Notes: generated from the letters alone by a model not told the origin. 64,000 nt of DNA from a virus (IMGVR_UViG_3300037245_001295:60741-124740); one strand, 5' to 3'. Positions 1-64,000 are shown, numbered from the stretch's first letter. Numbers and translations: made by a program.

Positions 1-1
1 A

Positions 2-211
2 GCTGAGGTAGCGGCAAGACTGACCCAGACAAACGCTGCGTCAGCCTACATGGCTTCCGTTACAGACCGCAATTCTGCGTCGTCCGTTTATGAAGCCTCT
101 AAGAAGAATGAGGAGGTCACGAAGGCAGCGTTGGCTCAGGCAGACGCGACCCTCATCGCGGCCGAAGATGCCGCCACCGTAGAGCGCGACCTAATCAAAA
201 CCACGGAGTGA
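2..211 (+). CDS. C-terminal part of a hypothetical protein, cut by the window edge
   Basis: An open frame enters from the left edge and ends in TGA, giving 69 residues without a visible start. The fragment is rich in Ala, Glu and Thr and looks helical, with no Cys, Gly or Pro clusters. It is followed after 3 bases by the next gene, so it belongs to the same rightward operon. I do not recognise a family. The start and true length lie outside the window. Confidence 0.6.
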   Translation, partial: AEVAARLTQTNAASAYMASVTDRNSASSVYEASKKNEEVTKAALAQADATLIAAEDAATVERDLIKTTE

Positions 212-214
212 CTC

Positions 215-682
215 ATGGACAACTCAGATTTAAGTGCAGGCCCCATCGAACATCTCGGAGGTGCCGAGCAACCGCTGGGCGACATCACTGCATTGTCACC
301 TGAGATGGCTATCAAATCGCTACAACTGCTGAAAGCGAAGACTGAAGCTGACGCAGCAGAATACGAGAAGCGGTTGGTCATGCAGCAGTTCCGCCCGTGT
401 AAGATGTACCCTGTCGTCATCTACCATGACGGTATGCGTTGGGTCTGCTCGATGGGCGTCATGGGCAACGCTTACAGTGACTATCTGCCTGACAGCGCAA
501 TGGGTCAGTCGGGGGTAGAGGGTTACGGCGAGTTCCCTGAGCAAGCGATGCAAAACTTCGACGCTATGTGGGTAGGTATGGTGGCCGAGGAATTGGCCGA
601 CGCTGCGAACGACTCCAATGATGACTCTGACGACAGCCCTGACGACGACCCTGACGATGACTTTTTCGGAGAAGAAGTATGA
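215..682 (+). CDS. Hypothetical protein with very acidic C-terminus
   Basis: A 155-residue protein. The N-terminal half is mixed and contains a short helical stretch around residues 28-50. The last 30 residues are almost all Asp/Glu with a few Ser and Pro, a tail like those of DNA-mimic or ssDNA-binding proteins, although no OB-fold motif is visible. It overlaps the next gene by 4 bases (ATGA), so the two are translationally coupled. Function unknown; the ssDNA-binding idea rests on the tail alone. Confidence 0.75.
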   Translation: MDNSDLSAGPIEHLGGAEQPLGDITALSPEMAIKSLQLLKAKTEADAAEYEKRLVMQQFRPCKMYPVVIYHDGMRWVCSMGVMGNAYSDYLPDSAMGQSGVEGYGEFPEQAMQNFDAMWVGMVAEELADAANDSNDDSDDSPDDDPDDDFFGEEV

Positions 683-1203
683 CACCCGGAGTAGCGATGA
701 TCCTGCGATCTGAAATGGACCTTGGCACATTGCTGCCATTAACACGTAGGCTTCTGGGGTACAGTATTGCAAAGCAAGCTGATGGGGCCACGATCCCCTT
801 GGCTCCTATTGCCCACCAACTAGCCTGCCTCGCCGGGTTTAAGGATGAAAAAGCATCACCGACAGTCAGAGGCGGCGACTCTTATCTGGGTCTGCTTTCT
901 GTTGGCTTCTTAGTTGCAGCAGACGAGCGGGACATGGTCTTCATCTTAGAAGCCACGCTCGGTATGGAATGGGTCGTCACAGATAGCACTCAACGCGGTA
1001 CGCAGGCAGCACTAATCACCGGCACGCTGGCCCAGTGGAAGCGAGCGGTACGGGCAGCCTGTAAGCCTTCAACAGCCACCGCCGTGCGGCAGACCTACAA
1101 TGCTGTGTATCGGCAGCTTTCCGATCAGAGTCTTCGCCCGTTATTCGGAGACCTCCGGGAACACAAGCAAACAGACCAAACTTTTCTGCTGTTGGAAGGC
1201 TGA
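679..1203 (+). CDS. Hypothetical protein upstream of the helicase
   Basis: A 174-residue soluble protein of mixed composition, without Cys clusters, membrane segments or P-loop. The start overlaps the stop of the preceding gene and the stop is 2 bases before the next start. Its place directly before the helicase suggests a DNA-metabolism role, but nothing in the sequence itself shows one. Confidence 0.75.
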   Translation: MTPGVAMILRSEMDLGTLLPLTRRLLGYSIAKQADGATIPLAPIAHQLACLAGFKDEKASPTVRGGDSYLGLLSVGFLVAADERDMVFILEATLGMEWVVTDSTQRGTQAALITGTLAQWKRAVRAACKPSTATAVRQTYNAVYRQLSDQSLRPLFGDLREHKQTDQTFLLLEG

Positions 1204-1205
1204 GC

Positions 1206-1394
1206 ATGTACATCATCGTATTCACTGAGGACACACAGTCTGTTGTATCAACCGCCAAAGGAACGCCGCGAGATTTTTCAAAGGCGAAGAAGGCGAGAAA
1301 CTTCATTCAAGGTAGGCCACGATTACGCAATCTTAAATGGCGGGTTGTTGAAGACCTACCCACAAACATCCAACGATTGAGAGTGGACCTGTAA
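1206..1394 (+). CDS. Small basic hypothetical protein
   Basis: A 62-residue protein rich in Arg and Lys in its second half, which could favour nucleic acid binding. Its TAA shares its last A with the ATG of the helicase gene (TAATG), so the two are probably translated together. No known domain is recognised. Confidence 0.7.
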   Translation: MYIIVFTEDTQSVVSTAKGTPRDFSKAKKARNFIQGRPRLRNLKWRVVEDLPTNIQRLRVDL

Positions 1395-3334
1395 TGTCAG
1401 AACCAGAAACAGTTCATCTGATGACGGAGACAAGTAGCGGGAAACTGATTAAAGTCCCGGTAACTTTCCAAGTGGTCAAGAAGCGGATCGAGTTTCTCAA
1501 ATGCCCGTTTGCGTTGAAGGACGAGATCAAAGCAATGGCAGGGGCAAAGTGGCACGGGTATGATGACGTAAAACGGATGATCTGGTCAGTCTCAGATTGT
1601 GCTAGGAACCGCTTCCAGCTTGCCTTCATGCAAGGTCAGAATCCATACACCCGTTGGGAGAAGCCTCTACAGGAATTCAGCTACGAGCGGCCACTGCGGC
1701 AGCACCAAGAACTGATGTCGAACTGGGGCCTGACGTATCATTACTGCATCCTGGCGGCCGAGATGGGTACTGGTAAGACTCTCTCTGCTATCGAGATCAT
1801 GGAACAGTCGGGCTTTGAGGACTGGTGGTGGGTTGGGCCGAAGTCTGGGCTCAAGGCAGTCGAACGGGAGTTTAAGAAGTGGGGCTTGACCGGTGTTGAC
1901 TTGAAGCTGATGACCTACGAAGCCTTGCGAAACATCGTGAAGAACTGGACACCCGGCGACAGGCCACCCCACGGACTGGTCTGTGATGAGTCCAGTCGCC
2001 TGAAGAATCACCGGGCAAAGAGGTCAGAAGCGGCTCAGCATTTGGCTGACGGCATCCGTGAGGCCTTCGGCAGTGATGGCTATGTCATTGAGATGTCTGG
2101 CACACCATCGCCCAAATCGCCAGTGGACTGGTGGAGCCAGTGCGAGATCGCCGCCCCAGGCTTTCTGCGTGAGGGTAGTATGAAATCGTTCGAGCGGCGG
2201 ATGGGCATCTTTGCGGAGAAGGAAACGTCCCAGGGAAAACACCTGCAACGAATCGCGTGGTTAGACGACGAAGACAAGTGCGCGATCTGTGGCGGCTATG
2301 CGGACGAAGAACAGCATAACCCCGACCTCTTCGCAGAGGACTACCACCCGTGGGAGGCGAGCTTCAATGAGGTGGCTTTTTTGAACGAGAGACTGCAAGG
2401 GCTGGTGCTGGTTCTACACAAGAAGGATTGCCTCGACCTGCCCGAGAAGCAGTACCGCACCGTCGAGTGTCCGATGACTCCGACGACCGAGCGGGTGGCG
2501 AAGGCGTTGGCAAAGATCGCTCCGAATGTAATCACCGGCCTGACATGGCTGCGTGAGTTGAGCGACGGCTTCCAGTACAGGGACGAAGTTGATGGCACTG
2601 ATCCGTGCCCCGTCTGTGCTAGTACCGACACACCTGGGCAGACTGAAGTGTGGTGTGACCCGGAGGACGAGGACCGCCAGTTTGAGATGGTGGACATGCT
2701 CGACCCAGAGTATGTCGAGACGTTGGAGAAGAAGCTGATCGAATGCCCAACGTGCGAAGGTTCGGCCGAAGTGCCTCATAAGATTCGTGTCACTCGGGAA
2801 GTACCCTGCCCGAAGGACAAGGCACTAATTGAACTGCTTGACGAAAATGACGATCAAGGTCGCCTCGTGGTGTTCACCGGTTTCACCGGCTCTGTGGACC
2901 GAATCACCAAACTCTGTCTGAAGCAGAAGTGGGCAGTCGTCAAGGTTGACGGCCGTGGTTGGAAAGTCTGGGACATGGACGGCAACTACCTTCTGAAAGA
3001 AGACCCGCTAGAATACTGGGCCGACATTGCCAAGAACAGACGAGTCGTCTTCGTTGCCCACCCGCAGTCCGGCGGCATGGGCCTGACGCTCACTGAGAGC
3101 CGCATGGCCGTCTTCTACAGTAATGACTTCAACCCAGAGTCCCGGTCGCAGGCAGAGGATCGCATCCACCGCATGGGCACGGATGTGAATCTAGGTGCGA
3201 CAATCGTAGACCTGATCCACCTGCCGACAGACGCGAGGGTGCGAGACATCTTGAGACAAAACAGAAAGCTGGAGTTGATGACGTTGGGTGACGTTGGCTC
3301 GACTCTCGGCATAGAACCTGCTGAAGAGGAGTAA
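1394..3334 (+). CDS. SNF2-type DEAD/DEAH helicase with zinc-ribbon insertions
   Basis: A 646-residue superfamily 2 ATPase expected to move along or remodel DNA during phage replication, recombination or repair. Visible motifs are Walker A GTGKT at residues 125-129, a motif II variant DESS (198-201) in place of DEAH/DEXH, and C-terminal motifs V and VI, GGMGLTLTES and QAEDRIHRMG. Two Cys-rich inserts (a CAIC pair near residue 295; CPVC and CPTC near 400-460) probably bind zinc. The spacing and the QAEDRIHR motif fit the SNF2-like branch (SMARCAL1/phage type). It starts inside the stop of the previous gene. Family is clear; the exact DNA substrate is unknown. Confidence 0.92.
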   Translation: MSEPETVHLMTETSSGKLIKVPVTFQVVKKRIEFLKCPFALKDEIKAMAGAKWHGYDDVKRMIWSVSDCARNRFQLAFMQGQNPYTRWEKPLQEFSYERPLRQHQELMSNWGLTYHYCILAAEMGTGKTLSAIEIMEQSGFEDWWWVGPKSGLKAVEREFKKWGLTGVDLKLMTYEALRNIVKNWTPGDRPPHGLVCDESSRLKNHRAKRSEAAQHLADGIREAFGSDGYVIEMSGTPSPKSPVDWWSQCEIAAPGFLREGSMKSFERRMGIFAEKETSQGKHLQRIAWLDDEDKCAICGGYADEEQHNPDLFAEDYHPWEASFNEVAFLNERLQGLVLVLHKKDCLDLPEKQYRTVECPMTPTTERVAKALAKIAPNVITGLTWLRELSDGFQYRDEVDGTDPCPVCASTDTPGQTEVWCDPEDEDRQFEMVDMLDPEYVETLEKKLIECPTCEGSAEVPHKIRVTREVPCPKDKALIELLDENDDQGRLVVFTGFTGSVDRITKLCLKQKWAVVKVDGRGWKVWDMDGNYLLKEDPLEYWADIAKNRRVVFVAHPQSGGMGLTLTESRMAVFYSNDFNPESRSQAEDRIHRMGTDVNLGATIVDLIHLPTDARVRDILRQNRKLELMTLGDVGSTLGIEPAEEE

Positions 3335-3337
3335 GAC

Positions 3338-3640
3338 ATGAAAGTCTTTGAAGTCAAGATTGTGCTGGGCCGTGGGTTTGATTCTTGGACTCAGTATTTC
3401 TCAGACTATCCGTCTCTTGAGACAATTAAACTTCGACTCCGAGGCAGAGAGCGGCGGGGTTATCCGAACTTGTATAATTTTGCAACACGTCTTAACGATG
3501 CTAACTGGGTTACCGTGGAGAATCCAGACAAACTAACTCAGACAGTCTTCTGCTGCGGCGTGTGGGTTGGCGTGATTGAAATGTCCGAGAAGGACGTGTA
3601 CATCTGTGACAAACAACAGACAATGAAAATCGAGGAGTGA
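3338..3640 (+). CDS. Hypothetical protein
   Basis: A 100-residue protein with alternating beta-type residues and a Cys-Cys pair near residue 69, but no recognised domain. The junction with the helicase is GAGGAGTAAGACATG, in which the ribosome site overlaps the previous stop. Nearly the same junction recurs before the next two genes, suggesting uniform coupled translation of this cluster. Confidence 0.72.
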   Translation: MKVFEVKIVLGRGFDSWTQYFSDYPSLETIKLRLRGRERRGYPNLYNFATRLNDANWVTVENPDKLTQTVFCCGVWVGVIEMSEKDVYICDKQQTMKIEE

Positions 3641-3643
3641 GAC

Positions 3644-3850
3644 ATGAACTACAGACTAATCAACAAGTTTTGCTATGGCCTAGCAATCTCATCGGTTGTG
3701 GTTGGCACGGTCATTGGCATCGCCGCAGTTTGGGTGGAAGCCTTTCAGGATTCGGACATCCCATCTAAAGGCCTTGTCACAACCTGCATCCTGTTTACCG
3801 CCGCTGCCTTGGGCGCGGTTGTTACGAAACTTATGACAGTAGAGGAGTAA
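3644..3850 (+). CDS. Small two-pass membrane protein
   Basis: A 68-residue protein with two hydrophobic segments, about residues 8-29 and 44-62, separated by a short polar loop containing Asp and Glu. It should sit in the inner membrane. The ribosome site overlaps the preceding stop (GAGGAGTGAGACATG). It is too general in composition to assign as a holin, but two membrane segments and small size would permit that. Confidence 0.7.
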   Translation: MNYRLINKFCYGLAISSVVVGTVIGIAAVWVEAFQDSDIPSKGLVTTCILFTAAALGAVVTKLMTVEE

Positions 3851-3853
3851 GAC

Positions 3854-4090
3854 ATGGTTTGCGGAACACTGTATCAATGCTTGAATTTCCTAGCTCGGCA
3901 CAACGGCGTAATCAGCCTAGCCCCGCATCCCGAAGACCCGTGCAAGACGCGATGCGTTATCAAGGTGGACGGCGACGAAGACGAAGTGCTGGCCACAATC
4001 GAATTCCCCTGCACAGCAGAGATGGATGTATTGGGACGGGCCATCATCCCCACCTGCCGGGCTCTGTGCGAACAAGTGGAGGAGGAGTAA
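3854..4090 (+). CDS. Hypothetical acidic protein
   Basis: A 78-residue protein with several Cys residues spread through the chain and an acidic middle and end. It follows the stereotyped GAGGAGTAAGACATG junction and shares its last base with the next start (TAATG). An overlapping frame starting 5 bases later is less likely because it lacks its own ribosome site and is Arg-rich in a way typical of shadow frames. Confidence 0.68.
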   Translation: MVCGTLYQCLNFLARHNGVISLAPHPEDPCKTRCVIKVDGDEDEVLATIEFPCTAEMDVLGRAIIPTCRALCEQVEEE

Positions 4091-4233
4091 TGCCTGATTT
4101 CACACCAGAGGAACTGAGGATTATCGCCCGTTTGGCACAGAACTTGCTGGGCAACGCCTTAGAAGCTGGGCTCGACCCTGGAATTCTGATGTCAATTTAC
4201 AATAAAACGGAAGATTTCCTTGACAACGCCTGA
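4090..4233 (+). CDS. Small hypothetical protein, 47 residues
   Basis: A short helical acidic protein starting MPDFTPEEL. It has a good ribosome site (GGAGGAG) that overlaps the previous coding end, and TAATG coupling. It is the last gene before the promoter at 4220-4248, whose -35 hexamer lies inside this gene's final codons. Function unknown. Confidence 0.65.
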   Translation: MPDFTPEELRIIARLAQNLLGNALEAGLDPGILMSIYNKTEDFLDNA

Positions 4234-4248
4234 TTCATGTGGTATGAT
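4220..4248 (+). promoter_or_regulatory. Sigma-70-type promoter, TTGACA-17-TATGAT
   Basis: TTGACA at 4220-4225 and TATGAT at 4243-4248 with a 17-base spacer, followed by AGGAGG and the ATG at 4266. The -35 overlaps the end of the preceding gene. It is a variant of the promoter repeated elsewhere in the window, without the TTGTAATAG downstream box. Confidence 0.7.
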
Positions 4249-4265
4249 TAAGATAGGAGGAGAGA

Positions 4266-4457
4266 ATGGAACCAACCACAGCAGCACATTTGCAACTGAT
4301 CCTGGACGAATTTGACGCCCGCAGCCTTGCGGTCGCCAGGGCCATAAGCCCTCAGGGTGAGACGGGCGAGACTCTGGTAAAATTGAATCCCGTGCAAGTT
4401 GAATCAGCCGTTGACTATCTCACTACGACCCTCAACTACATCAAGGCGTTGAAGTGA
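4266..4457 (+). CDS. Hypothetical helical protein, first gene after a promoter
   Basis: A 63-residue soluble protein preceded by a strong AGGAGG ribosome site. It should be the first product of the transcript from the 4220 promoter. No Cys, no membrane segment and no recognised motif. The next gene starts at a GTG inside its TGA. Confidence 0.75.
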   Translation: MEPTTAAHLQLILDEFDARSLAVARAISPQGETGETLVKLNPVQVESAVDYLTTTLNYIKALK

Positions 4458-4645
4458 TTATCCGAGAGTATACGATCACTAAGACACCGGAGGTCGTCAC
4501 CTTCCAGCTTGACCACGCGGAACTGACAGACGAGGAAATGCTGACTCACCTTGAGTCCTGGCGCAGCCCGTGGGGTCGGAAAGACCCCAACCTACACATA
4601 ACTGAAACCCTTGACGGAATTGAACTACATCGGAGACCCGAGTGA
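4454..4645 (+). CDS. Hypothetical protein with GTG start
   Basis: A 63-residue acidic protein starting at a GTG that overlaps the previous TGA (GTGA), typical of translational coupling. The composition alternates between beta-like (YTITKTPEVVTFQL) and acidic helical parts. No family recognised. Confidence 0.65.
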   Translation: MIIREYTITKTPEVVTFQLDHAELTDEEMLTHLESWRSPWGRKDPNLHITETLDGIELHRRPE

Positions 4646-5244
4646 AGTACCGACCGTGCGACCGTATGGATTGTCCAAACATCGTGGTTAGCAAAGGCCC
4701 GGGATCGCCCGATCGCATTTGCTATTTCTGCTATAAGGAATATCTAGCCCTGGATGGAAGCATCGACCCAGCAGCATTTTTAGAGACGACTCCCCCTGCG
4801 GAGCGGCGATCGCCGGTCCCAGGACTGGGGTTTTTAATGGGCGTAACACAGGTAGAGACATTACTTCAAAAGGATACCAGCATGAGCGAACCCACCATTA
4901 CGATTGACGGCCGGGCGTACACAGTTCAGGGGCTTGTAGCCAACGCATTTGACAAAGCAATAGCAGCTTCCCTCACCGCCGCAGACGGCGTCAGGGAAGC
5001 CGTCGAACGAACGATTGCGGCTAGCCGCCATAACGCCGACCTTCTGGAAGCCCTGGAAGACGGCCGCGCGTTCCGCATCGCGTTCAAGAAGAAGGGCGAG
5101 ACGGATTGGACTCGCATAAGGATTGAGGAAGAGGGCATCTTGAAGTTAGCGGCGCAGGAGGAGGTTCTACTTCGACAGGAAGTCCTGATGGACAATCTCG
5201 GCACCCTTCTTGGCGTGGAAACATTTTCAATTGACAACATTTGA
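4642..5244 (+). CDS. Hypothetical protein with N-terminal Cys cluster
   Basis: A 200-residue protein starting at a GTG overlapping the previous TGA. Cys residues at about positions 6, 11, 27 and 30 could form a zinc site. A linker with Pro/Thr follows, then a helical C-terminal domain from about residue 80 (after an internal Met). The internal ATG at 4882 has a modest ribosome site, so a shorter product cannot be excluded. Function unknown. Confidence 0.7.
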   Translation: MKYRPCDRMDCPNIVVSKGPGSPDRICYFCYKEYLALDGSIDPAAFLETTPPAERRSPVPGLGFLMGVTQVETLLQKDTSMSEPTITIDGRAYTVQGLVANAFDKAIAASLTAADGVREAVERTIAASRHNADLLEALEDGRAFRIAFKKKGETDWTRIRIEEEGILKLAAQEEVLLRQEVLMDNLGTLLGVETFSIDNI

Positions 5245-5254
5245 GGCGAGACAC

Positions 5255-5455
5255 ATGAGAGCTTTGATTGCAGTAGTAGCGTTGATTTTACTGAGCATCC
5301 TGATCCTTGGTTGTGACCCGCAGCCGGCCGACGGCACGGCAGGTCGCTACCACCTGCGAGAACGGGTGGGGAACTTCTTCGACCGGGACATGCTTGCAGC
5401 CCGCTACCACATGCGGACTCGCACGGCGAAGTTCTTCGGCCGGGGTGCGTGCTAA
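5255..5455 (+). CDS. Small lipoprotein with an internal sequence repeat
   Basis: A 66-residue protein. Residues 1-20 are a hydrophobic signal ending in a lipobox (LILGC), so it should be lipid-anchored at Cys in a membrane after export. The mature part contains two similar stretches, RYHLRERVGNFFDR and RYHMRTRTAKFFGR, suggesting internal duplication. I chose this ATG because GAGGCGAG lies just upstream and a signal peptide follows at once. Small phage lipoproteins can act as outer-membrane spanins or block superinfection; the sequence does not decide. Confidence 0.78.
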   Translation: MRALIAVVALILLSILILGCDPQPADGTAGRYHLRERVGNFFDRDMLAARYHMRTRTAKFFGRGAC

Positions 5456-5673
5456 TGAGCGTAATGGCTTGTCACCGCGCTGGCTGCGAAAGCGTCATGT
5501 GCGACCGGTATTCATCCCAGTATGGCTACATCTGCGGCGGGTGCTTTACTGAACTCGTCCACTTGGGAGCCGGGATCGACGTAGCGGCATTCATGTCGAG
5601 CGAGCGTAATCAGGATACGGAAGAGGCGGACTTCGCCTACTTCGACGCCCTTTTCCAACTCGGAGACGACTGA
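5455..5673 (+). CDS. Cys-rich small protein, possible zinc finger
   Basis: A 72-residue protein with Cys-His residues in the first 35 positions (ACHRAGC, MCDRYS, CGGC), a likely zinc knuckle, followed by an acidic tail. Its ATG overlaps the TAA of the lipoprotein gene (TAATG). The N-terminal half resembles that of the gene at 4642 in spacing (CDRYSSQYGYICGGC against CYFCYKEY), so the two may be related. Confidence 0.72.
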   Translation: MSVMACHRAGCESVMCDRYSSQYGYICGGCFTELVHLGAGIDVAAFMSSERNQDTEEADFAYFDALFQLGDD

Positions 5674-5855
5674 TGACACGAGATGAGATGCTAAAGGAAG
5701 GCTACACCTGTTACTGCATTCAATGCCATGCGGCATACAAAACGCAACCGACCGTGCAGTACGAAGACGGGCATGGAGGCCGCCGGTTGGGAGAATGCGG
5801 GCGTTGTGGTTGTGATCTGTTTGCCAGTATGAAAGATGATTCACAGGTGAAATAA
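5673..5855 (+). CDS. Zinc-ribbon protein
   Basis: A 60-residue protein with paired CIQC and CGRCGC motifs about 25 residues apart, a typical zinc ribbon. It is coupled at both ends (TGATG at its start, TAATG at its end). Such one-domain ribbons in phages often bind RNA or host polymerase; the target is unknown here. Confidence 0.75.
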   Translation: MTRDEMLKEGYTCYCIQCHAAYKTQPTVQYEDGHGGRRLGECGRCGCDLFASMKDDSQVK

Positions 5856-6769
5856 TGCCAAGCACTGTTGAAAGATTAACGTTGAAAGGGCTTATCACGC
5901 CGCCAAGTTGGCTGCCCACCAATGTCCATTACGAGACCGTCATAGGCTCAGTGGCCTACGGTGTAAGCACCGATGCGTCTGACTTCGACACGGTTGGTTT
6001 CTGTGTCCCGCCTAAGGACATAGTGTTCCCGCACCTTGCGGGCAGGATTCAAGGGTTCGGCCGACAGCAGCGGAAGTTCGTCTGCTACCAGAAGCACGGC
6101 GTATATGTGGCCGACGCATTGGGCGGCGCGGGGCGTACCTATGACCTGAACGTCTACAACATCGTTCACTACTTCAACCTGTGCATGGAGAACAACCCGA
6201 ACATGATCGACTCGCTGTTCACGCCCCAAGAGTGCGTGCTGCACAGCACTAAGATCGCGAACATGGTGCGGGACAAGCGGTGCATGTTCCTACACAAGGG
6301 AGCGTGGCACCGGTTCAAGGGTTATGCGTACAACCAGCTTCACAAGATGAAGACGAAGACGCCGGAGCCCGGCAGCAAGCGGTGGGACAGTGTGCAGAAG
6401 CACGGCTTTGACGTGAAGTTTGCGTACCATGTGGTGCGGCTGCTTTATGAGGTCGAACAGATTCTCACTGAGGGGACCATCGACATTCGGCGGAACCGGG
6501 CGCATCTGAAGGCCATCAGAAATGGCGAAGTGTCGGAGGCCGGTGTAACACAGTGGGCTTCTGACAAAGAGAAGTCCTTGGAGAAGGTGTACGAAACGTC
6601 CCCACTGCCACACGGCCCCGACGAACCCGCGATTAAGCGGCTGCTGTTTGAGTGCTTGGAAGAACACTACGGCAGTCTGAAAGACGCTGTAGTGTTGGAA
6701 GATTCGGCGTCTCTCGCTCTGCGAGAGATTGCCGAGATTGTTGACCGAAGCCGAACCTTGTTAGGATAG
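5855..6769 (+). CDS. Predicted nucleotidyltransferase, YcgL/COG3541-like
   Basis: A 304-residue protein with the polymerase-beta-type active site GS..YG at residues 31-36 followed by SDFD (42-45), where the two Asp residues should bind metal. The rest, rich in aromatic and basic residues with Lys-Arg helices, fits the COG3541 family of stand-alone nucleotidyltransferases found in phages. These enzymes transfer a nucleotide to RNA, protein or a small molecule. With an RNA ligase, phosphoesterases and a kinase-like gene nearby it could belong to an RNA repair or modification set, but the substrate is not shown. Confidence 0.85.
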   Translation: MPSTVERLTLKGLITPPSWLPTNVHYETVIGSVAYGVSTDASDFDTVGFCVPPKDIVFPHLAGRIQGFGRQQRKFVCYQKHGVYVADALGGAGRTYDLNVYNIVHYFNLCMENNPNMIDSLFTPQECVLHSTKIANMVRDKRCMFLHKGAWHRFKGYAYNQLHKMKTKTPEPGSKRWDSVQKHGFDVKFAYHVVRLLYEVEQILTEGTIDIRRNRAHLKAIRNGEVSEAGVTQWASDKEKSLEKVYETSPLPHGPDEPAIKRLLFECLEEHYGSLKDAVVLEDSASLALREIAEIVDRSRTLLG

Positions 6770-6771
6770 AC

Positions 6772-7695
6772 ATGCTACTTTGTTGGCAATGCAATTTAGA
6801 AGCGGAGATTCTACCTGACGGGTGGGCGTGCCATCATTGCGGTCAGCATGGCGATTATAGTGGCAACTACGCTAAGACGTGGACAATAGGTTCATTACGG
6901 AATGTTCCATACTGGAAAGAAGACATGCCTCAGACTTGGTTCTCGGCAGATTGGCATCTTGGCCACGAAGGTATCCTCACGCACCAGTTGACTCGGGACG
7001 CGGATTTTGCCAGCGTGGACGAGATGGACGCCGCCATCATTGACGGCACCAATGCCGTCGTCATGCCCCAAGATACCCTGTACTTCCTTGGCGATTACGG
7101 GTGGAAGGCCAGCCGGTACGGTCACTATCGTCAGAGGTTGAACGTGCGAGGACTGCACATTATCCGGGGCAACCATGACCGCTCCAGCCTGGGCCACCAC
7201 TGCTCGACGTTCACTGACATGCTCACCCGCAAGTTCCGCTGGCCTGGGCTGGACCATCGCGTGAAGATTCACATGCTGCACTACCCGATCTTGTCGTGGG
7301 ACGCCATACACCATGGCGGCATCCACCTGTACGGACACTGCCACGGGATGATCGAGGACAACCTGGATAAGATTCATCCTGGCCGACGTTCGATGGATGT
7401 TGGCATTGACAACATACACAAGCTCACTGGTGAGTGGCGGCCAATTAGTTTGGCCGAAGTGATCGCTGGCCTCGGCGGCGACACCACTGCTGACCGGATG
7501 CCTGGACCCTTCGAGGAAGCCGTCAGCACGGAAGACAAACTGCGAGAAGCTCTAGAAGATATTTCGGTACGTTACGAAGAGTCTCTCAGCGGTTGGCGGG
7601 CCGGATACGTTTGCCAATTGTGCGGCGCGTCCGCTGGTAGCCGGGAGCAGCACGAACACAAACCTGACTGTATCGTCATAAGGAGCCAAGAATGA
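6772..7695 (+). CDS. Calcineurin-like metallophosphoesterase with N-terminal zinc ribbon
   Basis: A 307-residue protein. Residues 1-25 hold CWQC and CHHC, a zinc ribbon. The phosphoesterase core begins with DWHLGH (60-65) and continues with GDYG, GNHDRS and YGHCHG, the standard dinuclear-metal motifs. A second CxxC plus His set near residues 280-300 suggests another zinc site. It may remove phosphates from nucleic acid ends or nucleotides. It sits between the nucleotidyltransferase and the methyltransferase and overlaps the next gene by 4 bases. Confidence 0.88.
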   Translation: MLLCWQCNLEAEILPDGWACHHCGQHGDYSGNYAKTWTIGSLRNVPYWKEDMPQTWFSADWHLGHEGILTHQLTRDADFASVDEMDAAIIDGTNAVVMPQDTLYFLGDYGWKASRYGHYRQRLNVRGLHIIRGNHDRSSLGHHCSTFTDMLTRKFRWPGLDHRVKIHMLHYPILSWDAIHHGGIHLYGHCHGMIEDNLDKIHPGRRSMDVGIDNIHKLTGEWRPISLAEVIAGLGGDTTADRMPGPFEEAVSTEDKLREALEDISVRYEESLSGWRAGYVCQLCGASAGSREQHEHKPDCIVIRSQE

Positions 7696-8864
7696 AAACT
7701 TGCATCGCGTGTGGCTTCAGTTTGACTAAGCCCTTTTACAATCCAGGTCCGCAGCCGCTAGCGGCTCTCAATCTACCAAAGGACGAAGACTCCTCGGTAG
7801 ACGCACTCCGGTACCCGATGAACTTTCATCGTTGCCTGCGATGCGGTCATATCTTCAACGTGGACTTCGACGTTGCGATGATCCCGTATGAGGAAGATTC
7901 CAACCTGATGTACAACAACGGTGCCGGTTGGCAGACCCACATGCAGGAAGTCGCGTGGCACTTCACGGAGACCTATAGTGTAGAGAATAGTGTGGTAATC
8001 GACATTGGGGCCGGCGACGGTATGTTTCTGGAAACCTTGAAGTCACACAGCGTCAACAACCGGTGCATTGCCTTTGAGCCTGGGATCGAGCACCGGTCGT
8101 GCGAAGCTGTTGGCTTGGAGACGTATGTTGACTACTTCATCCCGGAGCGGGATATTCCACGCTTTCGACCACACGCCCTCACCTGTCGGCACGTCTTGGA
8201 ACACATGGAGAGCCCACAAGAGTTCGTCGCCGCTTTAGCGTACTATGCTAGGAAATCCCGACCACTGTTGCTGGTGGAGGTTCCGGGCGTTGACAAGGCA
8301 CTTGCGAGTGGCCGCTTTGGCGACTACCTATATGAGCATGTGAGCAACTTCACACACCGCAGTCTCGTGGAGATGATGGGAAGCGCTGGCTGGCTCACAA
8401 CTAGTTGTGCATATCATTACAATGACGAAGTGCTCGTGTGGGTGGGCCGACCCGATCCCCACGGCTTTGAAGAACCGGTAGCAACACCCGACCCATCGAA
8501 TGTGGCGGCACTGCTGGAATTCCTCCTACGTAACGAGCGTAGCGCGGCCTTCTGGGGCGGCACTGGCAAGGGCGCAGCCTTCCTCAACACCTGCGACATC
8601 GACGGCTACCGAGTAATCGACTCGGACGTTCGTAAGGCGGGGAGATACGTGCCCGGCACCAGTATGCAAATCGAAGCGGCGAGCAACCTGTTGGTTGAAC
8701 CGGTGGAGACGGTCATCATCACGACCCGTTGGCGAGCCGCCGACATCTACGCGGAAATCAAACGAGACTATCCATGTGTGAAGGAAATCTTCATAGTGGA
8801 TAATGACGCAATACGACAATACACAGAGGACGACTATGTCACGGAAAAAGCAAAAGAAGCGTAA
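7692..8864 (+). CDS. SAM-dependent C-methyltransferase, NovU/TylCIII-like three-domain form
   Basis: A 390-residue protein with the three parts seen in sugar C-methyltransferases: an N-terminal zinc-binding domain with CIAC and CLRCGH, a Rossmann methyltransferase core with the SAM loop DIGAGDG, and a C-terminal domain with the GGTGKGAAFLN signature. Relatives methylate a carbon of a nucleotide-bound deoxysugar. In a phage this points to modification of a sugar that the next gene, a glycosyltransferase, could attach. The coding end overlaps that gene by 29 bases. Family is clear, the real acceptor is not. Confidence 0.88.
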   Translation: MKTCIACGFSLTKPFYNPGPQPLAALNLPKDEDSSVDALRYPMNFHRCLRCGHIFNVDFDVAMIPYEEDSNLMYNNGAGWQTHMQEVAWHFTETYSVENSVVIDIGAGDGMFLETLKSHSVNNRCIAFEPGIEHRSCEAVGLETYVDYFIPERDIPRFRPHALTCRHVLEHMESPQEFVAALAYYARKSRPLLLVEVPGVDKALASGRFGDYLYEHVSNFTHRSLVEMMGSAGWLTTSCAYHYNDEVLVWVGRPDPHGFEEPVATPDPSNVAALLEFLLRNERSAAFWGGTGKGAAFLNTCDIDGYRVIDSDVRKAGRYVPGTSMQIEAASNLLVEPVETVIITTRWRAADIYAEIKRDYPCVKEIFIVDNDAIRQYTEDDYVTEKAKEA

Positions 8865-10746
8865 GCCTCAGCGTAAGCCTCAGCGTAAGCCTCAGCGTAA
8901 GCGTACGGCCACGCCGATTACGTCGAAGGCCCCCTTTCTGATTAGCAAAGAACCGACGACACTCCCCGTCACCTTCAGGGAGAAACTCTACCGACTGATG
9001 GCGCGCGGTCAGCAAAATGCTGTGACGGAGAGTATTCTGGAGATACTTCTGTATATGCAGAACAACAACTTCAGCAGTCTCGATCAAGCGGGTCGAGATC
9101 GACTAAACGAAATCGTCAGCGCAATCTTTATGGTGATGTCCGATCCTGCCTACACGATTGATCCCAAGTACGCAGGCACGCTGGTAGCAAGGGCGCACCT
9201 GATGGCAAACCTTGTAGCCCTTTCTTGCTATGAGACAACTGACCACATCCTGAAACAGGTGATGACCCAGAAGAATAACATCATCAAGATTTTCTTCCTG
9301 TACACCGTGCGGAATTACACTGAGTTGGACTCGACTAAATTCTTCGAGATGCAGCCAGCCCTTGCGTCCATGTGGTACTTCACGTATCCGCTCGCGACTG
9401 TTGGCTGTGTACTGCCACACCAGCAGTCCAATCTGCGTCGTCACTTTGAGACCATCAACCCCGCGTATGCACCGAGCGACCATCGTGTAGCGGTCCCGTA
9501 CTTCGCGTCCACGTACTTTGCGGGGCAGGACAGGAAAGACCGCCCCATGAAGGAAACCATCAACAACAACTGCAAGAAGTGGTTGAAAGCCGCTGGCATT
9601 AAGGTGGAAAACAAGCCAGCCCGAGACAGCATGTTGGTCGTCACCTCGAAGTGGTTTGATAACAGCGCGGTCTATAAGAGCTACTTCCCATTCATCGACC
9701 GTTTTCGCAAGAAATACCGTATGACCTTACTAAACACCGGAGTCCACAAACCTGCGAAATTGGCAACAGACTACTTCGACGTAGTCCACACCGCGAGAAT
9801 GACTGCCAAAGGCGGTAACCTAAACGAGTTGTCGCTAAAGTCTGTGACGACTGGCGACTTCCAACTCGCGTTTTTCCCGGACATTGGAATGACAGATGAG
9901 TCCGTGTGGCTTAGTAATCTGCGAATGGCCCCTATCCAGGTCACGGGTTATGGCCACCCTGTCAGCACCTTTGGTAGTGAGATTGACTACTTCGTCGTGG
10001 GCGAGGAAGTCGAAGACTTGGATAACTTGGATAAGAACTACTCCGAGACTCCCATCGTGCTTCCCGGACTGGGCTGTGTTCCCACATGGCCAACCTACAC
10101 GCCTAAACTCCCTGGGAAGAAGACCGACAAGATCGTGGCCAATTGCGTATGGGGGCCGGACAAGTACAACTACACGATGATGCGTATACTGCAAGAACTA
10201 ACGAGTCAAGCCCCGGCGATTGAGTACGCGATCTTTGCAAGCCGTGGTGTGCATCGCTATAACTCCTTCCTCCCTTTCGCCACAGAACTGTCACAACAGT
10301 TGGGCGACACTGGCAGGCTGCACGCAGATAAAGAATACATGGAATACATGGAGGAGGCCGAGTATGGCGACTTCGCCATTAACTCGTATCCATTCGGTGG
10401 CTACAACACGGTGGTAGAAGCTCTCTTCCTTGGTAAGCCTGTGGTGACATTGGAAGGCGACCGCTTTTATAACCTCGCGGCCTCAGCCCTGCTACGGCGG
10501 GTAGGCCTTGACGACCTTATTACCACCACGGCCCCCCAGTTCATCGGGACATGCGCCAGGATGGTAAACGACCCCGCGTTCCTAGCCGAGCAGAAAGCAA
10601 AACTGGCCTCCGTAGATTTGAAAGAAGCGATCTTCGACACGGACGAACCGGCGTACTTTGAGCAAATGATGGAGTACATCATTGACAATCACGAGCAACT
10701 CAAAGGCAGTAAGAAACCTTTATTCGCGAGAGAGATATGTCGCTAA
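8836..10746 (+). CDS. GT41/HMW1C-like glycosyltransferase
   Basis: A protein of about 636 residues. A basic start made of KPQR repeats (DNA unit of 12 bases, three copies) precedes helical parts and a GT-B type domain. The C-terminal part carries segments like HMW1C and O-GlcNAc transferases: APIQVTGYGHPVSTFGSEID and, later, NSYPFGGYNTVVEALFLGKP. HMW1C enzymes put glucose or galactose on Asn of surface proteins in the cytoplasm. I chose ATG 8836 because GAGGACGACT precedes it; an in-frame ATG at 8803 exists. With the upstream C-methyltransferase it suggests glycosylation of a host or virion protein. Confidence 0.8.
   Translation: MSRKKQKKRKPQRKPQRKPQRKRTATPITSKAPFLISKEPTTLPVTFREKLYRLMARGQQNAVTESILEILLYMQNNNFSSLDQAGRDRLNEIVSAIFMVMSDPAYTIDPKYAGTLVARAHLMANLVALSCYETTDHILKQVMTQKNNIIKIFFLYTVRNYTELDSTKFFEMQPALASMWYFTYPLATVGCVLPHQQSNLRRHFETINPAYAPSDHRVAVPYFASTYFAGQDRKDRPMKETINNNCKKWLKAAGIKVENKPARDSMLVVTSKWFDNSAVYKSYFPFIDRFRKKYRMTLLNTGVHKPAKLATDYFDVVHTARMTAKGGNLNELSLKSVTTGDFQLAFFPDIGMTDESVWLSNLRMAPIQVTGYGHPVSTFGSEIDYFVVGEEVEDLDNLDKNYSETPIVLPGLGCVPTWPTYTPKLPGKKTDKIVANCVWGPDKYNYTMMRILQELTSQAPAIEYAIFASRGVHRYNSFLPFATELSQQLGDTGRLHADKEYMEYMEEAEYGDFAINSYPFGGYNTVVEALFLGKPVVTLEGDRFYNLAASALLRRVGLDDLITTTAPQFIGTCARMVNDPAFLAEQKAKLASVDLKEAIFDTDEPAYFEQMMEYIIDNHEQLKGSKKPLFAREICR
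8859..8902 (+). repeat. Tandem 12-base coding repeat, about 3.7 copies
   Basis: The unit gcgtaagcctca is repeated three times and then partly again. It encodes the KPQR repeats at the start of the glycosyltransferase and covers the stop codon of the methyltransferase. Copy number could change by slippage. Confidence 0.85.
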
Positions 10747-11819
10747 CACCCGTTGAAGTAGTCTATGTACACGCCGTAGAGCCCCACCCCAACGCCGACC
10801 GGTTGGAAGTAGCGAAGGTGCTCGGTACCCAGTTCGTTACCCAGAAGGGTAACTTGAAGGTGGGAGACCTTGTGGTCTACTTCCCGCCCGATATGTTGAT
10901 CCCGGAAGAGATGGGGGTGAAGCTGGGTGTGGATGGCTACTTGAAGCACTCGATCTATCCTGGAGACATTGCGAAGACCAAGTGCCGCATCGGAGCGATC
11001 CGACTACGGGGCACGGCGTCATTCGGCTTTGGCATCGCTGTGACTACTGAGCCAATACTTGAATTGATGGCCGACCTCGGCATCGAGAAAGGCTGCGACG
11101 TATCGGCGGTGTTCCGAGCCGTCAAGTATCAACCGCCCGAGCGGTTTCAGCGCGGCGACACTGTACGCCAGCCTGGAACGTTCCACACCTATACCAACAT
11201 CCAGCACTACTACCGCAATGTAAGTGCTATCGCAGAAGGTACTCCGGTACGCATCACCGAGAAGCTGCACGGCACGAACTCTCGTCTTGGCGGGTGCCTA
11301 GATGACGGCTTCGAGTTTATGTGCGGCACACACCACCGCCGGGTGGCACCTGGAGACGCGAAGGGCCGACGCTCGCTATACTGGGAGCCGATGACCGACG
11401 ACATGCACGACATGATCGAATTCCTCTCAGCTAACGGCCTGCATAACATCATTGTGTTCGGTGAGATTTACGGTCAAGGCATTCAGAAGATGGATTACGC
11501 CCGCACCAAGAAGCGCGGCTACCGAGTCTTTGACATCTCAGTCGATGGCCAGTACGTAGACTGGAAGTACGTGAAGTCGTACTGCAACCTGTACGACATC
11601 GAGATGGTGCCCCTGCTGTACTCGGGTCCGTTCATCCATGAGTTGGTGCCGGAACTCACCTCCGGGCCTACCACGATGGCAGACCCCGATGCCATCCGGT
11701 GCAAGTTCAAGGGCCGCGAAGGTATCGTGATTACACCCTTGACTGAGACGTACAGCCCGGTCATTGGCGGGCGAACGATCCTGAAATCCGTAAGCCCAGA
11801 ATACCATGAGGCTATGTGA
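10737..11819 (+). CDS. RNA ligase, Rnl5/DraRnl-like with N-terminal OB fold
   Basis: A 360-residue protein. Residues 1-120 look like the N-terminal OB-type module of Deinococcus-type RNA ligase. The nucleotidyltransferase motif I is EKLHGTN with the adenylated Lys near residue 176. Motif IV (REGIVI) and motif V (ILKSVS) follow with normal spacing. Relatives seal 3'-OH/5'-phosphate nicks in RNA, often on an RNA-DNA or duplex template. It overlaps the glycosyltransferase end by 10 bases. Together with the kinase-like protein at 16201 it could repair cleaved tRNA. Confidence 0.88.
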   Translation: MSLTPVEVVYVHAVEPHPNADRLEVAKVLGTQFVTQKGNLKVGDLVVYFPPDMLIPEEMGVKLGVDGYLKHSIYPGDIAKTKCRIGAIRLRGTASFGFGIAVTTEPILELMADLGIEKGCDVSAVFRAVKYQPPERFQRGDTVRQPGTFHTYTNIQHYYRNVSAIAEGTPVRITEKLHGTNSRLGGCLDDGFEFMCGTHHRRVAPGDAKGRRSLYWEPMTDDMHDMIEFLSANGLHNIIVFGEIYGQGIQKMDYARTKKRGYRVFDISVDGQYVDWKYVKSYCNLYDIEMVPLLYSGPFIHELVPELTSGPTTMADPDAIRCKFKGREGIVITPLTETYSPVIGGRTILKSVSPEYHEAM

Positions 11820-12421
11820 TGAGATTTGTGAGCATTGACATTGAGACGACCGGGCTCGACCCCAACACTTGCCAAGTTCTGGAGATCGGAGCCGTTATTG
11901 AGGACGATAGGCTAGGCCTTAACGAACTGCCCACTTTCCGGTACCGAATACTGCGGGACAACTACGTGGGCGAGCCTTATGCTCTCAGTATGCACAAGGA
12001 CTTGTTCAAGGACTTGGCTAACGCGACAAGGAACACGACAGGTGGCATTCAGGCGAGGGGAGTCGCACTGATGAACCTTTGTTGGTATGGTCTTGAACGC
12101 GAGTTTGCCACGTATTTTGCCGAATGGCTCCTAGCATGCGATATTGACCCGACGAAGTTCGTCGCGGCCGGTAAGAACTTCGCCCACTTCGATGAGCCCT
12201 TCTTGAAGACGCTCACGGGCACGGGCATCGTCAGGTGGCATCACAGGATTCTCGACCCTGGCAGTATGTACGTGCGGCCGACTGACGAGTTCATGCCGGA
12301 CACTAACGAATGCTGTAGACGTGCGGGTCTCGACCCCGCTTACATCCCCGGCGACGAACACACCTCAATCCACGATGCGTTGGTAGTGGTCGCCCTAATC
12401 CGAAGCCGCTGGATAAAGTAA
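11819..12421 (+). CDS. DnaQ-like 3'-5' exonuclease
   Basis: A 200-residue DEDD nuclease. Exo I is DIETTG at residues 6-11 and the C-terminal Exo III region contains HTSIHDALVV, matching DEDDh enzymes such as oligoribonuclease and epsilon. Residues around NFAHFDEPF give Exo II. It likely degrades ssDNA or short RNA. The ATG overlaps the stop of the RNA ligase (TGATG); a GTG 3 bases upstream is a less likely start. Its neighbour suggests work on RNA ends, but the polymerase also has its own exonuclease domain. Confidence 0.86.
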   Translation: MRFVSIDIETTGLDPNTCQVLEIGAVIEDDRLGLNELPTFRYRILRDNYVGEPYALSMHKDLFKDLANATRNTTGGIQARGVALMNLCWYGLEREFATYFAEWLLACDIDPTKFVAAGKNFAHFDEPFLKTLTGTGIVRWHHRILDPGSMYVRPTDEFMPDTNECCRRAGLDPAYIPGDEHTSIHDALVVVALIRSRWIK

Positions 12422-12924
12422 TGACACGAGCAGACCTTCTCAAGACTATTAGATCAGGGGTGCGTGGCTACCGCCGCACACACTCTGGCGATCTCAAGCG
12501 GAGCCTTAGTTACTGGTTGTTGAAGCTAATGCAAGTGAACACACAAGCCACCCTCGACGGAGTCTGGTGCGAAATTAGGCATGAGCATTACTTCTATAGG
12601 GTGGCGAGTCTTGCCGTACTGTGCCTGGACGACAATGGCGTCATCAGGGCCGGAACAGGTCCACCTATTGAGAGATTGGTGCGCCCGGAAGAAGCTGATT
12701 TGGATGTTGTGCTGATGGCCATTCATCTAGGGTGTGCTAAGTATTCAGCGGACAGCACAACAGATTTGATTGTTAGGATTAACTCCCACTTGCACGATGC
12801 TGTTGATTCACACGCTGCACCTAACAACAAGGTATTCACCCTGCTGGAGATTCGCGATATTGCCAGCATGGCAATACTAGGACTGGAAATAACAAAACTC
12901 AACGGAGACAATGATGCTAAGTGA
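12421..12924 (+). CDS. Hypothetical protein
   Basis: A 167-residue soluble, mostly helical protein with no recognised domain. TAATG couples it to the exonuclease. It overlaps the next gene's start region by about 11 bases. The sequence alternates basic N-terminal and acidic C-terminal parts, and nothing in it points to an enzyme. Confidence 0.7.
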   Translation: MTRADLLKTIRSGVRGYRRTHSGDLKRSLSYWLLKLMQVNTQATLDGVWCEIRHEHYFYRVASLAVLCLDDNGVIRAGTGPPIERLVRPEEADLDVVLMAIHLGCAKYSADSTTDLIVRINSHLHDAVDSHAAPNNKVFTLLEIRDIASMAILGLEITKLNGDNDAK

Positions 12925-14218
12925 CACTAAAGTGAAGAAGATCAAGCAACAACTGGCTGAGGACGAACTTACACAGCCAGAGATTGCAAAAAAGCATGGG
13001 ATCAGCCGCTCGCTAGTCTCGAACATTGCCACCGGCCGGGCTTACGCCAAGGTAGAAGGGCCAGATGCACCGCCCAAGACCCAGAAGGGACAGCGTAAGA
13101 AGCTGCAAGCGTATGACCCGACGAACGACCGGATTTTGGAGCTTGAGTCTGACGTGGTCCACCTACGTGAGGAACGGAATTTCGCAAGGCAACAGCTAAA
13201 GGTGGCCTCGAAGACTCGTGGACTATTGGAGGCCATGACCAGTGAAATGGATCGGGTAGTCAAACCTTTCGCCACACTGCCAAGAGCGCGGCAGCCATTC
13301 GCTAAGGCGAAGGCGGGTGGTGTGACCGAGCATCTGGTCCTCCATATCAGCGACGGTCACCACGATCAGATCGTCCGACCTGAGGAGTGCGGCGGCCTGG
13401 AACAGTACGACTTCCCCATCAGTGTACGGCGCGGCGAGAAACTGATCGACACGGTATTGAAGTGGACGCAGCAAACTCTGGCCCCTCAGTTCAAGTTCCC
13501 TGAGGTGACGGTGCTGGCCTATGGCGATCATACCAGCGGCGAGATTCACGGAGCGGTGAACCGGTCGTACTTCAAGAACCAGTTCAAGAACTCCCTGGCG
13601 ATTGGACAGTTCCACTCCCTGATGTATCGTGACCTTGCCCCATACTTTGACGTGGTGAACGTGGTGTACGTGCCTGGAAACCACGGCCGACGTTCAAAGA
13701 TGAAGAACCACCACGGCGCTCAGGACAATTGGGACTATCTGGTCGCGAAGACGGCTGAGATGTACTGCCGTGACATTAAGAACGTCTTTTTTACGATCCC
13801 GAATTCGTTCAGCATTAACGTAGACATCTGTGGACACGGCTTCTGTATCTTCCACGGTGATGACGTGAAGTCCAACATGGGTATCCCGTGGTACGGCCTG
13901 GAACGTCGTCAGCGGCGGTACGCGGCCCTGGGACGTGTTATGAGTGGTCCATCAGTTCGTTACTTCTGCTGCGGTCACTTCCACAGGCCGGGCAACGTGA
14001 GCGAGGTGGACGGAGAACTGCTGATGAATGGCCCGTGGGTAGCTACCGATGCCTATGCCTTCAATGCACTGTCGGCCTACTCAGCCCCGACGCAGTTGTT
14101 GCACGGAGTCCACGAGAAGTACGGCATCACCTGGAGGCTGCCTATTAAGCTGAAATCGGACGACGAGCTTGACGGGCCTCAGCGTTACAAGATCGACTTG
14201 TTTGACGAGGTGGGGTAG
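12914..14218 (+). CDS. HTH plus metallophosphoesterase fusion protein
   Basis: A protein of about 434 residues in three parts. Residues 1-45 form a helix-turn-helix (QPEIAKKHGISRSLVSNIA), residues 70-105 a coiled coil, and the rest a calcineurin-like phosphoesterase with ISDGHHD, GDHTSGEIHG, PGNHGRR, FHGDD and CGHFHR. The HTH should direct it to DNA or serve a packaging-like role, while the catalytic part hydrolyses phosphoesters. ATG 12911 and 12914 are adjacent; 12914 has better spacing from GGAG. Such HTH-phosphatase fusions are found in other phages without assigned role. Confidence 0.85.
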   Translation: MLSDTKVKKIKQQLAEDELTQPEIAKKHGISRSLVSNIATGRAYAKVEGPDAPPKTQKGQRKKLQAYDPTNDRILELESDVVHLREERNFARQQLKVASKTRGLLEAMTSEMDRVVKPFATLPRARQPFAKAKAGGVTEHLVLHISDGHHDQIVRPEECGGLEQYDFPISVRRGEKLIDTVLKWTQQTLAPQFKFPEVTVLAYGDHTSGEIHGAVNRSYFKNQFKNSLAIGQFHSLMYRDLAPYFDVVNVVYVPGNHGRRSKMKNHHGAQDNWDYLVAKTAEMYCRDIKNVFFTIPNSFSINVDICGHGFCIFHGDDVKSNMGIPWYGLERRQRRYAALGRVMSGPSVRYFCCGHFHRPGNVSEVDGELLMNGPWVATDAYAFNALSAYSAPTQLLHGVHEKYGITWRLPIKLKSDDELDGPQRYKIDLFDEVG

Positions 14219-14433
14219 TGAAAGACCTGAGTACACGCCGCCGCACGTTGGCGAAGGCCTTCTCGTGGCGGGCGGTATCCATCGTGATGACTTCAGGTTT
14301 GGTCTGGGCAATCACCGGCAGCCTGCAAACGGGCATGGCTGTCGGTGGCATTGACTTCGCCGTGAAGTTCGCGGTGTTCTATTATCACGAACGATTGTGG
14401 CATCAAATTAAGTGGGGGAAGAATAATGGATGA
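14218..14433 (+). CDS. DUF2061-family small membrane protein
   Basis: A 71-residue protein starting at a GTG within the preceding TAG. The sequence has the family hallmarks: KAFSWRAVS near residue 13, a hydrophobic segment, GGIDFAVKF and a C-terminal YYHERLW..IKWG. Two membrane segments are expected. DUF2061 proteins are of unknown function and are sometimes found beside sulfate-activation genes, which is notable because a sulfotransferase-like gene lies 1.2 kb downstream. Confidence 0.85.
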   Translation: MKDLSTRRRTLAKAFSWRAVSIVMTSGLVWAITGSLQTGMAVGGIDFAVKFAVFYYHERLWHQIKWGKNNG

Positions 14434-14662
14434 ACTACTGCGGCTTTTAGCTACGTGGGAAATTTCTCTCAGCGTGACAACTGTAAAAGGGCGGCCCGCC
14501 ATTCTTTTTAAGTCAATGCGCGAAGGCGAAGATTTCACGATTGCTATAAAGTACGACCCTGAGAAACGTACTCTTAAAAATTTAATCCAGACTTGTGTAC
14601 AACCTGCTGGAGGTGTCATTTACAAGGCGCGTAGAGACGCGGGGACGGTGGCTAATGGATGA
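14426..14662 (+). CDS. Small paralogue 1 of a tandem triplet
   Basis: A 78-residue protein starting MDELLRLLATWE. It shares its plan with the next two genes: an MDxL start, a helix, a beta strand ending in (F/I)(K/R)S, then a helix ending in PAxG(G/A)(V/A)I. It overlaps the DUF2061 gene by 8 bases. No known family is recognised. Confidence 0.75.
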   Translation: MDELLRLLATWEISLSVTTVKGRPAILFKSMREGEDFTIAIKYDPEKRTLKNLIQTCVQPAGGVIYKARRDAGTVANG

Positions 14663-14891
14663 ATTGATGAAAGTTCTGCTCGATAACCAAGTATCTCTTG
14701 GAGTCATGGACTTCCCAAGTGACGAACCTATGTGGGCGATCAGATCAAACCTTGGCGAGTATTTTTGTGCTTTTAGCACTGATCCCGACATTACTGTAGA
14801 AGACTTTGTGAGTTGGTATATCAAACCCGCAGCGGGGGCGATACGAGCTAACAGAGAGGCAGAAGAAAGGGAGGTGCGCGACGATGGATAA
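14655..14891 (+). CDS. Small paralogue 2 of a tandem triplet
   Basis: A 78-residue protein with MDELMKVLLDNQVSLGV at the start, WAIRSNLGEYF in the middle and IKPAAGAI near the end. It overlaps both neighbours by 8 bases (ATGGATGA and ATGGATAA). It most resembles paralogue 3 through the IRS(N/T)LG core. Confidence 0.78.
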   Translation: MDELMKVLLDNQVSLGVMDFPSDEPMWAIRSNLGEYFCAFSTDPDITVEDFVSWYIKPAAGAIRANREAEEREVRDDG

Positions 14892-15159
14892 CTTGTCAAA
14901 GGCGGTAGCGACCTTGCTGTTTGATTATTCAGTGGCTCTAAGTATTGAGAAGACCAAGGACGGTCGCAAGTGGTGGGTGATCCGATCAACCTTAGGGGAT
15001 GAATGGTACTGGTGCTGGGAGGTTGCTACTTACTACACCTTTGAAGAGTTGCTTGAAACTTGGCTGCTACCCGCCGCCAAAGACCTAGCTGAAAAACGAA
15101 AAGCCGACCCTGAACGATACGAGGATCACGATGGCTTTGAAGACCTGCCCGAACTGTAA
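14884..15159 (+). CDS. Small paralogue 3 of a tandem triplet
   Basis: A 91-residue protein with WWVIRSTLGDEWYW and LLPAAKDLAEK at the positions matching paralogue 2, and an extra acidic tail. It overlaps the next gene by 29 bases. The three genes arose by tandem duplication and then diverged. Confidence 0.78.
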   Translation: MDNLSKAVATLLFDYSVALSIEKTKDGRKWWVIRSTLGDEWYWCWEVATYYTFEELLETWLLPAAKDLAEKRKADPERYEDHDGFEDLPEL

Positions 15160-15478
15160 GAAGAAGCGAGGCACCCGCACGAAAGTTTGCAAGTGCGGGC
15201 ACGCCTTTAATAAACACCCCCTGGTCCCAGAGCCAGGGGGTTGGGTCTTGGATACTTACAAAGGCCTGCCGGAGATCGACCCACCGGGCGAGCTTCCCGC
15301 TGGGAAGATGACGGTCCCTGCGGTGTACGATCATGTGTCGCGTGAAGGGTTGGGCTTTTGCATCTACCACCTGATCCCGGCCAACAAAATCAAAGACGCA
15401 AAGCTCCGCAAGCTCTGGACCGACGCTCGCGCAGCCTTGGGTAGAATCAAGGAGTATCTAGATGTACATAATTCCTGA
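15131..15478 (+). CDS. Zinc-ribbon protein
   Basis: A 115-residue protein with CPNC at residues 6-9 and CKCGH at 20-24, a basic zinc ribbon, followed by a C-terminal helical region. It overlaps the genes on both sides (29 and 17 bases). Likely a nucleic-acid-binding protein; function unknown. Confidence 0.75.
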   Translation: MALKTCPNCKKKRGTRTKVCKCGHAFNKHPLVPEPGGWVLDTYKGLPEIDPPGELPAGKMTVPAVYDHVSREGLGFCIYHLIPANKIKDAKLRKLWTDARAALGRIKEYLDVHNS

Positions 15479-15998
15479 GAAGAAGTTCGCCTTTATTGCC
15501 AACCCACGTACCGGCAGCAAGGCGGTTCGCGATGCCCTGCTTCAGGCAGGGGGGGTGCTGGTCGGAGGCCATCACACCACGCCCGCCGACAATCCCGAGA
15601 TTGAGATTGGCCCAGACTGGACGGTCTGCTCGACAGTGCGTAACCACTGGGATGCCATGATCTCGTGGTGGTTCAAGATCGAGCGAAAGCGTAACGCGAT
15701 GATCCCGCTGGTAGAATTCCTGCCCCGCTTCTGCGCGAACAATCCGAACTTCGTTCGTGACGGGCGCCTGTGGTGGCACGGTGAGCCTTGCATCAATACG
15801 TACCTGCGGTACCAGTGGCTTGAGGCCGATTTGAATCAAGCCCTTGTTAAGGTCGGGCTGAACCCAGTCGATCTGCCGCAAGTCATCGACTCACAGCGTG
15901 AGGGGAGACCCTATCAGGTATTCTACAAGAAGGCGACGGCCCGTTGGGTCGGTAGTTACTTCGCAGAGGAGATTGAGGAATATGGCTACAAATTCTAG
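15462..15998 (+). CDS. Sulfotransferase-family protein
   Basis: A 178-residue protein. IANPRTGSKAVRDAL at residues 12-26 matches the 5'-phosphosulfate loop of PAPS-dependent sulfotransferases (usually PKSGT), and STVRNHWDAMISWW matches the 3'-phosphate loop with Arg and Ser/Trp. The end, YFAEEIEEYGYKF, is like the usual C-terminal helix. It is shorter than the common 250-300 residues, as are other phage and planctomycete forms. It would move sulfate from PAPS to a sugar or other hydroxyl; together with the glycosyltransferase it hints at surface modification. Confidence 0.75.
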   Translation: MYIIPEKKFAFIANPRTGSKAVRDALLQAGGVLVGGHHTTPADNPEIEIGPDWTVCSTVRNHWDAMISWWFKIERKRNAMIPLVEFLPRFCANNPNFVRDGRLWWHGEPCINTYLRYQWLEADLNQALVKVGLNPVDLPQVIDSQREGRPYQVFYKKATARWVGSYFAEEIEEYGYKF

Positions 15999-16176
15999 TA
16001 TCCAGAGCGAGATGCCCGACGCAGACGACGCTTGGCGTGCCTCAGACTGGGAGTGCCCCACATGCGGTAAACTAATGTGGGCGTCGGACTGGTGGGATGA
16101 CACACTCGAAGCTGGGGGTGCGTGCATTGGCACATGGTATCAATGCGGAGACTGCGGCGACTACGAGACCGGCTAA
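15982..16176 (+). CDS. Zinc-ribbon protein, 64 residues
   Basis: Two Cys pairs, CPTCGK and CGDCGD, about 30 residues apart, form a clear zinc ribbon with an acidic, Trp-rich middle. The ATG lies inside the end of the sulfotransferase-like gene (17-base overlap) behind GAGGAAT. Likely a small nucleic-acid- or polymerase-binding protein. Confidence 0.72.
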   Translation: MATNSSIQSEMPDADDAWRASDWECPTCGKLMWASDWWDDTLEAGGACIGTWYQCGDCGDYETG

Positions 16177-16200
16177 CCAATGAAATTCATGGAGCGAACA

Positions 16201-16728
16201 ATGAAGTACCCAATGACTGATAACCGCGAGATCGACATAGATGACAGACCCCACGAGCCGACCGACAATGCCTTGGTTATGACGCACGGCCTACCTCGTT
16301 CGGGGAAGTCTACGTGGTCGCGAACACACGTCGGCCCAATCGTCTGCCCCGACTCCATCCGACTGGCGAAGACTGGGAAGCGATGGTTCGGCCCAATTGA
16401 GCATGAGGTGTGGGCCACGGCTCGGACGATGGTTCGCGCCCTCTTCCTATCCGGTCACAAGACCGTGATATTGGACTCTACAACCGGCACCCGCTCACAG
16501 CGGGATATGTTCCTGCCCTCCCCAGACGTGCCGTGGCGTAGGTACCTAAAGGTGGTACCCACTACGAGGGGTACGTGCATCCTCAGGGCTTTGAGCGGAC
16601 CTTACCCCGAATTGGTCGAGGTGATTAACTACATGGCCGACAACTGGGAGCCCGTACAGCCTGAGGAAGAAATTATCACGCAATGGGGTGGAAATTTGGC
16701 GAAACCGCTTGACTTTATGAAACCGTAG
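16201..16728 (+). CDS. P-loop kinase, polynucleotide-kinase-like
   Basis: A protein of about 175 residues with a Walker A GLPRSGKST at residues 30-38 and a downstream ILDSTTGTRSQRD region similar to the lid and acceptor part of T4 polynucleotide 5'-kinase. There is no phosphatase domain. It may phosphorylate 5' ends of RNA or DNA before ligation by the RNA ligase at 10737. I prefer ATG 16201, preceded by GGAGCGAACA, to the in-frame ATG at 16180. The promoter at 16709 lies within its last codons. Confidence 0.8.
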   Translation: MKYPMTDNREIDIDDRPHEPTDNALVMTHGLPRSGKSTWSRTHVGPIVCPDSIRLAKTGKRWFGPIEHEVWATARTMVRALFLSGHKTVILDSTTGTRSQRDMFLPSPDVPWRRYLKVVPTTRGTCILRALSGPYPELVEVINYMADNWEPVQPEEEIITQWGGNLAKPLDFMKP

Positions 16729-16736
16729 TGTATACT
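16709..16736 (+). promoter_or_regulatory. Sigma-70-type promoter, TTGACT-16-TATACT
   Basis: TTGACT at 16709-16714 and TATACT at 16731-16736, spacer 16, followed by TTGTAATAGAG, the full form of the repeated promoter. It overlaps the end of the kinase gene and would start transcription near 16743, immediately before the tRNA-like RNA. Confidence 0.82.
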
Positions 16737-16742
16737 TGTAAT

Positions 16743-16880
16743 AGAGGAAGACACGCCCTGTGGACTAATGGTTTAGGTCACGGCAAATGGCATCGCTAAG
16801 GGTTCAAATCCCTGTAACACGGCCTGTGGCGAGTGAGTCCCGGCCGAGGTGCAGCTTCGATACCTGTCAGGGCGTTTTAA
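16743..16880 (+). ncRNA. Tandem tRNA-like RNA with irregular anticodon region
   Basis: Transcribed from the 16709 promoter. Outer strands 16754-16760 and 16868-16874 pair over 7 bases like an acceptor stem. A D-arm-like hairpin (gac/gtc around TAATGGTTTAG) follows the 5' strand at the normal spacing of 2 bases, and a T-arm with TTCGATA sits next to the 3' strand. Inside lies a second T-arm (GGGTTCAAATCCC, 16800-16812) and a second copy of ACACGSCCTGTGG (16751 and 16818). No normal anticodon stem can be drawn: only 18 bases separate the first D and T stems instead of about 23. It ends in TTTT. It may be two fused, decayed tRNAs or a tRNA mimic. Confidence 0.5.
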
Positions 16881-16912
16881 GCACGAGGATTCAGGAGTCG
16901 GAGTATGAACCT

Positions 16913-17338
16913 ATGAAATACCTAGTAGTCAAGTTTTACGACAACGACTTTGGCACCCCTATGCTGGCGGCCTTGGCCCGATTGTGGGGTTACATCGACG
17001 GCAACGACCGGGCGTACTCGCAGCCGCAATACATGAATGTTACGCAGGTCTTCGAGAAACTTCTTGAGTGCGGAGCCTTTCAGCCGATGCTGCTGCGGCT
17101 GTTCGTATTGGAGAATCTGTGCAGCGACGTAGAGGGTAAGACTCGCGGCCTGCATAACTGGCACGAGTGGTCTGCGGAAAAGGCAATGATTGACAAGCCC
17201 AGTCACCTTGAGCCCGACACCTACCTCTCCTGCGACGTTGCCATTTATGGGCAATACGAAAACATACCCGACATTGATTGGGCGAACGGTGAATGTGCGT
17301 ACCTCAACCTAACAACTGGCGAAGTGGGGACTTTCTAA
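16913..17338 (+). CDS. Hypothetical protein downstream of the tRNA-like RNA
   Basis: A 141-residue protein beginning MKYLVVKFYDNDFG. The start was chosen because GGAG lies 9 bases upstream; the open frame extends further left but there runs through the structured RNA. The middle is helical and the end rich in Asp, Tyr and Trp. No family recognised. TAATG couples it to the next gene. Confidence 0.72.
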   Translation: MKYLVVKFYDNDFGTPMLAALARLWGYIDGNDRAYSQPQYMNVTQVFEKLLECGAFQPMLLRLFVLENLCSDVEGKTRGLHNWHEWSAEKAMIDKPSHLEPDTYLSCDVAIYGQYENIPDIDWANGECAYLNLTTGEVGTF

Positions 17339-17808
17339 TGATGAAAGCTGAACGAGAACGTATCGCCGTAATAGCCCGACGAATCGACATTCTGAATGAC
17401 GAGGGGAACAAGAAATTAAAATACGCCTACACCCTTGTATCCCTACAGACTAAGCTGTGCGCAGAGGTCATCACAGGCGAGCGGTTGCTGGCCGGAAAGT
17501 GGCGGTCCATCCCGGACAATCACGTTGTTCGACTTGTGGCCACTTGGTTCGACTACCAGCGAATACGTGAGTTGGTAAAGCCTCTGCTTATTTATGACGA
17601 CATAAAGCTGACGGTGGTTGAGGGCGTGACCCTGAGTGTCGGGGATGACTCGCTGACCCTGTGGCTTACGGTTGAAACTGCTGCCCAGTTCATCCTGGAG
17701 AATGGAATTACACTTGACATGGCCTCCGTATTTGAGAACCGGGACAAGCTGGCGACAAGGCTCGAAGAGACGAACGCCATGATCGCCGCACTGGGAGAGA
17801 CACCATGA
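17338..17808 (+). CDS. Hypothetical protein
   Basis: A 156-residue protein with a basic helical N-terminus and a beta-like C-terminal half. No Cys cluster or known motif. It starts in the previous stop (TAATG) and ends in ATGA with the next start, so it is inside a coupled run of small genes of unknown role. Confidence 0.72.
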   Translation: MMKAERERIAVIARRIDILNDEGNKKLKYAYTLVSLQTKLCAEVITGERLLAGKWRSIPDNHVVRLVATWFDYQRIRELVKPLLIYDDIKLTVVEGVTLSVGDDSLTLWLTVETAAQFILENGITLDMASVFENRDKLATRLEETNAMIAALGETP

Positions 17809-18101
17809 TAGAAGCACTGAGAACATTGGCAAACATCACTGACTACTCGGACGCCGAGCTTGCGAGCCTTGTCGAGACGTTCGGGCGTGTGTGTTCCCTG
17901 CACCAGCTTACCGTACCGGTCACGTCGGTGATCGACGCCCGCCGAGAGTTGGAGCGGGTGAAAGACCCCGGCGATTCCGCTGTGTCGGCTGCCAACATCG
18001 TCGCCTGTGCCGAGGCATTGGTGGCCGTTGGCGGCGTAGGACCGGAGTTCATGGCGTTGGACCGGGCACTTGACAACATGCGAGGACACCGGAGAGTATG
18101 A
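17805..18101 (+). CDS. Hypothetical helical protein
   Basis: A 98-residue protein, Ala- and Val-rich and helical in composition, starting in the previous TGA. It contains no recognised motif. It ends at a TGA overlapping the next gene's start region. Confidence 0.7.
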   Translation: MIEALRTLANITDYSDAELASLVETFGRVCSLHQLTVPVTSVIDARRELERVKDPGDSAVSAANIVACAEALVAVGGVGPEFMALDRALDNMRGHRRV

Positions 18102-18616
18102 TGTACCGTTTCGTTCGATGTATACCGAACCCACGATGCCCTGATACACAGGGTTGGTATTTGGTCCTGAAGCCGGGTGATCTTGCGACATTTATGGAAC
18201 TCCATCTGGGGATCGCAAACTTCTACTTTTGTAAGTTTGGTACTGGTGGTTCAGGGACGAAATCTGGACCGGATTTGGGCGTGCCTAGAAACCCAATCCG
18301 GCTTGCAGAATTGTGGCTCGAAACTGTTGAGAAACATCGGGCCGCCGGCACCACGCTTGTAGTAAATTCGTGCGGCGGTATGCTGCCTTTGGACAGTGTA
18401 GAAGTTATCACTGAGGCTGAGTCTGAGAAGATGTACTGGCCTCGTGAGAGAGGGGGCTTTGAGGAGATCACGATTTCCCGGTGGTCGCAAGCGAGTCATT
18501 ACTACCTGTCAAGTGACGCGGGCCGTATTTTCGTGCCGCCCAAGTATGCTCGCTACGAAGATGCCCGCCGGGTGGCCGAGATGTACACTGACAAAATCAA
18601 TGATAAAGGTTGTTAA
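18101..18616 (+). CDS. Hypothetical protein
   Basis: A protein of about 171 residues, aromatic-rich in its first half (RFVRCIPNPRCPDTQGWYLV) and with a helical acidic middle. ATG 18101 has better spacing from GGAG than ATG 18098. No family recognised. Confidence 0.7.
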   Translation: MYRFVRCIPNPRCPDTQGWYLVLKPGDLATFMELHLGIANFYFCKFGTGGSGTKSGPDLGVPRNPIRLAELWLETVEKHRAAGTTLVVNSCGGMLPLDSVEVITEAESEKMYWPRERGGFEEITISRWSQASHYYLSSDAGRIFVPPKYARYEDARRVAEMYTDKINDKGC

Positions 18617-18617
18617 G

Positions 18618-18812
18618 ATGGACGATGCAGAATTCCGAGAGTTTCAAGAAGATTTGCAGCTACACCCATACTGCGACCGCCGACTCGCGGCTGAGGCGAT
18701 AATTGCCAGAATTCCTCAGTTGCTTGAAGCTGAAGCCATCCTCCATGCGTTGTATGCGGCCGGGGTGGACAACTGGGAAGGGTACGCCTTTGCTTTGGAC
18801 GAGGTGGAATAA
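18618..18812 (+). CDS. Small acidic hypothetical protein
   Basis: A 64-residue acidic helical protein, MDDAEFREFQED at the start. AAAGG precedes its ATG. Its TAA touches the first base of the tRNA-Asn gene, so gene and tRNA are on one transcript and the tRNA must be cut out. Confidence 0.72.
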   Translation: MDDAEFREFQEDLQLHPYCDRRLAAEAIIARIPQLLEAEAILHALYAAGVDNWEGYAFALDEVE

Positions 18813-18886
18813 TCCAGGGTAGCTCAATTGGAGAGAGCGCCCGCCTGTTAAGCGGGATGTTGCAGGTTCGAGTCCTGCCCCTGGAG
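18813..18886 (+). tRNA. tRNA-Asn (GTT)
   Basis: A complete 74-base cloverleaf: acceptor tccaggg/ccctgga, D arm gctc/gagc, anticodon stem cccgc/gcggg with loop CTGTTAA (anticodon GTT), five-base variable loop and T arm with TTCGAGT. CCA is not encoded. It directly follows the preceding coding stop. Confidence 0.96.
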
Positions 18887-18889
18887 CTT

Positions 18890-18961
18890 GCTACTGTGGC
18901 AGAATGGTTATGCACCTGATTTGTAATCAGGATTATGTGAGTTCGACTCTCACCGGTAGCT
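18890..18961 (+). tRNA. tRNA-Thr (TGT)
   Basis: A complete 72-base cloverleaf: acceptor gctactg/cggtagc, D arm with AATGGTTA, anticodon stem cctga/tcagg with loop TTTGTAA (anticodon TGT, reads ACA), and T arm gtgag/ctcac with TTCGACT. It lies 3 bases after tRNA-Asn. CCA is not encoded. Confidence 0.96.
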
Positions 18962-18981
18962 CTTAACCTTGGAGAACTGAC

Positions 18982-19179
18982 ATGATACGCGGAACTTACG
19001 TTGGCGACGACCCAAACTTGAGGGGCAAGCTCGCCCTCCTGATGTACAAAGGTGGCGGCGTGCTGGCTCAGTTCGATGACCGAACAATCCCCGGCGGGCT
19101 CGCTTACGGATGGCATCAGTTTGAGCGGGCCGACTTCACCGTTGCCGGCAGCCCTTTTGAAGCACCGACGAAAGGTTAG
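18982..19179 (+). CDS. Small hypothetical protein
   Basis: A 65-residue beta-rich protein with several Gly residues, resembling a small SH3-like or OB-like barrel in composition, though this is only impression. A GGAGA ribosome site precedes the ATG 20 bases after tRNA-Thr. Function unknown. Confidence 0.7.
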   Translation: MIRGTYVGDDPNLRGKLALLMYKGGGVLAQFDDRTIPGGLAYGWHQFERADFTVAGSPFEAPTKG

Positions 19180-19181
19180 TG

Positions 19182-19520
19182 ATGAAACGACTTGACCCGA
19201 GGTTCATTGAAGCGTTCTCCATCAAGACCACGCATCTGATGAAGGCCATCCGTCACATTCAGACGCTTGAGGATCACCTGCCTGATGGATTCCCCGAGCC
19301 TTCTGAGATCGACCTGACGAAGCGTCCTTATGATCTTGAGGTGCTTTGGGAGGCACAGGACATGAAACACGCATGGAAACTACGTACGATTATTAAGGAC
19401 ATGCTTGAGTGCGACGGCAAGTGGCATACACACACCGGCGAACTTGTGTGCCGGTCGCGAGTTAACGTCGGCGGTAAAGCCAGCCTGAATCTTATCATGC
19501 GTATCGAGGTGCTAAAATAG
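19182..19520 (+). CDS. Hypothetical protein
   Basis: A 112-residue basic, helical protein. ATG 19182 has an AAAGG site overlapping the previous stop. The TAG stop codon lies inside the 5' strand of the structured RNA at 19518-19591, so translation and RNA folding could affect each other. No family recognised. Confidence 0.7.
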   Translation: MKRLDPRFIEAFSIKTTHLMKAIRHIQTLEDHLPDGFPEPSEIDLTKRPYDLEVLWEAQDMKHAWKLRTIIKDMLECDGKWHTHTGELVCRSRVNVGGKASLNLIMRIEVLK

Positions 19521-19591
19521 CTCCGGGAGGAGAGTCTTGCCGGTCTGGCAGCGGCGTCATCTGCCGCTATAGACTGACGCCCCCGGAGCTA
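19518..19591 (+). ncRNA. Structured RNA with a CAT anticodon-like loop and no T arm
   Basis: A perfect 10-base outer stem (19518-19527 with 19582-19591) closes a junction. Inside, AGTCT (19532-19536) and AGACT (19571-19575) pair and enclose two hairpins: tgcc-ggtct-ggca and gcggc-gtcatct-gccgc. The second has a 5-6 base stem and a 7-base loop with T at position 33 and CAT in the anticodon place, like tRNA-Met/Ile2. No TTCRA T-loop is present. There is no T-run, so it is not a simple terminator. It might be a tRNA mimic, a leader element of the next gene or a processing signal. Confidence 0.55.
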
Positions 19592-19609
19592 CAACATAGA
19601 GGAGAAGAG

Positions 19610-19834
19610 ATGGACGAGAGCCCTTGGAGGCGGTGCGTTGTCTGCGCCCAGTGGATGAACCTGGATTCCCACGAAGACGGCGTCGATTACATGACAATCT
19701 ATGGAACACCTGAACGACGCCGCCGTGTTGATTTGGAAGGCAAGCGCCCGTATGCCAGCGTCAGATGCCTCTGTACGACGTGTATCAAAGCCATAGCGGA
19801 GTTAGCAAATGAAATCGAAGACGCCTCAAACTGA
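19610..19834 (+). CDS. Small protein with two CxxC pairs
   Basis: A 74-residue protein with CVVC near residue 9 and CLCTTC near residue 54, a probable zinc-binding site, and a basic middle. GAGGAGAAG precedes the ATG. It lies directly downstream of the structured RNA and overlaps the next gene by 26 bases. Confidence 0.74.
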   Translation: MDESPWRRCVVCAQWMNLDSHEDGVDYMTIYGTPERRRRVDLEGKRPYASVRCLCTTCIKAIAELANEIEDASN

Positions 19835-20462
19835 ACTCTCTGTGACGCGGGACGGCCGCCCGGTCTTCCGTGGCGACACAGTCTACGTCACGAGCAATGG
19901 TGGCCCTTTCGAGAAGCATGTCATCGCAGAGTGCTACGCGATGAAGATCGTGTACACAACGCCTGACTCTGACGGTTACGAAGGCGCGAAGCTGGCGGTA
20001 GTGTACGCCGAGCCGGATATGTACACCTGGAAGCTGGTGAAAATCCCCCGCTGGACTGCACCTTATTGGGTGAATGATCTCGGTGATTACTGGCTTACCG
20101 GGGGTGTGCGAATACCTAAGCATGTGGAAGACGTGGTATCCGACGTAGGTTTCGGTCAGTTCAGGGATTTGGATCATACGAAGACAGGCCTCTGCGTCAA
20201 GAAGTCAGATGCGGGTTGGCTCAGCCGTGCTGGCAGATTCTACCCGTGCCGGAATGTTGACCACGAGAACTACGCCAGCTTGATTTTTCATTCGTCAGGC
20301 CGTTCAATGGAAAAGAAGGGCTGGATACGAATCTATAGTAAGCGGGAGTGGATCGCGACGAAGAGGCTCAGCCCAGACCAATTTGAGTGGCTCCATAGTC
20401 GCGGCTATGATACCGAAGACTACAGCAGTGACTTGGCACCGCACCTCTTTGAGACGAATTAA
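19809..20462 (+). CDS. Hypothetical protein
   Basis: A 217-residue soluble protein with many Trp, Tyr and Arg residues and a beta-rich N-terminal half. No known domain. It starts inside the preceding gene behind GGAG. The Trp-rich composition is typical of small phage accessory proteins but gives no function. Confidence 0.75.
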   Translation: MKSKTPQTELSVTRDGRPVFRGDTVYVTSNGGPFEKHVIAECYAMKIVYTTPDSDGYEGAKLAVVYAEPDMYTWKLVKIPRWTAPYWVNDLGDYWLTGGVRIPKHVEDVVSDVGFGQFRDLDHTKTGLCVKKSDAGWLSRAGRFYPCRNVDHENYASLIFHSSGRSMEKKGWIRIYSKREWIATKRLSPDQFEWLHSRGYDTEDYSSDLAPHLFETN

Positions 20463-20463
20463 C

Positions 20464-20811
20464 ATGGAACGATGGAAAGTAGCAGATCGCCAGTTTATGG
20501 CAGCCAGAATCGAACCCGGCGTATGTAAATGCACAGAACGCCCCCTCCGATATTCTATACCGGGGTGGGTGCATCTTGTTAGGCTGCCCGCGCCCCGGGT
20601 GGGCGTGCTGCGGCTGCTATTCGGTCACATGTTTCCCGCCACGCTACCGCCCTGGCCTGAGCCAGTAGAAGTGCAATCCAAGGTGTGGCATACCTCCCTA
20701 GTCAAAAGTAAATGCAACTGGTGCAAATACCTGGAAGCAATGGGTGTCACCCAAGTACGGCTTGACTATGATCCGTGCCGCCAAATGTACACCCTCACCC
20801 GAGAGGACTGA
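20464..20811 (+). CDS. Hypothetical protein with C-terminal Cys pair
   Basis: A 115-residue protein. Cys residues near positions 21, 23, 86 and 89 could form a zinc site. The middle is hydrophobic and Pro-rich. The ATG is 2 bases after the previous stop, and the TGA is followed by the next gene at once. Function unknown. Confidence 0.68.
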   Translation: MERWKVADRQFMAARIEPGVCKCTERPLRYSIPGWVHLVRLPAPRVGVLRLLFGHMFPATLPPWPEPVEVQSKVWHTSLVKSKCNWCKYLEAMGVTQVRLDYDPCRQMYTLTRED

Positions 20812-20812
20812 C

Positions 20813-21010
20813 ATGATAGTTGTAACAATCGTCTGTGTAGTTGCTGTCGGCCTGATGCTGGCCATTACCGTCCTAGCGGCCATAACGGCACCCACTTGCC
20901 CCGACTGCGGCGGCGTGCTGATACTCGGTGGGGTGGTTCGCACGTCCAAGAGCTACCGATGTTCACATTGTAAGAAATGGTGGTGGGGTTATCAGATTGA
21001 GAGGCGGTAA
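20813..21010 (+). CDS. Membrane-anchored zinc ribbon
   Basis: A 65-residue protein with one N-terminal membrane segment (residues 2-27) followed by CPDCGG and CSHCKK, a zinc ribbon, and an aromatic end. The ribbon would face the cytoplasm or periplasm depending on topology. Its family is not known. Confidence 0.74.
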   Translation: MIVVTIVCVVAVGLMLAITVLAAITAPTCPDCGGVLILGGVVRTSKSYRCSHCKKWWWGYQIERR

Positions 21011-21012
21011 CT

Positions 21013-21216
21013 ATGTTTAGCTGCAAGACTTGTTATTGGTATATGAATGACGACCTTCCAGACAGTTGTAGGATATGCAAATGTCCGAAGATGTTCTACG
21101 GGTATCGACGTAGGGACGGCGATCAAGCTAGGGATGCGGTTCAAATTGAAGACGATGAGGGTTGGGGCATGATCCCTGGACCAGACTTTGGCTGCATACA
21201 CCACAAGGATAAATGA
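21013..21216 (+). CDS. Cys-rich zinc protein
   Basis: A 67-residue protein with CKTC, CRICKC and CIHH motifs, enough for one or two zinc sites. It is 2 bases after the previous gene and overlaps the next start. Probably nucleic acid or protein binding. Confidence 0.72.
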   Translation: MFSCKTCYWYMNDDLPDSCRICKCPKMFYGYRRRDGDQARDAVQIEDDEGWGMIPGPDFGCIHHKDK

Positions 21217-21728
21217 TGGACATTATAGAATTCGCAATCAAAGACGACCCCAGACACGAGTCGCTGGCCGAGACGGTGAAACGTCTAGCGCGAGGTGAAG
21301 TGCCACCACCGATGCCGAAGTCGGTGGAGTGGTCGCCAAGGCCCTTCGACATGCGGTTCATCGACAATCTGACCCGCGAGGAGTGTCAGACCGTGTATGA
21401 GCGTCTCCTGGAGCGTGGTAAGCAACTCCGCACGGCAGACCCGTTGGTCTACGGCGTGAAGCGTACTTGGAAAAGCGTCACTCGCTACCATACGCGGGTC
21501 AAAGGAATGGGCTGGCGTCAACTACTGGCATCCGACTTGGAACATGGTGCCTTGTGGCTTACTGCGATCCGCTCGGTGGCTGAGGACAACGCAAAGGCAA
21601 TGGGGAAAGACCGTAGCTGCGTCTTGAAAGATGCCGTATGGGAGGTCTTTGAGATTCCCAAAGTCGAAGCCGTCAAGCTGCCGTGTTACAAATGTCACTA
21701 CGGAAAGAGATCGGAGTTTGTAGGGTGA
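21216..21728 (+). CDS. Hypothetical protein with C-terminal CxxC
   Basis: A protein of about 170 residues, basic and helical, with a C-terminal CYKCHYGKR that may be half of a zinc site. ATG 21213 and 21216 are both possible; 21216 is better spaced from AAGGA. It is the last gene before the 21738 promoter. Confidence 0.72.
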   Translation: MDIIEFAIKDDPRHESLAETVKRLARGEVPPPMPKSVEWSPRPFDMRFIDNLTREECQTVYERLLERGKQLRTADPLVYGVKRTWKSVTRYHTRVKGMGWRQLLASDLEHGALWLTAIRSVAEDNAKAMGKDRSCVLKDAVWEVFEIPKVEAVKLPCYKCHYGKRSEFVG

Positions 21729-21737
21729 GAAAACCAC

Positions 21738-21765
21738 TTGACTTTCTCCAGAAGTGTGTTATACT
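21738..21765 (+). promoter_or_regulatory. Sigma-70-type promoter, TTGACT-16-TATACT
   Basis: TTGACT at 21738-21743 and TATACT at 21760-21765, spacer 16, preceded by the usual TTGACTTT(C/T) context. The downstream box is TTCATATAG, a variant. AGGAGG and the ATG at 21783 follow directly. Confidence 0.82.
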
Positions 21766-21782
21766 TCATATAGGAGGCCCTA

Positions 21783-22052
21783 ATGATTACCAAAGCAGAT
21801 AGAGAACTGTACCCACACCACACTGATGGGGCCATTCTAGGCCTAAAGCTCGTCGGCGGCCTTACCGACGATGCCCTGCAACTATGGTGCGAGGACGCAA
21901 CCACACAACACCCTATCTTCCTGGCCTTGATGACGCTTATGACAGCCGGGGACCATGTCACTAATACCAATTGGCTGCGGGCTCGATTGGCTTATGAAGC
22001 CTATGACCGTGGCATGATTGATGAGTTTGAAGTTGACAGGTTAGCAGCATGA
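21783..22052 (+). CDS. Hypothetical helical protein, first gene of a transcript
   Basis: An 89-residue helical, acidic protein with a strong AGGAGG ribosome site right behind the 21738 promoter. The composition is Leu/Ala/Thr rich without motifs. It ends in ATGA with the next gene. Confidence 0.76.
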   Translation: MITKADRELYPHHTDGAILGLKLVGGLTDDALQLWCEDATTQHPIFLALMTLMTAGDHVTNTNWLRARLAYEAYDRGMIDEFEVDRLAA

Positions 22053-22702
22053 GACTATTGCGACCATTCACTGGCACAGGCGCGGTGTTCTTCCCGGAAG
22101 GCCCACCACCCAACGGCACTTGCGAATTCACTACGGAGGCGTGTCGCAAGCATTGCTATGTCAACGATCAAAGTGACTTCGATGAAGAAGTGAGGATTCC
22201 TACCTGGGTGAAGCGGGAAGTCTACGACCATATTATCAACCTCCCCATCAGAAAAGTTTGTCGAAGGTTGTGTCGCGATCTAGTTGGATTGCAGACACCT
22301 ATCCTGCACTGGTTTGCGTCAGGCGATTGCCCTTCAAAAGATGTTGGACGGATTTCGGCCATTATCGAATCCATGCCGCCCGACGTTGTCCAGATGGGTT
22401 TCACGAGGAATATCGAACTATGGGAGCGGCACAAGGACATCTTTGCGTTGACATTGGAGAGATTGGGCGTAGCACCTGATCCTCACGCGATGTACTCCTG
22501 CCCAAACTACGAGAAGGAAGTATCAGTCATGTGGTGCCCCAGCTACGATGTTAGGGGCGGGTTTTGCGGCCCTATCCTGTGTAGGGATGCAAGTCGCACA
22601 CACCCTGAACTTACTCACTATATTAACTGCCGAACCTGCCACCGATTGAAGACCGGTTGCTTTGATAGGAGAACGGATGAAACTACACAGTCTGAAGCAT
22701 GA
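22049..22702 (+). CDS. GP88-like Cys-rich phage protein
   Basis: A 217-residue protein. An early Cys cluster (TCEF..EACRKHCY), then HWFASGDCPSKD and VVQMGFTRN resemble the GP88 family of phage proteins, whose members have a Cys cluster followed by GD and FTR motifs. More Cys residues near the end (CGPILC, CRTCHRLKTGC) could bind an iron-sulfur cluster or zinc. The biochemical role of GP88 proteins is not known. Confidence 0.65.
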   Translation: MRLLRPFTGTGAVFFPEGPPPNGTCEFTTEACRKHCYVNDQSDFDEEVRIPTWVKREVYDHIINLPIRKVCRRLCRDLVGLQTPILHWFASGDCPSKDVGRISAIIESMPPDVVQMGFTRNIELWERHKDIFALTLERLGVAPDPHAMYSCPNYEKEVSVMWCPSYDVRGGFCGPILCRDASRTHPELTHYINCRTCHRLKTGCFDRRTDETTQSEA

Positions 22703-22763
22703 TTGGTTCCTGTGGGTGTTGGCGGCACTCGCCACCCTTCTCGTAATTGGAGCAACACAATGA
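22677..22763 (+). CDS. Single-pass membrane microprotein, 28 residues
   Basis: A short frame starting MKLHSLKHDW followed by a hydrophobic helix (residues 10-26). AGGAGAACGG lies right in front of the ATG, and the gene overlaps both neighbours (26 bases before; ATGA with the following ATG). The good ribosome site and positive-inside start support a real gene; no relative is known to me. Confidence 0.6.
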   Translation: MKLHSLKHDWFLWVLAALATLLVIGATQ

Positions 22764-22930
22764 GCGTCCGTGCTAATCTGGAAAAAGCAAGTAGTGAACT
22801 TGCGAAAGTCATTGGCATCATCAGCAAGCTATCCGACGCCACCTTGGTAGGCATGATAGGTGATGAAGAAGCCTGGGAAATACGCTGTCAGATGTCAGCC
22901 CTCTTAGCTGACTTGGAGGATGAGGTATGA
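22760..22930 (+). CDS. Small helical hypothetical protein
   Basis: A 56-residue amphipathic helical protein (MSVRANLEKASSELAK at the start). It starts in the stop of the membrane microprotein. No motifs. Confidence 0.68.
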   Translation: MSVRANLEKASSELAKVIGIISKLSDATLVGMIGDEEAWEIRCQMSALLADLEDEV

Positions 22931-23382
22931 ACATGTTCCCAGCCGTAATGCTACTGAGTTCGCTATTCAGCATCCACCCCATCCTGGAGGCTGGTAAGAA
23001 GTTCGACCCCCGCTGTGACATGCTCAAGTATGGGATCACTGACGGTTACCTAACTGGTATGGCTGAATCGCACGCCCGCAGCATGGCCACACGCCAGCAT
23101 CAGGACCACAACGGGTGGGAGCGTCGTTACCACAACATCCATGACAAGTTCCGACGCGGTCCCCTGCCCAAAGACCTGGGGAAGGTCAGCGAAATCTGCG
23201 CCGAGTCCTGGCCGGGCGACGACGCGAAGACGGCCGCCGCCGGCTGTTGGAAGGACTGGAAGACGAGCCCCGGCCATTGGTCCACTGCGGCCGGTAGGCC
23301 CACTCGCTTCGGGGTCGCGATGGCCCGGGGCAAGAATGGGATTTACTACATCTGCATCATCGCCGTATGGGAGCGACCATGA
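22927..23382 (+). CDS. Secreted CAP/SCP-like protein
   Basis: A 151-residue protein. The first 21 residues form a hydrophobic export signal. The rest contains a pattern like CAP (SCP/PR1) domains: ICAESWPGDDAKTAA, then WKTSPGHWSTAAG and FGVAMARG.NGIYYICIIA, comparable to the SPGHR and FGVG motifs, with several His residues that could bind metal. It should be exported to the periplasm or outside. CAP proteins in phages are rare; the role is open. Confidence 0.6.
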   Translation: MNMFPAVMLLSSLFSIHPILEAGKKFDPRCDMLKYGITDGYLTGMAESHARSMATRQHQDHNGWERRYHNIHDKFRRGPLPKDLGKVSEICAESWPGDDAKTAAAGCWKDWKTSPGHWSTAAGRPTRFGVAMARGKNGIYYICIIAVWERP

Positions 23383-23657
23383 AACTAAACGCCTGGATTG
23401 AGGCACTGCCCCCTGCTGACAAGGCACGACTGGCAGAGGCACTGAACAAAGACCCCGTCGCCGCTTTGAAAGCCTACAAGGCTTATGCAGGTGCAGAGGC
23501 TCTGAAAGTGCTTCGTGAACTTTTCGATGTACACCCGCTAAGCGATTTCATCTACACGATTCGTGAGTGTGAAGGCAAAGGCTGGGAAGGTCCGCTCGTG
23601 AAGCGATGGGCTGCGGCGTTGGCGCGGGCGGACGCACTCATTGAGGAGAAACCATGA
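23379..23657 (+). CDS. Hypothetical helical protein
   Basis: A 92-residue Ala-rich helical protein. Its ATG overlaps the previous TGA. Lys/Ala-rich repeats of helices in the first half suggest an all-alpha fold. Function unknown. Confidence 0.72.
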   Translation: MKLNAWIEALPPADKARLAEALNKDPVAALKAYKAYAGAEALKVLRELFDVHPLSDFIYTIRECEGKGWEGPLVKRWAAALARADALIEEKP

Positions 23658-23830
23658 AAGAATCATTAGTAATCGCTTGGGTATTTATTCTGGCACTTAT
23701 CGCCATCCTCATAGGTGCCGGCTTCGCAGTATTTGATTGGTCGCCTATGCTAACCCGGTTGGCAATTGTAGAAGCCGCCGTCTTTGGCATCGGTCTTGTC
23801 ATCGCAGTAATATCTAGCGTCATTCAGTAA
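23654..23830 (+). CDS. Two-pass membrane protein, 58 residues
   Basis: A small protein with hydrophobic segments at about residues 5-26 and 36-56, and a GAGG ribosome site overlapping the previous gene. Predicted inner membrane protein. Small two-pass proteins in phages may be holins or superinfection factors; nothing here decides. Confidence 0.68.
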   Translation: MKESLVIAWVFILALIAILIGAGFAVFDWSPMLTRLAIVEAAVFGIGLVIAVISSVIQ

Positions 23831-23853
23831 CCGTGACGCTTCCAGGAGACACC

Positions 23854-24144
23854 ATGACGGCACGAAGCAACTGGCGTGGTCACCCGATTGAGTCGGCCCC
23901 CGTGGGGTGGATATACAGCGACACGGGCGAACCCACCGTTGGCAGTCGAAGACCTTGTGGACGTTGTCACCGCCCACCGACATCTGAGGGGCATGATGCC
24001 TGTCTCGGCACCCTGGCAGGCGTAATGAATGCTTGCTGCGGCCATGGGAACACTGAAGCTGCCTACGTTCAAATGAACAACGGGTCAGCCCGACGTGGGA
24101 AAGCCGCTCTGGAATTTGCACAAGGGTTGTCAAATGAATCTTAA
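23854..24144 (+). CDS. Cys-rich phage protein with ACCGHG motif
   Basis: A 96-residue protein. CGRCHR and then HDACLGTLAGVMNACCGHG appear, a pattern I have seen in small phage proteins of unknown role (CLG.L.GV..ACCGHG). Zinc binding is likely. AGGAGACACC precedes the ATG, which is why I prefer it to a GTG 21 bases upstream. It overlaps the next gene by 11 bases. Confidence 0.76.
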   Translation: MTARSNWRGHPIESAPVGWIYSDTGEPTVGSRRPCGRCHRPPTSEGHDACLGTLAGVMNACCGHGNTEAAYVQMNNGSARRGKAALEFAQGLSNES

Positions 24145-24562
24145 ACTGATTGACACTATTCGGATATTGGACTTCCCATTCCATGCTTATGTCGTGGTGG
24201 GTAGTGGGATACTGGCTATTCGGGGCATTCGCCCGGCGAGGGATATTGACATTGTTGTCACTGGTGAACTCTACAATGAATGTAAGAAAAGTGGTTGGCG
24301 TGAAGAGTGGCACGCGGTTGTAAACAAGTATGCCTTGCACAAGCATGTTGGTTGTTTTGAAGTTGAACTCTACCGGGACGTTAATGGTGGTGAGGTGCAG
24401 TTTACATTTGAGGAGTTGCGGGCGTCGGCCGATATATTTCAAAATGCCCCCTTTATTTCCCTCCCTCAAATGTTGCGTGTGAAACAGCGTTGCGCGTCCT
24501 GGGGTGCAAAACATCGTGAAGACGTCGCGTACCTGCAAAGGCTGATTTTCCTGGAGAACTAA
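24134..24562 (+). CDS. Small nucleotidyltransferase-like protein
   Basis: A 142-residue protein with VVGSGILAIRGIRPARDIDIVV at its start: GSG at residues 23-25 and DID at 37-39 form the polymerase-beta-type active site. It resembles the MNT/AbiEii-type small nucleotidyltransferases used in toxin-antitoxin systems and antibiotic resistance. It overlaps the preceding gene and shares its last base with the next. Which molecule it modifies is unknown. Confidence 0.7.
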   Translation: MNLKLIDTIRILDFPFHAYVVVGSGILAIRGIRPARDIDIVVTGELYNECKKSGWREEWHAVVNKYALHKHVGCFEVELYRDVNGGEVQFTFEELRASADIFQNAPFISLPQMLRVKQRCASWGAKHREDVAYLQRLIFLEN

Positions 24563-24930
24563 TGATTGACAAGCGCGACATCACGTTCCGGTACACCCGA
24601 GGGCAAGGCCCTGGCGGTCAACGTAAGAACAAAGTCGAGACCTGCGTGATTGCCACACACACGCCCACAGGCCTTGAAGTTCGGGTTGACGGACGCAACC
24701 GCCGCCAGAATCAGAAGGAAGCTGTCAAGCTCCTGACGCAGCGGGTGCGGGAAGCTGCTGCGAAGCGGGTGGCGAAACAGCGGAAGGCGCGGCGCGACCA
24801 CGCAATTAAGAATGAGGAACGCATACGGACGTATGACTACTCGCGAAACCTCGTGACAGATCACCGGACGGGCAAGACAGCCCCGATCAAGGAAATCCTA
24901 GAAAAGGCTAAACTGGAGAAACTGCGATGA
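24562..24930 (+). CDS. GGQ release-factor-like protein
   Basis: A 122-residue protein with GQGPGGQ at residues 14-20, the peptidyl-tRNA hydrolysis motif of class I release factors, followed by a basic domain and RIRTYDYSRNLVTDHR, which matches release factor 1/2 sequence after the GGQ domain. It lacks the stop-codon recognition domain, as in ArfB (YaeJ), ICT1 and PrfH. It could rescue stalled ribosomes or release peptides without stop recognition. A lysine-rich C-terminus like that of ArfB supports ribosome binding. Confidence 0.85.
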   Translation: MIDKRDITFRYTRGQGPGGQRKNKVETCVIATHTPTGLEVRVDGRNRRQNQKEAVKLLTQRVREAAAKRVAKQRKARRDHAIKNEERIRTYDYSRNLVTDHRTGKTAPIKEILEKAKLEKLR

Positions 24931-25094
24931 ACACGAGGGCGTACTTAGGCGGGTTGCACTACAATACAAAACTTCTGTTGCAGAAGATCGCCACCATGAC
25001 TGACGACGAGGTAAACTCAGTGGTGTCAGAGGAGGAGGCTTTTGAAATGCAAAACTTCGTCCGTGACATTCTAAACCAAATAATGGAGAACTGA
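24927..25094 (+). CDS. Small acidic hypothetical protein
   Basis: A 55-residue helical acidic protein starting inside the stop of the GGQ gene (ATGA). Its second half is Glu-rich. No motif. Confidence 0.65.
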   Translation: MNTRAYLGGLHYNTKLLLQKIATMTDDEVNSVVSEEEAFEMQNFVRDILNQIMEN

Positions 25095-25095
25095 T

Positions 25096-25308
25096 ATGGG
25101 ATGGGCCGGAGGAAGTGACGTTATGACTAGCATCATCCATGGTGCTAAGAAGCGATTTCCGCATGATCCAGAGATACGGCGTGACATTTATGAGATTACC
25201 ATCTGGGCACTTGACGGGCATGATTGGGATACACACGACGAGTGCATGGGTCAAGATATTGAGTTCGACAAGGCCCTTGAAAAACTACGACCGGAGCGTA
25301 GAGACTGA
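25096..25308 (+). CDS. Hypothetical protein
   Basis: A 70-residue protein with mixed charge, a Trp-Asp-rich middle (ALDGHDWDTHDECMG) and basic end. It starts 1 base after the previous stop; its TGA is followed by the ParB-like gene in another frame. No family recognised. Confidence 0.68.
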   Translation: MGWAGGSDVMTSIIHGAKKRFPHDPEIRRDIYEITIWALDGHDWDTHDECMGQDIEFDKALEKLRPERRD

Positions 25309-25309
25309 C

Positions 25310-26089
25310 ATGCCCAAGTACCCTGAGTTAGCCGACTACAAGACTCTTGAGATTCCCGTAGGCGTGATCTACTTCGACCGGGCGTTCAACAGCCGGGGCG
25401 TGTTCGCGCCTCAATCGTGCGTAGAGCTTGCCGAGAGTATGCGGGCCAAAGGCTTGAAGATTCCCATCATCGTTCAACCGCGCGGGGATGCCAGGGGTGT
25501 TCCGAAGGGGTTCGAGTATCGTATCATTGCCGGGCACCGCCGGTACACGGCCGCTAAGCTGTTGCTACAGTGGGTCACTATCCCGGCAACTGTAGTCACA
25601 GGCTTGTCTGAGAAGGACGCCAGGGTCACGAATCTGATCGAGAATCTGGCCCGGAAGAATCTAACGCTGTACCAAGAGGCAGTCGCCCTTCGGCATACCT
25701 TCCCTGACCCGATCTCTTACGAGAAGATGGCTAAGGAGGTGAGCAAGAGTTCCTCGTGGTGTCGAATTCGGTGTCGTCTGCTAGAGGCCCCAGAAAAGGT
25801 GCAGGAACTTGCCAGAAAGAACATCTTAGGCGCGGCCGATCTGAAGTACCTGACGTACAAAACGCCCGACGAGCAGCTAGCTATAGCGGCAGAGATCGAG
25901 ATTGCCAATTTGCACGGCGAGACTCTGCTAAACTACAGGCGTCGGAACAAGAAAATACGGCGAGCCCGCAACCTCCGGGACATTGATGAAATGCTGACTA
26001 TGCTCATGGCTAAGGGTGTATACCCAGACCCGTACAAAGCGCTATCGTGGGCTGCCGGAAGAATACCAGACGAAGAACTTTTAGGCTAA
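25310..26089 (+). CDS. ParB-like partition/CTPase-fold protein
   Basis: A 259-residue protein. Residues 60-120 carry the ParB N-terminal signatures IIAGHRRYTAAK and NLIENLARKNLTLYQEA. A central HTH region follows (YEKMAKEVSKSSSWCRIRCR). ParB proteins bind parS sites and clamp DNA after CTP hydrolysis. Phage ParB-like proteins act in segregation of prophage plasmids or in transcription control. No ParA gene is seen nearby. The ATG overlaps the end of the previous gene region by none and has GGAGCG about 10 bases upstream. Confidence 0.84.
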   Translation: MPKYPELADYKTLEIPVGVIYFDRAFNSRGVFAPQSCVELAESMRAKGLKIPIIVQPRGDARGVPKGFEYRIIAGHRRYTAAKLLLQWVTIPATVVTGLSEKDARVTNLIENLARKNLTLYQEAVALRHTFPDPISYEKMAKEVSKSSSWCRIRCRLLEAPEKVQELARKNILGAADLKYLTYKTPDEQLAIAAEIEIANLHGETLLNYRRRNKKIRRARNLRDIDEMLTMLMAKGVYPDPYKALSWAAGRIPDEELLG

Positions 26090-26107
26090 TTGGCACGGGA
26101 GTTGCAC
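26090..26107 (+). promoter_or_regulatory. Sigma-54-like -24/-12 motif, copy 1
   Basis: TTGGCACGGGAGTTGCAC, directly after the ParB-like stop codon. GG at 26092-26093 and GC at 26104-26105 are 10 bases apart, the exact sigma-54 spacing. The ATG at 26108 would lie before the +1, so it may not work as a promoter here; it could be a protein-binding site. It also contains the GGGAG used as ribosome site. Confidence 0.45.
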
Positions 26108-26365
26108 ATGTATGTAGATCAACAATTAAGAAGGCTGCTTGTACGGTATCGCGGGAGGATTCTGTTTGACTACTCAGGTCCACAGGACGTGTGTTGCCTC
26201 AGTGCGCGGCGTGACGGCTCGGCCGACGATGATTGGGTTTATGTCTCATTCACCCTCCCCACGTCCCCTGAGGACTCTTACGACCGTGCAGTCATCGCCT
26301 TGAGGGGTTGGCTGACAATGCCGCAAGCTCGGTATGACAAAGAATACCCAAAGGATTCCAACTGA
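26108..26365 (+). CDS. Hypothetical protein
   Basis: An 85-residue basic/mixed protein. The ATG is 6 bases after GGGAG, better than the TTG at 26090. Contains Arg-rich helices at the start and a beta-like middle. No family recognised. Flanked on both sides by the sigma-54-like 18-mers. Confidence 0.65.
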   Translation: MYVDQQLRRLLVRYRGRILFDYSGPQDVCCLSARRDGSADDDWVYVSFTLPTSPEDSYDRAVIALRGWLTMPQARYDKEYPKDSN

Positions 26366-26383
26366 TTGGCACGGAATTTGCAC
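26366..26383 (+). promoter_or_regulatory. Sigma-54-like -24/-12 motif, copy 2
   Basis: TTGGCACGGAATTTGCAC, a match to the sigma-54 consensus TTGGCACG-N4-TTGCW. It begins at the first base after the previous stop and differs from copy 1 at two positions. The expected start would be near 26393, before the AGGAGG and ATG at 26408. Confidence 0.55.
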
Positions 26384-26407
26384 TATTAGTATGCCAAGGA
26401 GGCCGCA

Positions 26408-26788
26408 ATGCAAAGAATAACAGAAAAAAGGCTTGATTTACTAGGGTTTCACCGCGAGAACGGCGTCATCGAGGTACGAAAACTTCCCGCCGGCACGCGA
26501 ATTGCACTGGAGACTGTGTCCGAGGTCTACGAGCTTGAAGTCGGAACCCCCCGGTTGGGGGTTGTTCTGATAGCCAGCGAGCGGAAGTTCCGGGCGCGCG
26601 ACAAGGCAGTAGTCACCGGAAGCCTTGACGTTGACACTGGCCTGTTTCTACCGAAGATCATTGGGCAAGGCCTCAAGGTTGTACTCAAACGACCCTACGC
26701 CCCTGTGATACGAACCGATCCGGTGCTGGCCGCCACGATCCGGGGCAAGGACGACAGTTACGTTTATGAAATGTGGAATTTGGAGTAA
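26408..26788 (+). CDS. Hypothetical protein behind sigma-54-like motif
   Basis: A 126-residue basic protein, beta-rich with an ordered distribution of Val and Leu, suggesting a small beta barrel. AGGAGG precedes the ATG. No family is recognised. Confidence 0.72.
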   Translation: MQRITEKRLDLLGFHRENGVIEVRKLPAGTRIALETVSEVYELEVGTPRLGVVLIASERKFRARDKAVVTGSLDVDTGLFLPKIIGQGLKVVLKRPYAPVIRTDPVLAATIRGKDDSYVYEMWNLE

Positions 26789-26792
26789 GACA

Positions 26793-26957
26793 ATGAGTAA
26801 GTCGTTCCTTTACGCGATCATCTTTGGCGCATTGGCCGCCGTGGCCGTCCGTTTTTCCACGGGCCTCACACCCGATGGGGAGTGCGTTACTACGTACTTG
26901 GCAATGATCCTGGGTACCCTGCTGGCCATCGGAAAAACTCTGGAGCAGAGATCGTGA
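26793..26957 (+). CDS. Small membrane protein
   Basis: A 54-residue protein with two hydrophobic segments (about residues 4-21 and 33-50). It follows GGAGTAAGACA, the same kind of junction as at 3335. It ends in GTGA with the radical SAM start. Confidence 0.68.
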   Translation: MSKSFLYAIIFGALAAVAVRFSTGLTPDGECVTTYLAMILGTLLAIGKTLEQRS

Positions 26958-27838
26958 AAACGCACACCTTTTCCATCGTGGTCGGCACGGCAGCCTGTAA
27001 TGCGAAGTGCCCGTTCTGCGTTAGCAAGATGACGCATACGGCGGCGTGCCGGATGAAGGCCATTAACAAACGTCGCTTACACACGGCCTGCCGCATTGTC
27101 GAGCAAGCCCGAGACGGGTTGGTGAACGTACTGCTGACCGGCAAGGGTGAGCCACTGCTGTTTCCCGACGAAATCACAGAATACCTTGTCGAGCTTGGGC
27201 AGTACAATTTCCCGTTGATCGACCTCCAGACTAACGGTATCCTCCTCAAGGCGTCAGCCGATCACGGGTATCTGAATAAGTGGGTGGGCTTAGGCCTCAC
27301 CTTGGCCTGTGTCTCAATCACACATTGGGAGCCGGATCATAGCAACAACTTAATGGGCATCGACCGTGGCTTTAACTTCTATGAGGCCGTGGAGGTGATC
27401 CATAAAGCCGGGCTGGCCGCCCGCCTGAATTGCACTTTGACAAGAAGTGGCTGTGCCACCCTGCACGACGTTGACATCTTGATTAACCGCTGTCGCGAGG
27501 AAGGTGTTGAGCAGCTTACCTTACGTGAGGTCGAAGTGCCGGATTACACCCCCGGCTCGGGCACGGCTGATACGACTAACGCGGTTCGTGAATATGCTGA
27601 GCAAGAGAAGCGAGTCGGCTTCGCTAATCAGATTCGTCTACATCTTGAGATGAAGGGTGCCACGAAGCTCATGGAGTTGCCGCATGGAGCAGTAATCTAT
27701 GACGATGCAGGGCAGAATGTCTGCATCTCCAACTGTCTCACGTCTACGACGGACCCGAACGACATTCGGCAGATCATCTACTTCCCCGATGGCCGGATCG
27801 CTTATGATTGGAAATACAAGGGAGCCCGAATCCTGTGA
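26954..27838 (+). CDS. Radical SAM enzyme
   Basis: A 294-residue protein starting at a GTG in the previous TGA. CNAKCPFC at residues 15-22 gives the CxxxCxxC iron-sulfur motif; TGKGEPLL (near residue 60) resembles the GGEP motif that binds the SAM methionine. The remaining barrel is normal length. Two further Cys residues near the end (VCISNC) could hold a second cluster. It may relate to QueE or MoaA-like enzymes, but no other deazapurine gene is seen in the window, so the substrate is open. Confidence 0.85.
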   Translation: MKTHTFSIVVGTAACNAKCPFCVSKMTHTAACRMKAINKRRLHTACRIVEQARDGLVNVLLTGKGEPLLFPDEITEYLVELGQYNFPLIDLQTNGILLKASADHGYLNKWVGLGLTLACVSITHWEPDHSNNLMGIDRGFNFYEAVEVIHKAGLAARLNCTLTRSGCATLHDVDILINRCREEGVEQLTLREVEVPDYTPGSGTADTTNAVREYAEQEKRVGFANQIRLHLEMKGATKLMELPHGAVIYDDAGQNVCISNCLTSTTDPNDIRQIIYFPDGRIAYDWKYKGARIL

Positions 27839-28041
27839 CACCTGATACATGTAGTATATGCGGCAATTCACTTGAAACAGGGGGCACCTCTATGACCGCC
27901 ATCACGTTCAAGATTAGTGGCAACCCACTCGACCCCGAGGAGACAAAGGCCCTTGCGGAGGCGATCTCTCCATATTGCTTAGACAAGACATACAGCGTTT
28001 GTGTTCCGTGCTGGATGCGTAAACTAGGTGTCAAACCTTAG
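27835..28041 (+). CDS. Zinc-binding small protein
   Basis: A 68-residue protein starting at a GTG overlapping the radical SAM stop (GTGA). CSIC near residue 7 and CVPC near 57 form the two halves of a probable zinc site. Function unknown. Confidence 0.7.
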   Translation: MTPDTCSICGNSLETGGTSMTAITFKISGNPLDPEETKALAEAISPYCLDKTYSVCVPCWMRKLGVKP

Positions 28042-28050
28042 AAGGCTGCT

Positions 28051-28194
28051 ATGAACAGAATTTTGAGATGGTCCGTTTGTTTTGTAATGGGATTTAGTGC
28101 TGGCTGGGTCGTACTACTACTCCTCTGGGCATTTGCAACCCTTAACCACCTTCTAATAACCGGCTTAACTAATTACTGGTCGGAGGTGCTATGA
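28051..28194 (+). CDS. Single-pass membrane protein, 47 residues
   Basis: A basic start (MNRILRW) is followed by one long hydrophobic segment (residues 8-28), then a polar end. AAGG lies upstream. Overlaps the next gene in ATGA. Confidence 0.65.
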   Translation: MNRILRWSVCFVMGFSAGWVVLLLLWAFATLNHLLITGLTNYWSEVL

Positions 28195-28292
28195 GTACAA
28201 CGGTTGTAAACCTGAAACGAGATTTCTGTGACGCTGTGTCGGATCAACGTCTTGACATTGTACTCAATGAATCCATGGGCGGGAGTTGGTAA
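28191..28292 (+). CDS. Microprotein, 33 residues
   Basis: A short soluble peptide starting MSTTVVNLKRDFCD, coupled to the membrane protein by ATGA and ending directly before the DNA polymerase ATG. GGAGGTGCT lies before its start. Small size limits certainty. Confidence 0.55.
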   Translation: MSTTVVNLKRDFCDAVSDQRLDIVLNESMGGSW

Positions 28293-30827
28293 ATGATTAA
28301 GACATATCTCGACACCGAAACATGCGGTCTGCACGGACTCCCTGTGCTGATCCAATACGCCTTCGACGACGGTGACATCAACCTGTTCGAGCCGTGGACT
28401 CGCCCGGCGCGGGAGTCGCTCGAACTGATCGAGAAAGTGGCCGACACATGCTTCGTCGGCTTCAACAACAATTTTGATTGGTTCCACCTGTGTAAGCTCT
28501 ACACCATCTGGCGTCTGCTGCCGCCCGATTTGCTGCCCGCAAATGACATCTCCCTAGTCTCTGAGATGGAGCCATTGGGCCGCGATGGCCCGTGCATCAA
28601 ACCAGCTTCGTCGCTGGACCTCATGCTACACTCACGCAAGGGTCCATACCAATCGCTGATGGCTCGTAGCGACGTGCGGATTCGGAAAGTGCCAACCATT
28701 CTGGCGGCCCCGCTGGCCCAAGAGCTTGAGAAGCGGGTGGAGTTTGACGGCATCCTCTTCGCACGCCGCAAAGACCCCGAGGCCCCGAAGTGGCAGGTGT
28801 TTGACCGGCGTAACAAGGACGACGACATTGATCCCGATTTCAAGGACGTGGTACTGAAGTTCAACCCGGCGGGCGGCCTGAAGTTTCTAGCCGAGCACGC
28901 TCTGGGGATTAAGCCCGACTACCACTACAAAGACGTAGAGCTTGACCCCAAGCTCCGTCCCCGAGAGCTTGGGTACGTTCCGTTTGCTCTTGGTATGTCT
29001 AGCCCTGAGAAAGATTGGGAAGTCTTCGACAAGCATGGCGACTCGAAAGGTTTTGCATGGCCTGCGGTCATTCACCATCATATCAAGCACTGGCATAACA
29101 GCCAACCCGCTCGTGATTATGCACGGGACGACGTGAAGTACACCCGAATGCTGGATGAGCACTTCGACTACCCCGAGATCGGGGACAACGATAGCATATT
29201 GGCGTGCATGGTAGCGGCAGTGCGGTGGCACGGGTTCGTCGTGGATTTAGAACAGACTGAGGAGCTTCTGGACAAGTCTGCCAAGATCGTCAGACGATCT
29301 CCGGTGAACATCAATAAGCCCAAGCAGGTGCGACACTACATCCGTGATTGTATGGTCGATATGGAAGCCCTCCTCATTGACGAGTCAACAAAGAAAAGTA
29401 ATCTTGAGAAGATTCGCGACGAGATGGTGGTAGAGGAAGCTGGCGAAATCTGCATCAAGTGCTTTGGCGATGGCTGCCTGCGGTGTGACCATGCGGGCGA
29501 GCTAGCAGTGGGTAGGATGCCAGCCGCCGAACGCTGTGACGAAATCTTAATGGTCAAAGAGGCTGCCAAAGAGGTAGAGCTACACACGAAGCTGACGCAG
29601 GCTGGCCGCTTCCACGCGAGCTTCAATGTCATTGGCACGCTGTCCTCACGGATGTCGGGCGGTGGCGGTCTAAACGCCCAAGGGATCAAGCACTCGGACG
29701 AGGTGCGGCGTATGTTCCCGCTGGCGTGGGACGGTATGATCCTGTGCGGCGGTGACTTTGACTCATTCGAGGTGACGCTGGCCGACGCCGTGTTTGAAGA
29801 CCCCGCCCTACGGGCCGACTTGTTGGCCGGTAAGAAGCTCCACGCTTTGATGGCGATGGCTCTGTATCCTGGCAAGACCTACGAAGACATTCTAGCCTCA
29901 AAAGGCTCCAGCTTTGACATGTACACCCGTGGCAAGCAAGCCGTCTTCGCCATGCTATACGGCGGTGACCACAACACGGTTCACAACAAACTAGCTATTC
30001 CGCTGGCCGTGGCCGAGGACGCCTTCGTCCGGTTCCAGCGTAAATATCCCGGTATCAAAGCCGCTCGTGAAGAGGTGATGGATAGATTCCAAGCCATGCA
30101 CCAGCCTGACGGCATCGGCACGGCCATTACATGGAGAGACCCACACGACTATGCGGAGACCTTCCTTGGTTTCCGCCGGTACTTCACACTTGAAAACCGC
30201 ATCTGCAAAGAGCTTTTCAAGCTCGCACAGAGGCCACCGAAACATTGGCGGAATGTGAAGTTGGAGATCGTCCGCACAGACCGCGTGCAGCAGGTGGGCG
30301 GTGCGGTATCATCCGCCCTGTACGGAGCGGCTTTCCAGATTCAGGCCAGCAACACGCGGGCCGCAAACAATCACATGATCCAAAGCCCTGGCGCGATGAT
30401 TACCAAATCCTTGCAGCGGGCAATTTGGGACGCGCAGCCTGCCGGTGTAAACGACTGGGTAGTAGCCCCTATGAATGTGCATGACGAAGTTATGGTGGTG
30501 GCCCATCCAGACGCCATTGACGATATTACCGAGCGGGTTATAGCCTCTGTTGAATCCTATCGCGACCGCGTGCCACTTATCGGCATGGGGTGGGTGAAGA
30601 AGATGGACAACTGGGCTGAGAAGGGCGGGGGCGTTGGAAATGAAGTTCACATTGAACCCAAGGAGATTACCGATGACGACGGAAGAACGAGCAATTTGGC
30701 TGAAGCCCTTGACGACACCACAACTGAGAGCCCTTGCTTCTCAGAATCAGATTGCGAACTGGAGAAAATTGCCGAGGATGAAGCTAATCTCGCAGCTATG
30801 CTCAGTGGAGGAATGTTTGGTGCATGA
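28293..30827 (+). CDS. Family A DNA polymerase with 3'-5' exonuclease domain
   Basis: An 844-residue replicative polymerase. Exo I is DTET at residues 7-10, Exo II is near NNFDWFHL, and the palm carries motif A DFDSFEVTLA (from residue 488), motif B RGKQAVFAMLYG (from 546) and motif C HDE (730-732). A Cys set CIKC..GCLRCDH near residue 385-400 is a zinc insert. Motif A has DFDSFEV where E. coli has DYSQIEL, as in other phage enzymes. A second gene overlaps its end in another frame. Confidence 0.96.
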   Translation: MIKTYLDTETCGLHGLPVLIQYAFDDGDINLFEPWTRPARESLELIEKVADTCFVGFNNNFDWFHLCKLYTIWRLLPPDLLPANDISLVSEMEPLGRDGPCIKPASSLDLMLHSRKGPYQSLMARSDVRIRKVPTILAAPLAQELEKRVEFDGILFARRKDPEAPKWQVFDRRNKDDDIDPDFKDVVLKFNPAGGLKFLAEHALGIKPDYHYKDVELDPKLRPRELGYVPFALGMSSPEKDWEVFDKHGDSKGFAWPAVIHHHIKHWHNSQPARDYARDDVKYTRMLDEHFDYPEIGDNDSILACMVAAVRWHGFVVDLEQTEELLDKSAKIVRRSPVNINKPKQVRHYIRDCMVDMEALLIDESTKKSNLEKIRDEMVVEEAGEICIKCFGDGCLRCDHAGELAVGRMPAAERCDEILMVKEAAKEVELHTKLTQAGRFHASFNVIGTLSSRMSGGGGLNAQGIKHSDEVRRMFPLAWDGMILCGGDFDSFEVTLADAVFEDPALRADLLAGKKLHALMAMALYPGKTYEDILASKGSSFDMYTRGKQAVFAMLYGGDHNTVHNKLAIPLAVAEDAFVRFQRKYPGIKAAREEVMDRFQAMHQPDGIGTAITWRDPHDYAETFLGFRRYFTLENRICKELFKLAQRPPKHWRNVKLEIVRTDRVQQVGGAVSSALYGAAFQIQASNTRAANNHMIQSPGAMITKSLQRAIWDAQPAGVNDWVVAPMNVHDEVMVVAHPDAIDDITERVIASVESYRDRVPLIGMGWVKKMDNWAEKGGGVGNEVHIEPKEITDDDGRTSNLAEALDDTTTESPCFSESDCELEKIAEDEANLAAMLSGGMFGA

Positions 30828-30867
30828 GACCGCTGAGCCGGTTGGGAAGTTTCAACTATGCGGATAA
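30673..30867 (+). CDS. SAP/Rho-N-like small protein overlapping the polymerase end
   Basis: A 64-residue basic protein lying 155 bases inside the 3' end of the polymerase gene in another frame. AAGGAGATTACCG gives a strong ribosome site. The sequence LTTPQLRALASQNQIANWRKL...KLISQL resembles a SAP or Rho N-terminal domain (LTV.ELR..A....I....K.ELI..L), which binds nucleic acid. Codon use in the overlap is shared, so it could still be a chance frame. Confidence 0.55.
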   Translation: MTTEERAIWLKPLTTPQLRALASQNQIANWRKLPRMKLISQLCSVEECLVHETAEPVGKFQLCG

Positions 30868-31163
30868 TAATCAATGCAAAAGTGATCCCAGAAGTCACGC
30901 CGCCTAACACGGTGTACGTGAGATTGGGCGACGGAAACATACCTTATGAGGAGAAACCGATGAAAGAACCTATGACAATTTGTACTAAATGCCAGCATGT
31001 GAAGATCACTGGGAGAAGCTCCGTGTGGACCAGATTTGAGTGCTACGCAAGTATCATTATCGACGGGGTAAATCCAGTCACAGGGGAGCCGCAAGATACA
31101 GTGCTTGCAAAGTGCCACAACAGAAACACAGGCGACTGCAAACTGTATGAGGAAGCGCGATGA
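30858..31163 (+). CDS. Hypothetical Cys-rich protein
   Basis: A 101-residue protein. The first 33 residues are hydrophobic/beta-like; from residue 35 the chain holds CTKCQHV, CYAS and CHNRNTGDC, a probable zinc site. ATG 30960 behind GAGGAGAAACCG could be the true start of a 67-residue form. No family recognised. Confidence 0.62.
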   Translation: MRIIINAKVIPEVTPPNTVYVRLGDGNIPYEEKPMKEPMTICTKCQHVKITGRSSVWTRFECYASIIIDGVNPVTGEPQDTVLAKCHNRNTGDCKLYEEAR

Positions 31164-31312
31164 AAATGTTCAGCGAATGTAGTGGACCGTGTGAGACCTG
31201 TAAAGTGCATCTTTCCGGCACCATGTGCATGGCCGGGCACGGCGACGACGACTATGTCCACGCGGACGTGGAGTGGATTGCAGCCTTGAAGCAAAAGGAA
31301 GCGAATGGATAA
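31160..31312 (+). CDS. Cys-rich small protein
   Basis: A 50-residue protein with ECSGPCETCK and CMAGHGDDDYVH, four Cys plus His/Asp that may bind zinc. GAGGAAGCG precedes its ATGA start. It overlaps the nuclease gene by 8 bases. Confidence 0.66.
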   Translation: MKMFSECSGPCETCKVHLSGTMCMAGHGDDDYVHADVEWIAALKQKEANG

Positions 31313-31712
31313 TCCTCACATGCGAGAAGCGCACGGCCCTGAGTGGCGAATCCAGAAGGAACTAATCAAGTTCCTGCGGGCTCGCGGCTGGCTTGTTGAG
31401 GTTATGCACGGTAACCTATTCCAAAAAGGCGTGCCTGACTTGTACATCGCCCACCCGAAGCATGGGCAGAGGTGGATTGACGTTAAGAACCCCGTCAGCT
31501 ACAACTTCACAAGAGACCAGAGGATTAAGTGGCCCAACTGGGAGAAATACGGAGTCGGAATCTGGATACTCGTGGCCGCCACGGACGAAGAGTATGACAA
31601 GTTGTGGAAGCCGCCCAACATGCGCGATTACTGGAAGGCCAGTTGGTACTTGGAGCCCACTGTGGACGACCTTCTGGACGAACTAGATGACCCAACACTG
31701 GAGGAAGAGTGA
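31305..31712 (+). CDS. VRR-NUC-like endonuclease
   Basis: A 135-residue protein with GVPDLYIAHPKHGQRWIDVKN near residues 42-62: the PD and (D/E)xK parts of a PD-(D/E)XK active site as in VRR-NUC domains. Phage members act as Holliday-junction resolvases or structure-specific nucleases. It lies after the polymerase and before the sigma-like factor, in the replication block. The tail is acidic. Confidence 0.82.
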   Translation: MDNPHMREAHGPEWRIQKELIKFLRARGWLVEVMHGNLFQKGVPDLYIAHPKHGQRWIDVKNPVSYNFTRDQRIKWPNWEKYGVGIWILVAATDEEYDKLWKPPNMRDYWKASWYLEPTVDDLLDELDDPTLEEE

Positions 31713-31921
31713 TGGCAGTGCAACCTTGCACACGCGATGGAAAGCCGGGTTACCGGGCGATCAGCCCGCACGGTGAAGGGGATTGTTTCCTGTACCGAGA
31801 CGGCGACCCTGGTGGCCAGGCGCGGGCAAAGGCATTTGCCCGACAGCAGCTTGTCACAATCACAGCCCGGTCAAACGACGAAAATATTCAAGCAGTGATC
31901 GAATCAATCGAGTGCATTTAG
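31712..31921 (+). CDS. Small protein of GYK/FCY phage family, copy 1
   Basis: A 69-residue protein: PCTRDGKPGYRAI, then DCFLYRDGDPGGQARAKAFARQQ. The pattern (C, GxPGY, then CFxY, a short charged motif, then AKxxAxxQ) is shared with the next gene and with small proteins in many phages. Function unknown. Starts in the previous TGA. Confidence 0.72.
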   Translation: MAVQPCTRDGKPGYRAISPHGEGDCFLYRDGDPGGQARAKAFARQQLVTITARSNDENIQAVIESIECI

Positions 31922-31930
31922 GAGACTGCG

Positions 31931-32101
31931 ATGCCTATTCAAGTTTGCTCTAAAGACGGCGACCCCGGCTATAAGTACGGTGAGGGGGGCTTCTGCTACA
32001 CCTACAAGGGTGGAGACGAAGCGGGGCGTAGGGAAGCGAAGCAGAAGGCAGCGATGCAAGGCGCAGCAATCGAGCGTCGAGGCGGGGAGTCCCACGAATG
32101 A
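31931..32101 (+). CDS. Small protein of GYK/FCY phage family, copy 2
   Basis: A 56-residue protein with CSKDGDPGYKYGEGG, FCYTYKGGDEAGRREAK. It aligns with the preceding gene along its length; it has the typical form seen in phage head regions. The ATG has GGAGACTGCG upstream. Confidence 0.74.
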   Translation: MPIQVCSKDGDPGYKYGEGGFCYTYKGGDEAGRREAKQKAAMQGAAIERRGGESHE

Positions 32102-32625
32102 TCCTCCGTAGCAACCCAAACAATTGGTCATGTCTCCCCACCGCATTCGCGATGGCACTTGGGCGGGTTCCTGAGTGGGTAATTGAACAGATTGGACACA
32201 ATGGCAGTGCTGAACCCTATAAGGCGGCGGGCCTTAAAGCGGGCTTCCACGAGCAGGAGTGCATTGAAGTTGCCCTGGGCTTGGGTTACACTTGCACACC
32301 TATTGAAGCCGTGCCGACCATTTCTCCGTACCAGCACGGAGGGGACGCACGACCCGTCTATTTTGGGGAGGGGTTGTCCGGCAATTTTGAGGCGGGGGTG
32401 TCCGGCAATTGGGTACGTTTGTTGCGGCACATGGTTGGTACTTGCGGTGTTCTGACTGGCACGTATGCAAAGCTCACCGATCCCACCTGTGTTCGTGGCC
32501 ACGCTGTCGCCTGGGACGGTGTGACAACACAGAAGATTCACGATCCAATCGGCCCCCGCTGCTACTCGTTTGTGGAGGCTGCTAAATACGGATTCACCCC
32601 TGGATGCTTTTGGAAGGTGGAATAA
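32098..32625 (+). CDS. Papain-like cysteine peptidase-like protein
   Basis: A 175-residue protein. NNWSCLPTAF at the start puts Cys12 in the classical catalytic position after Trp/Ser, GHAVAWDG gives His135, and HDP gives Asp149: a Cys-His-Asp triad in C39/NlpC-like order. It could cleave a peptide, act as a deubiquitinase-like or transglutaminase-like enzyme. Starts in the previous TGA. No signal peptide. Confidence 0.68.
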   Translation: MILRSNPNNWSCLPTAFAMALGRVPEWVIEQIGHNGSAEPYKAAGLKAGFHEQECIEVALGLGYTCTPIEAVPTISPYQHGGDARPVYFGEGLSGNFEAGVSGNWVRLLRHMVGTCGVLTGTYAKLTDPTCVRGHAVAWDGVTTQKIHDPIGPRCYSFVEAAKYGFTPGCFWKVE

Positions 32626-33332
32626 TGTCAAAGTGTATGGTTAGGCTCACACCGAGCCAACTGACGAGCGTCTCTGTTATACATCCATTGCTGTACGTGA
32701 CAGATGGGCCTCTCGATGAAGAACAACTTAGCGAGCTAGTACCACTAGCGTTGGAAGGGGATGAATATGCACGGAACGAGTTAGTAGTTGGCCACCTATC
32801 AATGCTGAGCCACACGGTTGGTCGTTACCTTTACCACTGGCCCTTAACCCGGCGATTCCTTGACGAGATGGTGTCGGCGGGCGTGTTCGGAATGGTGCAT
32901 GCCTTGCAGATTCTTAACGAAGAGTCATTGGAAGGTAAGACCATCGGTACGTATCTACTCCAGCATATCTACAAGCACATAGAAACTGAAGTCTGCGCAT
33001 TGCGGGGCATAGCCCCCGCCCCGATACGTACAAATCAAAGGCGTGTGAAAGAGGGCCTCGATCCAATTTTCGGGGACGTTGTTGGCGACACAGCTTCCTC
33101 AAAACTGACGGATGGGTACAGTTATATCGAGTCCGGCTTTGAGGAGATTGACGTGCTTGAGGCCCTTAACCTTCTGCGGGACGAATTTGAGCTTTTGGAC
33201 CTCATCTTCGAGCCTGAGAATTGGGGTAAGACTAATCGCGAACTGTCGGACCTCACCGGAGTACCAAGGCGAACTGTCCATTGGTACCGAACAGAGCTAC
33301 TACGACGCTACCAAGAATTGACTGACAAGTAA
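32625..33332 (+). CDS. Sigma-70-like transcription factor
   Basis: A 235-residue protein. Residues 35-110 resemble region 2 (ALEGDEYARNELVVGHLSML, then DEMVSAGVFGMVHALQ), and the end contains a region 4 helix-turn-helix (KTNRELSDLTGVPRRTVHWYR). It should direct host RNA polymerase to phage promoters, perhaps late ones. The promoter motif it recognises is not known from this window. It shares its start with the preceding stop (TAATG). Confidence 0.82.
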   Translation: MSKCMVRLTPSQLTSVSVIHPLLYVTDGPLDEEQLSELVPLALEGDEYARNELVVGHLSMLSHTVGRYLYHWPLTRRFLDEMVSAGVFGMVHALQILNEESLEGKTIGTYLLQHIYKHIETEVCALRGIAPAPIRTNQRRVKEGLDPIFGDVVGDTASSKLTDGYSYIESGFEEIDVLEALNLLRDEFELLDLIFEPENWGKTNRELSDLTGVPRRTVHWYRTELLRRYQELTDK

Positions 33333-33350
33333 CCCTACGGAGACTAATCA

Positions 33351-33806
33351 ATGAAATTTTTCCTGAGACTTATTCCCGCGATATTGGTGGCCGCCCTTCT
33401 CGGTTGGAGCATCATGTCTGAAATCCAGCAAGAGAAACTCTTGTCAAGGCTTAATGATGCTGAGGCGAACGTTGACGCCATCGCTGACGCCCAAGATTTT
33501 GCAATGCCGCTCATCGGGTTGTCGGAGCAACTTGCCAGAGAAAACGCAATGTTCACCCAGGTCATTGATCGGGCTCGTGACATTGTCACTGCGAAGGACT
33601 TAGAATTGGTTCAGACCAAGGAGTCCCTCAACAGTTCCATCGAGCTTCTGCAAGAGCAGATCGTTGAGAACAACCGGTGCGTTGACGAGATTCGAGCCCT
33701 GGAGAGCCATATTAGGGCGCTGCGACGAACTGTAAATGAGCTTATGAGTAAAATCCCTGACGCGGGCGTTTTGGATTACCCTTACGATCCCGCCTACAAC
33801 AACTAG
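33351..33806 (+). CDS. Membrane-anchored coiled-coil protein, spanin-like
   Basis: A 151-residue protein with an N-terminal membrane segment (residues 5-23) and a long coiled coil (about 25-135) before a Pro/Tyr end. The layout is that of an inner-membrane spanin (Rz-like), exposed in the periplasm. No matching outer lipoprotein is adjacent, although a lipoprotein exists at 5255. Lysis role is a guess. Confidence 0.6.
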   Translation: MKFFLRLIPAILVAALLGWSIMSEIQQEKLLSRLNDAEANVDAIADAQDFAMPLIGLSEQLARENAMFTQVIDRARDIVTAKDLELVQTKESLNSSIELLQEQIVENNRCVDEIRALESHIRALRRTVNELMSKIPDAGVLDYPYDPAYNN

Positions 33807-33817
33807 GAGCCAACCCA

Positions 33818-34015
33818 ATGATTGATTCCCTATACCGAACCCTGTGTTACTGCATTATCATCCTTGGTGGCGTGTACTTCGGCAGTTATGTCGCCGCCAT
33901 TGAGCAGCGAGTGACCGCCTTAGAAGACCGGGCTCGCAATAGTTTTGTGATCCCCCGTCCATTGCCATTTGACATTACCATTGACCGCAACAAAAGAGGA
34001 GACGATTCCAAGTGA
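33818..34015 (+). CDS. Small single-pass membrane protein
   Basis: A 65-residue protein with an N-terminal membrane segment (about residues 7-28) followed by a charged coiled-coil segment. AGGAGCC precedes the ATG 11 bases after the previous stop. Likely partner of the preceding membrane protein, but function unknown. Confidence 0.66.
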   Translation: MIDSLYRTLCYCIIILGGVYFGSYVAAIEQRVTALEDRARNSFVIPRPLPFDITIDRNKRGDDSK

Positions 34016-34275
34016 GTTTGCAACGAGTATTAGAAGACGTAGTGAATGAACGAGCACACCAAGAGAACCGGTGGGGCGTCGTCAATGACGACCGCAACAC
34101 CTTTGAGGACTGGCGTACCTACATGAACAAGTACAGCTTTCGAGTCGGGCATGCTATGCCTAATTCGCCAACGCAGAGGCGACGACTGATTCAAGTGGCG
34201 GCCCTGGCGGTAGCTGCGATCGAGTCCTTTGATAGAAACCGTGGATTCCCTGTGCCTGTACCGGAGGTGTTTTGA
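34012..34275 (+). CDS. Conserved phage protein with R..Q...WG pattern
   Basis: An 87-residue protein starting at a GTG in the previous TGA. VNERAHQENRWGVVNDD and the C-terminal VAALAVAAIESFDR are typical of a group of phage proteins often annotated as of unknown function near MazG-type genes. Presumably helical. Confidence 0.72.
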   Translation: MSLQRVLEDVVNERAHQENRWGVVNDDRNTFEDWRTYMNKYSFRVGHAMPNSPTQRRRLIQVAALAVAAIESFDRNRGFPVPVPEVF

Positions 34276-34276
34276 G

Positions 34277-35386
34277 ATGAATTTACCACGTCGGGAATTT
34301 CTGATGTTGGCCAAGAAGTACACCCCTGGCAAGATGCCGGTAGGTGGTTACTATCTTAGTGAGAAGTTAGACGGCACCCGCGCGTTTTGGGATGGCGGGA
34401 TCAGCCGTGGCGTGCCAACTATTCAGGTTCCGTATGCCAATATCACCGACCCCAAGACTGGGAAGATCAAGAAAAAGATCAAGCCCGTCGCCACAGGCCT
34501 GTGGTCACGTTATGGTAACCCGATCATTGCCCCAGACTGGTTTCTAAACACCCTACCCTGTATGCCGCTCGATGGCGAAATCTGGGCGGGCCGTGGCAAC
34601 TTCCAACTCTGCCGCTCTATCTGTGCCGGGGACACCCCTGGCCCAGATTGGGATAAGGCTGAGTTCGCCGTGTTCGGCTGCCCTCCGCTAGGCATCATAT
34701 TTGGCAACGGACGTATCAAGAACCAGCACATGGTGATGAACATTGTGGCCGCCGACATAAAACGCTGGCTGAAAACGAAAGAGAAATCGTTTCCAGATTT
34801 CTACTACCTCTCGGCCGCGAATGGTCGAGTACCATTTGATTACGAGCTTACCTGCCTGCAAGATTCCTTGGATTCGTCCAGTCGCGTCTACCTTCACCGT
34901 CAGCGAAAACTGCCGAGGGGCATCGTGGAAGCGGCGTTGGCGGTTGAGGTGGAGTTGAAGAAGGTGCTAGACCTTGGTGGCGAAGGCATTGTCCTGCGTA
35001 ACCCCGATTCTCCGTGGCTGCCGAAGCGGCTCACTACCTTGTTGAAGTACAAACCATTCAGCGACGACGAGGGGATTATCGTCGGCTTTACGGCTGGCCG
35101 GAAAACCGACAAAGGCTCAAAGCTATTGGGCAAGATCGGGGCCTTGATCTTGGATTACAAGGGCAAGCGATTGGAGCTTTCGGGCTTAACCCATGAGGAG
35201 AGGAAGTTCGACGACACTGGCATCCTTCTCGCAAGTGGTTATGCCGCTAAGAATCCCGGCAAAGACATGCCTGCCGGTACGCAGGGGGTTCACTTCAAGC
35301 TCGGAGACTCCGTCACGTTCAAATACCGCGAACTATCAGACGACGGTATTCCGAAAGAGGCTCGATATTGGAGGAAGCGATGTTAG
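34277..35386 (+). CDS. ATP-dependent DNA ligase
   Basis: A 369-residue ligase. Motif I EKLDGTRAF places the adenylated Lys at residue 30; LDGEIW is motif III, GGEGIVLR motif IV and LLKYKPF motif V, followed by an OB domain rich in beta strands. No BRCT or zinc finger. It seals nicks in double-stranded DNA during replication and repair. It starts 1 base after the previous stop. Confidence 0.94.
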   Translation: MNLPRREFLMLAKKYTPGKMPVGGYYLSEKLDGTRAFWDGGISRGVPTIQVPYANITDPKTGKIKKKIKPVATGLWSRYGNPIIAPDWFLNTLPCMPLDGEIWAGRGNFQLCRSICAGDTPGPDWDKAEFAVFGCPPLGIIFGNGRIKNQHMVMNIVAADIKRWLKTKEKSFPDFYYLSAANGRVPFDYELTCLQDSLDSSSRVYLHRQRKLPRGIVEAALAVEVELKKVLDLGGEGIVLRNPDSPWLPKRLTTLLKYKPFSDDEGIIVGFTAGRKTDKGSKLLGKIGALILDYKGKRLELSGLTHEERKFDDTGILLASGYAAKNPGKDMPAGTQGVHFKLGDSVTFKYRELSDDGIPKEARYWRKRC

Positions 35387-35640
35387 AGTATCTATTTACC
35401 GGCGCAGTGAGAGACCTGAGGAAGCAGGGCTGGACACAGCCTTCCGGGGACAACCCGCTGCTGTTCTGCCACCCTGAATTCGGCACGCATGAGTTTTTCA
35501 ACGCATGCTACATCCAGTGCAATGCAGCCCGCTACCGACGCCGCCTCTGGTGGGCGGCCAGAATACGCCCTGCTATTTACAACTTAATTATCGTTGCCTT
35601 ACTCCTTCTTACTGCCTGCAAACTCATGGGGATTCTATGA
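35380..35640 (+). CDS. Hypothetical protein with C-terminal membrane segment
   Basis: An 86-residue protein with a soluble N-terminal part containing Cys and His (LLFCHPEF, ACYIQC) and a hydrophobic stretch at the end (residues 64-82). GAGGAAGCG precedes the ATG, which overlaps the ligase stop. Ends in ATGA with the deaminase. Confidence 0.66.
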   Translation: MLEYLFTGAVRDLRKQGWTQPSGDNPLLFCHPEFGTHEFFNACYIQCNAARYRRRLWWAARIRPAIYNLIIVALLLLTACKLMGIL

Positions 35641-36131
35641 CTTACCAAGAACTACTTCGTGAGGCCTACAAGTGGGCCGAGAAAGTCAGCGACGACCGCA
35701 GTACGAAGAACGGCTCGCTTCTTATTAGGGGCAGCCAAATGGTACCCCTATTGTTTGGCTCAAATCGTTTTCCCACGCGGTCCTTAGCCAAGAATGAGGC
35801 TAACCACGAGCGCCCGCGCAAGTACGCCTTCACCGAACACGCCGAGCGAGATGTTATCTATTTAGCTGCAAAGTGTGGCCTATCCACGTCGGGGCTTGTT
35901 ATGGTCTGCCCGTGGGCTTGCTGCGCCGAGTGTGCCCGTGCTATCGTCATGGCAGGTATCGTGTCAGTCATAGCCCACAAGCAAGCCCACGACAAGTCAC
36001 CGGAGCGTTGGCGTCAGGCTATCGTGGACGGCCAGGTGATTCTTGCCGCCGGGGGTGTGTGTATCGAGTTTTGGGATGGAAAAGTTGGCGGTGTTGAAAA
36101 CCTTTTTAATGGAGAAATCTGGTGCCCATAA
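35637..36131 (+). CDS. dCMP deaminase-like zinc enzyme
   Basis: A 164-residue protein with HAERDVIYLAAK (zinc His and catalytic Glu at residues 68-70) and CPWACCAECARAI (zinc Cys). This is the cytidine/deoxycytidylate deaminase fold. It should convert dCMP to dUMP for dTTP synthesis. It lies in the nucleotide block with a MazG-like gene and overlaps that gene by 10 bases. Confidence 0.86.
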   Translation: MTYQELLREAYKWAEKVSDDRSTKNGSLLIRGSQMVPLLFGSNRFPTRSLAKNEANHERPRKYAFTEHAERDVIYLAAKCGLSTSGLVMVCPWACCAECARAIVMAGIVSVIAHKQAHDKSPERWRQAIVDGQVILAAGGVCIEFWDGKVGGVENLFNGEIWCP

Positions 36132-36475
36132 ACACATTCGATGAATACCAAGAAGCGGCCGTTAAGACGGCCATCTATCCCACGGGTGCAGAGGTCTGGT
36201 ACCCGGCATTGGGTCTAGCAGGGGGAGCAGGGGAGGTGGCCAATCAGGTCAAGAAGATTCTCCACGACGATGACTTTTGCACATTCACGTCGCCTTCAAT
36301 TACTGACGAGCGGCGAGCCGCTGTTAGGCAGGAAATCGGCGGCGTAATGTGGTATGTAGCTGCCCTTTGCACAGACCTTAATCTAAATCTTGGCGACGTG
36401 TGCCGTGAGAACATTGAGATTCTCGCCAGTCGCCAGGAGCGCGGAACCCTTCGGGGCGGCGGAGACAACCGATGA
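36122..36475 (+). CDS. MazG-like nucleotide pyrophosphohydrolase
   Basis: A 117-residue protein starting at a GTG. LGLAGGAGEVANQVKK near residue 30 and EIGGVMWYVAALCTDL near residue 73 are the two helices of MazG-like enzymes, with the acidic residues that bind magnesium. Phage MazG proteins hydrolyse NTPs or alarmones. The first Glu of the usual GE..GE pair is Gly (LAGGAGE), a small departure. Confidence 0.82.
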   Translation: MPINTFDEYQEAAVKTAIYPTGAEVWYPALGLAGGAGEVANQVKKILHDDDFCTFTSPSITDERRAAVRQEIGGVMWYVAALCTDLNLNLGDVCRENIEILASRQERGTLRGGGDNR

Positions 36476-36672
36476 GCGAGCCCATCTTATGCCAACATGC
36501 TTACGCAGCAGCGATCGACGCTGGGCACGCCTTGCTGGATGAGGCGGTACGGGCCGACCAGTGCGGAGCGGCTATGTGGGCCTCAAAGTACCGAGCGGCT
36601 GCGAAAGACGAGTATCGCCGTGCCAAGGAGATCAAAGACGAACTGAAAGGAACCCCTTATGAGATTACCTGA
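36472..36672 (+). CDS. Small helical hypothetical protein
   Basis: A 66-residue Ala-rich helical protein with a charged end. It is coupled on both sides (ATGA before, 14-base overlap after). No motif. Confidence 0.66.
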   Translation: MSEPILCQHAYAAAIDAGHALLDEAVRADQCGAAMWASKYRAAAKDEYRRAKEIKDELKGTPYEIT

Positions 36673-37669
36673 ATACCTCTCGCCGTCGTCCCTCACTCTG
36701 TGGGAGACGAACCGCGAAGACTATTACTTGAAGCATCTGGTCGCTGAGCGACCGCCTCGCACGCCACAGATGGACTACATGTCTATTGGCTCGGCCTTCG
36801 ACGCCTACGTCAAGGCCGCCCTCCATGAATCCCTCTATGGCAAAGGTGCCGATCCGCAGTTTGATCTGGCCGCACTCTTTGAGGAGCAGGTTGAGCCCCA
36901 TAACCGGGACTGGGCTTGGGAGGCGGGGAAGTATGCCTTTGAGGCCTACCTTCTCACAGGGTCTTATGGCGAGTTGCTGGCCATGCTTCTTAATAGTAGG
37001 GAGCCGCCCAAGTTTGAGTTCACAGTCCGAGGCGAAGTCAACGGCGTGCCCGTGATGGGTAAGCCAGACGCGCGGTTTGTCCATGAGTCAGGTGCTCATG
37101 TTATCCTTGACTGGAAGGTAAACGGCTTCTGCTCGAAGACAGGGGCCAGCCCCTACAAAGGGTTCAGGATCATACGCGACGGGTGGGGGCCTGAGACCGC
37201 GAAGCCTAGCAGAGGGGTTGGCAAAGCCCACAAGCTGTATGAGCCCATCACCCATGAAGGTATGGAAATCAGCGCACACTACATGGAAGAGACTAGCAAA
37301 GACTGGGCTGACCAATTGTCGATCTACGGATGGATGCTTGGGGAGGAAGTTGGGGCCGAGAATGTTGTGGTCTGTATCGACCAATTGGCGTGCAAGAACA
37401 ACGGCCAGTATCCGTTGATTCGGGTGGCAAATCATTGCTGTCGAATCTCAGAAACATGGCAGAAGAGTTTGGTCGAACGGTTGCGTAACTGTTGGACGGC
37501 TATTACGTCGGGGTATGTCTTCAATGACACCATGAGTCAAGAAGAGAGTGACGAACGGTGTGAGATTTTAGACATGCGGGCGTCGGCACACGGAGAAGCT
37601 GAACTAGGAGGAGTTGAAGCATGGGTATGCGAGATCGCCCGAGAGGCTACAGGATTCCGAAAGCGTTAA
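36659..37669 (+). CDS. PD-(D/E)XK nuclease, RecB/Cas4-like
   Basis: A 336-residue protein. GKPDARF (Asp137) and ILDWKVN (Asp151, Lys153) form the PD-(D/E)XK site; an upstream GSAFD motif (residues 44-48) is typical of RecB-like exonucleases. It is a DNA exonuclease likely acting on ends in recombination or host DNA breakdown. No Cys cluster of the Cas4 iron-sulfur type is seen. The last part overlaps the acetyltransferase gene by 49 bases. Confidence 0.86.
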   Translation: MRLPEYLSPSSLTLWETNREDYYLKHLVAERPPRTPQMDYMSIGSAFDAYVKAALHESLYGKGADPQFDLAALFEEQVEPHNRDWAWEAGKYAFEAYLLTGSYGELLAMLLNSREPPKFEFTVRGEVNGVPVMGKPDARFVHESGAHVILDWKVNGFCSKTGASPYKGFRIIRDGWGPETAKPSRGVGKAHKLYEPITHEGMEISAHYMEETSKDWADQLSIYGWMLGEEVGAENVVVCIDQLACKNNGQYPLIRVANHCCRISETWQKSLVERLRNCWTAITSGYVFNDTMSQEESDERCEILDMRASAHGEAELGGVEAWVCEIAREATGFRKR

Positions 37670-38154
37670 ACGTCCGCCCCGGCGGCGACCGTGACGTGAA
37701 TCTTGTCAAAGATTTGGATTTGAAATGTTATCACTATCCGTGGGGTCCAGATGACTGGGCCGCCACCGTAGGCGCTGACCCGGCAAAGTGGTGCATTGCC
37801 ACAATAAGGGATCGCCCTGTGGGCTTCGCGATATGGCGACAAGCAAAGGATACGGGCCTGTTAAACCGCATTGGCGTCCACCCGGACAGTCGGAAGCAAG
37901 GTATCGGAACTGAGATACTGAGGCATGTGCTTCGGTGCGTTCGTACTAGCGGCGCGAAGGAGCTAAGCCTGACGGTGCCTGAGATTAACTGCTTCCCTGG
38001 GCACCCTGATGATGTAAGTGCGTGGCTATTGACCCGAGGCTTCCGTGCCGCGCCGCCAATCGTCCATGAGTACGCCTACATGTACGGTCACTGGGTGGAT
38101 GGATTCTGTTTTGTCAAACAAATTAAGGGGAGTCGCAATGAGCCTGTTGTTTGA
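37621..38154 (+). CDS. GNAT-family acetyltransferase
   Basis: A 177-residue protein. LLNRIGVHPDSRKQGIGTEIL is the acetyl-CoA binding motif A of GNAT enzymes. AGGAGGAGTTGAAGC in front of the ATG is a strong ribosome site although it lies inside the nuclease gene. Targets could be a host or phage protein, or a small molecule. Confidence 0.85.
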   Translation: MGMRDRPRGYRIPKALNVRPGGDRDVNLVKDLDLKCYHYPWGPDDWAATVGADPAKWCIATIRDRPVGFAIWRQAKDTGLLNRIGVHPDSRKQGIGTEILRHVLRCVRTSGAKELSLTVPEINCFPGHPDDVSAWLLTRGFRAAPPIVHEYAYMYGHWVDGFCFVKQIKGSRNEPVV

Positions 38155-38389
38155 AGCATGTATCGAACGAATTGCTAACGGCAAAGCTAGTGGGGAGCAT
38201 CTCGTCAAACTATTCGAGATTTTAGCGTCGGACGCTAAGAACTTGGACGAGACCGCTCTTAGTTTGGCTGTGTGCTATTTGGACCCTGATGACGATTACC
38301 CGGTGGAAGTGGTGGGGCAATACGTCCCTGAGCTACATCTAGTAGTGAGACGTATTGAACCCGATGACGTTGAGGATTCCGATGACTGA
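38138..38389 (+). CDS. Small acidic hypothetical protein
   Basis: An 83-residue helical protein with a Glu/Asp-rich end. AAGGGGAGTCGCA precedes the ATG. No motif. Overlaps the preceding and following genes slightly. Confidence 0.7.
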   Translation: MSLLFEACIERIANGKASGEHLVKLFEILASDAKNLDETALSLAVCYLDPDDDYPVEVVGQYVPELHLVVRRIEPDDVEDSDD

Positions 38390-38624
38390 GCAATTGAACC
38401 CGAAACTGAAACTAAGGGAGTTTCTACGATGCGTCAACTACCTTGGTCTCGTTTGTGACGGTGACCCGGACGTTGAATTTGAGATAAATGGCTCCAAAGT
38501 GGCCTTGGACAGTATGACTATGACGCTAGGTCCGTGCGACTTCGCTATCAAGCGAGGCGACTTACGGAAGATACCAGATTGGGATGAGACACTGTTAATT
38601 CGACTTGAGGCTAGAGATGGATAA
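38382..38624 (+). CDS. Hypothetical protein
   Basis: An 80-residue protein, beta-rich with mixed charge, starting after GAGGATTCCG and overlapping the previous stop by 8 bases. No family recognised. Confidence 0.68.
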   Translation: MTEQLNPKLKLREFLRCVNYLGLVCDGDPDVEFEINGSKVALDSMTMTLGPCDFAIKRGDLRKIPDWDETLLIRLEARDG

Positions 38625-39039
38625 GAAACTGAAAGCGTGTTTGTATGTCGATGTATGCGGCGGTACGCCCTCCGAGAATCGGGCGAACGCCGGAGCCGCA
38701 TACACCGCGATGATCGAGTGGCTGACGCTGTACGTTGTCTCCTGCGATGTTCTAACGGGCATCCGACCGTTTCAACTCGGCTACCGCCCCTTCGACATCT
38801 ATCTAGTAGACATAGGGGGTTGCCCCCTACCCCTAAAACTCGACTTCATGTCCGAGGTGGGGGATACCGTGCGGTCGCGTCCGAGCCGCACGTACCTCTT
38901 TTGGACGGGCGAGAGTTGGGAGGCTTTTCAGGCCGCTAATCCCGATCTTAAAGACTGTTCCAATTGTATCAATTGCTGCGACGTGGATGTTTTTGAGAAA
39001 ATTGCCGAAATTCTGCTTGACAACGAGAAAGTAATGTGA
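38617..39039 (+). CDS. Hypothetical protein with C-terminal Cys cluster
   Basis: A 140-residue protein. The end CSNCINCCDVDVF holds four Cys residues within nine, a probable metal site. The first part is mixed. The -35 box of the next promoter lies in its last codons. No family recognised. Confidence 0.7.
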   Translation: MDKKLKACLYVDVCGGTPSENRANAGAAYTAMIEWLTLYVVSCDVLTGIRPFQLGYRPFDIYLVDIGGCPLPLKLDFMSEVGDTVRSRPSRTYLFWTGESWEAFQAANPDLKDCSNCINCCDVDVFEKIAEILLDNEKVM

Positions 39040-39045
39040 TATACT
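39017..39045 (+). promoter_or_regulatory. Sigma-70-type promoter, TTGACA-17-TATACT
   Basis: TTGACA at 39017-39022 and TATACT at 39040-39045, spacer 17, with TTGTAATAGAG following. The leader before the ATG at 39097 has a hairpin gcggc/gccgc around 39055-39075. Confidence 0.82.
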
Positions 39046-39096
39046 TGTAATAGAGCGGCACGGAGAAGGGCCGCGCACCTTTACTTGTGAGACAAC

Positions 39097-39861
39097 ATGC
39101 CTTACCGATTCGAGAGAATTGACACTGCGACGACGCCCGTTCAGCTTAGCGCCCTATTGCCTCTGATGGAGCGGCGGCAGTACGACATCACTCAGTACAT
39201 CGCAGTCCGGTGCTATGAAACGTCGGCGGGTCCGCCTATGTCTCGCGGCAAAGCGGCTCCATGGTATGATGACTTCAATCCAGATCAGCTATACCTGCCA
39301 TTCGAGGGGTTCCAGCCCGTCGAAGTGCAGTCGATCTACAATAACTTCTCACCTGAGATGGGCGACGGTTGGGTAATTTCCCACACACGCCACGGCTCTC
39401 GGCGGCACAGGGATATTTCGTTCCATGAGCGTCAGACATTCGCGCCTAATCGCATCCTGTCGTTGTCCGTGTTTAAGCGAGTGCAGGTCGATGGGGGCGC
39501 ACCTCGCCCTTTCGTTCGAGCCTCAGTAGATTCGCCGGCCTTTCGTTCAACGCAGAGGACTGGCGGAGCGCCTTCACCTGCCTCGCAAGAGCCTATAGCC
39601 CTGGCAATGCAGTCGGGAGTGCGGGACATATTAGCGGCTAACGTGGGGTCACTGGTCGCGATCAATGAGGATGTGGTGATGGACGAAGGCGGCATGTTCC
39701 ACACGCGCACGACAGGTAGGGCGGTTGCCAGACTTATTCGCGCCGACGTCAGTGCGGATCATGGCTACATCGAATTTACCCTCGAAGTACGGGGCCACCA
39801 GTCAATAGCAAGTATACGTGTGGCTTATCGTGAAGCAGTCCAATCGAGCATAAGGTGGTAG
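39097..39861 (+). CDS. Hypothetical protein
   Basis: A 254-residue basic, beta-rich protein with no recognised domain, first gene after the 39017 promoter. Repeated Arg-His and Ser-rich parts in the middle suggest a flexible linker (about residues 100-175). Possibly a structural or DNA-binding protein. Confidence 0.75.
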   Translation: MPYRFERIDTATTPVQLSALLPLMERRQYDITQYIAVRCYETSAGPPMSRGKAAPWYDDFNPDQLYLPFEGFQPVEVQSIYNNFSPEMGDGWVISHTRHGSRRHRDISFHERQTFAPNRILSLSVFKRVQVDGGAPRPFVRASVDSPAFRSTQRTGGAPSPASQEPIALAMQSGVRDILAANVGSLVAINEDVVMDEGGMFHTRTTGRAVARLIRADVSADHGYIEFTLEVRGHQSIASIRVAYREAVQSSIRW

Positions 39862-39863
39862 AA

Positions 39864-40109
39864 ATGGCATTCGTAAATCAGTTTGGCAGTATCGACGATG
39901 ACCAGCAGAAGGCGTTCGAGAAATCCCTTGATTCTGATGTTGAGGCCTACTTGAATTCACTGATTGATAAAGGTGTGTCGCTGGCCGACGTTCGGCTCGC
40001 CGTTCACCACCTAATGGCTTCGATGTACATGGTAGAGGCGGGGGTTATCCTCCGCGAGCAGATCAAGGCCCGACGCGCAAAGCACTTTCCAAGTCAGGGT
40101 GAGAAATGA
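39864..40109 (+). CDS. Small acidic helical protein
   Basis: An 81-residue helical protein starting 2 bases after the previous stop behind GGTGG. Ends in ATGA with the methyltransferase start. No motif. Confidence 0.7.
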   Translation: MAFVNQFGSIDDDQQKAFEKSLDSDVEAYLNSLIDKGVSLADVRLAVHHLMASMYMVEAGVILREQIKARRAKHFPSQGEK

Positions 40110-40846
40110 AGCTAATCAATGCCAAGTTCCAAGACGCGCTGCCCGAATCAGAGGGCTTCAAGATGATCTTCGCAGACCCGCCGGATAACATCGGCCTGGG
40201 CTACGGCGAGTGCGACGACGACGTGTCCCACCTAGAATACCGCAAGCTGTTGATCGACCTTCTGTGGGGTGCCAAAGACAAGTGCGACATTCTGTGGATG
40301 AGCTTCAATGCCCGTCACCTGCCAGTGATGGGACGCCTAGCTGACGATTTCTTGGCCGAAGGTGATTGGACGCTAAAACCCTGCGTACAGACTTTCACGT
40401 TCGGGCAGCACAATCAGCACGACCTTGGAAATAACTATCGTCCGCTGTGGCGGTTCATGCGGGATGGGACCGAGTTGTACCCCGACGCCGTGCGAGTACC
40501 ATCCTGGCGTCAGCTTCACGGCGACAAGCGGGCCGATCCGCGTGGTCGCGTGCCGGGCGACGTGTTCGACTTCCCACGGGTAACGGGCAACAGCAAGCAG
40601 CGGAGGAAGTGGCACCCCACACAGCTTCACGAAGGGCTCTACGAACGGTGCATCAGGCTAACTTGCGCCCCCGGCGACTCGGTCTGCGATATATTCGCTG
40701 GAACGGGTACGCTGGCGAGGGCCTGCCGTGTGACGTATAACCCCTGCACGCTAATCGAGATGGACAGAAACTATTGCAAAGCGATTGCAGAGGAACATGA
40801 ATTACTACGTGTGAGTGACACAGAGTGGACCACCCACACAACTTAA
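40106..40846 (+). CDS. DNA adenine/cytosine-N4 methyltransferase
   Basis: A 246-residue protein. ADPPDN (residues 23-28) is the catalytic motif IV (normally DPPY), and VCDIFAGTGTLARAC further on is the SAM motif FxGxG, in the order of beta-class enzymes. Asn/His-rich middle matches a target recognition part. Might protect phage DNA from restriction. No restriction gene is seen beside it, so it acts as an orphan enzyme. Confidence 0.86.
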   Translation: MKLINAKFQDALPESEGFKMIFADPPDNIGLGYGECDDDVSHLEYRKLLIDLLWGAKDKCDILWMSFNARHLPVMGRLADDFLAEGDWTLKPCVQTFTFGQHNQHDLGNNYRPLWRFMRDGTELYPDAVRVPSWRQLHGDKRADPRGRVPGDVFDFPRVTGNSKQRRKWHPTQLHEGLYERCIRLTCAPGDSVCDIFAGTGTLARACRVTYNPCTLIEMDRNYCKAIAEEHELLRVSDTEWTTHTT

Positions 40847-40865
40847 CACCCTGAGGAGAATGTCA

Positions 40866-41111
40866 ATGGAGAACCCGAAAGACTTTATGGGCCGAGAAAT
40901 CAAGGAAGGTGTCACGTTGGTGTACCCCGTGAGGCGTATGTCGGACATGTGGTTGAAGAAGATCACGGTGACACGGATCATCGAGACTAGCCGCCGCGCC
41001 CGTGGCAAACCCAAGCCGGAGACAGTGACGGCCATCATCGGCCTGAACCCAGAGGGCCGGAGAGTCACGTTGACTAAGGCCGACCGTTGCGTCATTGTGG
41101 AGGAGAACTGA
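40866..41111 (+). CDS. Small basic hypothetical protein
   Basis: An 81-residue basic protein with beta-like core. ATG 40866 lies 9 bases after GAGGAG; ATG 40860 would be too close. No motif. The stop is followed by the FmdB-like gene. Confidence 0.68.
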   Translation: MENPKDFMGREIKEGVTLVYPVRRMSDMWLKKITVTRIIETSRRARGKPKPETVTAIIGLNPEGRRVTLTKADRCVIVEEN

Positions 41112-41112
41112 G

Positions 41113-41340
41113 ATGCCGAACTACGAGTACAAGTGTGATGCGTGTGGCCACGACTTTGAAGCCCTGCTGGTCAGTGTGGCCGAAGGTGCCGCCATCGAGC
41201 GTAAGGCTTGCCCCGAGTGTAAGAAACGTAAAGTGCGGCGTCTGATCGGCTCCCCGGCCGTCCACATGCGATACTCCCTCATGCACCCCCGCCACATGCG
41301 GGGTCAGAAGGGCCGTCCCAAGAAGAAGGGTACGAAATGA
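41113..41340 (+). CDS. FmdB-like zinc ribbon protein
   Basis: A 75-residue protein starting MPNYEYKCDACGHDFE with CPECKK further on, the same form as FmdB-type zinc ribbons, and a very basic tail (GRPKKKGTK). Likely binds nucleic acid or a protein. AGGAG precedes it by a few bases. Confidence 0.84.
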   Translation: MPNYEYKCDACGHDFEALLVSVAEGAAIERKACPECKKRKVRRLIGSPAVHMRYSLMHPRHMRGQKGRPKKKGTK

Positions 41341-41624
41341 ATTGGCGTAGGATTCACAAGGGCGGAGATGACCCAAAACACCGAAAAGAGTGGGTGGGCG
41401 GCCGTGGTCGCTACAGGATCATCTGGCGCGATCGCGTCTATGAAGTCAATGTGCCGCCAGCCTTCCAAATAACCATCCTAACGAGAATCGACGACCGAGA
41501 TTATTGGGAGTTGCTGGACAGAAAGAGGCCGTTGAAACGAACCTTGAAAGCGGCCAAACGCGCTTGTGAGAATCACGCTAACCCCCCGAAGCCACGTAAG
41601 AAGAGGAAGAAGAAGCATGTGTAA
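41337..41624 (+). CDS. Hypothetical basic protein
   Basis: A 95-residue protein with an aromatic/beta middle and a Lys/Arg-rich end (RKKRKKKH). It overlaps the previous stop (ATGA) and the deoC start by 8 bases. Probably binds nucleic acid; no family recognised. Confidence 0.68.
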   Translation: MNWRRIHKGGDDPKHRKEWVGGRGRYRIIWRDRVYEVNVPPAFQITILTRIDDRDYWELLDRKRPLKRTLKAAKRACENHANPPKPRKKRKKKHV

Positions 41625-42297
41625 ATACTCCCGATCCCAAGTTGCGGCGGCCGTCGATTTGGCCGTGCTGATGCCTATCCACACGTCGGTTGACGTGTCC
41701 CTTTGCTGCCAGAAAGCTATCCGCTTCGGGTGTGCATCCGTCTGCGTGCAGCCTTACCACGTCCCCATCGCCGCCCGTCTTCTGGAAGACTACCCCGTTG
41801 GCGTTGGCACGGTAGTTGGGTTCCCCCACGGTTCGGAGTCACCTGACATTAAGGAACAAGCCTGCATTAACTCACTCGATTGTGGGGCGACGGAAATTGA
41901 TATGGTCTTGAATATCGCCGCCATGCTAGACGGCGATTGGGAAACCATTGAGGCCGAAATTGAGTCGGCGGTTAGAGTTTGCCATGATGACGGCGCTTCG
42001 CTAAAGGTGATTCTTGAAACCTGCTACCTCAAGGATCGGTATATCGGCTATGCCTGTGCCTATGCGGCAAAGCTGGGCGCGGACTTCGTCAAGACTTCGA
42101 CCGGCTACGGCCCTGGCGGGGCTACGCCTGAGGCGGTGAAGATCATGCTGGAAGTGGTCGAAGGCCAGTGCCAAGTCAAGGCCAGCGGCGGCATCAAGAC
42201 CTATGTGGACGCAGAGCTTTACCTGGACCTGGGCTGCACACGCCTGGGGTCGTCCAGGATCGAGGAACTAATGCCCTGCCGAAGGTGCGAACAATGA
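41617..42297 (+). CDS. deoC: Deoxyribose-phosphate aldolase
   Basis: A 226-residue class I aldolase. FVKTSTGYGPGGAT carries the Schiff-base Lys (residue 159), VKASGGI the second Lys (188), and EIDMVLNI the Asp of the proton relay. It cleaves or joins deoxyribose-5-phosphate with glyceraldehyde-3-phosphate and acetaldehyde. The ATG has AAGAGGAAG just upstream. It is followed by two deoxyribosyltransferase-like genes, an unusual salvage cluster for a phage. Confidence 0.93.
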   Translation: MCKYSRSQVAAAVDLAVLMPIHTSVDVSLCCQKAIRFGCASVCVQPYHVPIAARLLEDYPVGVGTVVGFPHGSESPDIKEQACINSLDCGATEIDMVLNIAAMLDGDWETIEAEIESAVRVCHDDGASLKVILETCYLKDRYIGYACAYAAKLGADFVKTSTGYGPGGATPEAVKIMLEVVEGQCQVKASGGIKTYVDAELYLDLGCTRLGSSRIEELMPCRRCEQ

Positions 42298-42758
42298 ACA
42301 CGTACACGCTCTACATGGCGGGACCGGTGAAGGGTCTGGCTTATGGCCCGGCGACCGACTGGCGGCACTGGCTGGCAGACAAGCTGGCAGACTACAACGT
42401 CGAGTGCCTCGACCCTTTGCGGGGCAAGGACGAGTTGCAAGGCGAGACGAGCATTGATCGCATCGAGTACGATACTCCTCTGTCCTGCCCGAAAGGCATC
42501 TATGTGCGTGACCGGTTCGACGCCTTGCGATGCGACTTGTTACTGGTAAACCTGCGAGACGCGGAGAAGCCTAGCCTTGGCTCAGTGATGGAGATTGCGT
42601 GGGCAGACGCGCTCCACAAGCCGATCATCCTTGTGATGGAGCCGGGGAACGTACATGAACACGCTATGGTCTTGGGAGCCTGCGGCTTCCGGGCACAGTG
42701 TCTCGAAGAGGCTGCGGCAATCGCCGTCGCTGTTCTTAACTTGAAGAAAGGTGATTGA
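42294..42758 (+). CDS. Nucleoside 2-deoxyribosyltransferase-like protein
   Basis: A 154-residue protein with MAGPVKGL at the start, DRFDALRCDLLLVNLRDA in the middle and SLGSVMEIAWADALHKPIIL, the SxGxxxE motif with the catalytic Glu. This is the fold that exchanges the base on deoxyribonucleosides or removes it (DNase-like nucleosidase, RCL-type). It starts in the deoC stop (ATGA). Confidence 0.78.
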   Translation: MNTYTLYMAGPVKGLAYGPATDWRHWLADKLADYNVECLDPLRGKDELQGETSIDRIEYDTPLSCPKGIYVRDRFDALRCDLLLVNLRDAEKPSLGSVMEIAWADALHKPIILVMEPGNVHEHAMVLGACGFRAQCLEEAAAIAVAVLNLKKGD

Positions 42759-42759
42759 C

Positions 42760-43341
42760 ATGACGAATCGACTACTCCAGACCCGAGGATACCTGTGTGG
42801 TGCAATGGACCGCGTAGCGGACGGCGGGGAGGGTTGGCGTATCAACTTGCAGCAACGCCTTGCCGACCTTGGCGTCTACTGGCTGGACCCCACACACAAG
42901 CCGATTGATATTGGTATTGAAGACGCCGACAACCGCGCCGAAGTGGAGCGGCTCAAGGGGTGTGGACTCTTTGAGGAAGCCGGTGAGGCCTACAAGTCGG
43001 TAAGGCACGTCGATCTGCGGATGGTCGATATTTCTGACTTCCTTGTCGTGAACATTGACCTTGACGTACATGCTTGCGGCACGTATGAGGAATCATTCCT
43101 TGCCAACCGGCAGAAGAAACCCGTCATCCTCCACATAGAGCAGGGGAAGGAACACACGCCAAACTGGCTGCTGGCCACGTTCCCACACCAGATGATCTTC
43201 TCTACCTGGGATGATTTGGCCTTCTACCTGAGGCACGTCGCCACGGCGAAAAACGTGGAGACTTACAACCGGTGGGCATTCTTTGACTTTACTATGTGCC
43301 GACGCTTTGGCTCGCCCAAGATGGGCGCTAACGGACTTTGA
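42760..43341 (+). CDS. Second deoxyribosyltransferase-like protein
   Basis: A 193-residue protein with YLCGAMDRVADGGEGWR at its start and HACGTYEESFLANRQKKPVI, where GTYEE takes the place of the catalytic GT..E motif. It appears to be a distant relative of the preceding gene. AAAGG precedes the ATG. Together with deoC it would act on deoxynucleosides or deoxynucleotides. Confidence 0.72.
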   Translation: MTNRLLQTRGYLCGAMDRVADGGEGWRINLQQRLADLGVYWLDPTHKPIDIGIEDADNRAEVERLKGCGLFEEAGEAYKSVRHVDLRMVDISDFLVVNIDLDVHACGTYEESFLANRQKKPVILHIEQGKEHTPNWLLATFPHQMIFSTWDDLAFYLRHVATAKNVETYNRWAFFDFTMCRRFGSPKMGANGL

Positions 43342-43361
43342 TAACACGAACGGAGATTGAC

Positions 43362-43679
43362 ATGTTGACTATCACTATTCCTACACCGGGAGATGAGGCC
43401 GTATTCCTGGACATTGACGTAACCTACGACGTAATCGCCACGTCTGGGCCACCGGAGCCGCCCTTGGACACTGTTCTTACCGGGTGGTCTTTTGTTGAGT
43501 GCTGGAGGCTCGACCCGGATGCCGAGAGTGGTATGTCGGTCGTGGAACTGGCGAACGCTTTGGGAGAACTCCCGCCCCGGTACATTCAGTACCTAGACAA
43601 GTACGTCGGGGACAATTTCCTGGTGATCCAGAAAAATTGCCGAGATTTTGAGTTGACTCGGTCAGATTGTGTGGTATAA
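43362..43679 (+). CDS. Hypothetical acidic protein
   Basis: A 105-residue acidic protein, beta-rich in its first half. GGAGATTGAC precedes the ATG. Its final GTATAA (Val-stop) lies inside the -10 box TATAAT of the next promoter. Confidence 0.7.
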   Translation: MLTITIPTPGDEAVFLDIDVTYDVIATSGPPEPPLDTVLTGWSFVECWRLDPDAESGMSVVELANALGELPPRYIQYLDKYVGDNFLVIQKNCRDFELTRSDCVV

Positions 43680-43680
43680 T
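43653..43680 (+). promoter_or_regulatory. Sigma-70-type promoter, TTGACT-16-TATAAT
   Basis: TTGACT at 43653-43658, TATAAT at 43675-43680, spacer 16. The -10 contains the stop codon of the preceding gene. Six bases after the -10 box is an ATG opening a 4-codon frame (MADS) before the real gene at 43724. Confidence 0.78.
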
Positions 43681-43723
43681 TTAGTAATGGCAGACAGCTA
43701 GTCACCTAGTCGGGAGTTCACAG

Positions 43724-43993
43724 ATGGCGAAGAAGGTCGAGACACTGAGGCGTTTTGGGCACAAGGGGCAGTTCGTGCAGTATCCGTCCAACTGGCGACC
43801 TCAGATGCGGCACACGGGCAAACGCCGCTTCGACACCTATTGTGACCTCATTGTAGGCCAATGCGCCTGCGGCGACCGGCACACGGAAGAGGATGACTGG
43901 ATCACAGAACAATTAGAACACAACAATCAGCAGATCGAGACCCATGCGGACTGGCTAAAACGCGCCCGCGAATCGGCCGCCGCTGCGGTATAA
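43724..43993 (+). CDS. Hypothetical basic protein
   Basis: An 89-residue protein with basic first half (RRFGHKGQFVQYPSNWRP), CACGDRH in the middle and a helical end. CGGGAG lies 9 bases upstream. Its stop is again inside a TATAAT. No family recognised. Confidence 0.72.
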   Translation: MAKKVETLRRFGHKGQFVQYPSNWRPQMRHTGKRRFDTYCDLIVGQCACGDRHTEEDDWITEQLEHNNQQIETHADWLKRARESAAAAV

Positions 43994-44000
43994 TTCACAG

Positions 44001-44113
44001 AACGTGGCCGTCTACCCCGCACGCCAAGGGGAAACATGGGCCGGGAAATGAGGCGGACGGTGGCGTCGGCTGCCACAACTCGACGGCCGGTATCACCCGG
44101 CCGTCGTCTTTTC
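44001..44113 (+). ncRNA. Probable small RNA with its own terminator
   Basis: A TATAAT box at 43989-43994 (weak -35) would start transcription near 44001; the transcript would end at the terminator at 44081-44112. The internal segment can pair over a long range: GTGG-CCGTC (44004-44012) with GACGG (44056-44060) and CCAC (44073-44076). It carries no convincing reading frame. It could be an independent sRNA or an attenuated leader of the gene at 44127. Confidence 0.5.
44081..44112 (+). terminator. Rho-independent terminator
   Basis: Perfect 10-base stem cgacggccgg/ccggccgtcg with a six-base loop, followed by TCTTTT. It separates the gene at 43724 and sRNA from the gene at 44127. Confidence 0.88.
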
Positions 44114-44126
44114 GTAGAGTCATACC

Positions 44127-44441
44127 ATGCAAAAACTTTCATTCTTTGGCCAGTTCATCTTGGACAATCCCGGCTATCTGAGCATGGTGTCGCTACACCC
44201 CAAATTCACGCACACGATGACGGTGGCCCGGTACAGGTGGGGTTATGCCATTGAGACCGATTCTGTGGACGAGGATGGTATTGTCACGTTGGAATTTCTA
44301 ACCAGTTTGGACGGCATTGTGGCCCTACTGGTACACCGAGAACGGCAAGGGGACTGTCACGATGAGATGCGGTCGTATCGGCGCGACAGCGAATACCCAG
44401 TCGGAAATAAAGTATACCTGAAAGGGAAGGTACCATGTTGA
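44127..44441 (+). CDS. Hypothetical protein
   Basis: A 104-residue beta-rich protein, hydrophobic and aromatic, directly after the terminator. No strong ribosome site (GTAGAGTCATACC) and no clear promoter is visible between, so it may use readthrough. No motif recognised. Confidence 0.7.
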   Translation: MQKLSFFGQFILDNPGYLSMVSLHPKFTHTMTVARYRWGYAIETDSVDEDGIVTLEFLTSLDGIVALLVHRERQGDCHDEMRSYRRDSEYPVGNKVYLKGKVPC

Positions 44442-44839
44442 GATTGATGGCGACGTTTTTTGCAGACCTCAAAGGTCTAGTGAGTGAAGTCACACGGGCG
44501 GTCATCGTGCGGCGATTCTGCAACCTAATGACCAGTACCCTAAGTACCGAAGGGAAGAATCCCCGGAAGCTATGGATCGAGCGAGATCAGGGCCGGTTCA
44601 TACGGGAGACAGGGATTACGGACACTATTCCGAAAATTCCGAATGTGTCGGTAGCAGCCGTCAACGAGTGGGCCGACAAGTGGCTGCACGTCGATGCGTT
44701 CCGTTTGAAGGGCGCGGAAGCGGCCGAGTGGCGGACAATCACGCCTGAGCAGAACGCCCTCCGGGTTACGATGATCCAAGACCTGAAAAATATGCAAGAA
44801 AAGGATTTGACAAGCGGTAAAAAGGGTGGTATTATTTAG
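44435..44839 (+). CDS. Hypothetical protein
   Basis: A 134-residue basic protein, helical, with an N-terminal amphipathic helix and a Lys-rich end. Overlaps the preceding gene by 7 bases. The promoter at 44807 lies in its final 30 codons. No family recognised. Confidence 0.7.
   Translation: MLRLMATFFADLKGLVSEVTRAVIVRRFCNLMTSTLSTEGKNPRKLWIERDQGRFIRETGITDTIPKIPNVSVAAVNEWADKWLHVDAFRLKGAEAAEWRTITPEQNALRVTMIQDLKNMQEKDLTSGKKGGII
44807..44835 (+). promoter_or_regulatory. Sigma-70-type promoter, TTGACA-17-TATTAT
   Basis: TTGACA at 44807-44812 and TATTAT at 44830-44835, spacer 17, inside the end of the preceding gene. TTTAGGTAGAGG follows and the first GGP-box gene begins at 44856. Confidence 0.75.
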
Positions 44840-44855
44840 GTAGAGGAAACGAACA

Positions 44856-45290
44856 ATGACTACCACCGCCTTAGTGCCATTTGATATGTACGCGAACAAA
44901 TCCTTACTAGACCTCAGTGAGTACGGACCCTACCTATTGGTGGACCGGGAGATGGCGGCCATCAAGTCCACCGTCAAGGGCATTTGCATCGAAGGCGCCT
45001 TGAGCATTCTCGATGTATTCGGGTACAGAGGCACACACATTCATTACAGCAACAATCGGTGGGTAGCTGAAGACCTCGCGAACGAGCGATACTTCCCCGA
45101 ATGCCAAGGCCGTATGGCTCACGAGACCCCTGTGTTTTGGTTCTGGGGCGGGCCGCCGAATAAACTGAAGTGGTATCAAGGCATGTTGCAAACGCTTTTG
45201 GAGGATAGAATCCTCTGCGAGATTGTGGAGAGAGGTACGAAGGAAGTGGCCAAGTGGATTGGAACCGACCTTACTGAGGTGACGCAATGA
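44856..45290 (+). CDS. GGP-box family protein 1
   Basis: A 144-residue protein. Near residue 92 is FWGGPPNKLKWYQGMLQTLL, then LEDRIL. This FxGGP..(K/E)WYxGxLxxxLxDR motif is shared with six other genes in the window. The part before it is helical, with a conserved A..IL..FG-type stretch. The family is not one I recognise. Coupled to the next gene by ATGA. Confidence 0.8.
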   Translation: MTTTALVPFDMYANKSLLDLSEYGPYLLVDREMAAIKSTVKGICIEGALSILDVFGYRGTHIHYSNNRWVAEDLANERYFPECQGRMAHETPVFWFWGGPPNKLKWYQGMLQTLLEDRILCEIVERGTKEVAKWIGTDLTEVTQ

Positions 45291-45652
45291 CTACATCCGT
45301 AAAAGATTTGCTCCCGGGTGACGCTGAGCTTATCTATGATGCTCTGCGACACTTGACCGTGGGCCGCGTGGTGAACTTCCTTAACTACACCTTCGATTCG
45401 TGTGACCACGAGATTCTCGACCTAGCGGAGGGGCGGGCGAAGTGGGCGACTACACCTATGGAATACGCCACTCATAGCAGTGCGGTGTTGGCGTCAGACA
45501 CTTGTATCGTGTTTTTCGGCGGCCCGCCTAGCGAAGGCGAGTGGTATCCGGGCTCGCTTCTGGCAATGCTGGTTGACCGCCTGATGTACAATCGCGCGAT
45601 CGGCAACACGGAAGTCGTGCGACGATTCATGGGGGCTATGGCCAATGCTTAA
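45287..45652 (+). CDS. GGP-box family protein 2
   Basis: A 121-residue protein with FFGGPPSEGEWYPGSLLAML, then VDRLM, the shared core. It is coupled to paralogue 1 by ATGA and to paralogue 3 by overlap. Helical elsewhere. Confidence 0.8.
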   Translation: MTTSVKDLLPGDAELIYDALRHLTVGRVVNFLNYTFDSCDHEILDLAEGRAKWATTPMEYATHSSAVLASDTCIVFFGGPPSEGEWYPGSLLAMLVDRLMYNRAIGNTEVVRRFMGAMANA

Positions 45653-46061
45653 CCTGAAAGAAAAGTACACGAAGGCGTCCCTGCGAATATGCCTAAAGGC
45701 CTTCCCGGTGCGTTTCAAGAACATCCCGACTGCGCGCGCTCTTGAAGTTCTCATTAAGTTGGGGCACGGTAGTGAGTGCCTGTGGTGGCTAGATTACATT
45801 GACCCTACAAAGCGACACCAGTGGACTGTAGAGCGATTCAGCGACCATACCGCTATCAAGAAATCCTTTCCACTAGCGCGGAACCTTACAAACCTGGAAT
45901 TTTATGGTGGCCCGTCACGAATGAAGTTGCATAAGGGCACGTTGCTAGCGATGTTGATGGATCGCTTGCTTTGTGCTATGGACCACGTCGGCTTCAAAGC
46001 ATTGGACGCCGTTATCCCACTTAGCGAATCGTACACACCCGGCGGGGAAGCTTGGAGGTAA
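45645..46061 (+). CDS. GGP-box family protein 3
   Basis: A 138-residue protein with FYGGPSRMKLHKGTLLAML, then MDRLL, plus a longer basic N-terminus (AFPVRFKNIPTARALEVL). The second half resembles paralogues 1 and 2. It overlaps paralogue 2 by 8 bases. Confidence 0.78.
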   Translation: MLNLKEKYTKASLRICLKAFPVRFKNIPTARALEVLIKLGHGSECLWWLDYIDPTKRHQWTVERFSDHTAIKKSFPLARNLTNLEFYGGPSRMKLHKGTLLAMLMDRLLCAMDHVGFKALDAVIPLSESYTPGGEAWR

Positions 46062-46062
46062 C

Positions 46063-46407
46063 ATGGTAATCATCCGAACACGAAAGAAGACTGTGGCCGA
46101 ATTGAAGCTGTGGTACAAAGACTACAGCGCACGTGAGGCGTTGGCCATCCTGGCAGAGGACTTCGGGATGGGGTTTAAGACCTTTATGTGGTTTGGGGAG
46201 GTTTACACGGTCGAGCGGGCCTTAACGACTATTCCCGACTATCTACTTGACATGTACTGCGGAGCCTTCGGAATAGTCCGCTTCATGGGTGGCCCACTCG
46301 GCAAGACGAAGTGGTACAACGGCACGGTACTCACCATGCTCTGTGACGCCGCCTTATTTGAGGCGTATGCACGTAGCATGACCGCTGAACAGCGATTGAG
46401 GTACTGA
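46063..46407 (+). CDS. GGP-box family protein 4
   Basis: A 114-residue protein with FMGGPLGKTKWYNGTVLTML in the core and an N-terminal SAREALAILAEDFG like the others. GGAGGTAAC precedes the ATG. It is the last gene of the 44807 transcript before the next promoter. Confidence 0.8.
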   Translation: MVIIRTRKKTVAELKLWYKDYSAREALAILAEDFGMGFKTFMWFGEVYTVERALTTIPDYLLDMYCGAFGIVRFMGGPLGKTKWYNGTVLTMLCDAALFEAYARSMTAEQRLRY

Positions 46408-46421
46408 TTTGCGATTTTGAT

Positions 46422-46449
46422 TTGACTTCCGCACAGGGTAGTGTATACT
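46422..46449 (+). promoter_or_regulatory. Sigma-70-type promoter, TTGACT-16-TATACT
   Basis: TTGACT at 46422-46427 and TATACT at 46444-46449, spacer 16, preceded by TTTGACTTCC. The box after it is TTGAGTATC. It drives the largest GGP-box gene at 46487. Confidence 0.84.
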
Positions 46450-46486
46450 TGAGTATCGGCAGACAACAACAACACAAGGCACCCCA

Positions 46487-47149
46487 ATGAAGAAGTTCAA
46501 CTACAAATTCGCCCTGAAGATTCTGCTGCGGAAGCTGAACATGCTGACGGTGGCAGAGGCGCAGTGGTTGTTCCGACTCTATTGCAACGAACACACTGAG
46601 TTCTGCTTGCGTGGCCAGACGGGCAAGCTCTACGGGTCGTCTGCGGCAACCTTGAGCGTGGATTGGACTTGGATCGCGGGCGAGGATTTTGCCAGTAGCG
46701 TACCGACACGATTTGAAGGGGGGCCACCCCTCCGCCGAGCGTATTACAACGGGACGCTTGTGACCTTCCTCGTGGATCGAATCATGCTCCGCCACCTGCG
46801 GTGCGAGACGCCGCTAGCTTGGCTAGTGCGGTTCGACCCAACATCGACCACAGCCATTTGGGATCAGCTAGCGGCTAGCATCCCAGACACAATGAAGAAG
46901 TATTCCGTCCACCCTAAGACGAAAGAAGCCCTCTCGCAGCGAACCTTGTTCGACCTTGACAATCCAGTTGTTGAGGTAGTCAACATAGGCGATTATGGGG
47001 TACAAATACACGAAAACGGCGTCCAAGGCTATGGTATGCCACGGGCGGGACATACTCACCCGCACAGCTTTGGATACGACCAGCCTATGCCCTCATTAGA
47101 TGAAATCTATATGTGGTCTGGCGTTGGTCCGACAGGCTTATATGCGTGA
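46487..47149 (+). CDS. GGP-box family protein 5, long form
   Basis: A 220-residue protein. FEGGPPLRRAYYNGTLVTFL, then VDRIM is in the middle; unlike its relatives it has about 100 extra residues after it, rich in His, Gly and Pro. Only family member with its own promoter right upstream. The extra domain is not recognised. Confidence 0.8.
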   Translation: MKKFNYKFALKILLRKLNMLTVAEAQWLFRLYCNEHTEFCLRGQTGKLYGSSAATLSVDWTWIAGEDFASSVPTRFEGGPPLRRAYYNGTLVTFLVDRIMLRHLRCETPLAWLVRFDPTSTTAIWDQLAASIPDTMKKYSVHPKTKEALSQRTLFDLDNPVVEVVNIGDYGVQIHENGVQGYGMPRAGHTHPHSFGYDQPMPSLDEIYMWSGVGPTGLYA

Positions 47150-47154
47150 GCTAA

Positions 47155-47246
47155 TGGACTGGTCTGCTGGGCTGCTGGTGCTGTGCCCAAGCTAACCGTA
47201 ACTTAGCTGCCGAAAGGTTCTGGGGGTTCGATCCCCTCCGTTCCAG
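47155..47246 (+). tRNA. tRNA-Tyr-like gene (GTA), degenerate
   Basis: T arm ggggg-TTCGATC-ccctc, 3' acceptor cgttcca and a long variable arm (gcc-gaaa-ggt) typical of class II tRNAs. The anticodon hairpin gctaa-CCGTAAC-ttagc puts GTA in the anticodon place but has C instead of T at position 33. The 5' acceptor tggactg pairs with one mismatch, but five extra bases separate it from the D stem (gggc/gccc). Either a decayed tRNA-Tyr or an unusual one. Confidence 0.5.
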
Positions 47247-47284
47247 AAAGCTAGCCTACGCATTGTCACAAGCCTACCTGCTTC

Positions 47285-47331
47285 CAGGGCGGAGCGCTGC
47301 CTTCCAAAACCAGCGCACCGCCCTGTTTCTT
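47285..47331 (+). terminator. Strong stem-loop terminator between the two tRNAs
   Basis: Stem cagggcgg/ccgccctg and inner stem gcgctg/cagcgc, interrupted by an A-A pair, loop of eleven bases, followed by TTTCTT. Nearly perfect long hairpin; it should end transcripts of the Tyr-like tRNA. Confidence 0.8.
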
Positions 47332-47339
47332 ACAATCGA

Positions 47340-47413
47340 ACGGTGGTAGCTCAATTAGGCAGATCGCGGGATTCCAAATCCCGTGGTTGGGGGTTCGATT
47401 CCCTCCCATCGTG
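47340..47413 (+). tRNA. tRNA-Trp (CCA)
   Basis: A 74-base cloverleaf: acceptor acggtgg/ccatcgt, D arm with AATTAGGCA, anticodon stem cggga/tcccg with loop TTCCAAA (anticodon CCA), T arm ggggg-TTCGATT-ccctc. CCA end not encoded. D stem has one mismatch. Directly upstream of the gene at 47429. Confidence 0.93.
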
Positions 47414-47428
47414 CTACTAGGAGACGCC

Positions 47429-47647
47429 ATGCAAGATCGAATCGACCATTTGAAACTACTCACCGGCCTACCGGTATCTCATTACTTCGAGAAGAGATGG
47501 CGAGACTCGGTGAACTACTTTGTGTTCGGACATGAGTACAACCCGATCAAAACCGTCTGTACCTACCGCAAGGCGAAGGTATTTGCCGAGGGCTTTGCAG
47601 CCGGTCGGTCACCAATCGTCGCAGCCTCTTACCCGCCGGGAGCATGA
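47429..47647 (+). CDS. Hypothetical protein at a direct repeat
   Basis: A 72-residue protein with helical basic part, aromatic middle (FEKRWRDSVNYFVFGHEY) and end GRSPIVAASYPPGA. AGGAGACGCC precedes the ATG, 16 bases after tRNA-Trp. Its last 14 codons are inside a 47-base direct repeat. Function unknown. Confidence 0.7.
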   Translation: MQDRIDHLKLLTGLPVSHYFEKRWRDSVNYFVFGHEYNPIKTVCTYRKAKVFAEGFAAGRSPIVAASYPPGA

Positions 47648-47652
47648 TTATG
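47606..47652 (+). repeat. 47-base direct repeat, copy 1
   Basis: 44 of 47 bases match copy 2 at 47742-47788. It includes the end of the 47429 gene and the following GGGAGCATGATTATG start region. Confidence 0.9.
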
Positions 47653-47850
47653 AGAGGTCGAAACGTGATGGCGAATATCTGGAGAAATCGCGCGAAACGT
47701 AAGAAAGAGAAGAAGGGGAGATGCCGGTTTCCAGAGCCGGGCGGTCACCCATCGTCGCAGCCTCTTACCCACCAGGAGCATGATTATGCCAGTAAGAGTG
47801 AAGAAGTGGAAGGTGCAGATTTGGCAGGACCACGTCGCCGCGCCTTGTGA
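47650..47850 (+). CDS. Doubtful basic reading frame between repeats
   Basis: A 66-residue frame whose first 26 residues are basic (MRGRNVMANIWRNRAKRKKEKK). After that it reads through copy 2 of the repeat in another frame and overlaps the next gene by 65 bases. Likely a gene whose end was altered by the duplication, or not a gene at all. Confidence 0.35.
   Translation: MRGRNVMANIWRNRAKRKKEKKGRCRFPEPGGHPSSQPLTHQEHDYASKSEEVEGADLAGPRRRAL
47742..47788 (+). repeat. 47-base direct repeat, copy 2
   Basis: Matches copy 1 with three changes, including CCAGG for CCGGG, which makes the ribosome site stronger. The ATG of the next gene is at its end. Confidence 0.9.
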
Positions 47851-47995
47851 CTACGTGGTGTATGCCACCAGCGGGTGGGATGCTCGCGTCCTGGCGTTCG
47901 CGCTGGATGGCGGCTTCCCTAAGTCGATGACTGAGATGGACGAAAGCCATGAGGAGTTGATCTACGAGTACACAAAAATTGTAGCTTCGACGTAG
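47786..47995 (+). CDS. Hypothetical protein
   Basis: A 69-residue protein with beta-like start (VKKWKVQIWQDHV) and acidic end. AGGAG with seven bases spacing supports this ATG over 47780. It resembles a small domain often found for phage proteins of the type VxxWKVxxxxxD, but no name can be given. Confidence 0.7.
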   Translation: MPVRVKKWKVQIWQDHVAAPCDYVVYATSGWDARVLAFALDGGFPKSMTEMDESHEELIYEYTKIVAST

Positions 47996-48066
47996 GAAAC
48001 AGGAGACCGAAGCCCTGTGCAAGGACGGGTAGTGGGGGCACGGAAGCCCCGGCCGCGAAATTCCAT

Positions 48067-48094
48067 TTGACTTCTGCTCAGAATGTGCTATACT
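48067..48094 (+). promoter_or_regulatory. Sigma-70-type promoter with start at +1
   Basis: TTGACT at 48067-48072 and TATACT at 48089-48094, spacer 16. TTGTAAT follows, and the ATG at 48101 lies where transcription should start. The 70 bases upstream, between 47996 and 48066, hold two small hairpins (acagg/cctgt and gggg/cccc) and no gene. Confidence 0.84.
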
Positions 48095-48100
48095 TGTAAT

Positions 48101-48238
48101 ATGAAGAACGAACAAACCAAGACTGGAAAGTGCGACATTTGTGGCAAGCCTATGAAGGCTGTGCCCGGTGCAAAGGTGTACCATTTCAAATGCCTGTACG
48201 ATTCCCTAAGAGAGACTTGGAAACGAAACAGCGGCTAA
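48101..48238 (+). CDS. Small zinc-type protein from a leaderless transcript
   Basis: A 45-residue protein with CDICGKPM and HFKC, a treble-clef or knuckle-like zinc site, and a basic end. There is no ribosome site because the ATG lies 7 bases after the -10 box; the promoter would therefore make a leaderless mRNA. Confidence 0.68.
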   Translation: MKNEQTKTGKCDICGKPMKAVPGAKVYHFKCLYDSLRETWKRNSG

Positions 48239-48260
48239 CCCCTAGTCAGGATGACCGGCG

Positions 48261-48325
48261 AGCCCGCGAGGCTTCACCGGGACGGTAGCTCTGCTCAGTT
48301 AAAGGTTCGACTCCTTAATGGGCTA
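48261..48325 (+). ncRNA. Short tRNA-like element, no anticodon arm
   Basis: 65 bases. The 5' strand agcccgc and the 3' strand atgggct pair over 6 of 7 positions; a D-arm-like gct/agc and a T arm aaagg-TTCGACT-cctta are present. Only 11 bases lie between them, too short for an anticodon arm. Could be a deletion remnant of a tRNA. Confidence 0.42.
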
Positions 48326-48330
48326 GGTGG

Positions 48331-48399
48331 GGACGAGTGGTGTAATTGGGCACACCGGTGACGACCGCGCAGGTGGGGGTTCGAGTCCCCCGGAGTCCG
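48331..48399 (+). ncRNA. tRNA-like element with D and T arms only
   Basis: A D arm ggtg/cacc with TAATTGGGCA and a perfect T arm ggggg-TTCGAGT-ccccc are 18 bases apart, where a mini-hairpin cggt-gacg-accg replaces the anticodon arm. GGAC and GTCC at the ends give a weak acceptor. It directly follows the preceding tRNA-like element. Confidence 0.42.
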
Positions 48400-48422
48400 C
48401 CGCACGTACAGTTGGGAAGAGA

Positions 48423-48554
48423 ATGGAAGACAGAGAGAAACTACTGATCGAGTTGGAGGCCGCCGAACGGGCTCTTGAAAGGGCCATGTTCCGTAAAGAG
48501 GCGAGGGAGTTGAAACAGCGGATCGACGAACTAAACCAAAAGCTGAAAGAATGA
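48423..48554 (+). CDS. Small coiled-coil protein
   Basis: A 43-residue protein almost wholly made of Glu, Lys, Arg, Leu and Ala in heptad order, predicted coiled coil. GGGAAGAGA precedes the ATG. Coupled to the next gene by ATGA. Confidence 0.65.
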   Translation: MEDREKLLIELEAAERALERAMFRKEARELKQRIDELNQKLKE

Positions 48555-48745
48555 AAACTGAACAGGAAATCAAGAAAGAGTTCTACGCACTGGCCGTGCA
48601 GCGAGACTGCTGCACTAAGGGCTCGGTGGCGCGAGAGATGTTAAACCAACGTTTGAAAGCGCTGGCGTGGGTTATGGAACACCCAGACGCACCGGAGATT
48701 CTTCTGGACGAAGACACGCGCTCCTTTTTGGATTGTGTAGGGTAG
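48551..48745 (+). CDS. Small helical protein
   Basis: A 64-residue helical protein with CC near the middle. It starts in the previous TGA. No motif recognised. Confidence 0.68.
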   Translation: MKTEQEIKKEFYALAVQRDCCTKGSVAREMLNQRLKALAWVMEHPDAPEILLDEDTRSFLDCVG

Positions 48746-48746
48746 C

Positions 48747-49058
48747 ATGAATTGCATTTGGGAAATCCTAGTACCAACCGAGACACAAGCCGGTCGGCCT
48801 ATCCGTACCCGGCAGCATCAAGAGTGGGACGCCCGCGTGCGACGGGTGGCGGGCGGGCTGACGGTGTTGCAGCCCGTCCGGGGTCAGTGGTTGGCCGCCC
48901 ATGGCCTGTTGGACGCCGAGCGAATGATCCCCGTGCGAATCGCCTGTACTGAGGAAGAGATCAACCAGATTGCGGACATGACGGCCGCCTTTTACGATCA
49001 AGACGCCGTGATGTTTTACCAGATCAGTGACAAGGTTTTCATCAAGGACTACCGATGA
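48747..49058 (+). CDS. Hypothetical protein
   Basis: A 103-residue protein, Arg-rich N-terminal half and an acidic, aromatic second half. It overlaps the next gene in ATGA. No motif recognised. Confidence 0.7.
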   Translation: MNCIWEILVPTETQAGRPIRTRQHQEWDARVRRVAGGLTVLQPVRGQWLAAHGLLDAERMIPVRIACTEEEINQIADMTAAFYDQDAVMFYQISDKVFIKDYR

Positions 49059-49132
49059 TAGTGTTAGCGTATTTTTGGCTCGTATTAGCAACGTGCATTG
49101 CAATAACGTGGTTCACGGGCTTGGAGGGGTAA
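49055..49132 (+). CDS. Single-pass membrane microprotein, 25 residues
   Basis: MIVLAYFWLVLATCIAITWF is a hydrophobic helix, and a short acidic tail follows. Starts in the previous stop (ATGA). Tiny size makes it uncertain, but the coupling and hydrophobic composition support it. Confidence 0.55.
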   Translation: MIVLAYFWLVLATCIAITWFTGLEG

Positions 49133-49135
49133 GCG

Positions 49136-49438
49136 ATGACGCCCGACGAAATTCTGTGGACTTCGCCTTATGACGACCCGCCTGAGTTGCCGGACGAAGG
49201 CGACCTGATAGACATGACATACGACCGGAGCGAGACGATGACTAATCTGCCACAAGTGTGCGAACTATGCGGTGGCCCGACGCCGGATGCTACCATTTAC
49301 TTTAATCGCTGGCCTAATCCCCACTCGAATGCCGTGTCAAAAGCGAAGCGATGTTTCCCGTGTTGGAAAATGGAGGTTGTCATCCGCAAGCAACCTGAGA
49401 TTGCACGAAAGATTCTTCAAGACTTGGAGACCGGATAA
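49136..49438 (+). CDS. Zinc-finger-like protein
   Basis: A 100-residue protein. The acidic N-terminal part is followed by CELCGG and CFPCWK, spaced about 30 residues, a probable zinc site, and a helical end. Its TAA overlaps the ATPase start. Confidence 0.72.
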   Translation: MTPDEILWTSPYDDPPELPDEGDLIDMTYDRSETMTNLPQVCELCGGPTPDATIYFNRWPNPHSNAVSKAKRCFPCWKMEVVIRKQPEIARKILQDLETG

Positions 49439-50103
49439 TGATCCGCGCTCTTACATTCACGAAAGATTGGCGATGCTTCAAGGCGGGCGACCGCTTTGAC
49501 TTCCGCCCCGGCATCAACCTACTGGTTGGCGATCAAGGTTGCGGTAAGAGCAGCCTGATTCAAGCGATCCATATCGGCGGCTGCACGGGCAAGGACTTTG
49601 GCTCTGACAAAGAGATGCGCGATCGCATTGAGCTTGAAGCCTCCCCGGTCACGATGTACAAGTTCGACTTCGAGAAAGACAATCCACGGGTTCAAGGACA
49701 CATTGGCAAGAACGCCTTGTTCCAGCTAAGCTCCATGTGGGCCAGCCACGGCGAAACGTCCCGCGTTGTCATCCGAAACATTGAAGGGTTGGCTGAGGCG
49801 CTTATTCTGATGGACGAACCCGACATGGCCCTCAGCATCCGGTCATGCAACATGCTGTCCAAGACTTTCAGGGATGTTGCTGACCGAGGCTCGCAGGTGC
49901 TTGCGGCCGTGCATAACGAGACGGTGATCCGGCAGGTCGAGGAAGTGTACTCGCTTGAGCACCGGCGGTGGATGCCGAGCGCAGAGTTCATTGAGTCACA
50001 GGCCGATACGACCGAGTTCGTACCTGTCCGACCAGACAAGAAGAAGAAACGTAAGAAGAAGTCCGGCGAGAAGTCAAACGCACAAATAATCCAGGAGATG
50101 TAA
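49438..50103 (+). CDS. ABC-type/RecF-like ATPase
   Basis: A 221-residue protein. Walker A GDQGCGKSS (31-39), then SHGE as signature-like, Walker B ALILMDEPD (about 118-126) and a switch His (AAVHNE): the layout of compact SMC/RecF/ABC ATPases without a coiled coil. The end is Lys-rich (KKKKRKKK). It may act in DNA repair or as a defence/sensor ATPase. Starts in the previous stop (TAATG). Confidence 0.84.
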   Translation: MIRALTFTKDWRCFKAGDRFDFRPGINLLVGDQGCGKSSLIQAIHIGGCTGKDFGSDKEMRDRIELEASPVTMYKFDFEKDNPRVQGHIGKNALFQLSSMWASHGETSRVVIRNIEGLAEALILMDEPDMALSIRSCNMLSKTFRDVADRGSQVLAAVHNETVIRQVEEVYSLEHRRWMPSAEFIESQADTTEFVPVRPDKKKKRKKKSGEKSNAQIIQEM

Positions 50104-50104
50104 G

Positions 50105-50395
50105 ATGCCTACGAAATTGAAGACGTTCAAAGTGTTGGCCCTTCACGAGAAGCATGGCGTCTGCTACGTTTCGGCCCGCACACCTGAAGAGGAGATGAGG
50201 GCTTACCTCTCTCTCTTCAATCTGATGGATGAGATGGGCTACTACAACTACGACGGGGCGCTCAACGTCGATGAACAGGTGTGGTACGCCAACGCTAAGG
50301 CTGGCGACGGGAAGTCTGCTAAGTGGCTGATCGGCAGCCGCTCCGGTTATGAATATGAAACTGTGACTGTCGAGTGGGTAACGGTGCCCGAATGA
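50105..50395 (+). CDS. Hypothetical protein
   Basis: A 96-residue beta-rich acidic protein, possibly of the small DUF-type. Starts one base after the previous stop. No motif recognised. Confidence 0.7.
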   Translation: MPTKLKTFKVLALHEKHGVCYVSARTPEEEMRAYLSLFNLMDEMGYYNYDGALNVDEQVWYANAKAGDGKSAKWLIGSRSGYEYETVTVEWVTVPE

Positions 50396-50679
50396 CCGAC
50401 AACGACTATGATCTGCAATACAAAGAGTGGTGCAAGGAACAGCGCCGCATCGCGCTACAGAACAACAAGCGCGAGTGTAAGGCCACTCAGGATAGGCTTC
50501 GGTGCCCCAATTGTCGAACGCTCTGGGAGTGTCGCTGCACCCTTGAGCAGCAGCATTCGGCTTGGCGGCGTATAGAGGCCCAACAGCAGGCCGATTACGC
50601 CCGCCGAGTGCGCGAATGTGACGAGCGTATTGCGGAGTCACAAGCTGCCTGGGAAAAGAGATTTGGGAAAGCAGAATAG
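50392..50679 (+). CDS. Zinc-motif protein of CPxC..CxCTL type, copy 1
   Basis: A 95-residue protein with helical Arg/Glu-rich arms around CPNCRTLWECRCTL. The Cys-Cys-Cys-Cys set should bind zinc. The next gene has CPVCGVRFCLCTL in the same place: tandem paralogues. Confidence 0.74.
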   Translation: MTDNDYDLQYKEWCKEQRRIALQNNKRECKATQDRLRCPNCRTLWECRCTLEQQHSAWRRIEAQQQADYARRVRECDERIAESQAAWEKRFGKAE

Positions 50680-50910
50680 ATGGGCGACTATCTAACACAC
50701 ATGCTAAAGTACACTAAAGAAAGGTTCGCGGCGGCCGACCGCAATTTTCGTGAGCATCATATTTGCCCCGTCTGCGGCGTGCGATTCTGTCTGTGTACCC
50801 TTAATGAACGTCGAAAAGCTCTGGCACAGCGGCAAGATGAAACTGACGAAGAGTGGCAAGATCGCTTGGACTCACTGGAAGCGAAACGCTTAAATGCGCT
50901 GGAGTTTTAG
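50680..50910 (+). CDS. Zinc-motif protein of CPxC..CxCTL type, copy 2
   Basis: A 76-residue protein with CPVCGVRFCLCTLNERRKAL in its middle, like the previous gene. Helical parts on both sides. Starts at the base after the previous stop. Confidence 0.74.
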   Translation: MGDYLTHMLKYTKERFAAADRNFREHHICPVCGVRFCLCTLNERRKALAQRQDETDEEWQDRLDSLEAKRLNALEF

Positions 50911-51174
50911 ATGGCCATACCCTTCAACATGGGCGATCCGGTTCAACTTGGCACTGACCCTAATAGAGTGGGGAAGGTCATTGGCCTCATTGAGCCAACG
51001 TATGATAGCATGGGCGTCCCTACACGACTCGCTCAGGTTGTTGTCCAGCCACCACTCAAGAAGTACACATCAACCGTTTACTACGTGGAAGAATTGATAT
51101 TCTGCCGCTGTGCAAACAGGGGCGCGGGCATCAAGAGGAGCGTGAACCCATGCGAAAAAAGCGTACCATTCTAA
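50911..51174 (+). CDS. Hypothetical beta-rich protein
   Basis: An 87-residue protein, beta-rich with Gly and Pro (FNMGDPVQLGTDPNRVGKV), similar in form to small SH3-like domains; it ends with two Cys pairs (CRCAN). Overlaps the next gene by 25 bases. Confidence 0.68.
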   Translation: MAIPFNMGDPVQLGTDPNRVGKVIGLIEPTYDSMGVPTRLAQVVVQPPLKKYTSTVYYVEELIFCRCANRGAGIKRSVNPCEKSVPF

Positions 51175-51602
51175 TGTGCCCATCATGCGGAAAGCAAAAT
51201 GTCTTCCCGCTCGAACATGACATCGAGGGGCGTGAATGCCACAACTGTACTTGGGAGGGGCACATGGACGCCCTAGCGTCCCATGAGTTCTGGGTCGAGC
51301 GGGTCGCCCATGTCAAGATTGATTACGACGTGATTGACCGGATCGCGTACCTCTTCTACGGACACAGTGAGGAAAAGTTCAATATGCCTCACTTCGAGAT
51401 GGTGTGCCACGGGGAGTGGTGTAATGACTCCTGCCACCAGTTCGACGTGGATGGTAAGATCGGCAAGTACGTAGCGAAGGACGCCGCGAAGTTCCGCAAG
51501 GACGGCAAGCCGCGCGGCCTGTCTAACGGGGACGTTATGAATATCCTCTGCGCCGACGGGTGGCTGGAGCCAGGGCGGTATCTCGTGGAGGTGTGCTGGT
51601 GA
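51150..51602 (+). CDS. Zinc-ribbon protein
   Basis: A 150-residue protein with CPSCGK and CHNCTW near the start, a normal zinc ribbon. The C-terminal domain is acidic with helical and beta parts. Overlaps both neighbours. Function unknown. Confidence 0.74.
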   Translation: MRKKRTILMCPSCGKQNVFPLEHDIEGRECHNCTWEGHMDALASHEFWVERVAHVKIDYDVIDRIAYLFYGHSEEKFNMPHFEMVCHGEWCNDSCHQFDVDGKIGKYVAKDAAKFRKDGKPRGLSNGDVMNILCADGWLEPGRYLVEVCW

Positions 51603-51811
51603 GTTACTGTAAGTACGCCGTAGAAACAAAACGCCTCTTCGGAGGCTGGAGCCGAGGGGCGATCTGGGGCTTGGACTCGGATAGCTTCCGGGAGTTCCTG
51701 CTATACATCAATGGTTGTGACAACCACCGCGGCGCGAAGACGCGCATCAAACGTGTGTGGGGTGAGGTGGCCGCAAAGTACGAATTTCCGAAGGACAGGC
51801 TACATGACTGA
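51599..51811 (+). CDS. Hypothetical protein, GTG start
   Basis: A 70-residue basic/mixed protein, starting at a GTG that overlaps the previous TGA (GTGA). No motif. Ends just inside the next gene. Confidence 0.64.
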   Translation: MSYCKYAVETKRLFGGWSRGAIWGLDSDSFREFLLYINGCDNHRGAKTRIKRVWGEVAAKYEFPKDRLHD

Positions 51812-51923
51812 GTTTGTTTTAGTGGCCTTACCGCTGTTAGTAGTCGCACTCTTTGTAATGATTATCCTGACAGGTGGGGCTATGAGTAAATATGACCACG
51901 ATGACCTTGACATCGACGAATAA
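51804..51923 (+). CDS. Small single-pass membrane protein
   Basis: A 39-residue protein with one membrane segment (residues 4-26) and an acidic end (KYDHDDLDIDE). Its last codons hold the -35 box of the next promoter. Confidence 0.66.
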   Translation: MTEFVLVALPLLVVALFVMIILTGGAMSKYDHDDLDIDE

Positions 51924-51934
51924 TAAGGTATACT
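51907..51934 (+). promoter_or_regulatory. Sigma-70-type promoter with start at +1
   Basis: TTGACA at 51907-51912 and TATACT at 51929-51934, spacer 16, then TTGTAGTATG. The ATG (51941) lies 7 bases after the -10 box, so the mRNA should be leaderless. Confidence 0.82.
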
Positions 51935-51940
51935 TGTAGT

Positions 51941-52294
51941 ATGGAGATACTCGATTACCTACGCGAACGAATAGCGGATTTCTCAATTGAGGCGTCCATC
52001 CCCCTGTTGAAGTGTTTAGGTCACTGTGAACACGACAGGATCACCGTGCTAACTCACCAAGGCTACCGCGACATGTTTGTGTGGGAGTTGGTCGAACACT
52101 TCAACCGCTCGGTCCCTGTTGACCGTATACGACCAGTGTACTTCTGGGGCGGACCTCTAATGCCAAAGAAATACAAAGGCGACTACTTGACGTTTATCGT
52201 TGACCGGGCGATGTTCCGGGCGTGCGAGAAGGGTTGGGCGCATGTGAACGCAACTATCGTCTATTGTGAAGGGTTGGCCCATGTTGAAGCGTAG
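51941..52294 (+). CDS. GGP-box family protein 6, leaderless
   Basis: A 117-residue protein with FWGGPLMPKKYKGDYLTFI, then VDRAMF in its core. The first 45 residues are helical with the Ile/Leu pattern of the other members. No ribosome site; start at the expected transcription start. Separated from the first five members by about 5 kb. Confidence 0.78.
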   Translation: MEILDYLRERIADFSIEASIPLLKCLGHCEHDRITVLTHQGYRDMFVWELVEHFNRSVPVDRIRPVYFWGGPLMPKKYKGDYLTFIVDRAMFRACEKGWAHVNATIVYCEGLAHVEA

Positions 52295-52649
52295 TATGCT
52301 CGCCGCCGTCTGCGTAACGGTGAAAAGTTTCACTTTGGAGGATGCTATCGAAATCCTCCGACGTGCAAATCAAAGTCATCTTGAGCGCACACTGTACGTC
52401 GAAAACCAGATAGGCAAGTGCCGCGAATTCCGGTTCAAATCGCTGGGAGATGACGCCCGCAACCGTTGTGCCCATCTTACTACGTTTTGGAAAGTGTGGT
52501 ACGAATGTGGCCCGCCCAACAACCGCGAATGGGTGGAAGGCACTCTTTGTCAGTTCGTCGCTGATTGCTTGTTGCTTGAGGTGGCGGAGTGGGGAGAGAG
52601 GGGTGTGTGTGATATTGTTGCCGATGTACTCAGACTAGGAGCCCCGTGA
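52281..52649 (+). CDS. GGP-box family protein 7, divergent
   Basis: A 122-residue protein with YECGPPNNREWVEGTLCQFV, then ADCLL: Cys-Gly-Pro replaces Gly-Gly-Pro and ADC replaces the DR pair. It overlaps paralogue 6 by 14 bases. Its N-terminus has LEDAIEILRRAN, like the rest. Confidence 0.76.
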   Translation: MLKRSMLAAVCVTVKSFTLEDAIEILRRANQSHLERTLYVENQIGKCREFRFKSLGDDARNRCAHLTTFWKVWYECGPPNNREWVEGTLCQFVADCLLLEVAEWGERGVCDIVADVLRLGAP

Positions 52650-52927
52650 TGACGCCGCGAGACGAAGCCGACTGGAAATTCTGGAAGCGCGTTGCCGCAC
52701 TACTCGGCGCTCAGCTACATGGCTGGAGCTACCGAGATAGTGCCTCATTCCTCAACCCGCATACAGAGATGGGCGGCACGGGCGCCGCGAAGCTGATCGA
52801 GCAGGCAGACGAAATCATCCGGCTGAAAGCGTTGGCAAAGCACGCAGTCAACACTGCCGCAGACATGGCAGCGATGCCAATTGAAGAGTGGGCCGAAGAA
52901 AAACTCCGGGAGATTGACAATGTCTGA
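52649..52927 (+). CDS. Small helical protein
   Basis: A 92-residue Ala- and Glu-rich helical protein, coupled to the previous stop (TGATG) and the next start. A GTG start three bases upstream is possible. No motif. Confidence 0.7.
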   Translation: MTPRDEADWKFWKRVAALLGAQLHGWSYRDSASFLNPHTEMGGTGAAKLIEQADEIIRLKALAKHAVNTAADMAAMPIEEWAEEKLREIDNV

Positions 52928-53366
52928 AAACGTAATGGCTATGGCGTCGAGAGGGTATTTTGCCGGCGAGTTTGTTGTCACCAACGATGATTGTGCCTAC
53001 TCCATCGGTGACCACATTGAGGTAGTGCTGAAAGACCATGCGTACCCGACCGGCGAGACTTTCGACGTCCCACGGTTGGGCGGCGGGGAGAAGATTGTCC
53101 ATATCGCAGCCTTCCCACTGACCGTGACGTTAAGCGCTCACGTCGGGCCAATTGAAGTGTTGCTAAAAATGGCTGTCGGCCGGGCGTTTAGCCACTGGCT
53201 TGATTGCCTAGAGATCGGGGTGCCGAGCGTCGTAATTCCGAACAAGTGTGAGCATCGCAAGCATATTTGGTACATGCCGAAGATTGATGGCTGGGTTCCG
53301 AGCGGGATGTTCAGCGGCAAGACGAAAGCGGCGACCACCACCAACCGGAGGACGAAGAATGCCTAA
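52920..53366 (+). CDS. Hypothetical protein
   Basis: A 148-residue protein, mixed composition, basic end (KTKAATTTNRRTKN). No motif recognised. Overlaps both neighbours by 8 bases. Confidence 0.7.
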   Translation: MSENVMAMASRGYFAGEFVVTNDDCAYSIGDHIEVVLKDHAYPTGETFDVPRLGGGEKIVHIAAFPLTVTLSAHVGPIEVLLKMAVGRAFSHWLDCLEIGVPSVVIPNKCEHRKHIWYMPKIDGWVPSGMFSGKTKAATTTNRRTKNA

Positions 53367-53772
53367 GTACACCTTCCACAGCGGCGCTGGCGTATACATA
53401 CTGGCTACCGGCGAAGCCCCCAAAGGGTTAGGGGCCGTGCTGCGTGTCGTGTGGGAAGGTTTACCCCACTGCCTAGTGGAGAGCGTGATACCGACTGACA
53501 CGCTGTTGCGGAAGCCCATAGTGCCGCCTGACAAGGTGCCCGACGATTGGTACAATGCGTTTGCCCTGGCGACCGGATTGTTTGAGGTGCGTGAGCCCGA
53601 GCCATCGCCCGAGCCAGCGCCCGAGCCAGCGCCCGAGCCGACGCCCGAGCCGACGCCCGAGCCGACGCCCGAGCCGACGCCCGAGCCCGTGCCGTCAATG
53701 TTTGAATGGGGGCCATACTGGGTCATATTTGTAGTCGTAATCATCCTGAGTTTTATTCTGGGGGCGTACTAA
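53359..53772 (+). CDS. EP-repeat protein with C-terminal membrane anchor
   Basis: A 137-residue protein. Soluble N-terminal part, then about 30 residues of alternating Glu-Pro units (EPAPEPTP type, encoded by a 12-base tandem repeat), then one membrane segment at the end (residues 115-135). EP tracts behave as stiff spacers, as in TonB. The soluble part would be held away from the membrane. Confidence 0.74.
   Translation: MPKYTFHSGAGVYILATGEAPKGLGAVLRVVWEGLPHCLVESVIPTDTLLRKPIVPPDKVPDDWYNAFALATGLFEVREPEPSPEPAPEPAPEPTPEPTPEPTPEPTPEPVPSMFEWGPYWVIFVVVIILSFILGAY
53598..53693 (+). repeat. Tandem 12-base coding repeat, about eight copies
   Basis: Units close to cccgagccgacg follow each other, encoding the EP-rich part of the 53359 protein. 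The last four are almost identical, so the number could vary by slippage. Confidence 0.88.
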
Positions 53773-53831
53773 TGATTCTTGATATTGGCGACTCGACTAT
53801 CGAAACTCTTTGGAACGAGGTGAAGCCATGA
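53772..53831 (+). CDS. Possible microprotein, 19 residues
   Basis: A tiny frame MILDIGDSTIETLWNEVKP, coupled to the previous stop (TAATG) and containing the ribosome site of the next gene. It may only serve to couple translation. Confidence 0.4.
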   Translation: MILDIGDSTIETLWNEVKP

Positions 53832-54106
53832 AACTGATCTACTGCCCCAAGTGCCACGACGTGAGGAAACTGAGCCACAAGGTCACGTTCTGCATGTGCG
53901 GCGCTAGTCGTGGCTGGTACGATGACGACGGCCTGCACGCCACTGTCCAAGGCGAAGCGATTCCCTTGGGGTTCGATAACCTGACTCTTAGAAGTGCGTT
54001 GGCAATGAAGTCCGAGGGTGGGTGGGGTAAGGACGGGCAGGGAGAAGTCTTTGAGGCCTTTGTGATCCCCAAGGATTGCCCCACTGTGACAAAACTTGAC
54101 AACTAA
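53828..54106 (+). CDS. Zinc-type small protein
   Basis: A 92-residue protein with CPKCHD and CMCG in the first 30 residues, a likely zinc site. GAGGTGAAGCC precedes the ATG. Its end holds the -35 of the next promoter. Function unknown. Confidence 0.72.
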   Translation: MKLIYCPKCHDVRKLSHKVTFCMCGASRGWYDDDGLHATVQGEAIPLGFDNLTLRSALAMKSEGGWGKDGQGEVFEAFVIPKDCPTVTKLDN

Positions 54107-54124
54107 CGAACCGTAGTGTATACT
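54096..54124 (+). promoter_or_regulatory. Sigma-70-type promoter, TTGACA-17-TATACT
   Basis: TTGACA at 54096-54101 and TATACT at 54119-54124, spacer 17, followed by TTGTGATAGAG. It drives the secreted protein gene at 54161. Confidence 0.84.
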
Positions 54125-54160
54125 TGTGATAGAGACGAACCATAAACCCGGAGAAGAACG

Positions 54161-54730
54161 ATGATCCGAAGTTTCCTGATTGTGCTGGCTATGTTGGTTG
54201 GAACGACTGCGTGCGCTCAAGACGCCCTGCCTCAGTTTGTGCAGTCGCTCTCTGCTGCGGATTATGCGACCTGGGCCACTTGGCAGAATCGTCAGGCTGC
54301 GTTGCGTGCTGACGAAGAGAGGGAGGATTCCTGTGAGGAGCCTTACGTCTACTCCGTGCGTACAACCTCGTCCGTCAGTGGGGGTGTGACGGCCGCTCTT
54401 AACCGATTGAATAAGACCAGCCGGACTAAGCGAAGCAGCACGACCCGATCCACGGCGACCAACAGCGTGGCCACTTGGCGCAACGCTGTGGCGGAGACCA
54501 TGCCCCACCGGTATGTCAATCCGGCCTACACGCCGCCGGGTCCGGTCACGATCCACAACCCGTATGCCCGCTTTGCCAACCCGGTAGACCGCGAGCCCCG
54601 CTGGGACAAGATATTCGTCCCGAGCAAGTCGGGCACGATGACGGTGTCGGAGGCGCAGGACAAGCTGGGCAGCCCGGTGCCAGCCGAGCTATTGTTCAGC
54701 GTGCTTATGTCGCAAGGTCCGGGCAAATGA
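54161..54730 (+). CDS. Secreted phage protein
   Basis: A 189-residue protein with a signal peptide (residues 1-19, ending ACA-QDA). The mature chain has a Thr/Ser-rich part with TRSTATNS motifs and a C-terminal domain of unknown type. GGAGAAG precedes it. It could be a periplasmic or outer-surface accessory; no family recognised. First gene after the promoter. Confidence 0.74.
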   Translation: MIRSFLIVLAMLVGTTACAQDALPQFVQSLSAADYATWATWQNRQAALRADEEREDSCEEPYVYSVRTTSSVSGGVTAALNRLNKTSRTKRSSTTRSTATNSVATWRNAVAETMPHRYVNPAYTPPGPVTIHNPYARFANPVDREPRWDKIFVPSKSGTMTVSEAQDKLGSPVPAELLFSVLMSQGPGK

Positions 54731-55002
54731 TCTACAACCTGCTAAACTGGCTGCTAGGGACGCCGCCCACCGTGCGTGGTCAACTACGCCGCTGGCGGAA
54801 GGTGCATCCCTTTTGTGAGCGGATGAACATCCCCAGCGGAATGTACGACAGACTCCTTACCGAGCTTCGAGCTAGTGGTGTCCTGTTTAACTACGACTAT
54901 GATCCCACGCAACCCGTCGAACGGGGTATGGTGATCGGCGGCGTGCTGACGCTTCCGAGTCGGTACGTGCGGGGGCCTCAAGTGATCCGGGGGGTAGGCT
55001 GA
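54727..55002 (+). CDS. Hypothetical basic protein
   Basis: A 91-residue basic protein with a helical N-terminal part (NLLNWLLGTPPTVRGQLRRWRK) and a beta-like rest. Starts in the previous stop (ATGA). No motif recognised. Confidence 0.68.
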   Translation: MIYNLLNWLLGTPPTVRGQLRRWRKVHPFCERMNIPSGMYDRLLTELRASGVLFNYDYDPTQPVERGMVIGGVLTLPSRYVRGPQVIRGVG

Positions 55003-55364
55003 TGGATTCTTATATCGCTGACGTTTCGGTCCTGTCTAAGGCGCTCGGCACGTTTGATAGAAAGCACCTGATGGGGTGGGGAGTGCCTGGGTTTACAACC
55101 ACCGAAGTTGACATATCCCACCTCAAGCGGGTGTTCTACATGGAGACCGTCTGTGAACGTCGGTCGAGTACCCAAGAGCTACACTTTGGAGTTGGTCAGG
55201 AAGTAGGCGCTGTCCTCAAGTTTAACATGCGACTAAGACCGGGGGACCGCTTCAAAGTGAAGTATACCATCACCGGTACTCAGGGTGATGGCCCTAATTC
55301 GGTAGTGGTCAAAAGCCCCAGCGGCAAAGCCCTCCGCATCAACATCTATGCGTCCGCTGGATAA
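55002..55364 (+). CDS. Hypothetical beta-rich protein
   Basis: A 120-residue beta-rich protein. Starts in the previous TGA. No motif recognised; size and composition would suit a small beta-sandwich. Confidence 0.68.
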   Translation: MDSYIADVSVLSKALGTFDRKHLMGWGVPGFTTTEVDISHLKRVFYMETVCERRSSTQELHFGVGQEVGAVLKFNMRLRPGDRFKVKYTITGTQGDGPNSVVVKSPSGKALRINIYASAG

Positions 55365-55375
55365 GGAACAGGCTA

Positions 55376-55690
55376 ATGAGCTTTCTGCGTTTGCGTAACA
55401 GACTGATGATCCGACGTGGCTGGAACCGGCGAGTCGCCACACTGGCCGCCCGGCTATACTTGGGTGTGGATACGTGGGAAGGCATTCAGGCAACGCCGGG
55501 CTTTCGCGGCACCCCGCTGCTTTCACAGTCTGAGGCTATGAAGATACAGTGTGGCGTGTCCAGCGAGACCGAAGGGGTCGCACCCCCTGTCACCGGCGCT
55601 GGATGCGACATACACCCTAAGTTCAATGTCAAGGGCACACAAACAGGGAGGTTTAGAGGTGACTGTGAAAATCCAGTGCCAGCGAACTAG
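55376..55690 (+). CDS. Hypothetical basic protein
   Basis: A 104-residue basic protein, Arg-rich start and Gly/Thr-rich end. There is only a weak ribosome site (AACAGGCTA). No motif recognised. Confidence 0.62.
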   Translation: MSFLRLRNRLMIRRGWNRRVATLAARLYLGVDTWEGIQATPGFRGTPLLSQSEAMKIQCGVSSETEGVAPPVTGAGCDIHPKFNVKGTQTGRFRGDCENPVPAN

Positions 55691-55781
55691 CGAAGAGGAC
55701 GTGGTTGTCTCACTGTGTAATGAGATCGACCGACTAAGGGGAGGGGAGGGTCAAATTGACCCGACCAACGGTGACGATTGA
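55659..55781 (+). CDS. Small acidic protein, GTG start
   Basis: A 40-residue acidic protein starting at a GTG seven bases after GGGAGG; it overlaps the preceding gene by 32 bases. No motif. Confidence 0.55.
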   Translation: MTVKIQCQRTSEEDVVVSLCNEIDRLRGGEGQIDPTNGDD

Positions 55782-55912
55782 CTAGACGCGCTTAGAGTAA
55801 AGCGCTTAGTAAGGTTGCACCGGTTGTGCGGGCTTAGCGGCATTGGTGCCGCGCACGGCGTCCCCCCACCGGGCCGCCATTAACAAGACAACGGACACTT
55901 GGAGGTGAGAGT
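55782..55912 (+). other. Structured intergenic region
   Basis: 131 bases without a gene. It holds three hairpins: gcgctt-agagta-aagcgc (55788-55805), gcac-cggtt-gtgc and gcggca-ttgg-tgccgc. No convincing promoter is present, although TTGACT occurs at its start. It may be an RNA element before the gene at 55913. Confidence 0.5.
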
Positions 55913-56248
55913 ATGCGGCGTTACGGAGTTACGACAGTTGCACGTTGGTTGGCAGAGGAGTTGCCAGAGGGCGTGCGGTCGTACATTGAGGCTTGCGGTA
56001 CATTGCATGAGCTAGTAGCCATAGAGGCCACTAGCGGTCATCTGCTGCCCCGGCTACGTGTACGAGGGTTGCGGCGGATGTTACATGTACCTCGTGCTAC
56101 CCGGCTGGCTATGGCCACGCCTGTAATTCTGAGCATGGGGGAGAACTTAGCAGGTAAGTCGCTGGGGTCGATCTCTTCGCAGGTTGACCGCGCGGCCTTT
56201 GGCAGTTTCGCACTGCCGAGAAGTAGCTTAGAGATGGCTACAGTCTAG
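55913..56248 (+). CDS. Hypothetical basic protein, last rightward gene
   Basis: A 111-residue basic, Leu/Arg-rich protein. GGAGGTGAGAGT precedes the ATG. No recognised domain. It is followed by a 7-base inverted repeat and the main terminator. Confidence 0.7.
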   Translation: MRRYGVTTVARWLAEELPEGVRSYIEACGTLHELVAIEATSGHLLPRLRVRGLRRMLHVPRATRLAMATPVILSMGENLAGKSLGSISSQVDRAAFGSFALPRSSLEMATV

Positions 56249-56266
56249 TATTAGTATTTCTAATAC
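56248..56266 (+). repeat. Perfect inverted repeat gtattag-tattt-ctaatac
   Basis: A 7-base stem with five-base loop, right after the last rightward gene. AT-rich, unlike the surroundings. Could be a protein-binding site or a weak hairpin. Confidence 0.65.
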
Positions 56267-56394
56267 ACAGTAGCCTACGTGCGTGCGTGCGGCCGAGTAT
56301 CCGGGGATCAGATTAACTGGCGAGTTGTGCCTACTCCAAACGAAGGCATCTGACGCCCGCTTACTAACAGCTAGTAGAGGTTAGTTGAAGACAC

Positions 56395-56424
56395 AAGCCC
56401 GGCAAGACCGCTGCCGGGCTTTTG
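56395..56424 (+). terminator. Rho-independent terminator of the rightward arm
   Basis: A perfect 9-base stem agcccggca/tgccgggct, loop agaccgc, followed by TTTTGT. In the other direction it has AAAA before the stem, so it may end the leftward transcript too. The 56425-56692 region beyond it holds no gene; it has repeats of GGTCGAGAGCC and a small hairpin ggtca/tgacc. Confidence 0.88.
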
Positions 56425-56692
56425 TCATGCGCTGACCGATAGCGGGCAGCCTTCTCGCACGGGTCAAACTTTCTGACCTGTGAAGTTTCCAATGCCGCCA
56501 CCCAACCGTGCCGCGCCTCGCGCTTGAAAAACCAGGGGCGAATGGCCTATGCGAGTTAGAAAATGAGGGTGGTCTGGTTACGCCTGGAATCCTGATGGTC
56601 GGGAGAGTTCGGATTGTCGGGGTCCAGACGGGCGAGAGCCGGTCGAGAGCCGGTCGGGCCGCAAATCCGTTGCGACCCCGACCGCTCGCCTA

Positions 56693-58627
56693 TCACTCTA
56701 AACCCAAACGGATGGGAGGATCGGCCGCGTGCGTCCGATACCCCTCATCCCGAGGGATGCCGCCCCGCCTCAATGTCACACGCCCAGCCTCAACCGGTGG
56801 GCTTACCTCCACACGGTGGGCGCGTCTCTCCAACTGCCGGGAGCCGGTCCATCTCGACGATTCGTCCTCAATCATGTACTCCCGCGCTTGCGCCTCCGCC
56901 TGCCCGTCCCTCCCCCGATCCGGCGCCTGATCCTGCGCCTGATCCCACCGCGCAGCTTGACAGACGGGGCACGGGCAGCCCTCAGCCACTCGCGGGCTTT
57001 CCACGCATGGCTCTGGGTATGGCTCTGGGTATGGGTATGGCTCTGGGTATGGCTGTGGGTAGGGCTGCCGGCCGGGCACGGCCTCTGAGATGGGCACCGG
57101 CCCCGCCGCCCGCTGCGCCACCCACTGGGATGCTGTGTAGGCCGCAAGCGAATTCTGGCCGTTTGGTATCCGCCAACGCAGAGCGGCGGGAGCTTCGACC
57201 GCGTCGTCAGCTTCGACAGCTTCGACAGCTTCGACAGCTTCGACAGCTTCGACAGCTTCGGGCTGGTCGGCATCTTCCCAACACTTCGCAAGGGCCGTGC
57301 CGTGGTTGCCAGCCTTACGACGCCAGTAATCCAACAGGTCGTTATCATCGAGCATATCGCACAAAGCAGGCCAATGCCTACGGATGTTACCACCGAGTTT
57401 GGCGTCAATCTCGTCATAGGTCATACCCTTGACAGCATCCATGAAGCGGGCATGAAGCGCAATCCAGTTACAAATCTCACGAGCGTTAAGACTGCCATCA
57501 TACAGCCGAACCTCAAAGCTGCCATGACGGAGGTAAGCCCGCCAGTTGACAAACTCGAACCGGTCCCGACTCTCGGCAAAGTCCTCGATATGTTCACAGT
57601 TGCGAATCTCGGCACACTCATACTGAGGGCTACCACACATCGAATTGCCACCACGGCTCATTGTGACAAATTTCTTCCACATCGTATACGTCTTACGATA
57701 CGCATAAGCGATACGTAGGCACTCTTCGGACGAATCCTCAGAGATGTCAACATGGATATGAAGGCCACAACTGCTATTGGTGGCCCAATGCTTCTCGTCG
57801 GCAATGTCGCAAAAGTCGCGAATCTCTTGAAATCCAGCATCACCCTGCAAAATCGGAGAGACGAATTCTTTCCCCGGAGTGCTACATTCGTACACACAAC
57901 CCCATTCGGTTGTGCCGTGCAGTTGCTCATAACCCCGACATTCGGCAGTCTCAAGCTCGACGCCAAACCGGCGCTTAGAACCGACCTTATCGAATGAACC
58001 CGCCTCACCGCTCCAAGGCTGAGTTTTCCACGTTTCCGCACGCCCGTAACATCGCTCACAGAACGGGTCACCGTCCCAACCGCTATGCTCGCCACGAAGG
58101 ATAGCACGGCTACAATGGCCACACGTCACATAAATCGTCTCATAGCACGCACCGCACAAAAGCTCCTCATCGGGACTACAGAGCGCATCCCTACGGTCGT
58201 GAACTTCCTCGCACACGACACAGGTGAACCAGTAGTCACGCCAGCATCGGGCACAGACATGGCCACCCTCAGTCGGGTGGTTGTGGTTGTTCTCTTCGGT
58301 ACGACGGTCAGTACGTCCACATGTGGTACAAACCTGATAAACGGATTCGTGGCACGGGCGGCAACGGGTGTAGCCATCGGGACCAGAGACAATTTCGCTA
58401 GATTCCCTATGACGATTCAAGGCGAACACTTCGTCACAATCGTGACAAGTGGCGTGCTGGTCACTGAAACACCGTGCGCAGATATAGCCCCGATCCTCGA
58501 CGTAGATCATACGGTCGCGGGTGCGCTCACGGCCGCAACCCCCGACACACATGACGGTCTCGGACGGGTCGGGCACTTGCGGCGCGGGCTCATCGTCGAG
58601 CCATGATTCTTGCAGGTACGGGGGCAT
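56693..58627 (-). CDS. Amidoligase-family protein with zinc array and repeat tail
   Basis: A 644-residue protein in three parts. Residues 25-195 hold about eight CxxC pairs, a zinc-binding array of treble-clef or RING-like form. Residues 215-440 are the amidoligase-2 domain: FGVELET (221-227), KEFVSPIL, CGLHIHVD (287-294) and FEVRLYDGS (371-379), the acidic, His and Arg residues of the ATP/metal site of this glutamine-synthetase-like fold. The tail has VEA repeats (457-478), PYPEPYP repeats and a last Cys cluster. It should form an amide bond between a carboxylate and an amine. No clear ribosome site at the first Met. Confidence 0.84.
   Translation of the reverse strand: MPPYLQESWLDDEPAPQVPDPSETVMCVGGCGRERTRDRMIYVEDRGYICARCFSDQHATCHDCDEVFALNRHRESSEIVSGPDGYTRCRPCHESVYQVCTTCGRTDRRTEENNHNHPTEGGHVCARCWRDYWFTCVVCEEVHDRRDALCSPDEELLCGACYETIYVTCGHCSRAILRGEHSGWDGDPFCERCYGRAETWKTQPWSGEAGSFDKVGSKRRFGVELETAECRGYEQLHGTTEWGCVYECSTPGKEFVSPILQGDAGFQEIRDFCDIADEKHWATNSSCGLHIHVDISEDSSEECLRIAYAYRKTYTMWKKFVTMSRGGNSMCGSPQYECAEIRNCEHIEDFAESRDRFEFVNWRAYLRHGSFEVRLYDGSLNAREICNWIALHARFMDAVKGMTYDEIDAKLGGNIRRHWPALCDMLDDNDLLDYWRRKAGNHGTALAKCWEDADQPEAVEAVEAVEAVEAVEADDAVEAPAALRWRIPNGQNSLAAYTASQWVAQRAAGPVPISEAVPGRQPYPQPYPEPYPYPEPYPEPCVESPRVAEGCPCPVCQAARWDQAQDQAPDRGRDGQAEAQAREYMIEDESSRWTGSRQLERRAHRVEVSPPVEAGRVTLRRGGIPRDEGYRTHAADPPIRLGLE
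57001..57065 (+). repeat. Imperfect 12-base repeat coding for PYPEP units
   Basis: gctctgggtatg and gctgtgggtagg units follow each other. On the minus strand they code for the Pro-Tyr-Pro-Glu stretch of the amidoligase tail. Confidence 0.78.
57207..57261 (+). repeat. Nine-base tandem repeat, about six copies
   Basis: The unit cagcttcga is repeated with almost no change, coding on the minus strand for the repeated VEA of the amidoligase tail. The near-identity suggests a young expansion or slippage. Confidence 0.9.
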
Positions 58628-58648
58628 AGGCGAGCCTAAGGAGGGTGG

Positions 58649-58831
58649 TTATTTCAGGTTGTCTGTGATGAAAAAGCCGATTCCCCAGGATAGGAGAACA
58701 GCGACGACTATAGCCCTTGCGTAAGGGTAATTCGGGATCATCGTGAAAGCCCAAACTACTGCCGCAATCACACTAGCCGAGGTGACTAGGGCGGCCGCGC
58801 CAATCAGGACGAACTGCAAATGCCTAAACAT
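58649..58831 (-). CDS. Two-pass membrane protein
   Basis: A 60-residue protein with hydrophobic segments (residues 6-30 and 37-53). It starts in the stop of the preceding zinc protein gene and is 21 bases before the amidoligase start. It may place the pathway at the membrane, but function is unknown. Confidence 0.72.
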   Translation of the reverse strand: MFRHLQFVLIGAAALVTSASVIAAVVWAFTMIPNYPYARAIVVAVLLSWGIGFFITDNLK

Positions 58832-59007
58832 CACAACGCCGCCTTTGCGCCGCGCTCAGTCTTGCAGATGGTACAACGGTGCTGAACCGGACCCGTGCCA
58901 CTCTTGGCACACTCGTTATGAACGCGCTTGCCGTCGCCATACTTCTTATCCTGGAACTTGGCGCCTGCGCCCGTATTGTCAGAACATCGAAAACATGAAA
59001 GAATCAT
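58831..59007 (-). CDS. Zinc-type small protein
   Basis: A 58-residue basic protein with CFRCSD at the start and HRCTICKT near the end, a likely zinc site, with Lys-rich middle. GGAGACTTGT precedes the ATG on the minus strand. Overlaps the membrane protein by 3 bases. Confidence 0.72.
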   Translation of the reverse strand: MILSCFRCSDNTGAGAKFQDKKYGDGKRVHNECAKSGTGPVQHRCTICKTERGAKAAL

Positions 59008-59016
59008 ACAAGTCTC

Positions 59017-59235
59017 CTAATTGTCAAGAGTCAGACGAATGTTATGTTCGGAAATGAGCGAGCCATCCTTAGCAATCAGTTGCATGTCGCCAGCCTCAAA
59101 ACTGACAACAATGACAGGAACCAACTCACCGGCCGCAAACGTGCCAATCGGCACTTTCAGAGTACAGCCGATAAACTGCAATACCCCGGCATCCAGTTGA
59201 TCCCAATGACACCAATCAAACAGTGTACGTTCCAT
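59017..59235 (-). CDS. Small beta-rich protein in the amidotransferase operon
   Basis: A 72-residue protein (MERTLFDWCHWDQLDAGV...) with hydrophobic beta strands, no motif. AAGAGGCGATT precedes the ATG. It lies between the amidotransferase and the zinc protein, 67 bases after the former. Confidence 0.72.
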   Translation of the reverse strand: MERTLFDWCHWDQLDAGVLQFIGCTLKVPIGTFAAGELVPVIVVSFEAGDMQLIAKDGSLISEHNIRLTLDN

Positions 59236-59302
59236 AATCGCCTCTTTCGTTGTTACAGGTCCGCCCGCCCGGTCACTATCGCCGGGCGGGGCACCGGCTA
59301 TG

Positions 59303-60256
59303 CTACCCGGCGTAATCGCTACTGTCGAACTCAGTGTCAGACATGGAATGGATGCTGACACTTTCCTCATCACAGTACGTACCCCACGCATCGGCCCATT
59401 CCTGATCGTAGTCACGAACCTCCGAATTCCCCGAAGCCGCGCTCTCGGTCTGATCCTTATCCCTCCACCAATCGTTAGCGGCCTTGCGACCACGTCCAGT
59501 CTGGCTGTTGCGACGGGCGGCGACCCCATTACTACCCGCGTAATAATTCGTGGCACCCGAGCGACCGGAGCTACCATAGTAACCCCACTTGCTGCCGGAG
59601 GAGACAAACGCCTTGACCTCAGAACCCTCCACATTGGACGAGCCGACAAGACCGTCAGCGTTGAACTTCCAGACCTCTCCCTCACCAAGCGTGTGACAGT
59701 CACCGCCGGTGCAGGCGTCAAGATGCTTCCAACTGGAAGAATAATACCAGACGCCATCGACCTCAACAACGGCAAGCTCGCCGTTATGAGACATGAGGTA
59801 AAAATCATCCCCATCGAACCAACTCAAACCCCAGTAACCACCGATCTGATCGAGAGCTTTGTTGTAATCGCCCCGTTTCTTATTGAGCGACCAGAACAGA
59901 TATTCCGAGTCAACCTGAAACCTGTCAGGAGCGTCACACATGCCATTATGGCTACCAATGATGCGACCGTAACGGAACGGATGACTGTTGCGACGGTTCA
60001 CCTTGCCACGAGTGGCAAAACGGGTATGACCGGCGATGAACCACGAGCTATCGCGGGACGCCTTGAGCCACTTCGAGACCTTGTTATCGAGCAACACCTT
60101 AGAGGGGTCGCCGGCCCGTTTGGTCATCTTGCCAGTGGAATTGAAAAACCCGCACGAATCGGTCCCGCGCTCGCGGTTGGCCCACGTCAAAGCGCGCATG
60201 ATACCGAGATTGATTTTTGTGCCCTTAGGGGCGATTGCTCCGAAAATACCGCACAT
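59303..60256 (-). CDS. Class II glutamine amidotransferase (Ntn hydrolase)
   Basis: A 317-residue protein starting MCGIFGAIAP, in which Cys2 becomes the N-terminal nucleophile after Met removal. RGTDSCGFF, AGHTRFATRG and SHNGM are the other glutaminase motifs of GlmS/PurF/AsnB proteins. No synthetase domain follows; instead a Ser/Gly/Asp-rich tail (from about residue 235). It would take ammonia from glutamine and pass it to a partner, most likely one of the amidoligases on either side. GAGGACTTTCTGT precedes the ATG. Confidence 0.9.
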   Translation of the reverse strand: MCGIFGAIAPKGTKINLGIMRALTWANRERGTDSCGFFNSTGKMTKRAGDPSKVLLDNKVSKWLKASRDSSWFIAGHTRFATRGKVNRRNSHPFRYGRIIGSHNGMCDAPDRFQVDSEYLFWSLNKKRGDYNKALDQIGGYWGLSWFDGDDFYLMSHNGELAVVEVDGVWYYSSSWKHLDACTGGDCHTLGEGEVWKFNADGLVGSSNVEGSEVKAFVSSGSKWGYYGSSGRSGATNYYAGSNGVAARRNSQTGRGRKAANDWWRDKDQTESAASGNSEVRDYDQEWADAWGTYCDEESVSIHSMSDTEFDSSDYAG

Positions 60257-60355
60257 ACAGAAAGTCCTCGCCGCAACAGTAAGTGAACATATCGGCCGCA
60301 TGGCCGGTGACAATGTCGGGCGGTGGGTTGCGTCCCCCGCCCCTCTTCTATTACA

Positions 60356-60383
60356 AGTATACACCATCAGGGGCAAAAGTCAA
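60356..60383 (-). promoter_or_regulatory. Sigma-70-type promoter for the amidotransferase operon
   Basis: On the minus strand: TTGACT (60383-60378), 16 bases, TATACT (60361-60356), then TTGTAATAG. Leader of about 90 bases before the ATG at 60256. Confidence 0.85.
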
Positions 60384-60445
60384 ATGAAAAGACGGGCCAG
60401 AACCCGCTTAGAGGGCAGATTCCGACCCGCTGTCAAAGGGTTGTA

Positions 60446-61486
60446 TCAGAAGCGCGGCCTGATAGGGGTATTGTCGAACAGGGTGGCTCGCGAGTCCAGC
60501 CAGTCGATAAGCTCGGCGTCACCGATAAGAGTGGCAAGGCCCTCAAGGTCGTGGTCATAGTCGCCGTCGAAAAGATCGTCAATCTCGTCAAAGGACAAAT
60601 TTCTGACGGCATCCATGAAACGACAATGAATGGTAACCCACTTACAGATCGTATTAGGGTCAACAGTCCCCTCAAGCATCCGAACCTCAAAGGTGGTGTG
60701 ATCCCAATAAGCGGCAAAGTTCACCATCTCGTACCGGTCGATCCCCATCCCGCGCACCGCATCCCTATAGGTCTCGTGACTACGCCTTTCGACGTGATCC
60801 CGAAGATCGGCCGGACGCCATCCAGGCAGACAACTGTAAGAACCGCAAGAACGGCTGTGAGGCACAAGACGTGCCCAAAAGGCTGTACTCCTACTGTAGG
60901 CATACATGATACTGAGAAGCTGATCCTTTTCTTCGTCACGCATGTCATAATGGGTATGACACCCACAATAGTGGTCGGCGGTCCAATCGTTGTCACTGCC
61001 AAAGGCCAGAATTTCCTCAACCTGCTCAAGACCCTCATCACCGTAAAGGATCGGAGAATCGAACTCCATGCCCGAAACGGTGCAATCCGACTTGGCACCC
61101 CAATGCGTGCGACCGGCCAATCTCTGATAATGGTCACAAGAGGCAGTTTCGATTTCGATACCGAACTTGCGCTTGGAGCCGATCCTATCATAACTAGCGA
61201 CAGAAACGTCAAGGGCGGTGGGACGCCAACAACTGTTACTACTGCGACCGCCGTTACAACGGTCACACAACACCTGACCCCGATCGTAGTGGGCTCGTCG
61301 ATGGGTGCTACGGGTGATCCCCCTACCGTGGTGGTAGACAATTACTCCGCACTCTTCGCAGATTCCATACGACCGGTCAAAGCATTCCATGCAGATGCCG
61401 GTCGCCACGGAAAATTGGTGTGCTGGTTTGCGATCACGGCAAACGCAACAGCGGTGTGTTCGGGTTGCGGTTTCGGTTGCGGGCAC
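60446..61486 (-). CDS. Amidoligase-family protein
   Basis: A 346-residue protein. Residues 10-80 contain four CxxC pairs (CCVC, CMEC, CEEC, CDRC), a zinc array. The amidoligase-2 core follows with FGIEIET (108-114), MEFDSPIL, CGCHTHYD (174-181) and FEVRMLEGT (266-274). The start is a GTG seven bases after GGAGG. It aligns with the central part of the 56693 gene and lacks the long tail. Works presumably with the class II amidotransferase next to it. Confidence 0.87.
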   Translation of the reverse strand: MPATETATRTHRCCVCRDRKPAHQFSVATGICMECFDRSYGICEECGVIVYHHGRGITRSTHRRAHYDRGQVLCDRCNGGRSSNSCWRPTALDVSVASYDRIGSKRKFGIEIETASCDHYQRLAGRTHWGAKSDCTVSGMEFDSPILYGDEGLEQVEEILAFGSDNDWTADHYCGCHTHYDMRDEEKDQLLSIMYAYSRSTAFWARLVPHSRSCGSYSCLPGWRPADLRDHVERRSHETYRDAVRGMGIDRYEMVNFAAYWDHTTFEVRMLEGTVDPNTICKWVTIHCRFMDAVRNLSFDEIDDLFDGDYDHDLEGLATLIGDAELIDWLDSRATLFDNTPIRPRF

Positions 61487-61530
61487 GTCGTATCCTCCGA
61501 CCAGTGTGAATTGTTTCCCTTGACACTACA

Positions 61531-61558
61531 AGTATACACCACCAGTGGCGAAAGTCAA
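61531..61558 (-). promoter_or_regulatory. Sigma-70-type promoter for amidoligase gene
   Basis: Minus strand TTGACT (61558-61553), 16 bases, TATACT (61536-61531), then TTGTAGTGT. The GTG start of the amidoligase is 38 bases downstream of the expected start. Confidence 0.85.
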
Positions 61559-61620
61559 GCAAGAAACCAGACAAAATGCTTGTACTGGTTGACGGGGTCC
61601 GGGCGGGCACACCGTCAGAA

Positions 61621-62052
61621 TCATCCCCGCCGGTCTTCTCCGCTCAACCGCTCGCGTCCGCCCAACTGCGCATGCCCTCGCACTCGCGCCCCTCCCGACA
61701 CTCGGACGAAGTCGAACAACTGTGCGTATCCATACACATGGGCGAACCCGAAAATCGACACTCGATCAAAGGCCGAGGCGTTGCCGTACAGGTGAGAATT
61801 GTCGCCAGCGCGGGCGAACCCGCCCATCTGGGCGAAGCCATACACATGCGCCAACTCCCCCACCTGTACGTGGTCGAATAACTGTGCATGTTCGTACACA
61901 ACGGCATCCGGTCCAACATAGACAGAAGGCGCAACGGTAGCAGTCGCCGCCACCCAACCCCCACCGTTGGAGTGTTGAGCGGCAGGCACAGGCCCGTCGC
62001 CAAAGTCGTAAGTTGTCCCGCCGCCGTCCGGCGGTGGTTTGTCTTTACCCAT
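61621..62052 (-). CDS. Beta-helix repeat protein
   Basis: A protein of about 143 residues (174 if an upstream GTG is used). After a Pro/Gly-rich start it consists of repeated six-residue turns such as AHVYGF, ARAGDN, SHLYGN, AHVYGY, ARVRGH, the pattern of left-handed beta-helices (hexapeptide proteins such as YdcK). No clear ribosome site. Could be an acyltransferase-like or a structural protein. No promoter of the common type right upstream. Confidence 0.68.
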   Translation of the reverse strand: MGKDKPPPDGGGTTYDFGDGPVPAAQHSNGGGWVAATATVAPSVYVGPDAVVYEHAQLFDHVQVGELAHVYGFAQMGGFARAGDNSHLYGNASAFDRVSIFGFAHVYGYAQLFDFVRVSGGARVRGHAQLGGRERLSGEDRRG

Positions 62053-62158
62053 TGGAGCGCCGCTGTATTGTGCGCACCCCATTGGTGTTGGGGTGCGCTG
62101 GTTTTGACGATTAGCAGCTTTTTTGCGGTCGTGACACTCTACCACAAGTAGGGACGCG

Positions 62159-62278
62159 CTACCGACTTACAAGCCGCGCAAGTCTCAAGAGTCTACCGAT
62201 CAGTCCAGTCAGGACTATTGACATGGTAAACAGAATCTTGGGATTTGGTACCAGCGGCATCGACTGCACACTCGTCAT
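62159..62278 (-). CDS. Doubtful small membrane frame
   Basis: A 39-residue frame with a hydrophobic middle (ILFTMSIVLTGLIGRLL) in an otherwise empty 200-base stretch. No ribosome site and no coupling to neighbours. The rest of 62146-62348 shows nothing else. Confidence 0.3.
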   Translation of the reverse strand: MTSVQSMPLVPNPKILFTMSIVLTGLIGRLLRLARLVSR

Positions 62279-62348
62279 AACAGGTTGAAGCTACCGTACC
62301 GGCCTGAACGCGGTACTCGGCACAGCCGGAATAGGTAGCCAAACTGAT

Positions 62349-62561
62349 TCATTCCGCGCCCCCGTCCAACCCCTTCAACAAGTTCAGATCGTTGAATTCG
62401 TTGCGAAACAGGGGATCGCCCTGGACGACACGACCGGCTTGCTCGACGTAATCACGCCAAGCCGTAAAATCCCCCTCCCTCCCAATGTCAGGCCCGCCCG
62501 CCCCTACGGCCTGCAAAACGCGCTCAGCCTCAAGAATCGCTACAGCTTGGTCAATCGTCAT
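62349..62561 (-). CDS. Hypothetical protein
   Basis: A 70-residue acidic helical protein. Starts in the previous stop (ATGA) on the minus strand. No motif. Confidence 0.7.
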   Translation of the reverse strand: MTIDQAVAILEAERVLQAVGAGGPDIGREGDFTAWRDYVEQAGRVVQGDPLFRNEFNDLNLLKGLDGGAE

Positions 62562-62740
62562 CTAGTCATCCCCCTTGAGAGGTGATCGGCCGCCTTCGCT
62601 TGATGCAGCCGCTCGGCGTCGGTGGCCCGCTTGCCTAGTTCAGCCAGTCGTCCGCTCTTGCCGAGAATGCCCGATCTATCGGCGGCAGCAATCAAGGCGC
62701 TTAGCTTGCCGGGTCGCGGCTTAGGTGTGTTAAACATCAT
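62558..62740 (-). CDS. Small basic protein
   Basis: A 60-residue basic, helical, Ala-rich protein, coupled to both neighbours by ATGA. No recognised motif. Confidence 0.7.
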   Translation of the reverse strand: MMFNTPKPRPGKLSALIAAADRSGILGKSGRLAELGKRATDAERLHQAKAADHLSRGMTR

Positions 62741-63105
62741 CGTTGTTCTTCCTCTTCTTCGGCGGCGTCAAGCTCAGTAAGTCGTAACGGGTCAGTGATC
62801 CACGCATCTTGACCGGTCACAATGACGAGCGTTTCGATTTCGTGTTTCGCCATGTACCTCCGAACCATCTGCTCAACTTCCGGCAGCCAGTTAATGCGGT
62901 CATCTCGCCAGCGCTCATCGAATTCATCGACGCCAACAACGAAGCACGATTGACTGAACCATTTGTGGTGGCGTCGGTTATGCCCCGGATCATCATTCCG
63001 ATAGATCAAGGTTTGAATTCCGTTGTAAGTGGCGATACCCTCCCGCTCTGCGAAACAGTACAACTCGGCGGCGTCGATAACAGCGGCTTGAATGTGCATC
63101 GGCAT
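62737..63105 (-). CDS. Hypothetical protein with acidic tail
   Basis: A 122-residue protein: beta and helix in mixed order with TLVIVTGQDAWITDP near residues 90-104 and an all-Glu end (EEEEEQ). First gene after the 63126 promoter. GAGGGAAAGCACC precedes the ATG. No motif recognised, although TLVIVTGQD may be a nucleotide-binding loop. Confidence 0.72.
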   Translation of the reverse strand: MPMHIQAAVIDAAELYCFAEREGIATYNGIQTLIYRNDDPGHNRRHHKWFSQSCFVVGVDEFDERWRDDRINWLPEVEQMVRRYMAKHEIETLVIVTGQDAWITDPLRLTELDAAEEEEEQR

Positions 63106-63125
63106 GGTGCTTTCCCTCTAGTACA

Positions 63126-63153
63126 AGTATAGCACACGGTTGGCGAAAGTCAA
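63126..63153 (-). promoter_or_regulatory. Sigma-70-type promoter
   Basis: Minus strand TTGACT (63153-63148), 16 bases, TATACT (63131-63126), then TTGTACTAGAGG. The -35 overlaps the end of the upstream gene. Confidence 0.85.
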
Positions 63154-63458
63154 GTCAATTTCTTGGGGTAGGCGGGCAACTTCGCAGCCCGGCGGGCGAC
63201 GTTGTCGGCGTAACAGGCGGCGCGGGCGGCGAATTCGGCATCGCCGTAATCATCACCACCGTAGGCCGCGATGGAGTATTGGCCAGCTTCCTCGGCAGCC
63301 TCCGCGCACTTAACGGCCGCCTCTTGTGCCATGTCAGCGGCATTGCTAGGGTTACGAAGGGTGCTCGCCGCCTGAGCCGCCCGCATCGCACGGGCGGCCA
63401 TACGCCACGCCTTACCCGCTCTCGCGGCGGCCTTGATTGCGTTGTCGGTGTACTTCAT
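63150..63458 (-). CDS. Ala-rich hypothetical protein
   Basis: A 102-residue helical protein, about one third Ala with many Arg. The sequence has repeated AARA and AAE units. GGAGCCAAGGA precedes the ATG. Such proteins often bind DNA or act as structural helices; no family known. Confidence 0.7.
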   Translation of the reverse strand: MKYTDNAIKAAARAGKAWRMAARAMRAAQAASTLRNPSNAADMAQEAAVKCAEAAEEAGQYSIAAYGGDDYGDAEFAARAACYADNVARRAAKLPAYPKKLT

Positions 63459-63769
63459 TCCTTGGCTCCAACGATCTCGACACAACTGCTTGGGATGACG
63501 ACGGTGGACCCGGCACGATAGCGACCATGGCTTTCCTCGAATTGGATTTCCAGTTTAGTCCGGCGCTTGCGGGTTACCTTGGCGGTCGCACCGATCAGAT
63601 ACTTTGGCCGGATGGCCGTGATTCGGACGGTATCATTGACTTTGACGGCGGCCATAGTCATGGCTGCGGCGGCCCCTCGGAGTAGCTTGCGGCGCTGGCG
63701 GCAGGCCGTTTCGATCAGTTCCAAGTCACTGTCATACTTGCCCTGTAGGATTCCGGCGGGGTCGATCAT
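63455..63769 (-). CDS. Hypothetical basic beta-rich protein
   Basis: A 104-residue protein. Helical first part, then a beta-rich part (KVNDTVRITAIRPKYLIGATAKVTRK) like a small SH3/KOW-type barrel, with a basic surface. AAGGAAACAACTCG precedes the ATG. First gene after the 63805 promoter. Confidence 0.7.
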   Translation of the reverse strand: MIDPAGILQGKYDSDLELIETACRQRRKLLRGAAAAMTMAAVKVNDTVRITAIRPKYLIGATAKVTRKRRTKLEIQFEESHGRYRAGSTVVIPSSCVEIVGAKE

Positions 63770-63804
63770 CGAGTTGTTTCCTTGTTGGGTTGTTGGTACA
63801 CTCA

Positions 63805-63832
63805 AGTATACAACATGAGAGCCGAAAGTCAA
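63805..63832 (-). promoter_or_regulatory. Sigma-70-type promoter
   Basis: Minus strand TTGACT (63832-63827), 16 bases, TATACT (63810-63805), then TTGAGTGT. Starts the transcript for the genes at 63769 and 63458. Confidence 0.85.
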
Positions 63833-63886
63833 GGGAAAATTCACCTCGACAGCGCTCGGCGCTAGGCGATAGCCGCTAGCCGCTAG

Positions 63887-64000
63887 TTACGGCACAAGCG
63901 CTTCAGTCACGTCTTCCACTGACAGTGGCGTAACCGGACCAAACGCTGTAAGCACTACACGCACGGGCAGGTCGGTCAGGTCGCAGAATTGCCCCGCCCC
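63887..64000 (-). CDS. C-terminal end of a leftward gene, cut by the window edge
   Basis: An open frame enters from the right on the minus strand and stops at TAA, 37 residues visible (end VTPLSVEDVTEALVP). Between it and the 63805 promoter lie short GCTAG/GCGGCTAG repeats. Too short to assign. Confidence 0.5.
   Translation of the reverse strand, partial: GAGQFCDLTDLPVRVVLTAFGPVTPLSVEDVTEALVP

Follow-up and report, generated by a model that had tools for sequence, protein, structure and literature searches.

A phage clade with variable arrays of zinc-module amidoligases beside a single glutaminase: a possible glutamine-fed amidation module

Introduction

The question raised by this locus is what two amidoligases and a class II glutamine amidotransferase, encoded close together in an uncultured phage, do in concert and on which target. 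The window analyzed here, the whole stretch of 64,000 nucleotides, corresponds to bases 60741-124740 of a 124,740-base virus record of IMG/VR; all positions below are counted from its first base. Near its right end the leftward gene order is amidoligase AL2, glutaminase GAT, three small genes and amidoligase AL1. The original prediction described these genes as a compact set with two ligases, a membrane protein, small zinc proteins and promoters of its own, and implied that such a phage set was new.

The implied newness does not hold. Phages in which an amidoligase accompanies a class II amidotransferase are already known, and cassettes of this kind are common and have long been described (PMC3890496, where the genes are listed, PMC5498523, PMC10580990 and PMC11945000). 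They have been read as putative peptidoglycan modification systems that would counter superinfection or serve in lysis (PMC5498523, PMC11945000, PMC10580990). For the cassettes of RIO-1, phiEco32, PaP3/LUZ24 and PSA-HP1 the peptidoglycan hypothesis is given in PMC5498523 and PMC11945000, in passages that cite Iyer 2009 and Hardies 2013. A role in auxiliary nitrogen metabolism has been proposed for the same kinds of genes in a Planctomycetes phage (PMC10945688). No substrate report or biochemical test was found in the literature for phage amidoligase-amidotransferase cassettes. What is new here is the variant found in one clade: amidoligases with LIM-like zinc modules, in an array of variable size, with one glutaminase and with no ATP-grasp or COOH-NH2 ligase.

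The amidoligases AL1 and AL2

AL2, the short form, is a protein of 346 residues with a GTG start, encoded at positions 60446-61486 of the minus strand. The long form, AL1, has 644 residues and is encoded at positions 56693-58627 of the same strand. Both match the family PF12224 (Amidoligase_2), AL1 with 59.7 bits and AL2 with 44.6 bits against a Pfam cut-off of 22, and they are the only PF12224 matches in a profile search of the whole 124,740-base record. The acidic, His and Arg motifs that had been predicted are present: G-x-E-x-E, E141, H-x-H, R212 and E-x-R (AL2 numbering) are retained in both proteins. In AL2 the alignments assign E111, E113, E141, H177, H179, R212, E267 and R269 to the ligase core, which is encoded at positions 60557-61183 (minus strand).

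AL2 consists of N-terminal zinc-type Cys pairs (approximately residues 13-90) followed by the ligase core (approximately residues 102-310). AL1 has about five LIM-like zinc modules at residues 27-200, a core at approximately residues 220-415 and a C-terminus of low complexity. The zinc-module region of AL1 (positions 58028-58549, minus strand) is recognized by the regular spacing of nine CxxC motifs at the N-terminus; with the family profile the similarity to LIM structures is weak, at E about 0.01, and Pfam gives no zinc family at E <= 1. The cores of AL1 and AL2 are 39% identical to each other, while the identity of either to the GenBank phage collection is below 32%.

The AlphaFold model of AL2 has a mean pLDDT of 88 and a fold of the glutamine synthetase/gamma-glutamylcysteine ligase (GS/GCS) type. 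In the fold search the best agreement was with YbdK (6e-6), glutamine synthetase (5e-4) and PafA (5e-3), with a TM value of about 0.4 over the whole chain, and the model also resembles Dop and GmaS. These proteins have the carboxylate-amine ligase fold in common with AL2, but the identity is only about 10% and the zinc modules belong to the window amidoligases. AL1 and AL2 are thus PF12224 amidoligases with intact active sites, and ATP-dependent amide formation is predicted for them.

The glutaminase GAT

GAT is a protein of 317 residues encoded at positions 59303-60256 (minus strand). Its chain begins with MCGIFG, so that Cys2 follows Met1, and a synthetase domain is absent, as had been foreseen. 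The profile evidence depends on the profile used. The single, divergent sequence reaches 23.5 bits with Pfam GATase_6, below the cut-off of 27, but 84.7 bits with PHROG 4736, and with a profile built from GAT and related sequences GlmS is reached at 2.7e-26 and EgtC at 1e-3. The profile searches that had been proposed as a check are therefore clear for PF12224 and for the GAT family, and fall short for GATase_6. The model of GAT fits the glutaminase fold of GlmS (E about 1e-12), and Cys2, R79, T82, N104-G105 and D116 are invariant in an alignment of 30 sequences. The fold and residues are similar to those of GlmS and PurF, from which GAT differs in standing alone, with no synthase domain. On these sequence comparisons GAT is a stand-alone class II (Ntn) glutaminase of the GlmS type. 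The predicted structures of AL2 and GAT both agree with the assignments made originally.

Gene arrangement and promoters

A sigma-70-like motif of 31 bases occurs in six copies in the window and in none of the shuffled sequences. Four minus-strand copies fall in the cassette region, and of these one precedes AL2 (positions 61528-61558; exact shared motif, 0 expected) and one precedes GAT (positions 60353-60383; likewise the exact shared motif). The promoters of these two genes are nearly identical. The prediction that the set has its own promoters is borne out for AL2 and GAT; AL1 has no copy of this motif, and the transcription unit beginning at the GAT promoter probably runs through AL1. Between AL2 and GAT there is a terminator-like hairpin (positions 60392-60430, minus strand) with a stem of 16 pairs and a T-rich tail, assigned by its match to the consensus only. 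Similar promoters precede two amidoligases and the GAT of the related phage G030.

The interval between GAT and AL1 contains three small genes on the minus strand: one with no assigned function (positions 59017-59235), one for a 58-residue Cys-pair, zinc-ribbon-like protein with paired CxxC motifs (positions 58831-59007) and one for a likely membrane protein of 61 residues (positions 58649-58834). Relatives of these genes were looked for in the related cassettes and none was detectable; in the related phage G029 the gap between GAT and the following amidoligase frame is only about 70 bases. The three genes are probably outside the system, and we rejected them as parts of it, contrary to the original prediction.

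PADLOC profiles of anti-phage defence gave no match to AL1, GAT or AL2. Elsewhere in the 124,740-base record no GGCT (PF06094), ATP-grasp or COOH-NH2 ligase (PF14395) was found.

Related phages and the amidoligase array

Searches of IMG/VR in which AL1, GAT and AL2 were used as single proteins or as pairwise alignments produced nothing or distant matches only, and a search of a plasmid collection produced two distant matches. A search of IMG/VR with the GAT family alignment produced 80 loci. An amidoligase is located within 6 kb of GAT at 78 of them, the other two being stretches that end early, which is strong evidence that the GAT family works together with PF12224 ligases. The nearest five loci (L096-L100), with 40-52% identity to the window GAT, represent four phages, G029, G030, G032 and G033, since L098 (G031) is from the same phage as L097 (G030) and was counted once. 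The terminases of these four phages are 55-67% identical to that of the window phage. Structural and replication genes are common to all of the clade, and the cassette is located outside both modules.

The number of zinc-module amidoligases varies from phage to phage: one in G032, one in G033, two in the window phage, at least four in G030/G031 and at least seven in G029. The clade records are fragmentary, and the counts for G029 and G030 are minima. A single GAT is found beside the array in each of the five clade phages. The description of a set with two ligases is correct for the window and too narrow for the clade, where the arrays range from one to seven. In G029 four short amidoligases are followed by GAT and one long amidoligase, and two further copies are found farther upstream. 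The long protein (G029_35127) is the orthologue of AL1, with 50% identity and support of 100/98, while the short ones cluster with AL2 (support 100/99). This shows that the short-GAT-long order of the window is conserved, and expanded, in G029.

The neighbourhood is therefore present in G029, G030/G031, G032 and G033, but both the amidoligase and GAT genes are absent from G012 and from 27 other TerL-related records. These absences mean little, since most of the records are fragments. The exception is G012: it is collinear with the window phage but lacks anything corresponding to the right-hand 21 kb of the latter.

In the tree the zinc amidoligases of the clade, 15 in all, form a single group (support 100/99), in which at least two paralogue groups predate the split of the phages. 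The catalytic residue set is intact in all of them, AL1, AL2 and the 13 paralogues. For the tandem copies of G029 dN is 0.29-0.54 and dS is above 1 (for example, 0.29 and 1.08), and these low ratios indicate that each copy is maintained by purifying selection. Among the short G029 copies the zinc regions, with the shared Cys residues excluded, are 21-42% identical, compared with 59-67% for the cores. This faster divergence of the zinc regions would fit separate targets, although looser constraint in these regions would look alike. An IS607-like pair adjoins two of the amidoligase arrays.

The tail of GAT is of interest in connection with the array. In the model residues 1-225 form a confident fold and residues 226-317 are disordered save for a predicted helix at 283-295, which sits in the motif DYDQEWADAWGTY. 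Four of the five GATs of the clade have the pattern DYDxxWxxAWxxY, which is otherwise absent from the proteins of these genomes. The identity reaches up to 0.62 in windows over the motif, while in the preceding linker it is at most about 0.26. The helix and motif are missing from the GAT of G032, a phage with a single amidoligase. The helix is a putative element by which GAT would dock to several ligases.

Comparison with known systems

It is important to compare the clade with the cassettes already described. The PaP3 cassette consists of COOH-NH2 ligase, amidoligase, GAT, ATP-grasp and GGCT, and cassettes are also found in the phiEco32-like EK010, in Zobellviridae and in Arthrobacter phage Salgado (GGCT, amidoligase, GAT). 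In the LUZ24/PaP3, phiEco32-like and RIO-1-like phages (L008, L010, L011) a PF12224 amidoligase likewise adjoins a class II GAT in the early/replication region. However, these have one PF12224 ligase together with a PF14395 COOH-NH2 ligase, an ATP-grasp protein and GGCT, whereas in the window clade the additional ligases are zinc-module paralogues from that one family. At the 16 loci with Cys-pair amidoligases there is neither an ATP-grasp nor a COOH-NH2 ligase gene, while the other 64 loci have 43 and 44, respectively (Fisher p about 5e-7, with related phages treated as independent). In the clade itself no match to the PF14395 COOH-NH2 ligase or to ATP-grasp was found. GGCT accompanies 20 of the 80 GAT loci; in the clade it occurs only in G033, at a distance of 7 kb, and it is absent from the record of the window phage.

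Laroye, Salgado and related phages of Arthrobacter (L005) also have a minimal pair of amidoligase and GAT, with a GAT of similar size, but their single amidoligase has no zinc modules, GGCT is adjacent and the identity to the window proteins is about 22-25%. A contig of an Elusimicrobia MAG (L095) encodes N-terminal Cys-pair modules, a ligase core and a GAT directly downstream. This pair has 21-25% identity to the window proteins and falls outside the window clade in the tree, with one copy within the stretch read.

The absence of ATP-grasp and COOH-NH2 ligase suggests that the pair of ligase and glutaminase is sufficient in the clade, where the system is stripped to these two components and separable zinc regions are added.

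Proposed mechanism and alternatives

The mechanism proposed here is inferred as regards the transfer of ammonia, the binding of zinc, docking, the recognition of targets, the timing and the acceptor. Cys2 of GAT would hydrolyze glutamine with release of ammonia. A zinc-module amidoligase would activate a carboxylate of its target with ATP and convert it to an amide, and the target would be chosen by the N-terminal LIM-like modules, so that each paralogue might have its own acceptor with one glutaminase common to all. Through the conserved helix, which lies close to the end of the disordered tail, GAT could dock to the ligases, and a single GAT could in this way serve several of them. The set would be expressed from the host-type promoters and act intracellularly, with host proteins as its most likely targets.

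The general form of this proposal, a glutamine-fed amidation module in which one GAT feeds ammonia to several zinc-module amidoligases with different targets, is put forward tentatively, as having a little less than an even chance of being correct. The full version, a modular system of radiating amidoligases with zinc targeting regions of their own, docked by one glutaminase through the tail helix and amidating several host proteins, is unlikely to be right in all its parts. The lack of the tail helix in G032 and the weakness of the LIM matches speak against the general proposal. Across the clade, nature provides a graded series, from one ligase to seven, in which a single partner is shared. 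Should the acceptors of the paralogues indeed differ, the system would be one of modular amidation, a new phage route to the modification of host molecules.

The main rival, which we consider somewhat unlikely, is that the amidoligases and GAT amidate the peptide stems of peptidoglycan or their precursors, or extend them by further residues, with the effect of altering the host surface against superinfection or of preparing lysis. It is the published reading of the related cassettes, and the homology of the amidoligase and GAT to those cassettes is clear. However, this reading stands as a hypothesis in both PMC5498523 and PMC11945000, and the two enzymes on which its three-linkage model is based, COOH-NH2 ligase and ATP-grasp, are missing from the clade, which suggests that the model is not simply transferable. 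GGCT is also nearly absent from the clade. In addition, there is no obvious need for multi-module zinc domains, or for as many as seven paralogues, in the modification of a single wall polymer.

GAT could instead be a gamma-glutamyl amidohydrolase or peptidase similar to EgtC, trimming or reversing the products of the amidoligases. EgtC and GAT have a common fold, the residues of the glutaminase might also suit a different gamma-glutamyl compound, PMC5498523 places GAT among degradation genes, and GGCT, another gamma-glutamyl enzyme, is present at a quarter of the loci. Against this, the sequence of GAT is far nearer to GlmS/PurF than to EgtC, and amidoligases of the GS/GCS fold require an amine, which a glutaminase provides. 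This function is quite unlikely.

The nitrogen metabolism proposed for the Planctomycetes phage, in which amides or amino-acid derivatives would support host metabolism during infection, has only a slight chance here. It rests on the same kinds of genes, but leaves the zinc modules, the radiation of paralogues and the faster divergence of the zinc regions unexplained.

A role in DNA hypermodification, in which the amidoligases would couple a carboxylated base of the phage DNA to an amine or to ammonia, is highly improbable. Binding of nucleic acid by the zinc modules is conceivable, and carboxymethylcytosine is the substrate of a known phage amide ligase (PMC12783734), but that enzyme is a homologue of asparagine synthetase and not a PF12224 protein. 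Among the subset of window genes scanned there is no base-hypermodification gene, only an N6/N4 methylase.

Finally, the reading of the extra amidoligases as decaying duplicates or selfish copies with no separate functions, to which the variable copy number and the IS607-like pair next to two arrays would be favorable, is barely credible: it is largely refuted by the retained catalytic residues, the age of the paralogue groups in the tree and the purifying selection on the tandem copies, and we rejected the amidoligases as relics on the catalytic residues and this selection.

Immediately upstream of AL2, one of the two amidoligases of the window phage, lies a protein with imperfect hexapeptide-like repeats (window 61621-62145, minus strand), which matches PHROG 7964 and 5070, both families of unknown function. 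The C-terminus of the other amidoligase, AL1, carries the low-complexity repeats EAVEAVEAVEAV and PYPEPYPYPEPYPEP (window ~57190-57260 and ~57000-57060, minus strand), which its orthologue in the related phage G029 lacks. The amidoligase arrays of G029 and a second relative, G030, are each adjoined by an IS607-like pair (L096:9258-10902 and L097:10743-12408, respectively), recognized by eye as a putative MerR-type/serine-recombinase TnpA and a TnpB-like protein. The two pairs share 61-64% identity.

Other enzymes are encoded on the plus strand of the window. One, of 647 residues, matches glycosyltransferase family 41 / HMW1C and is preceded by a methyltransferase (7692-10746); these two and a radical SAM protein (26882-27838) have relatives in the long collinear phage G012. 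A DeoC-like aldolase is followed by two nucleoside 2-deoxyribosyltransferase-like proteins (41566-43341).

Seventeen strong sigma-70-like promoters distributed across the whole record form one family with TTGAC...TATACT or TATAAT (for example, at window 16709, 46422, 63153 and 63832), against 0 to 12 in related phages.

Outside the window, a papain-like peptidase identified by eye near the terminase (L013:5951-6985, record 25951-26985, plus strand) is kept across the clade to which the window phage belongs. It has an apparent Tat signal, MNRRDALKLMAGTAGG, and is an unusual neighbour for phage packaging genes. Two paralogous proteins (record 22353-24872 and 35791-37503, plus strand) contain repeats of 40-45 residues, APNGxIYGIPY...KIDPSDD, and are probably beta-propellers; one is fused to a structural-type N-terminal domain.
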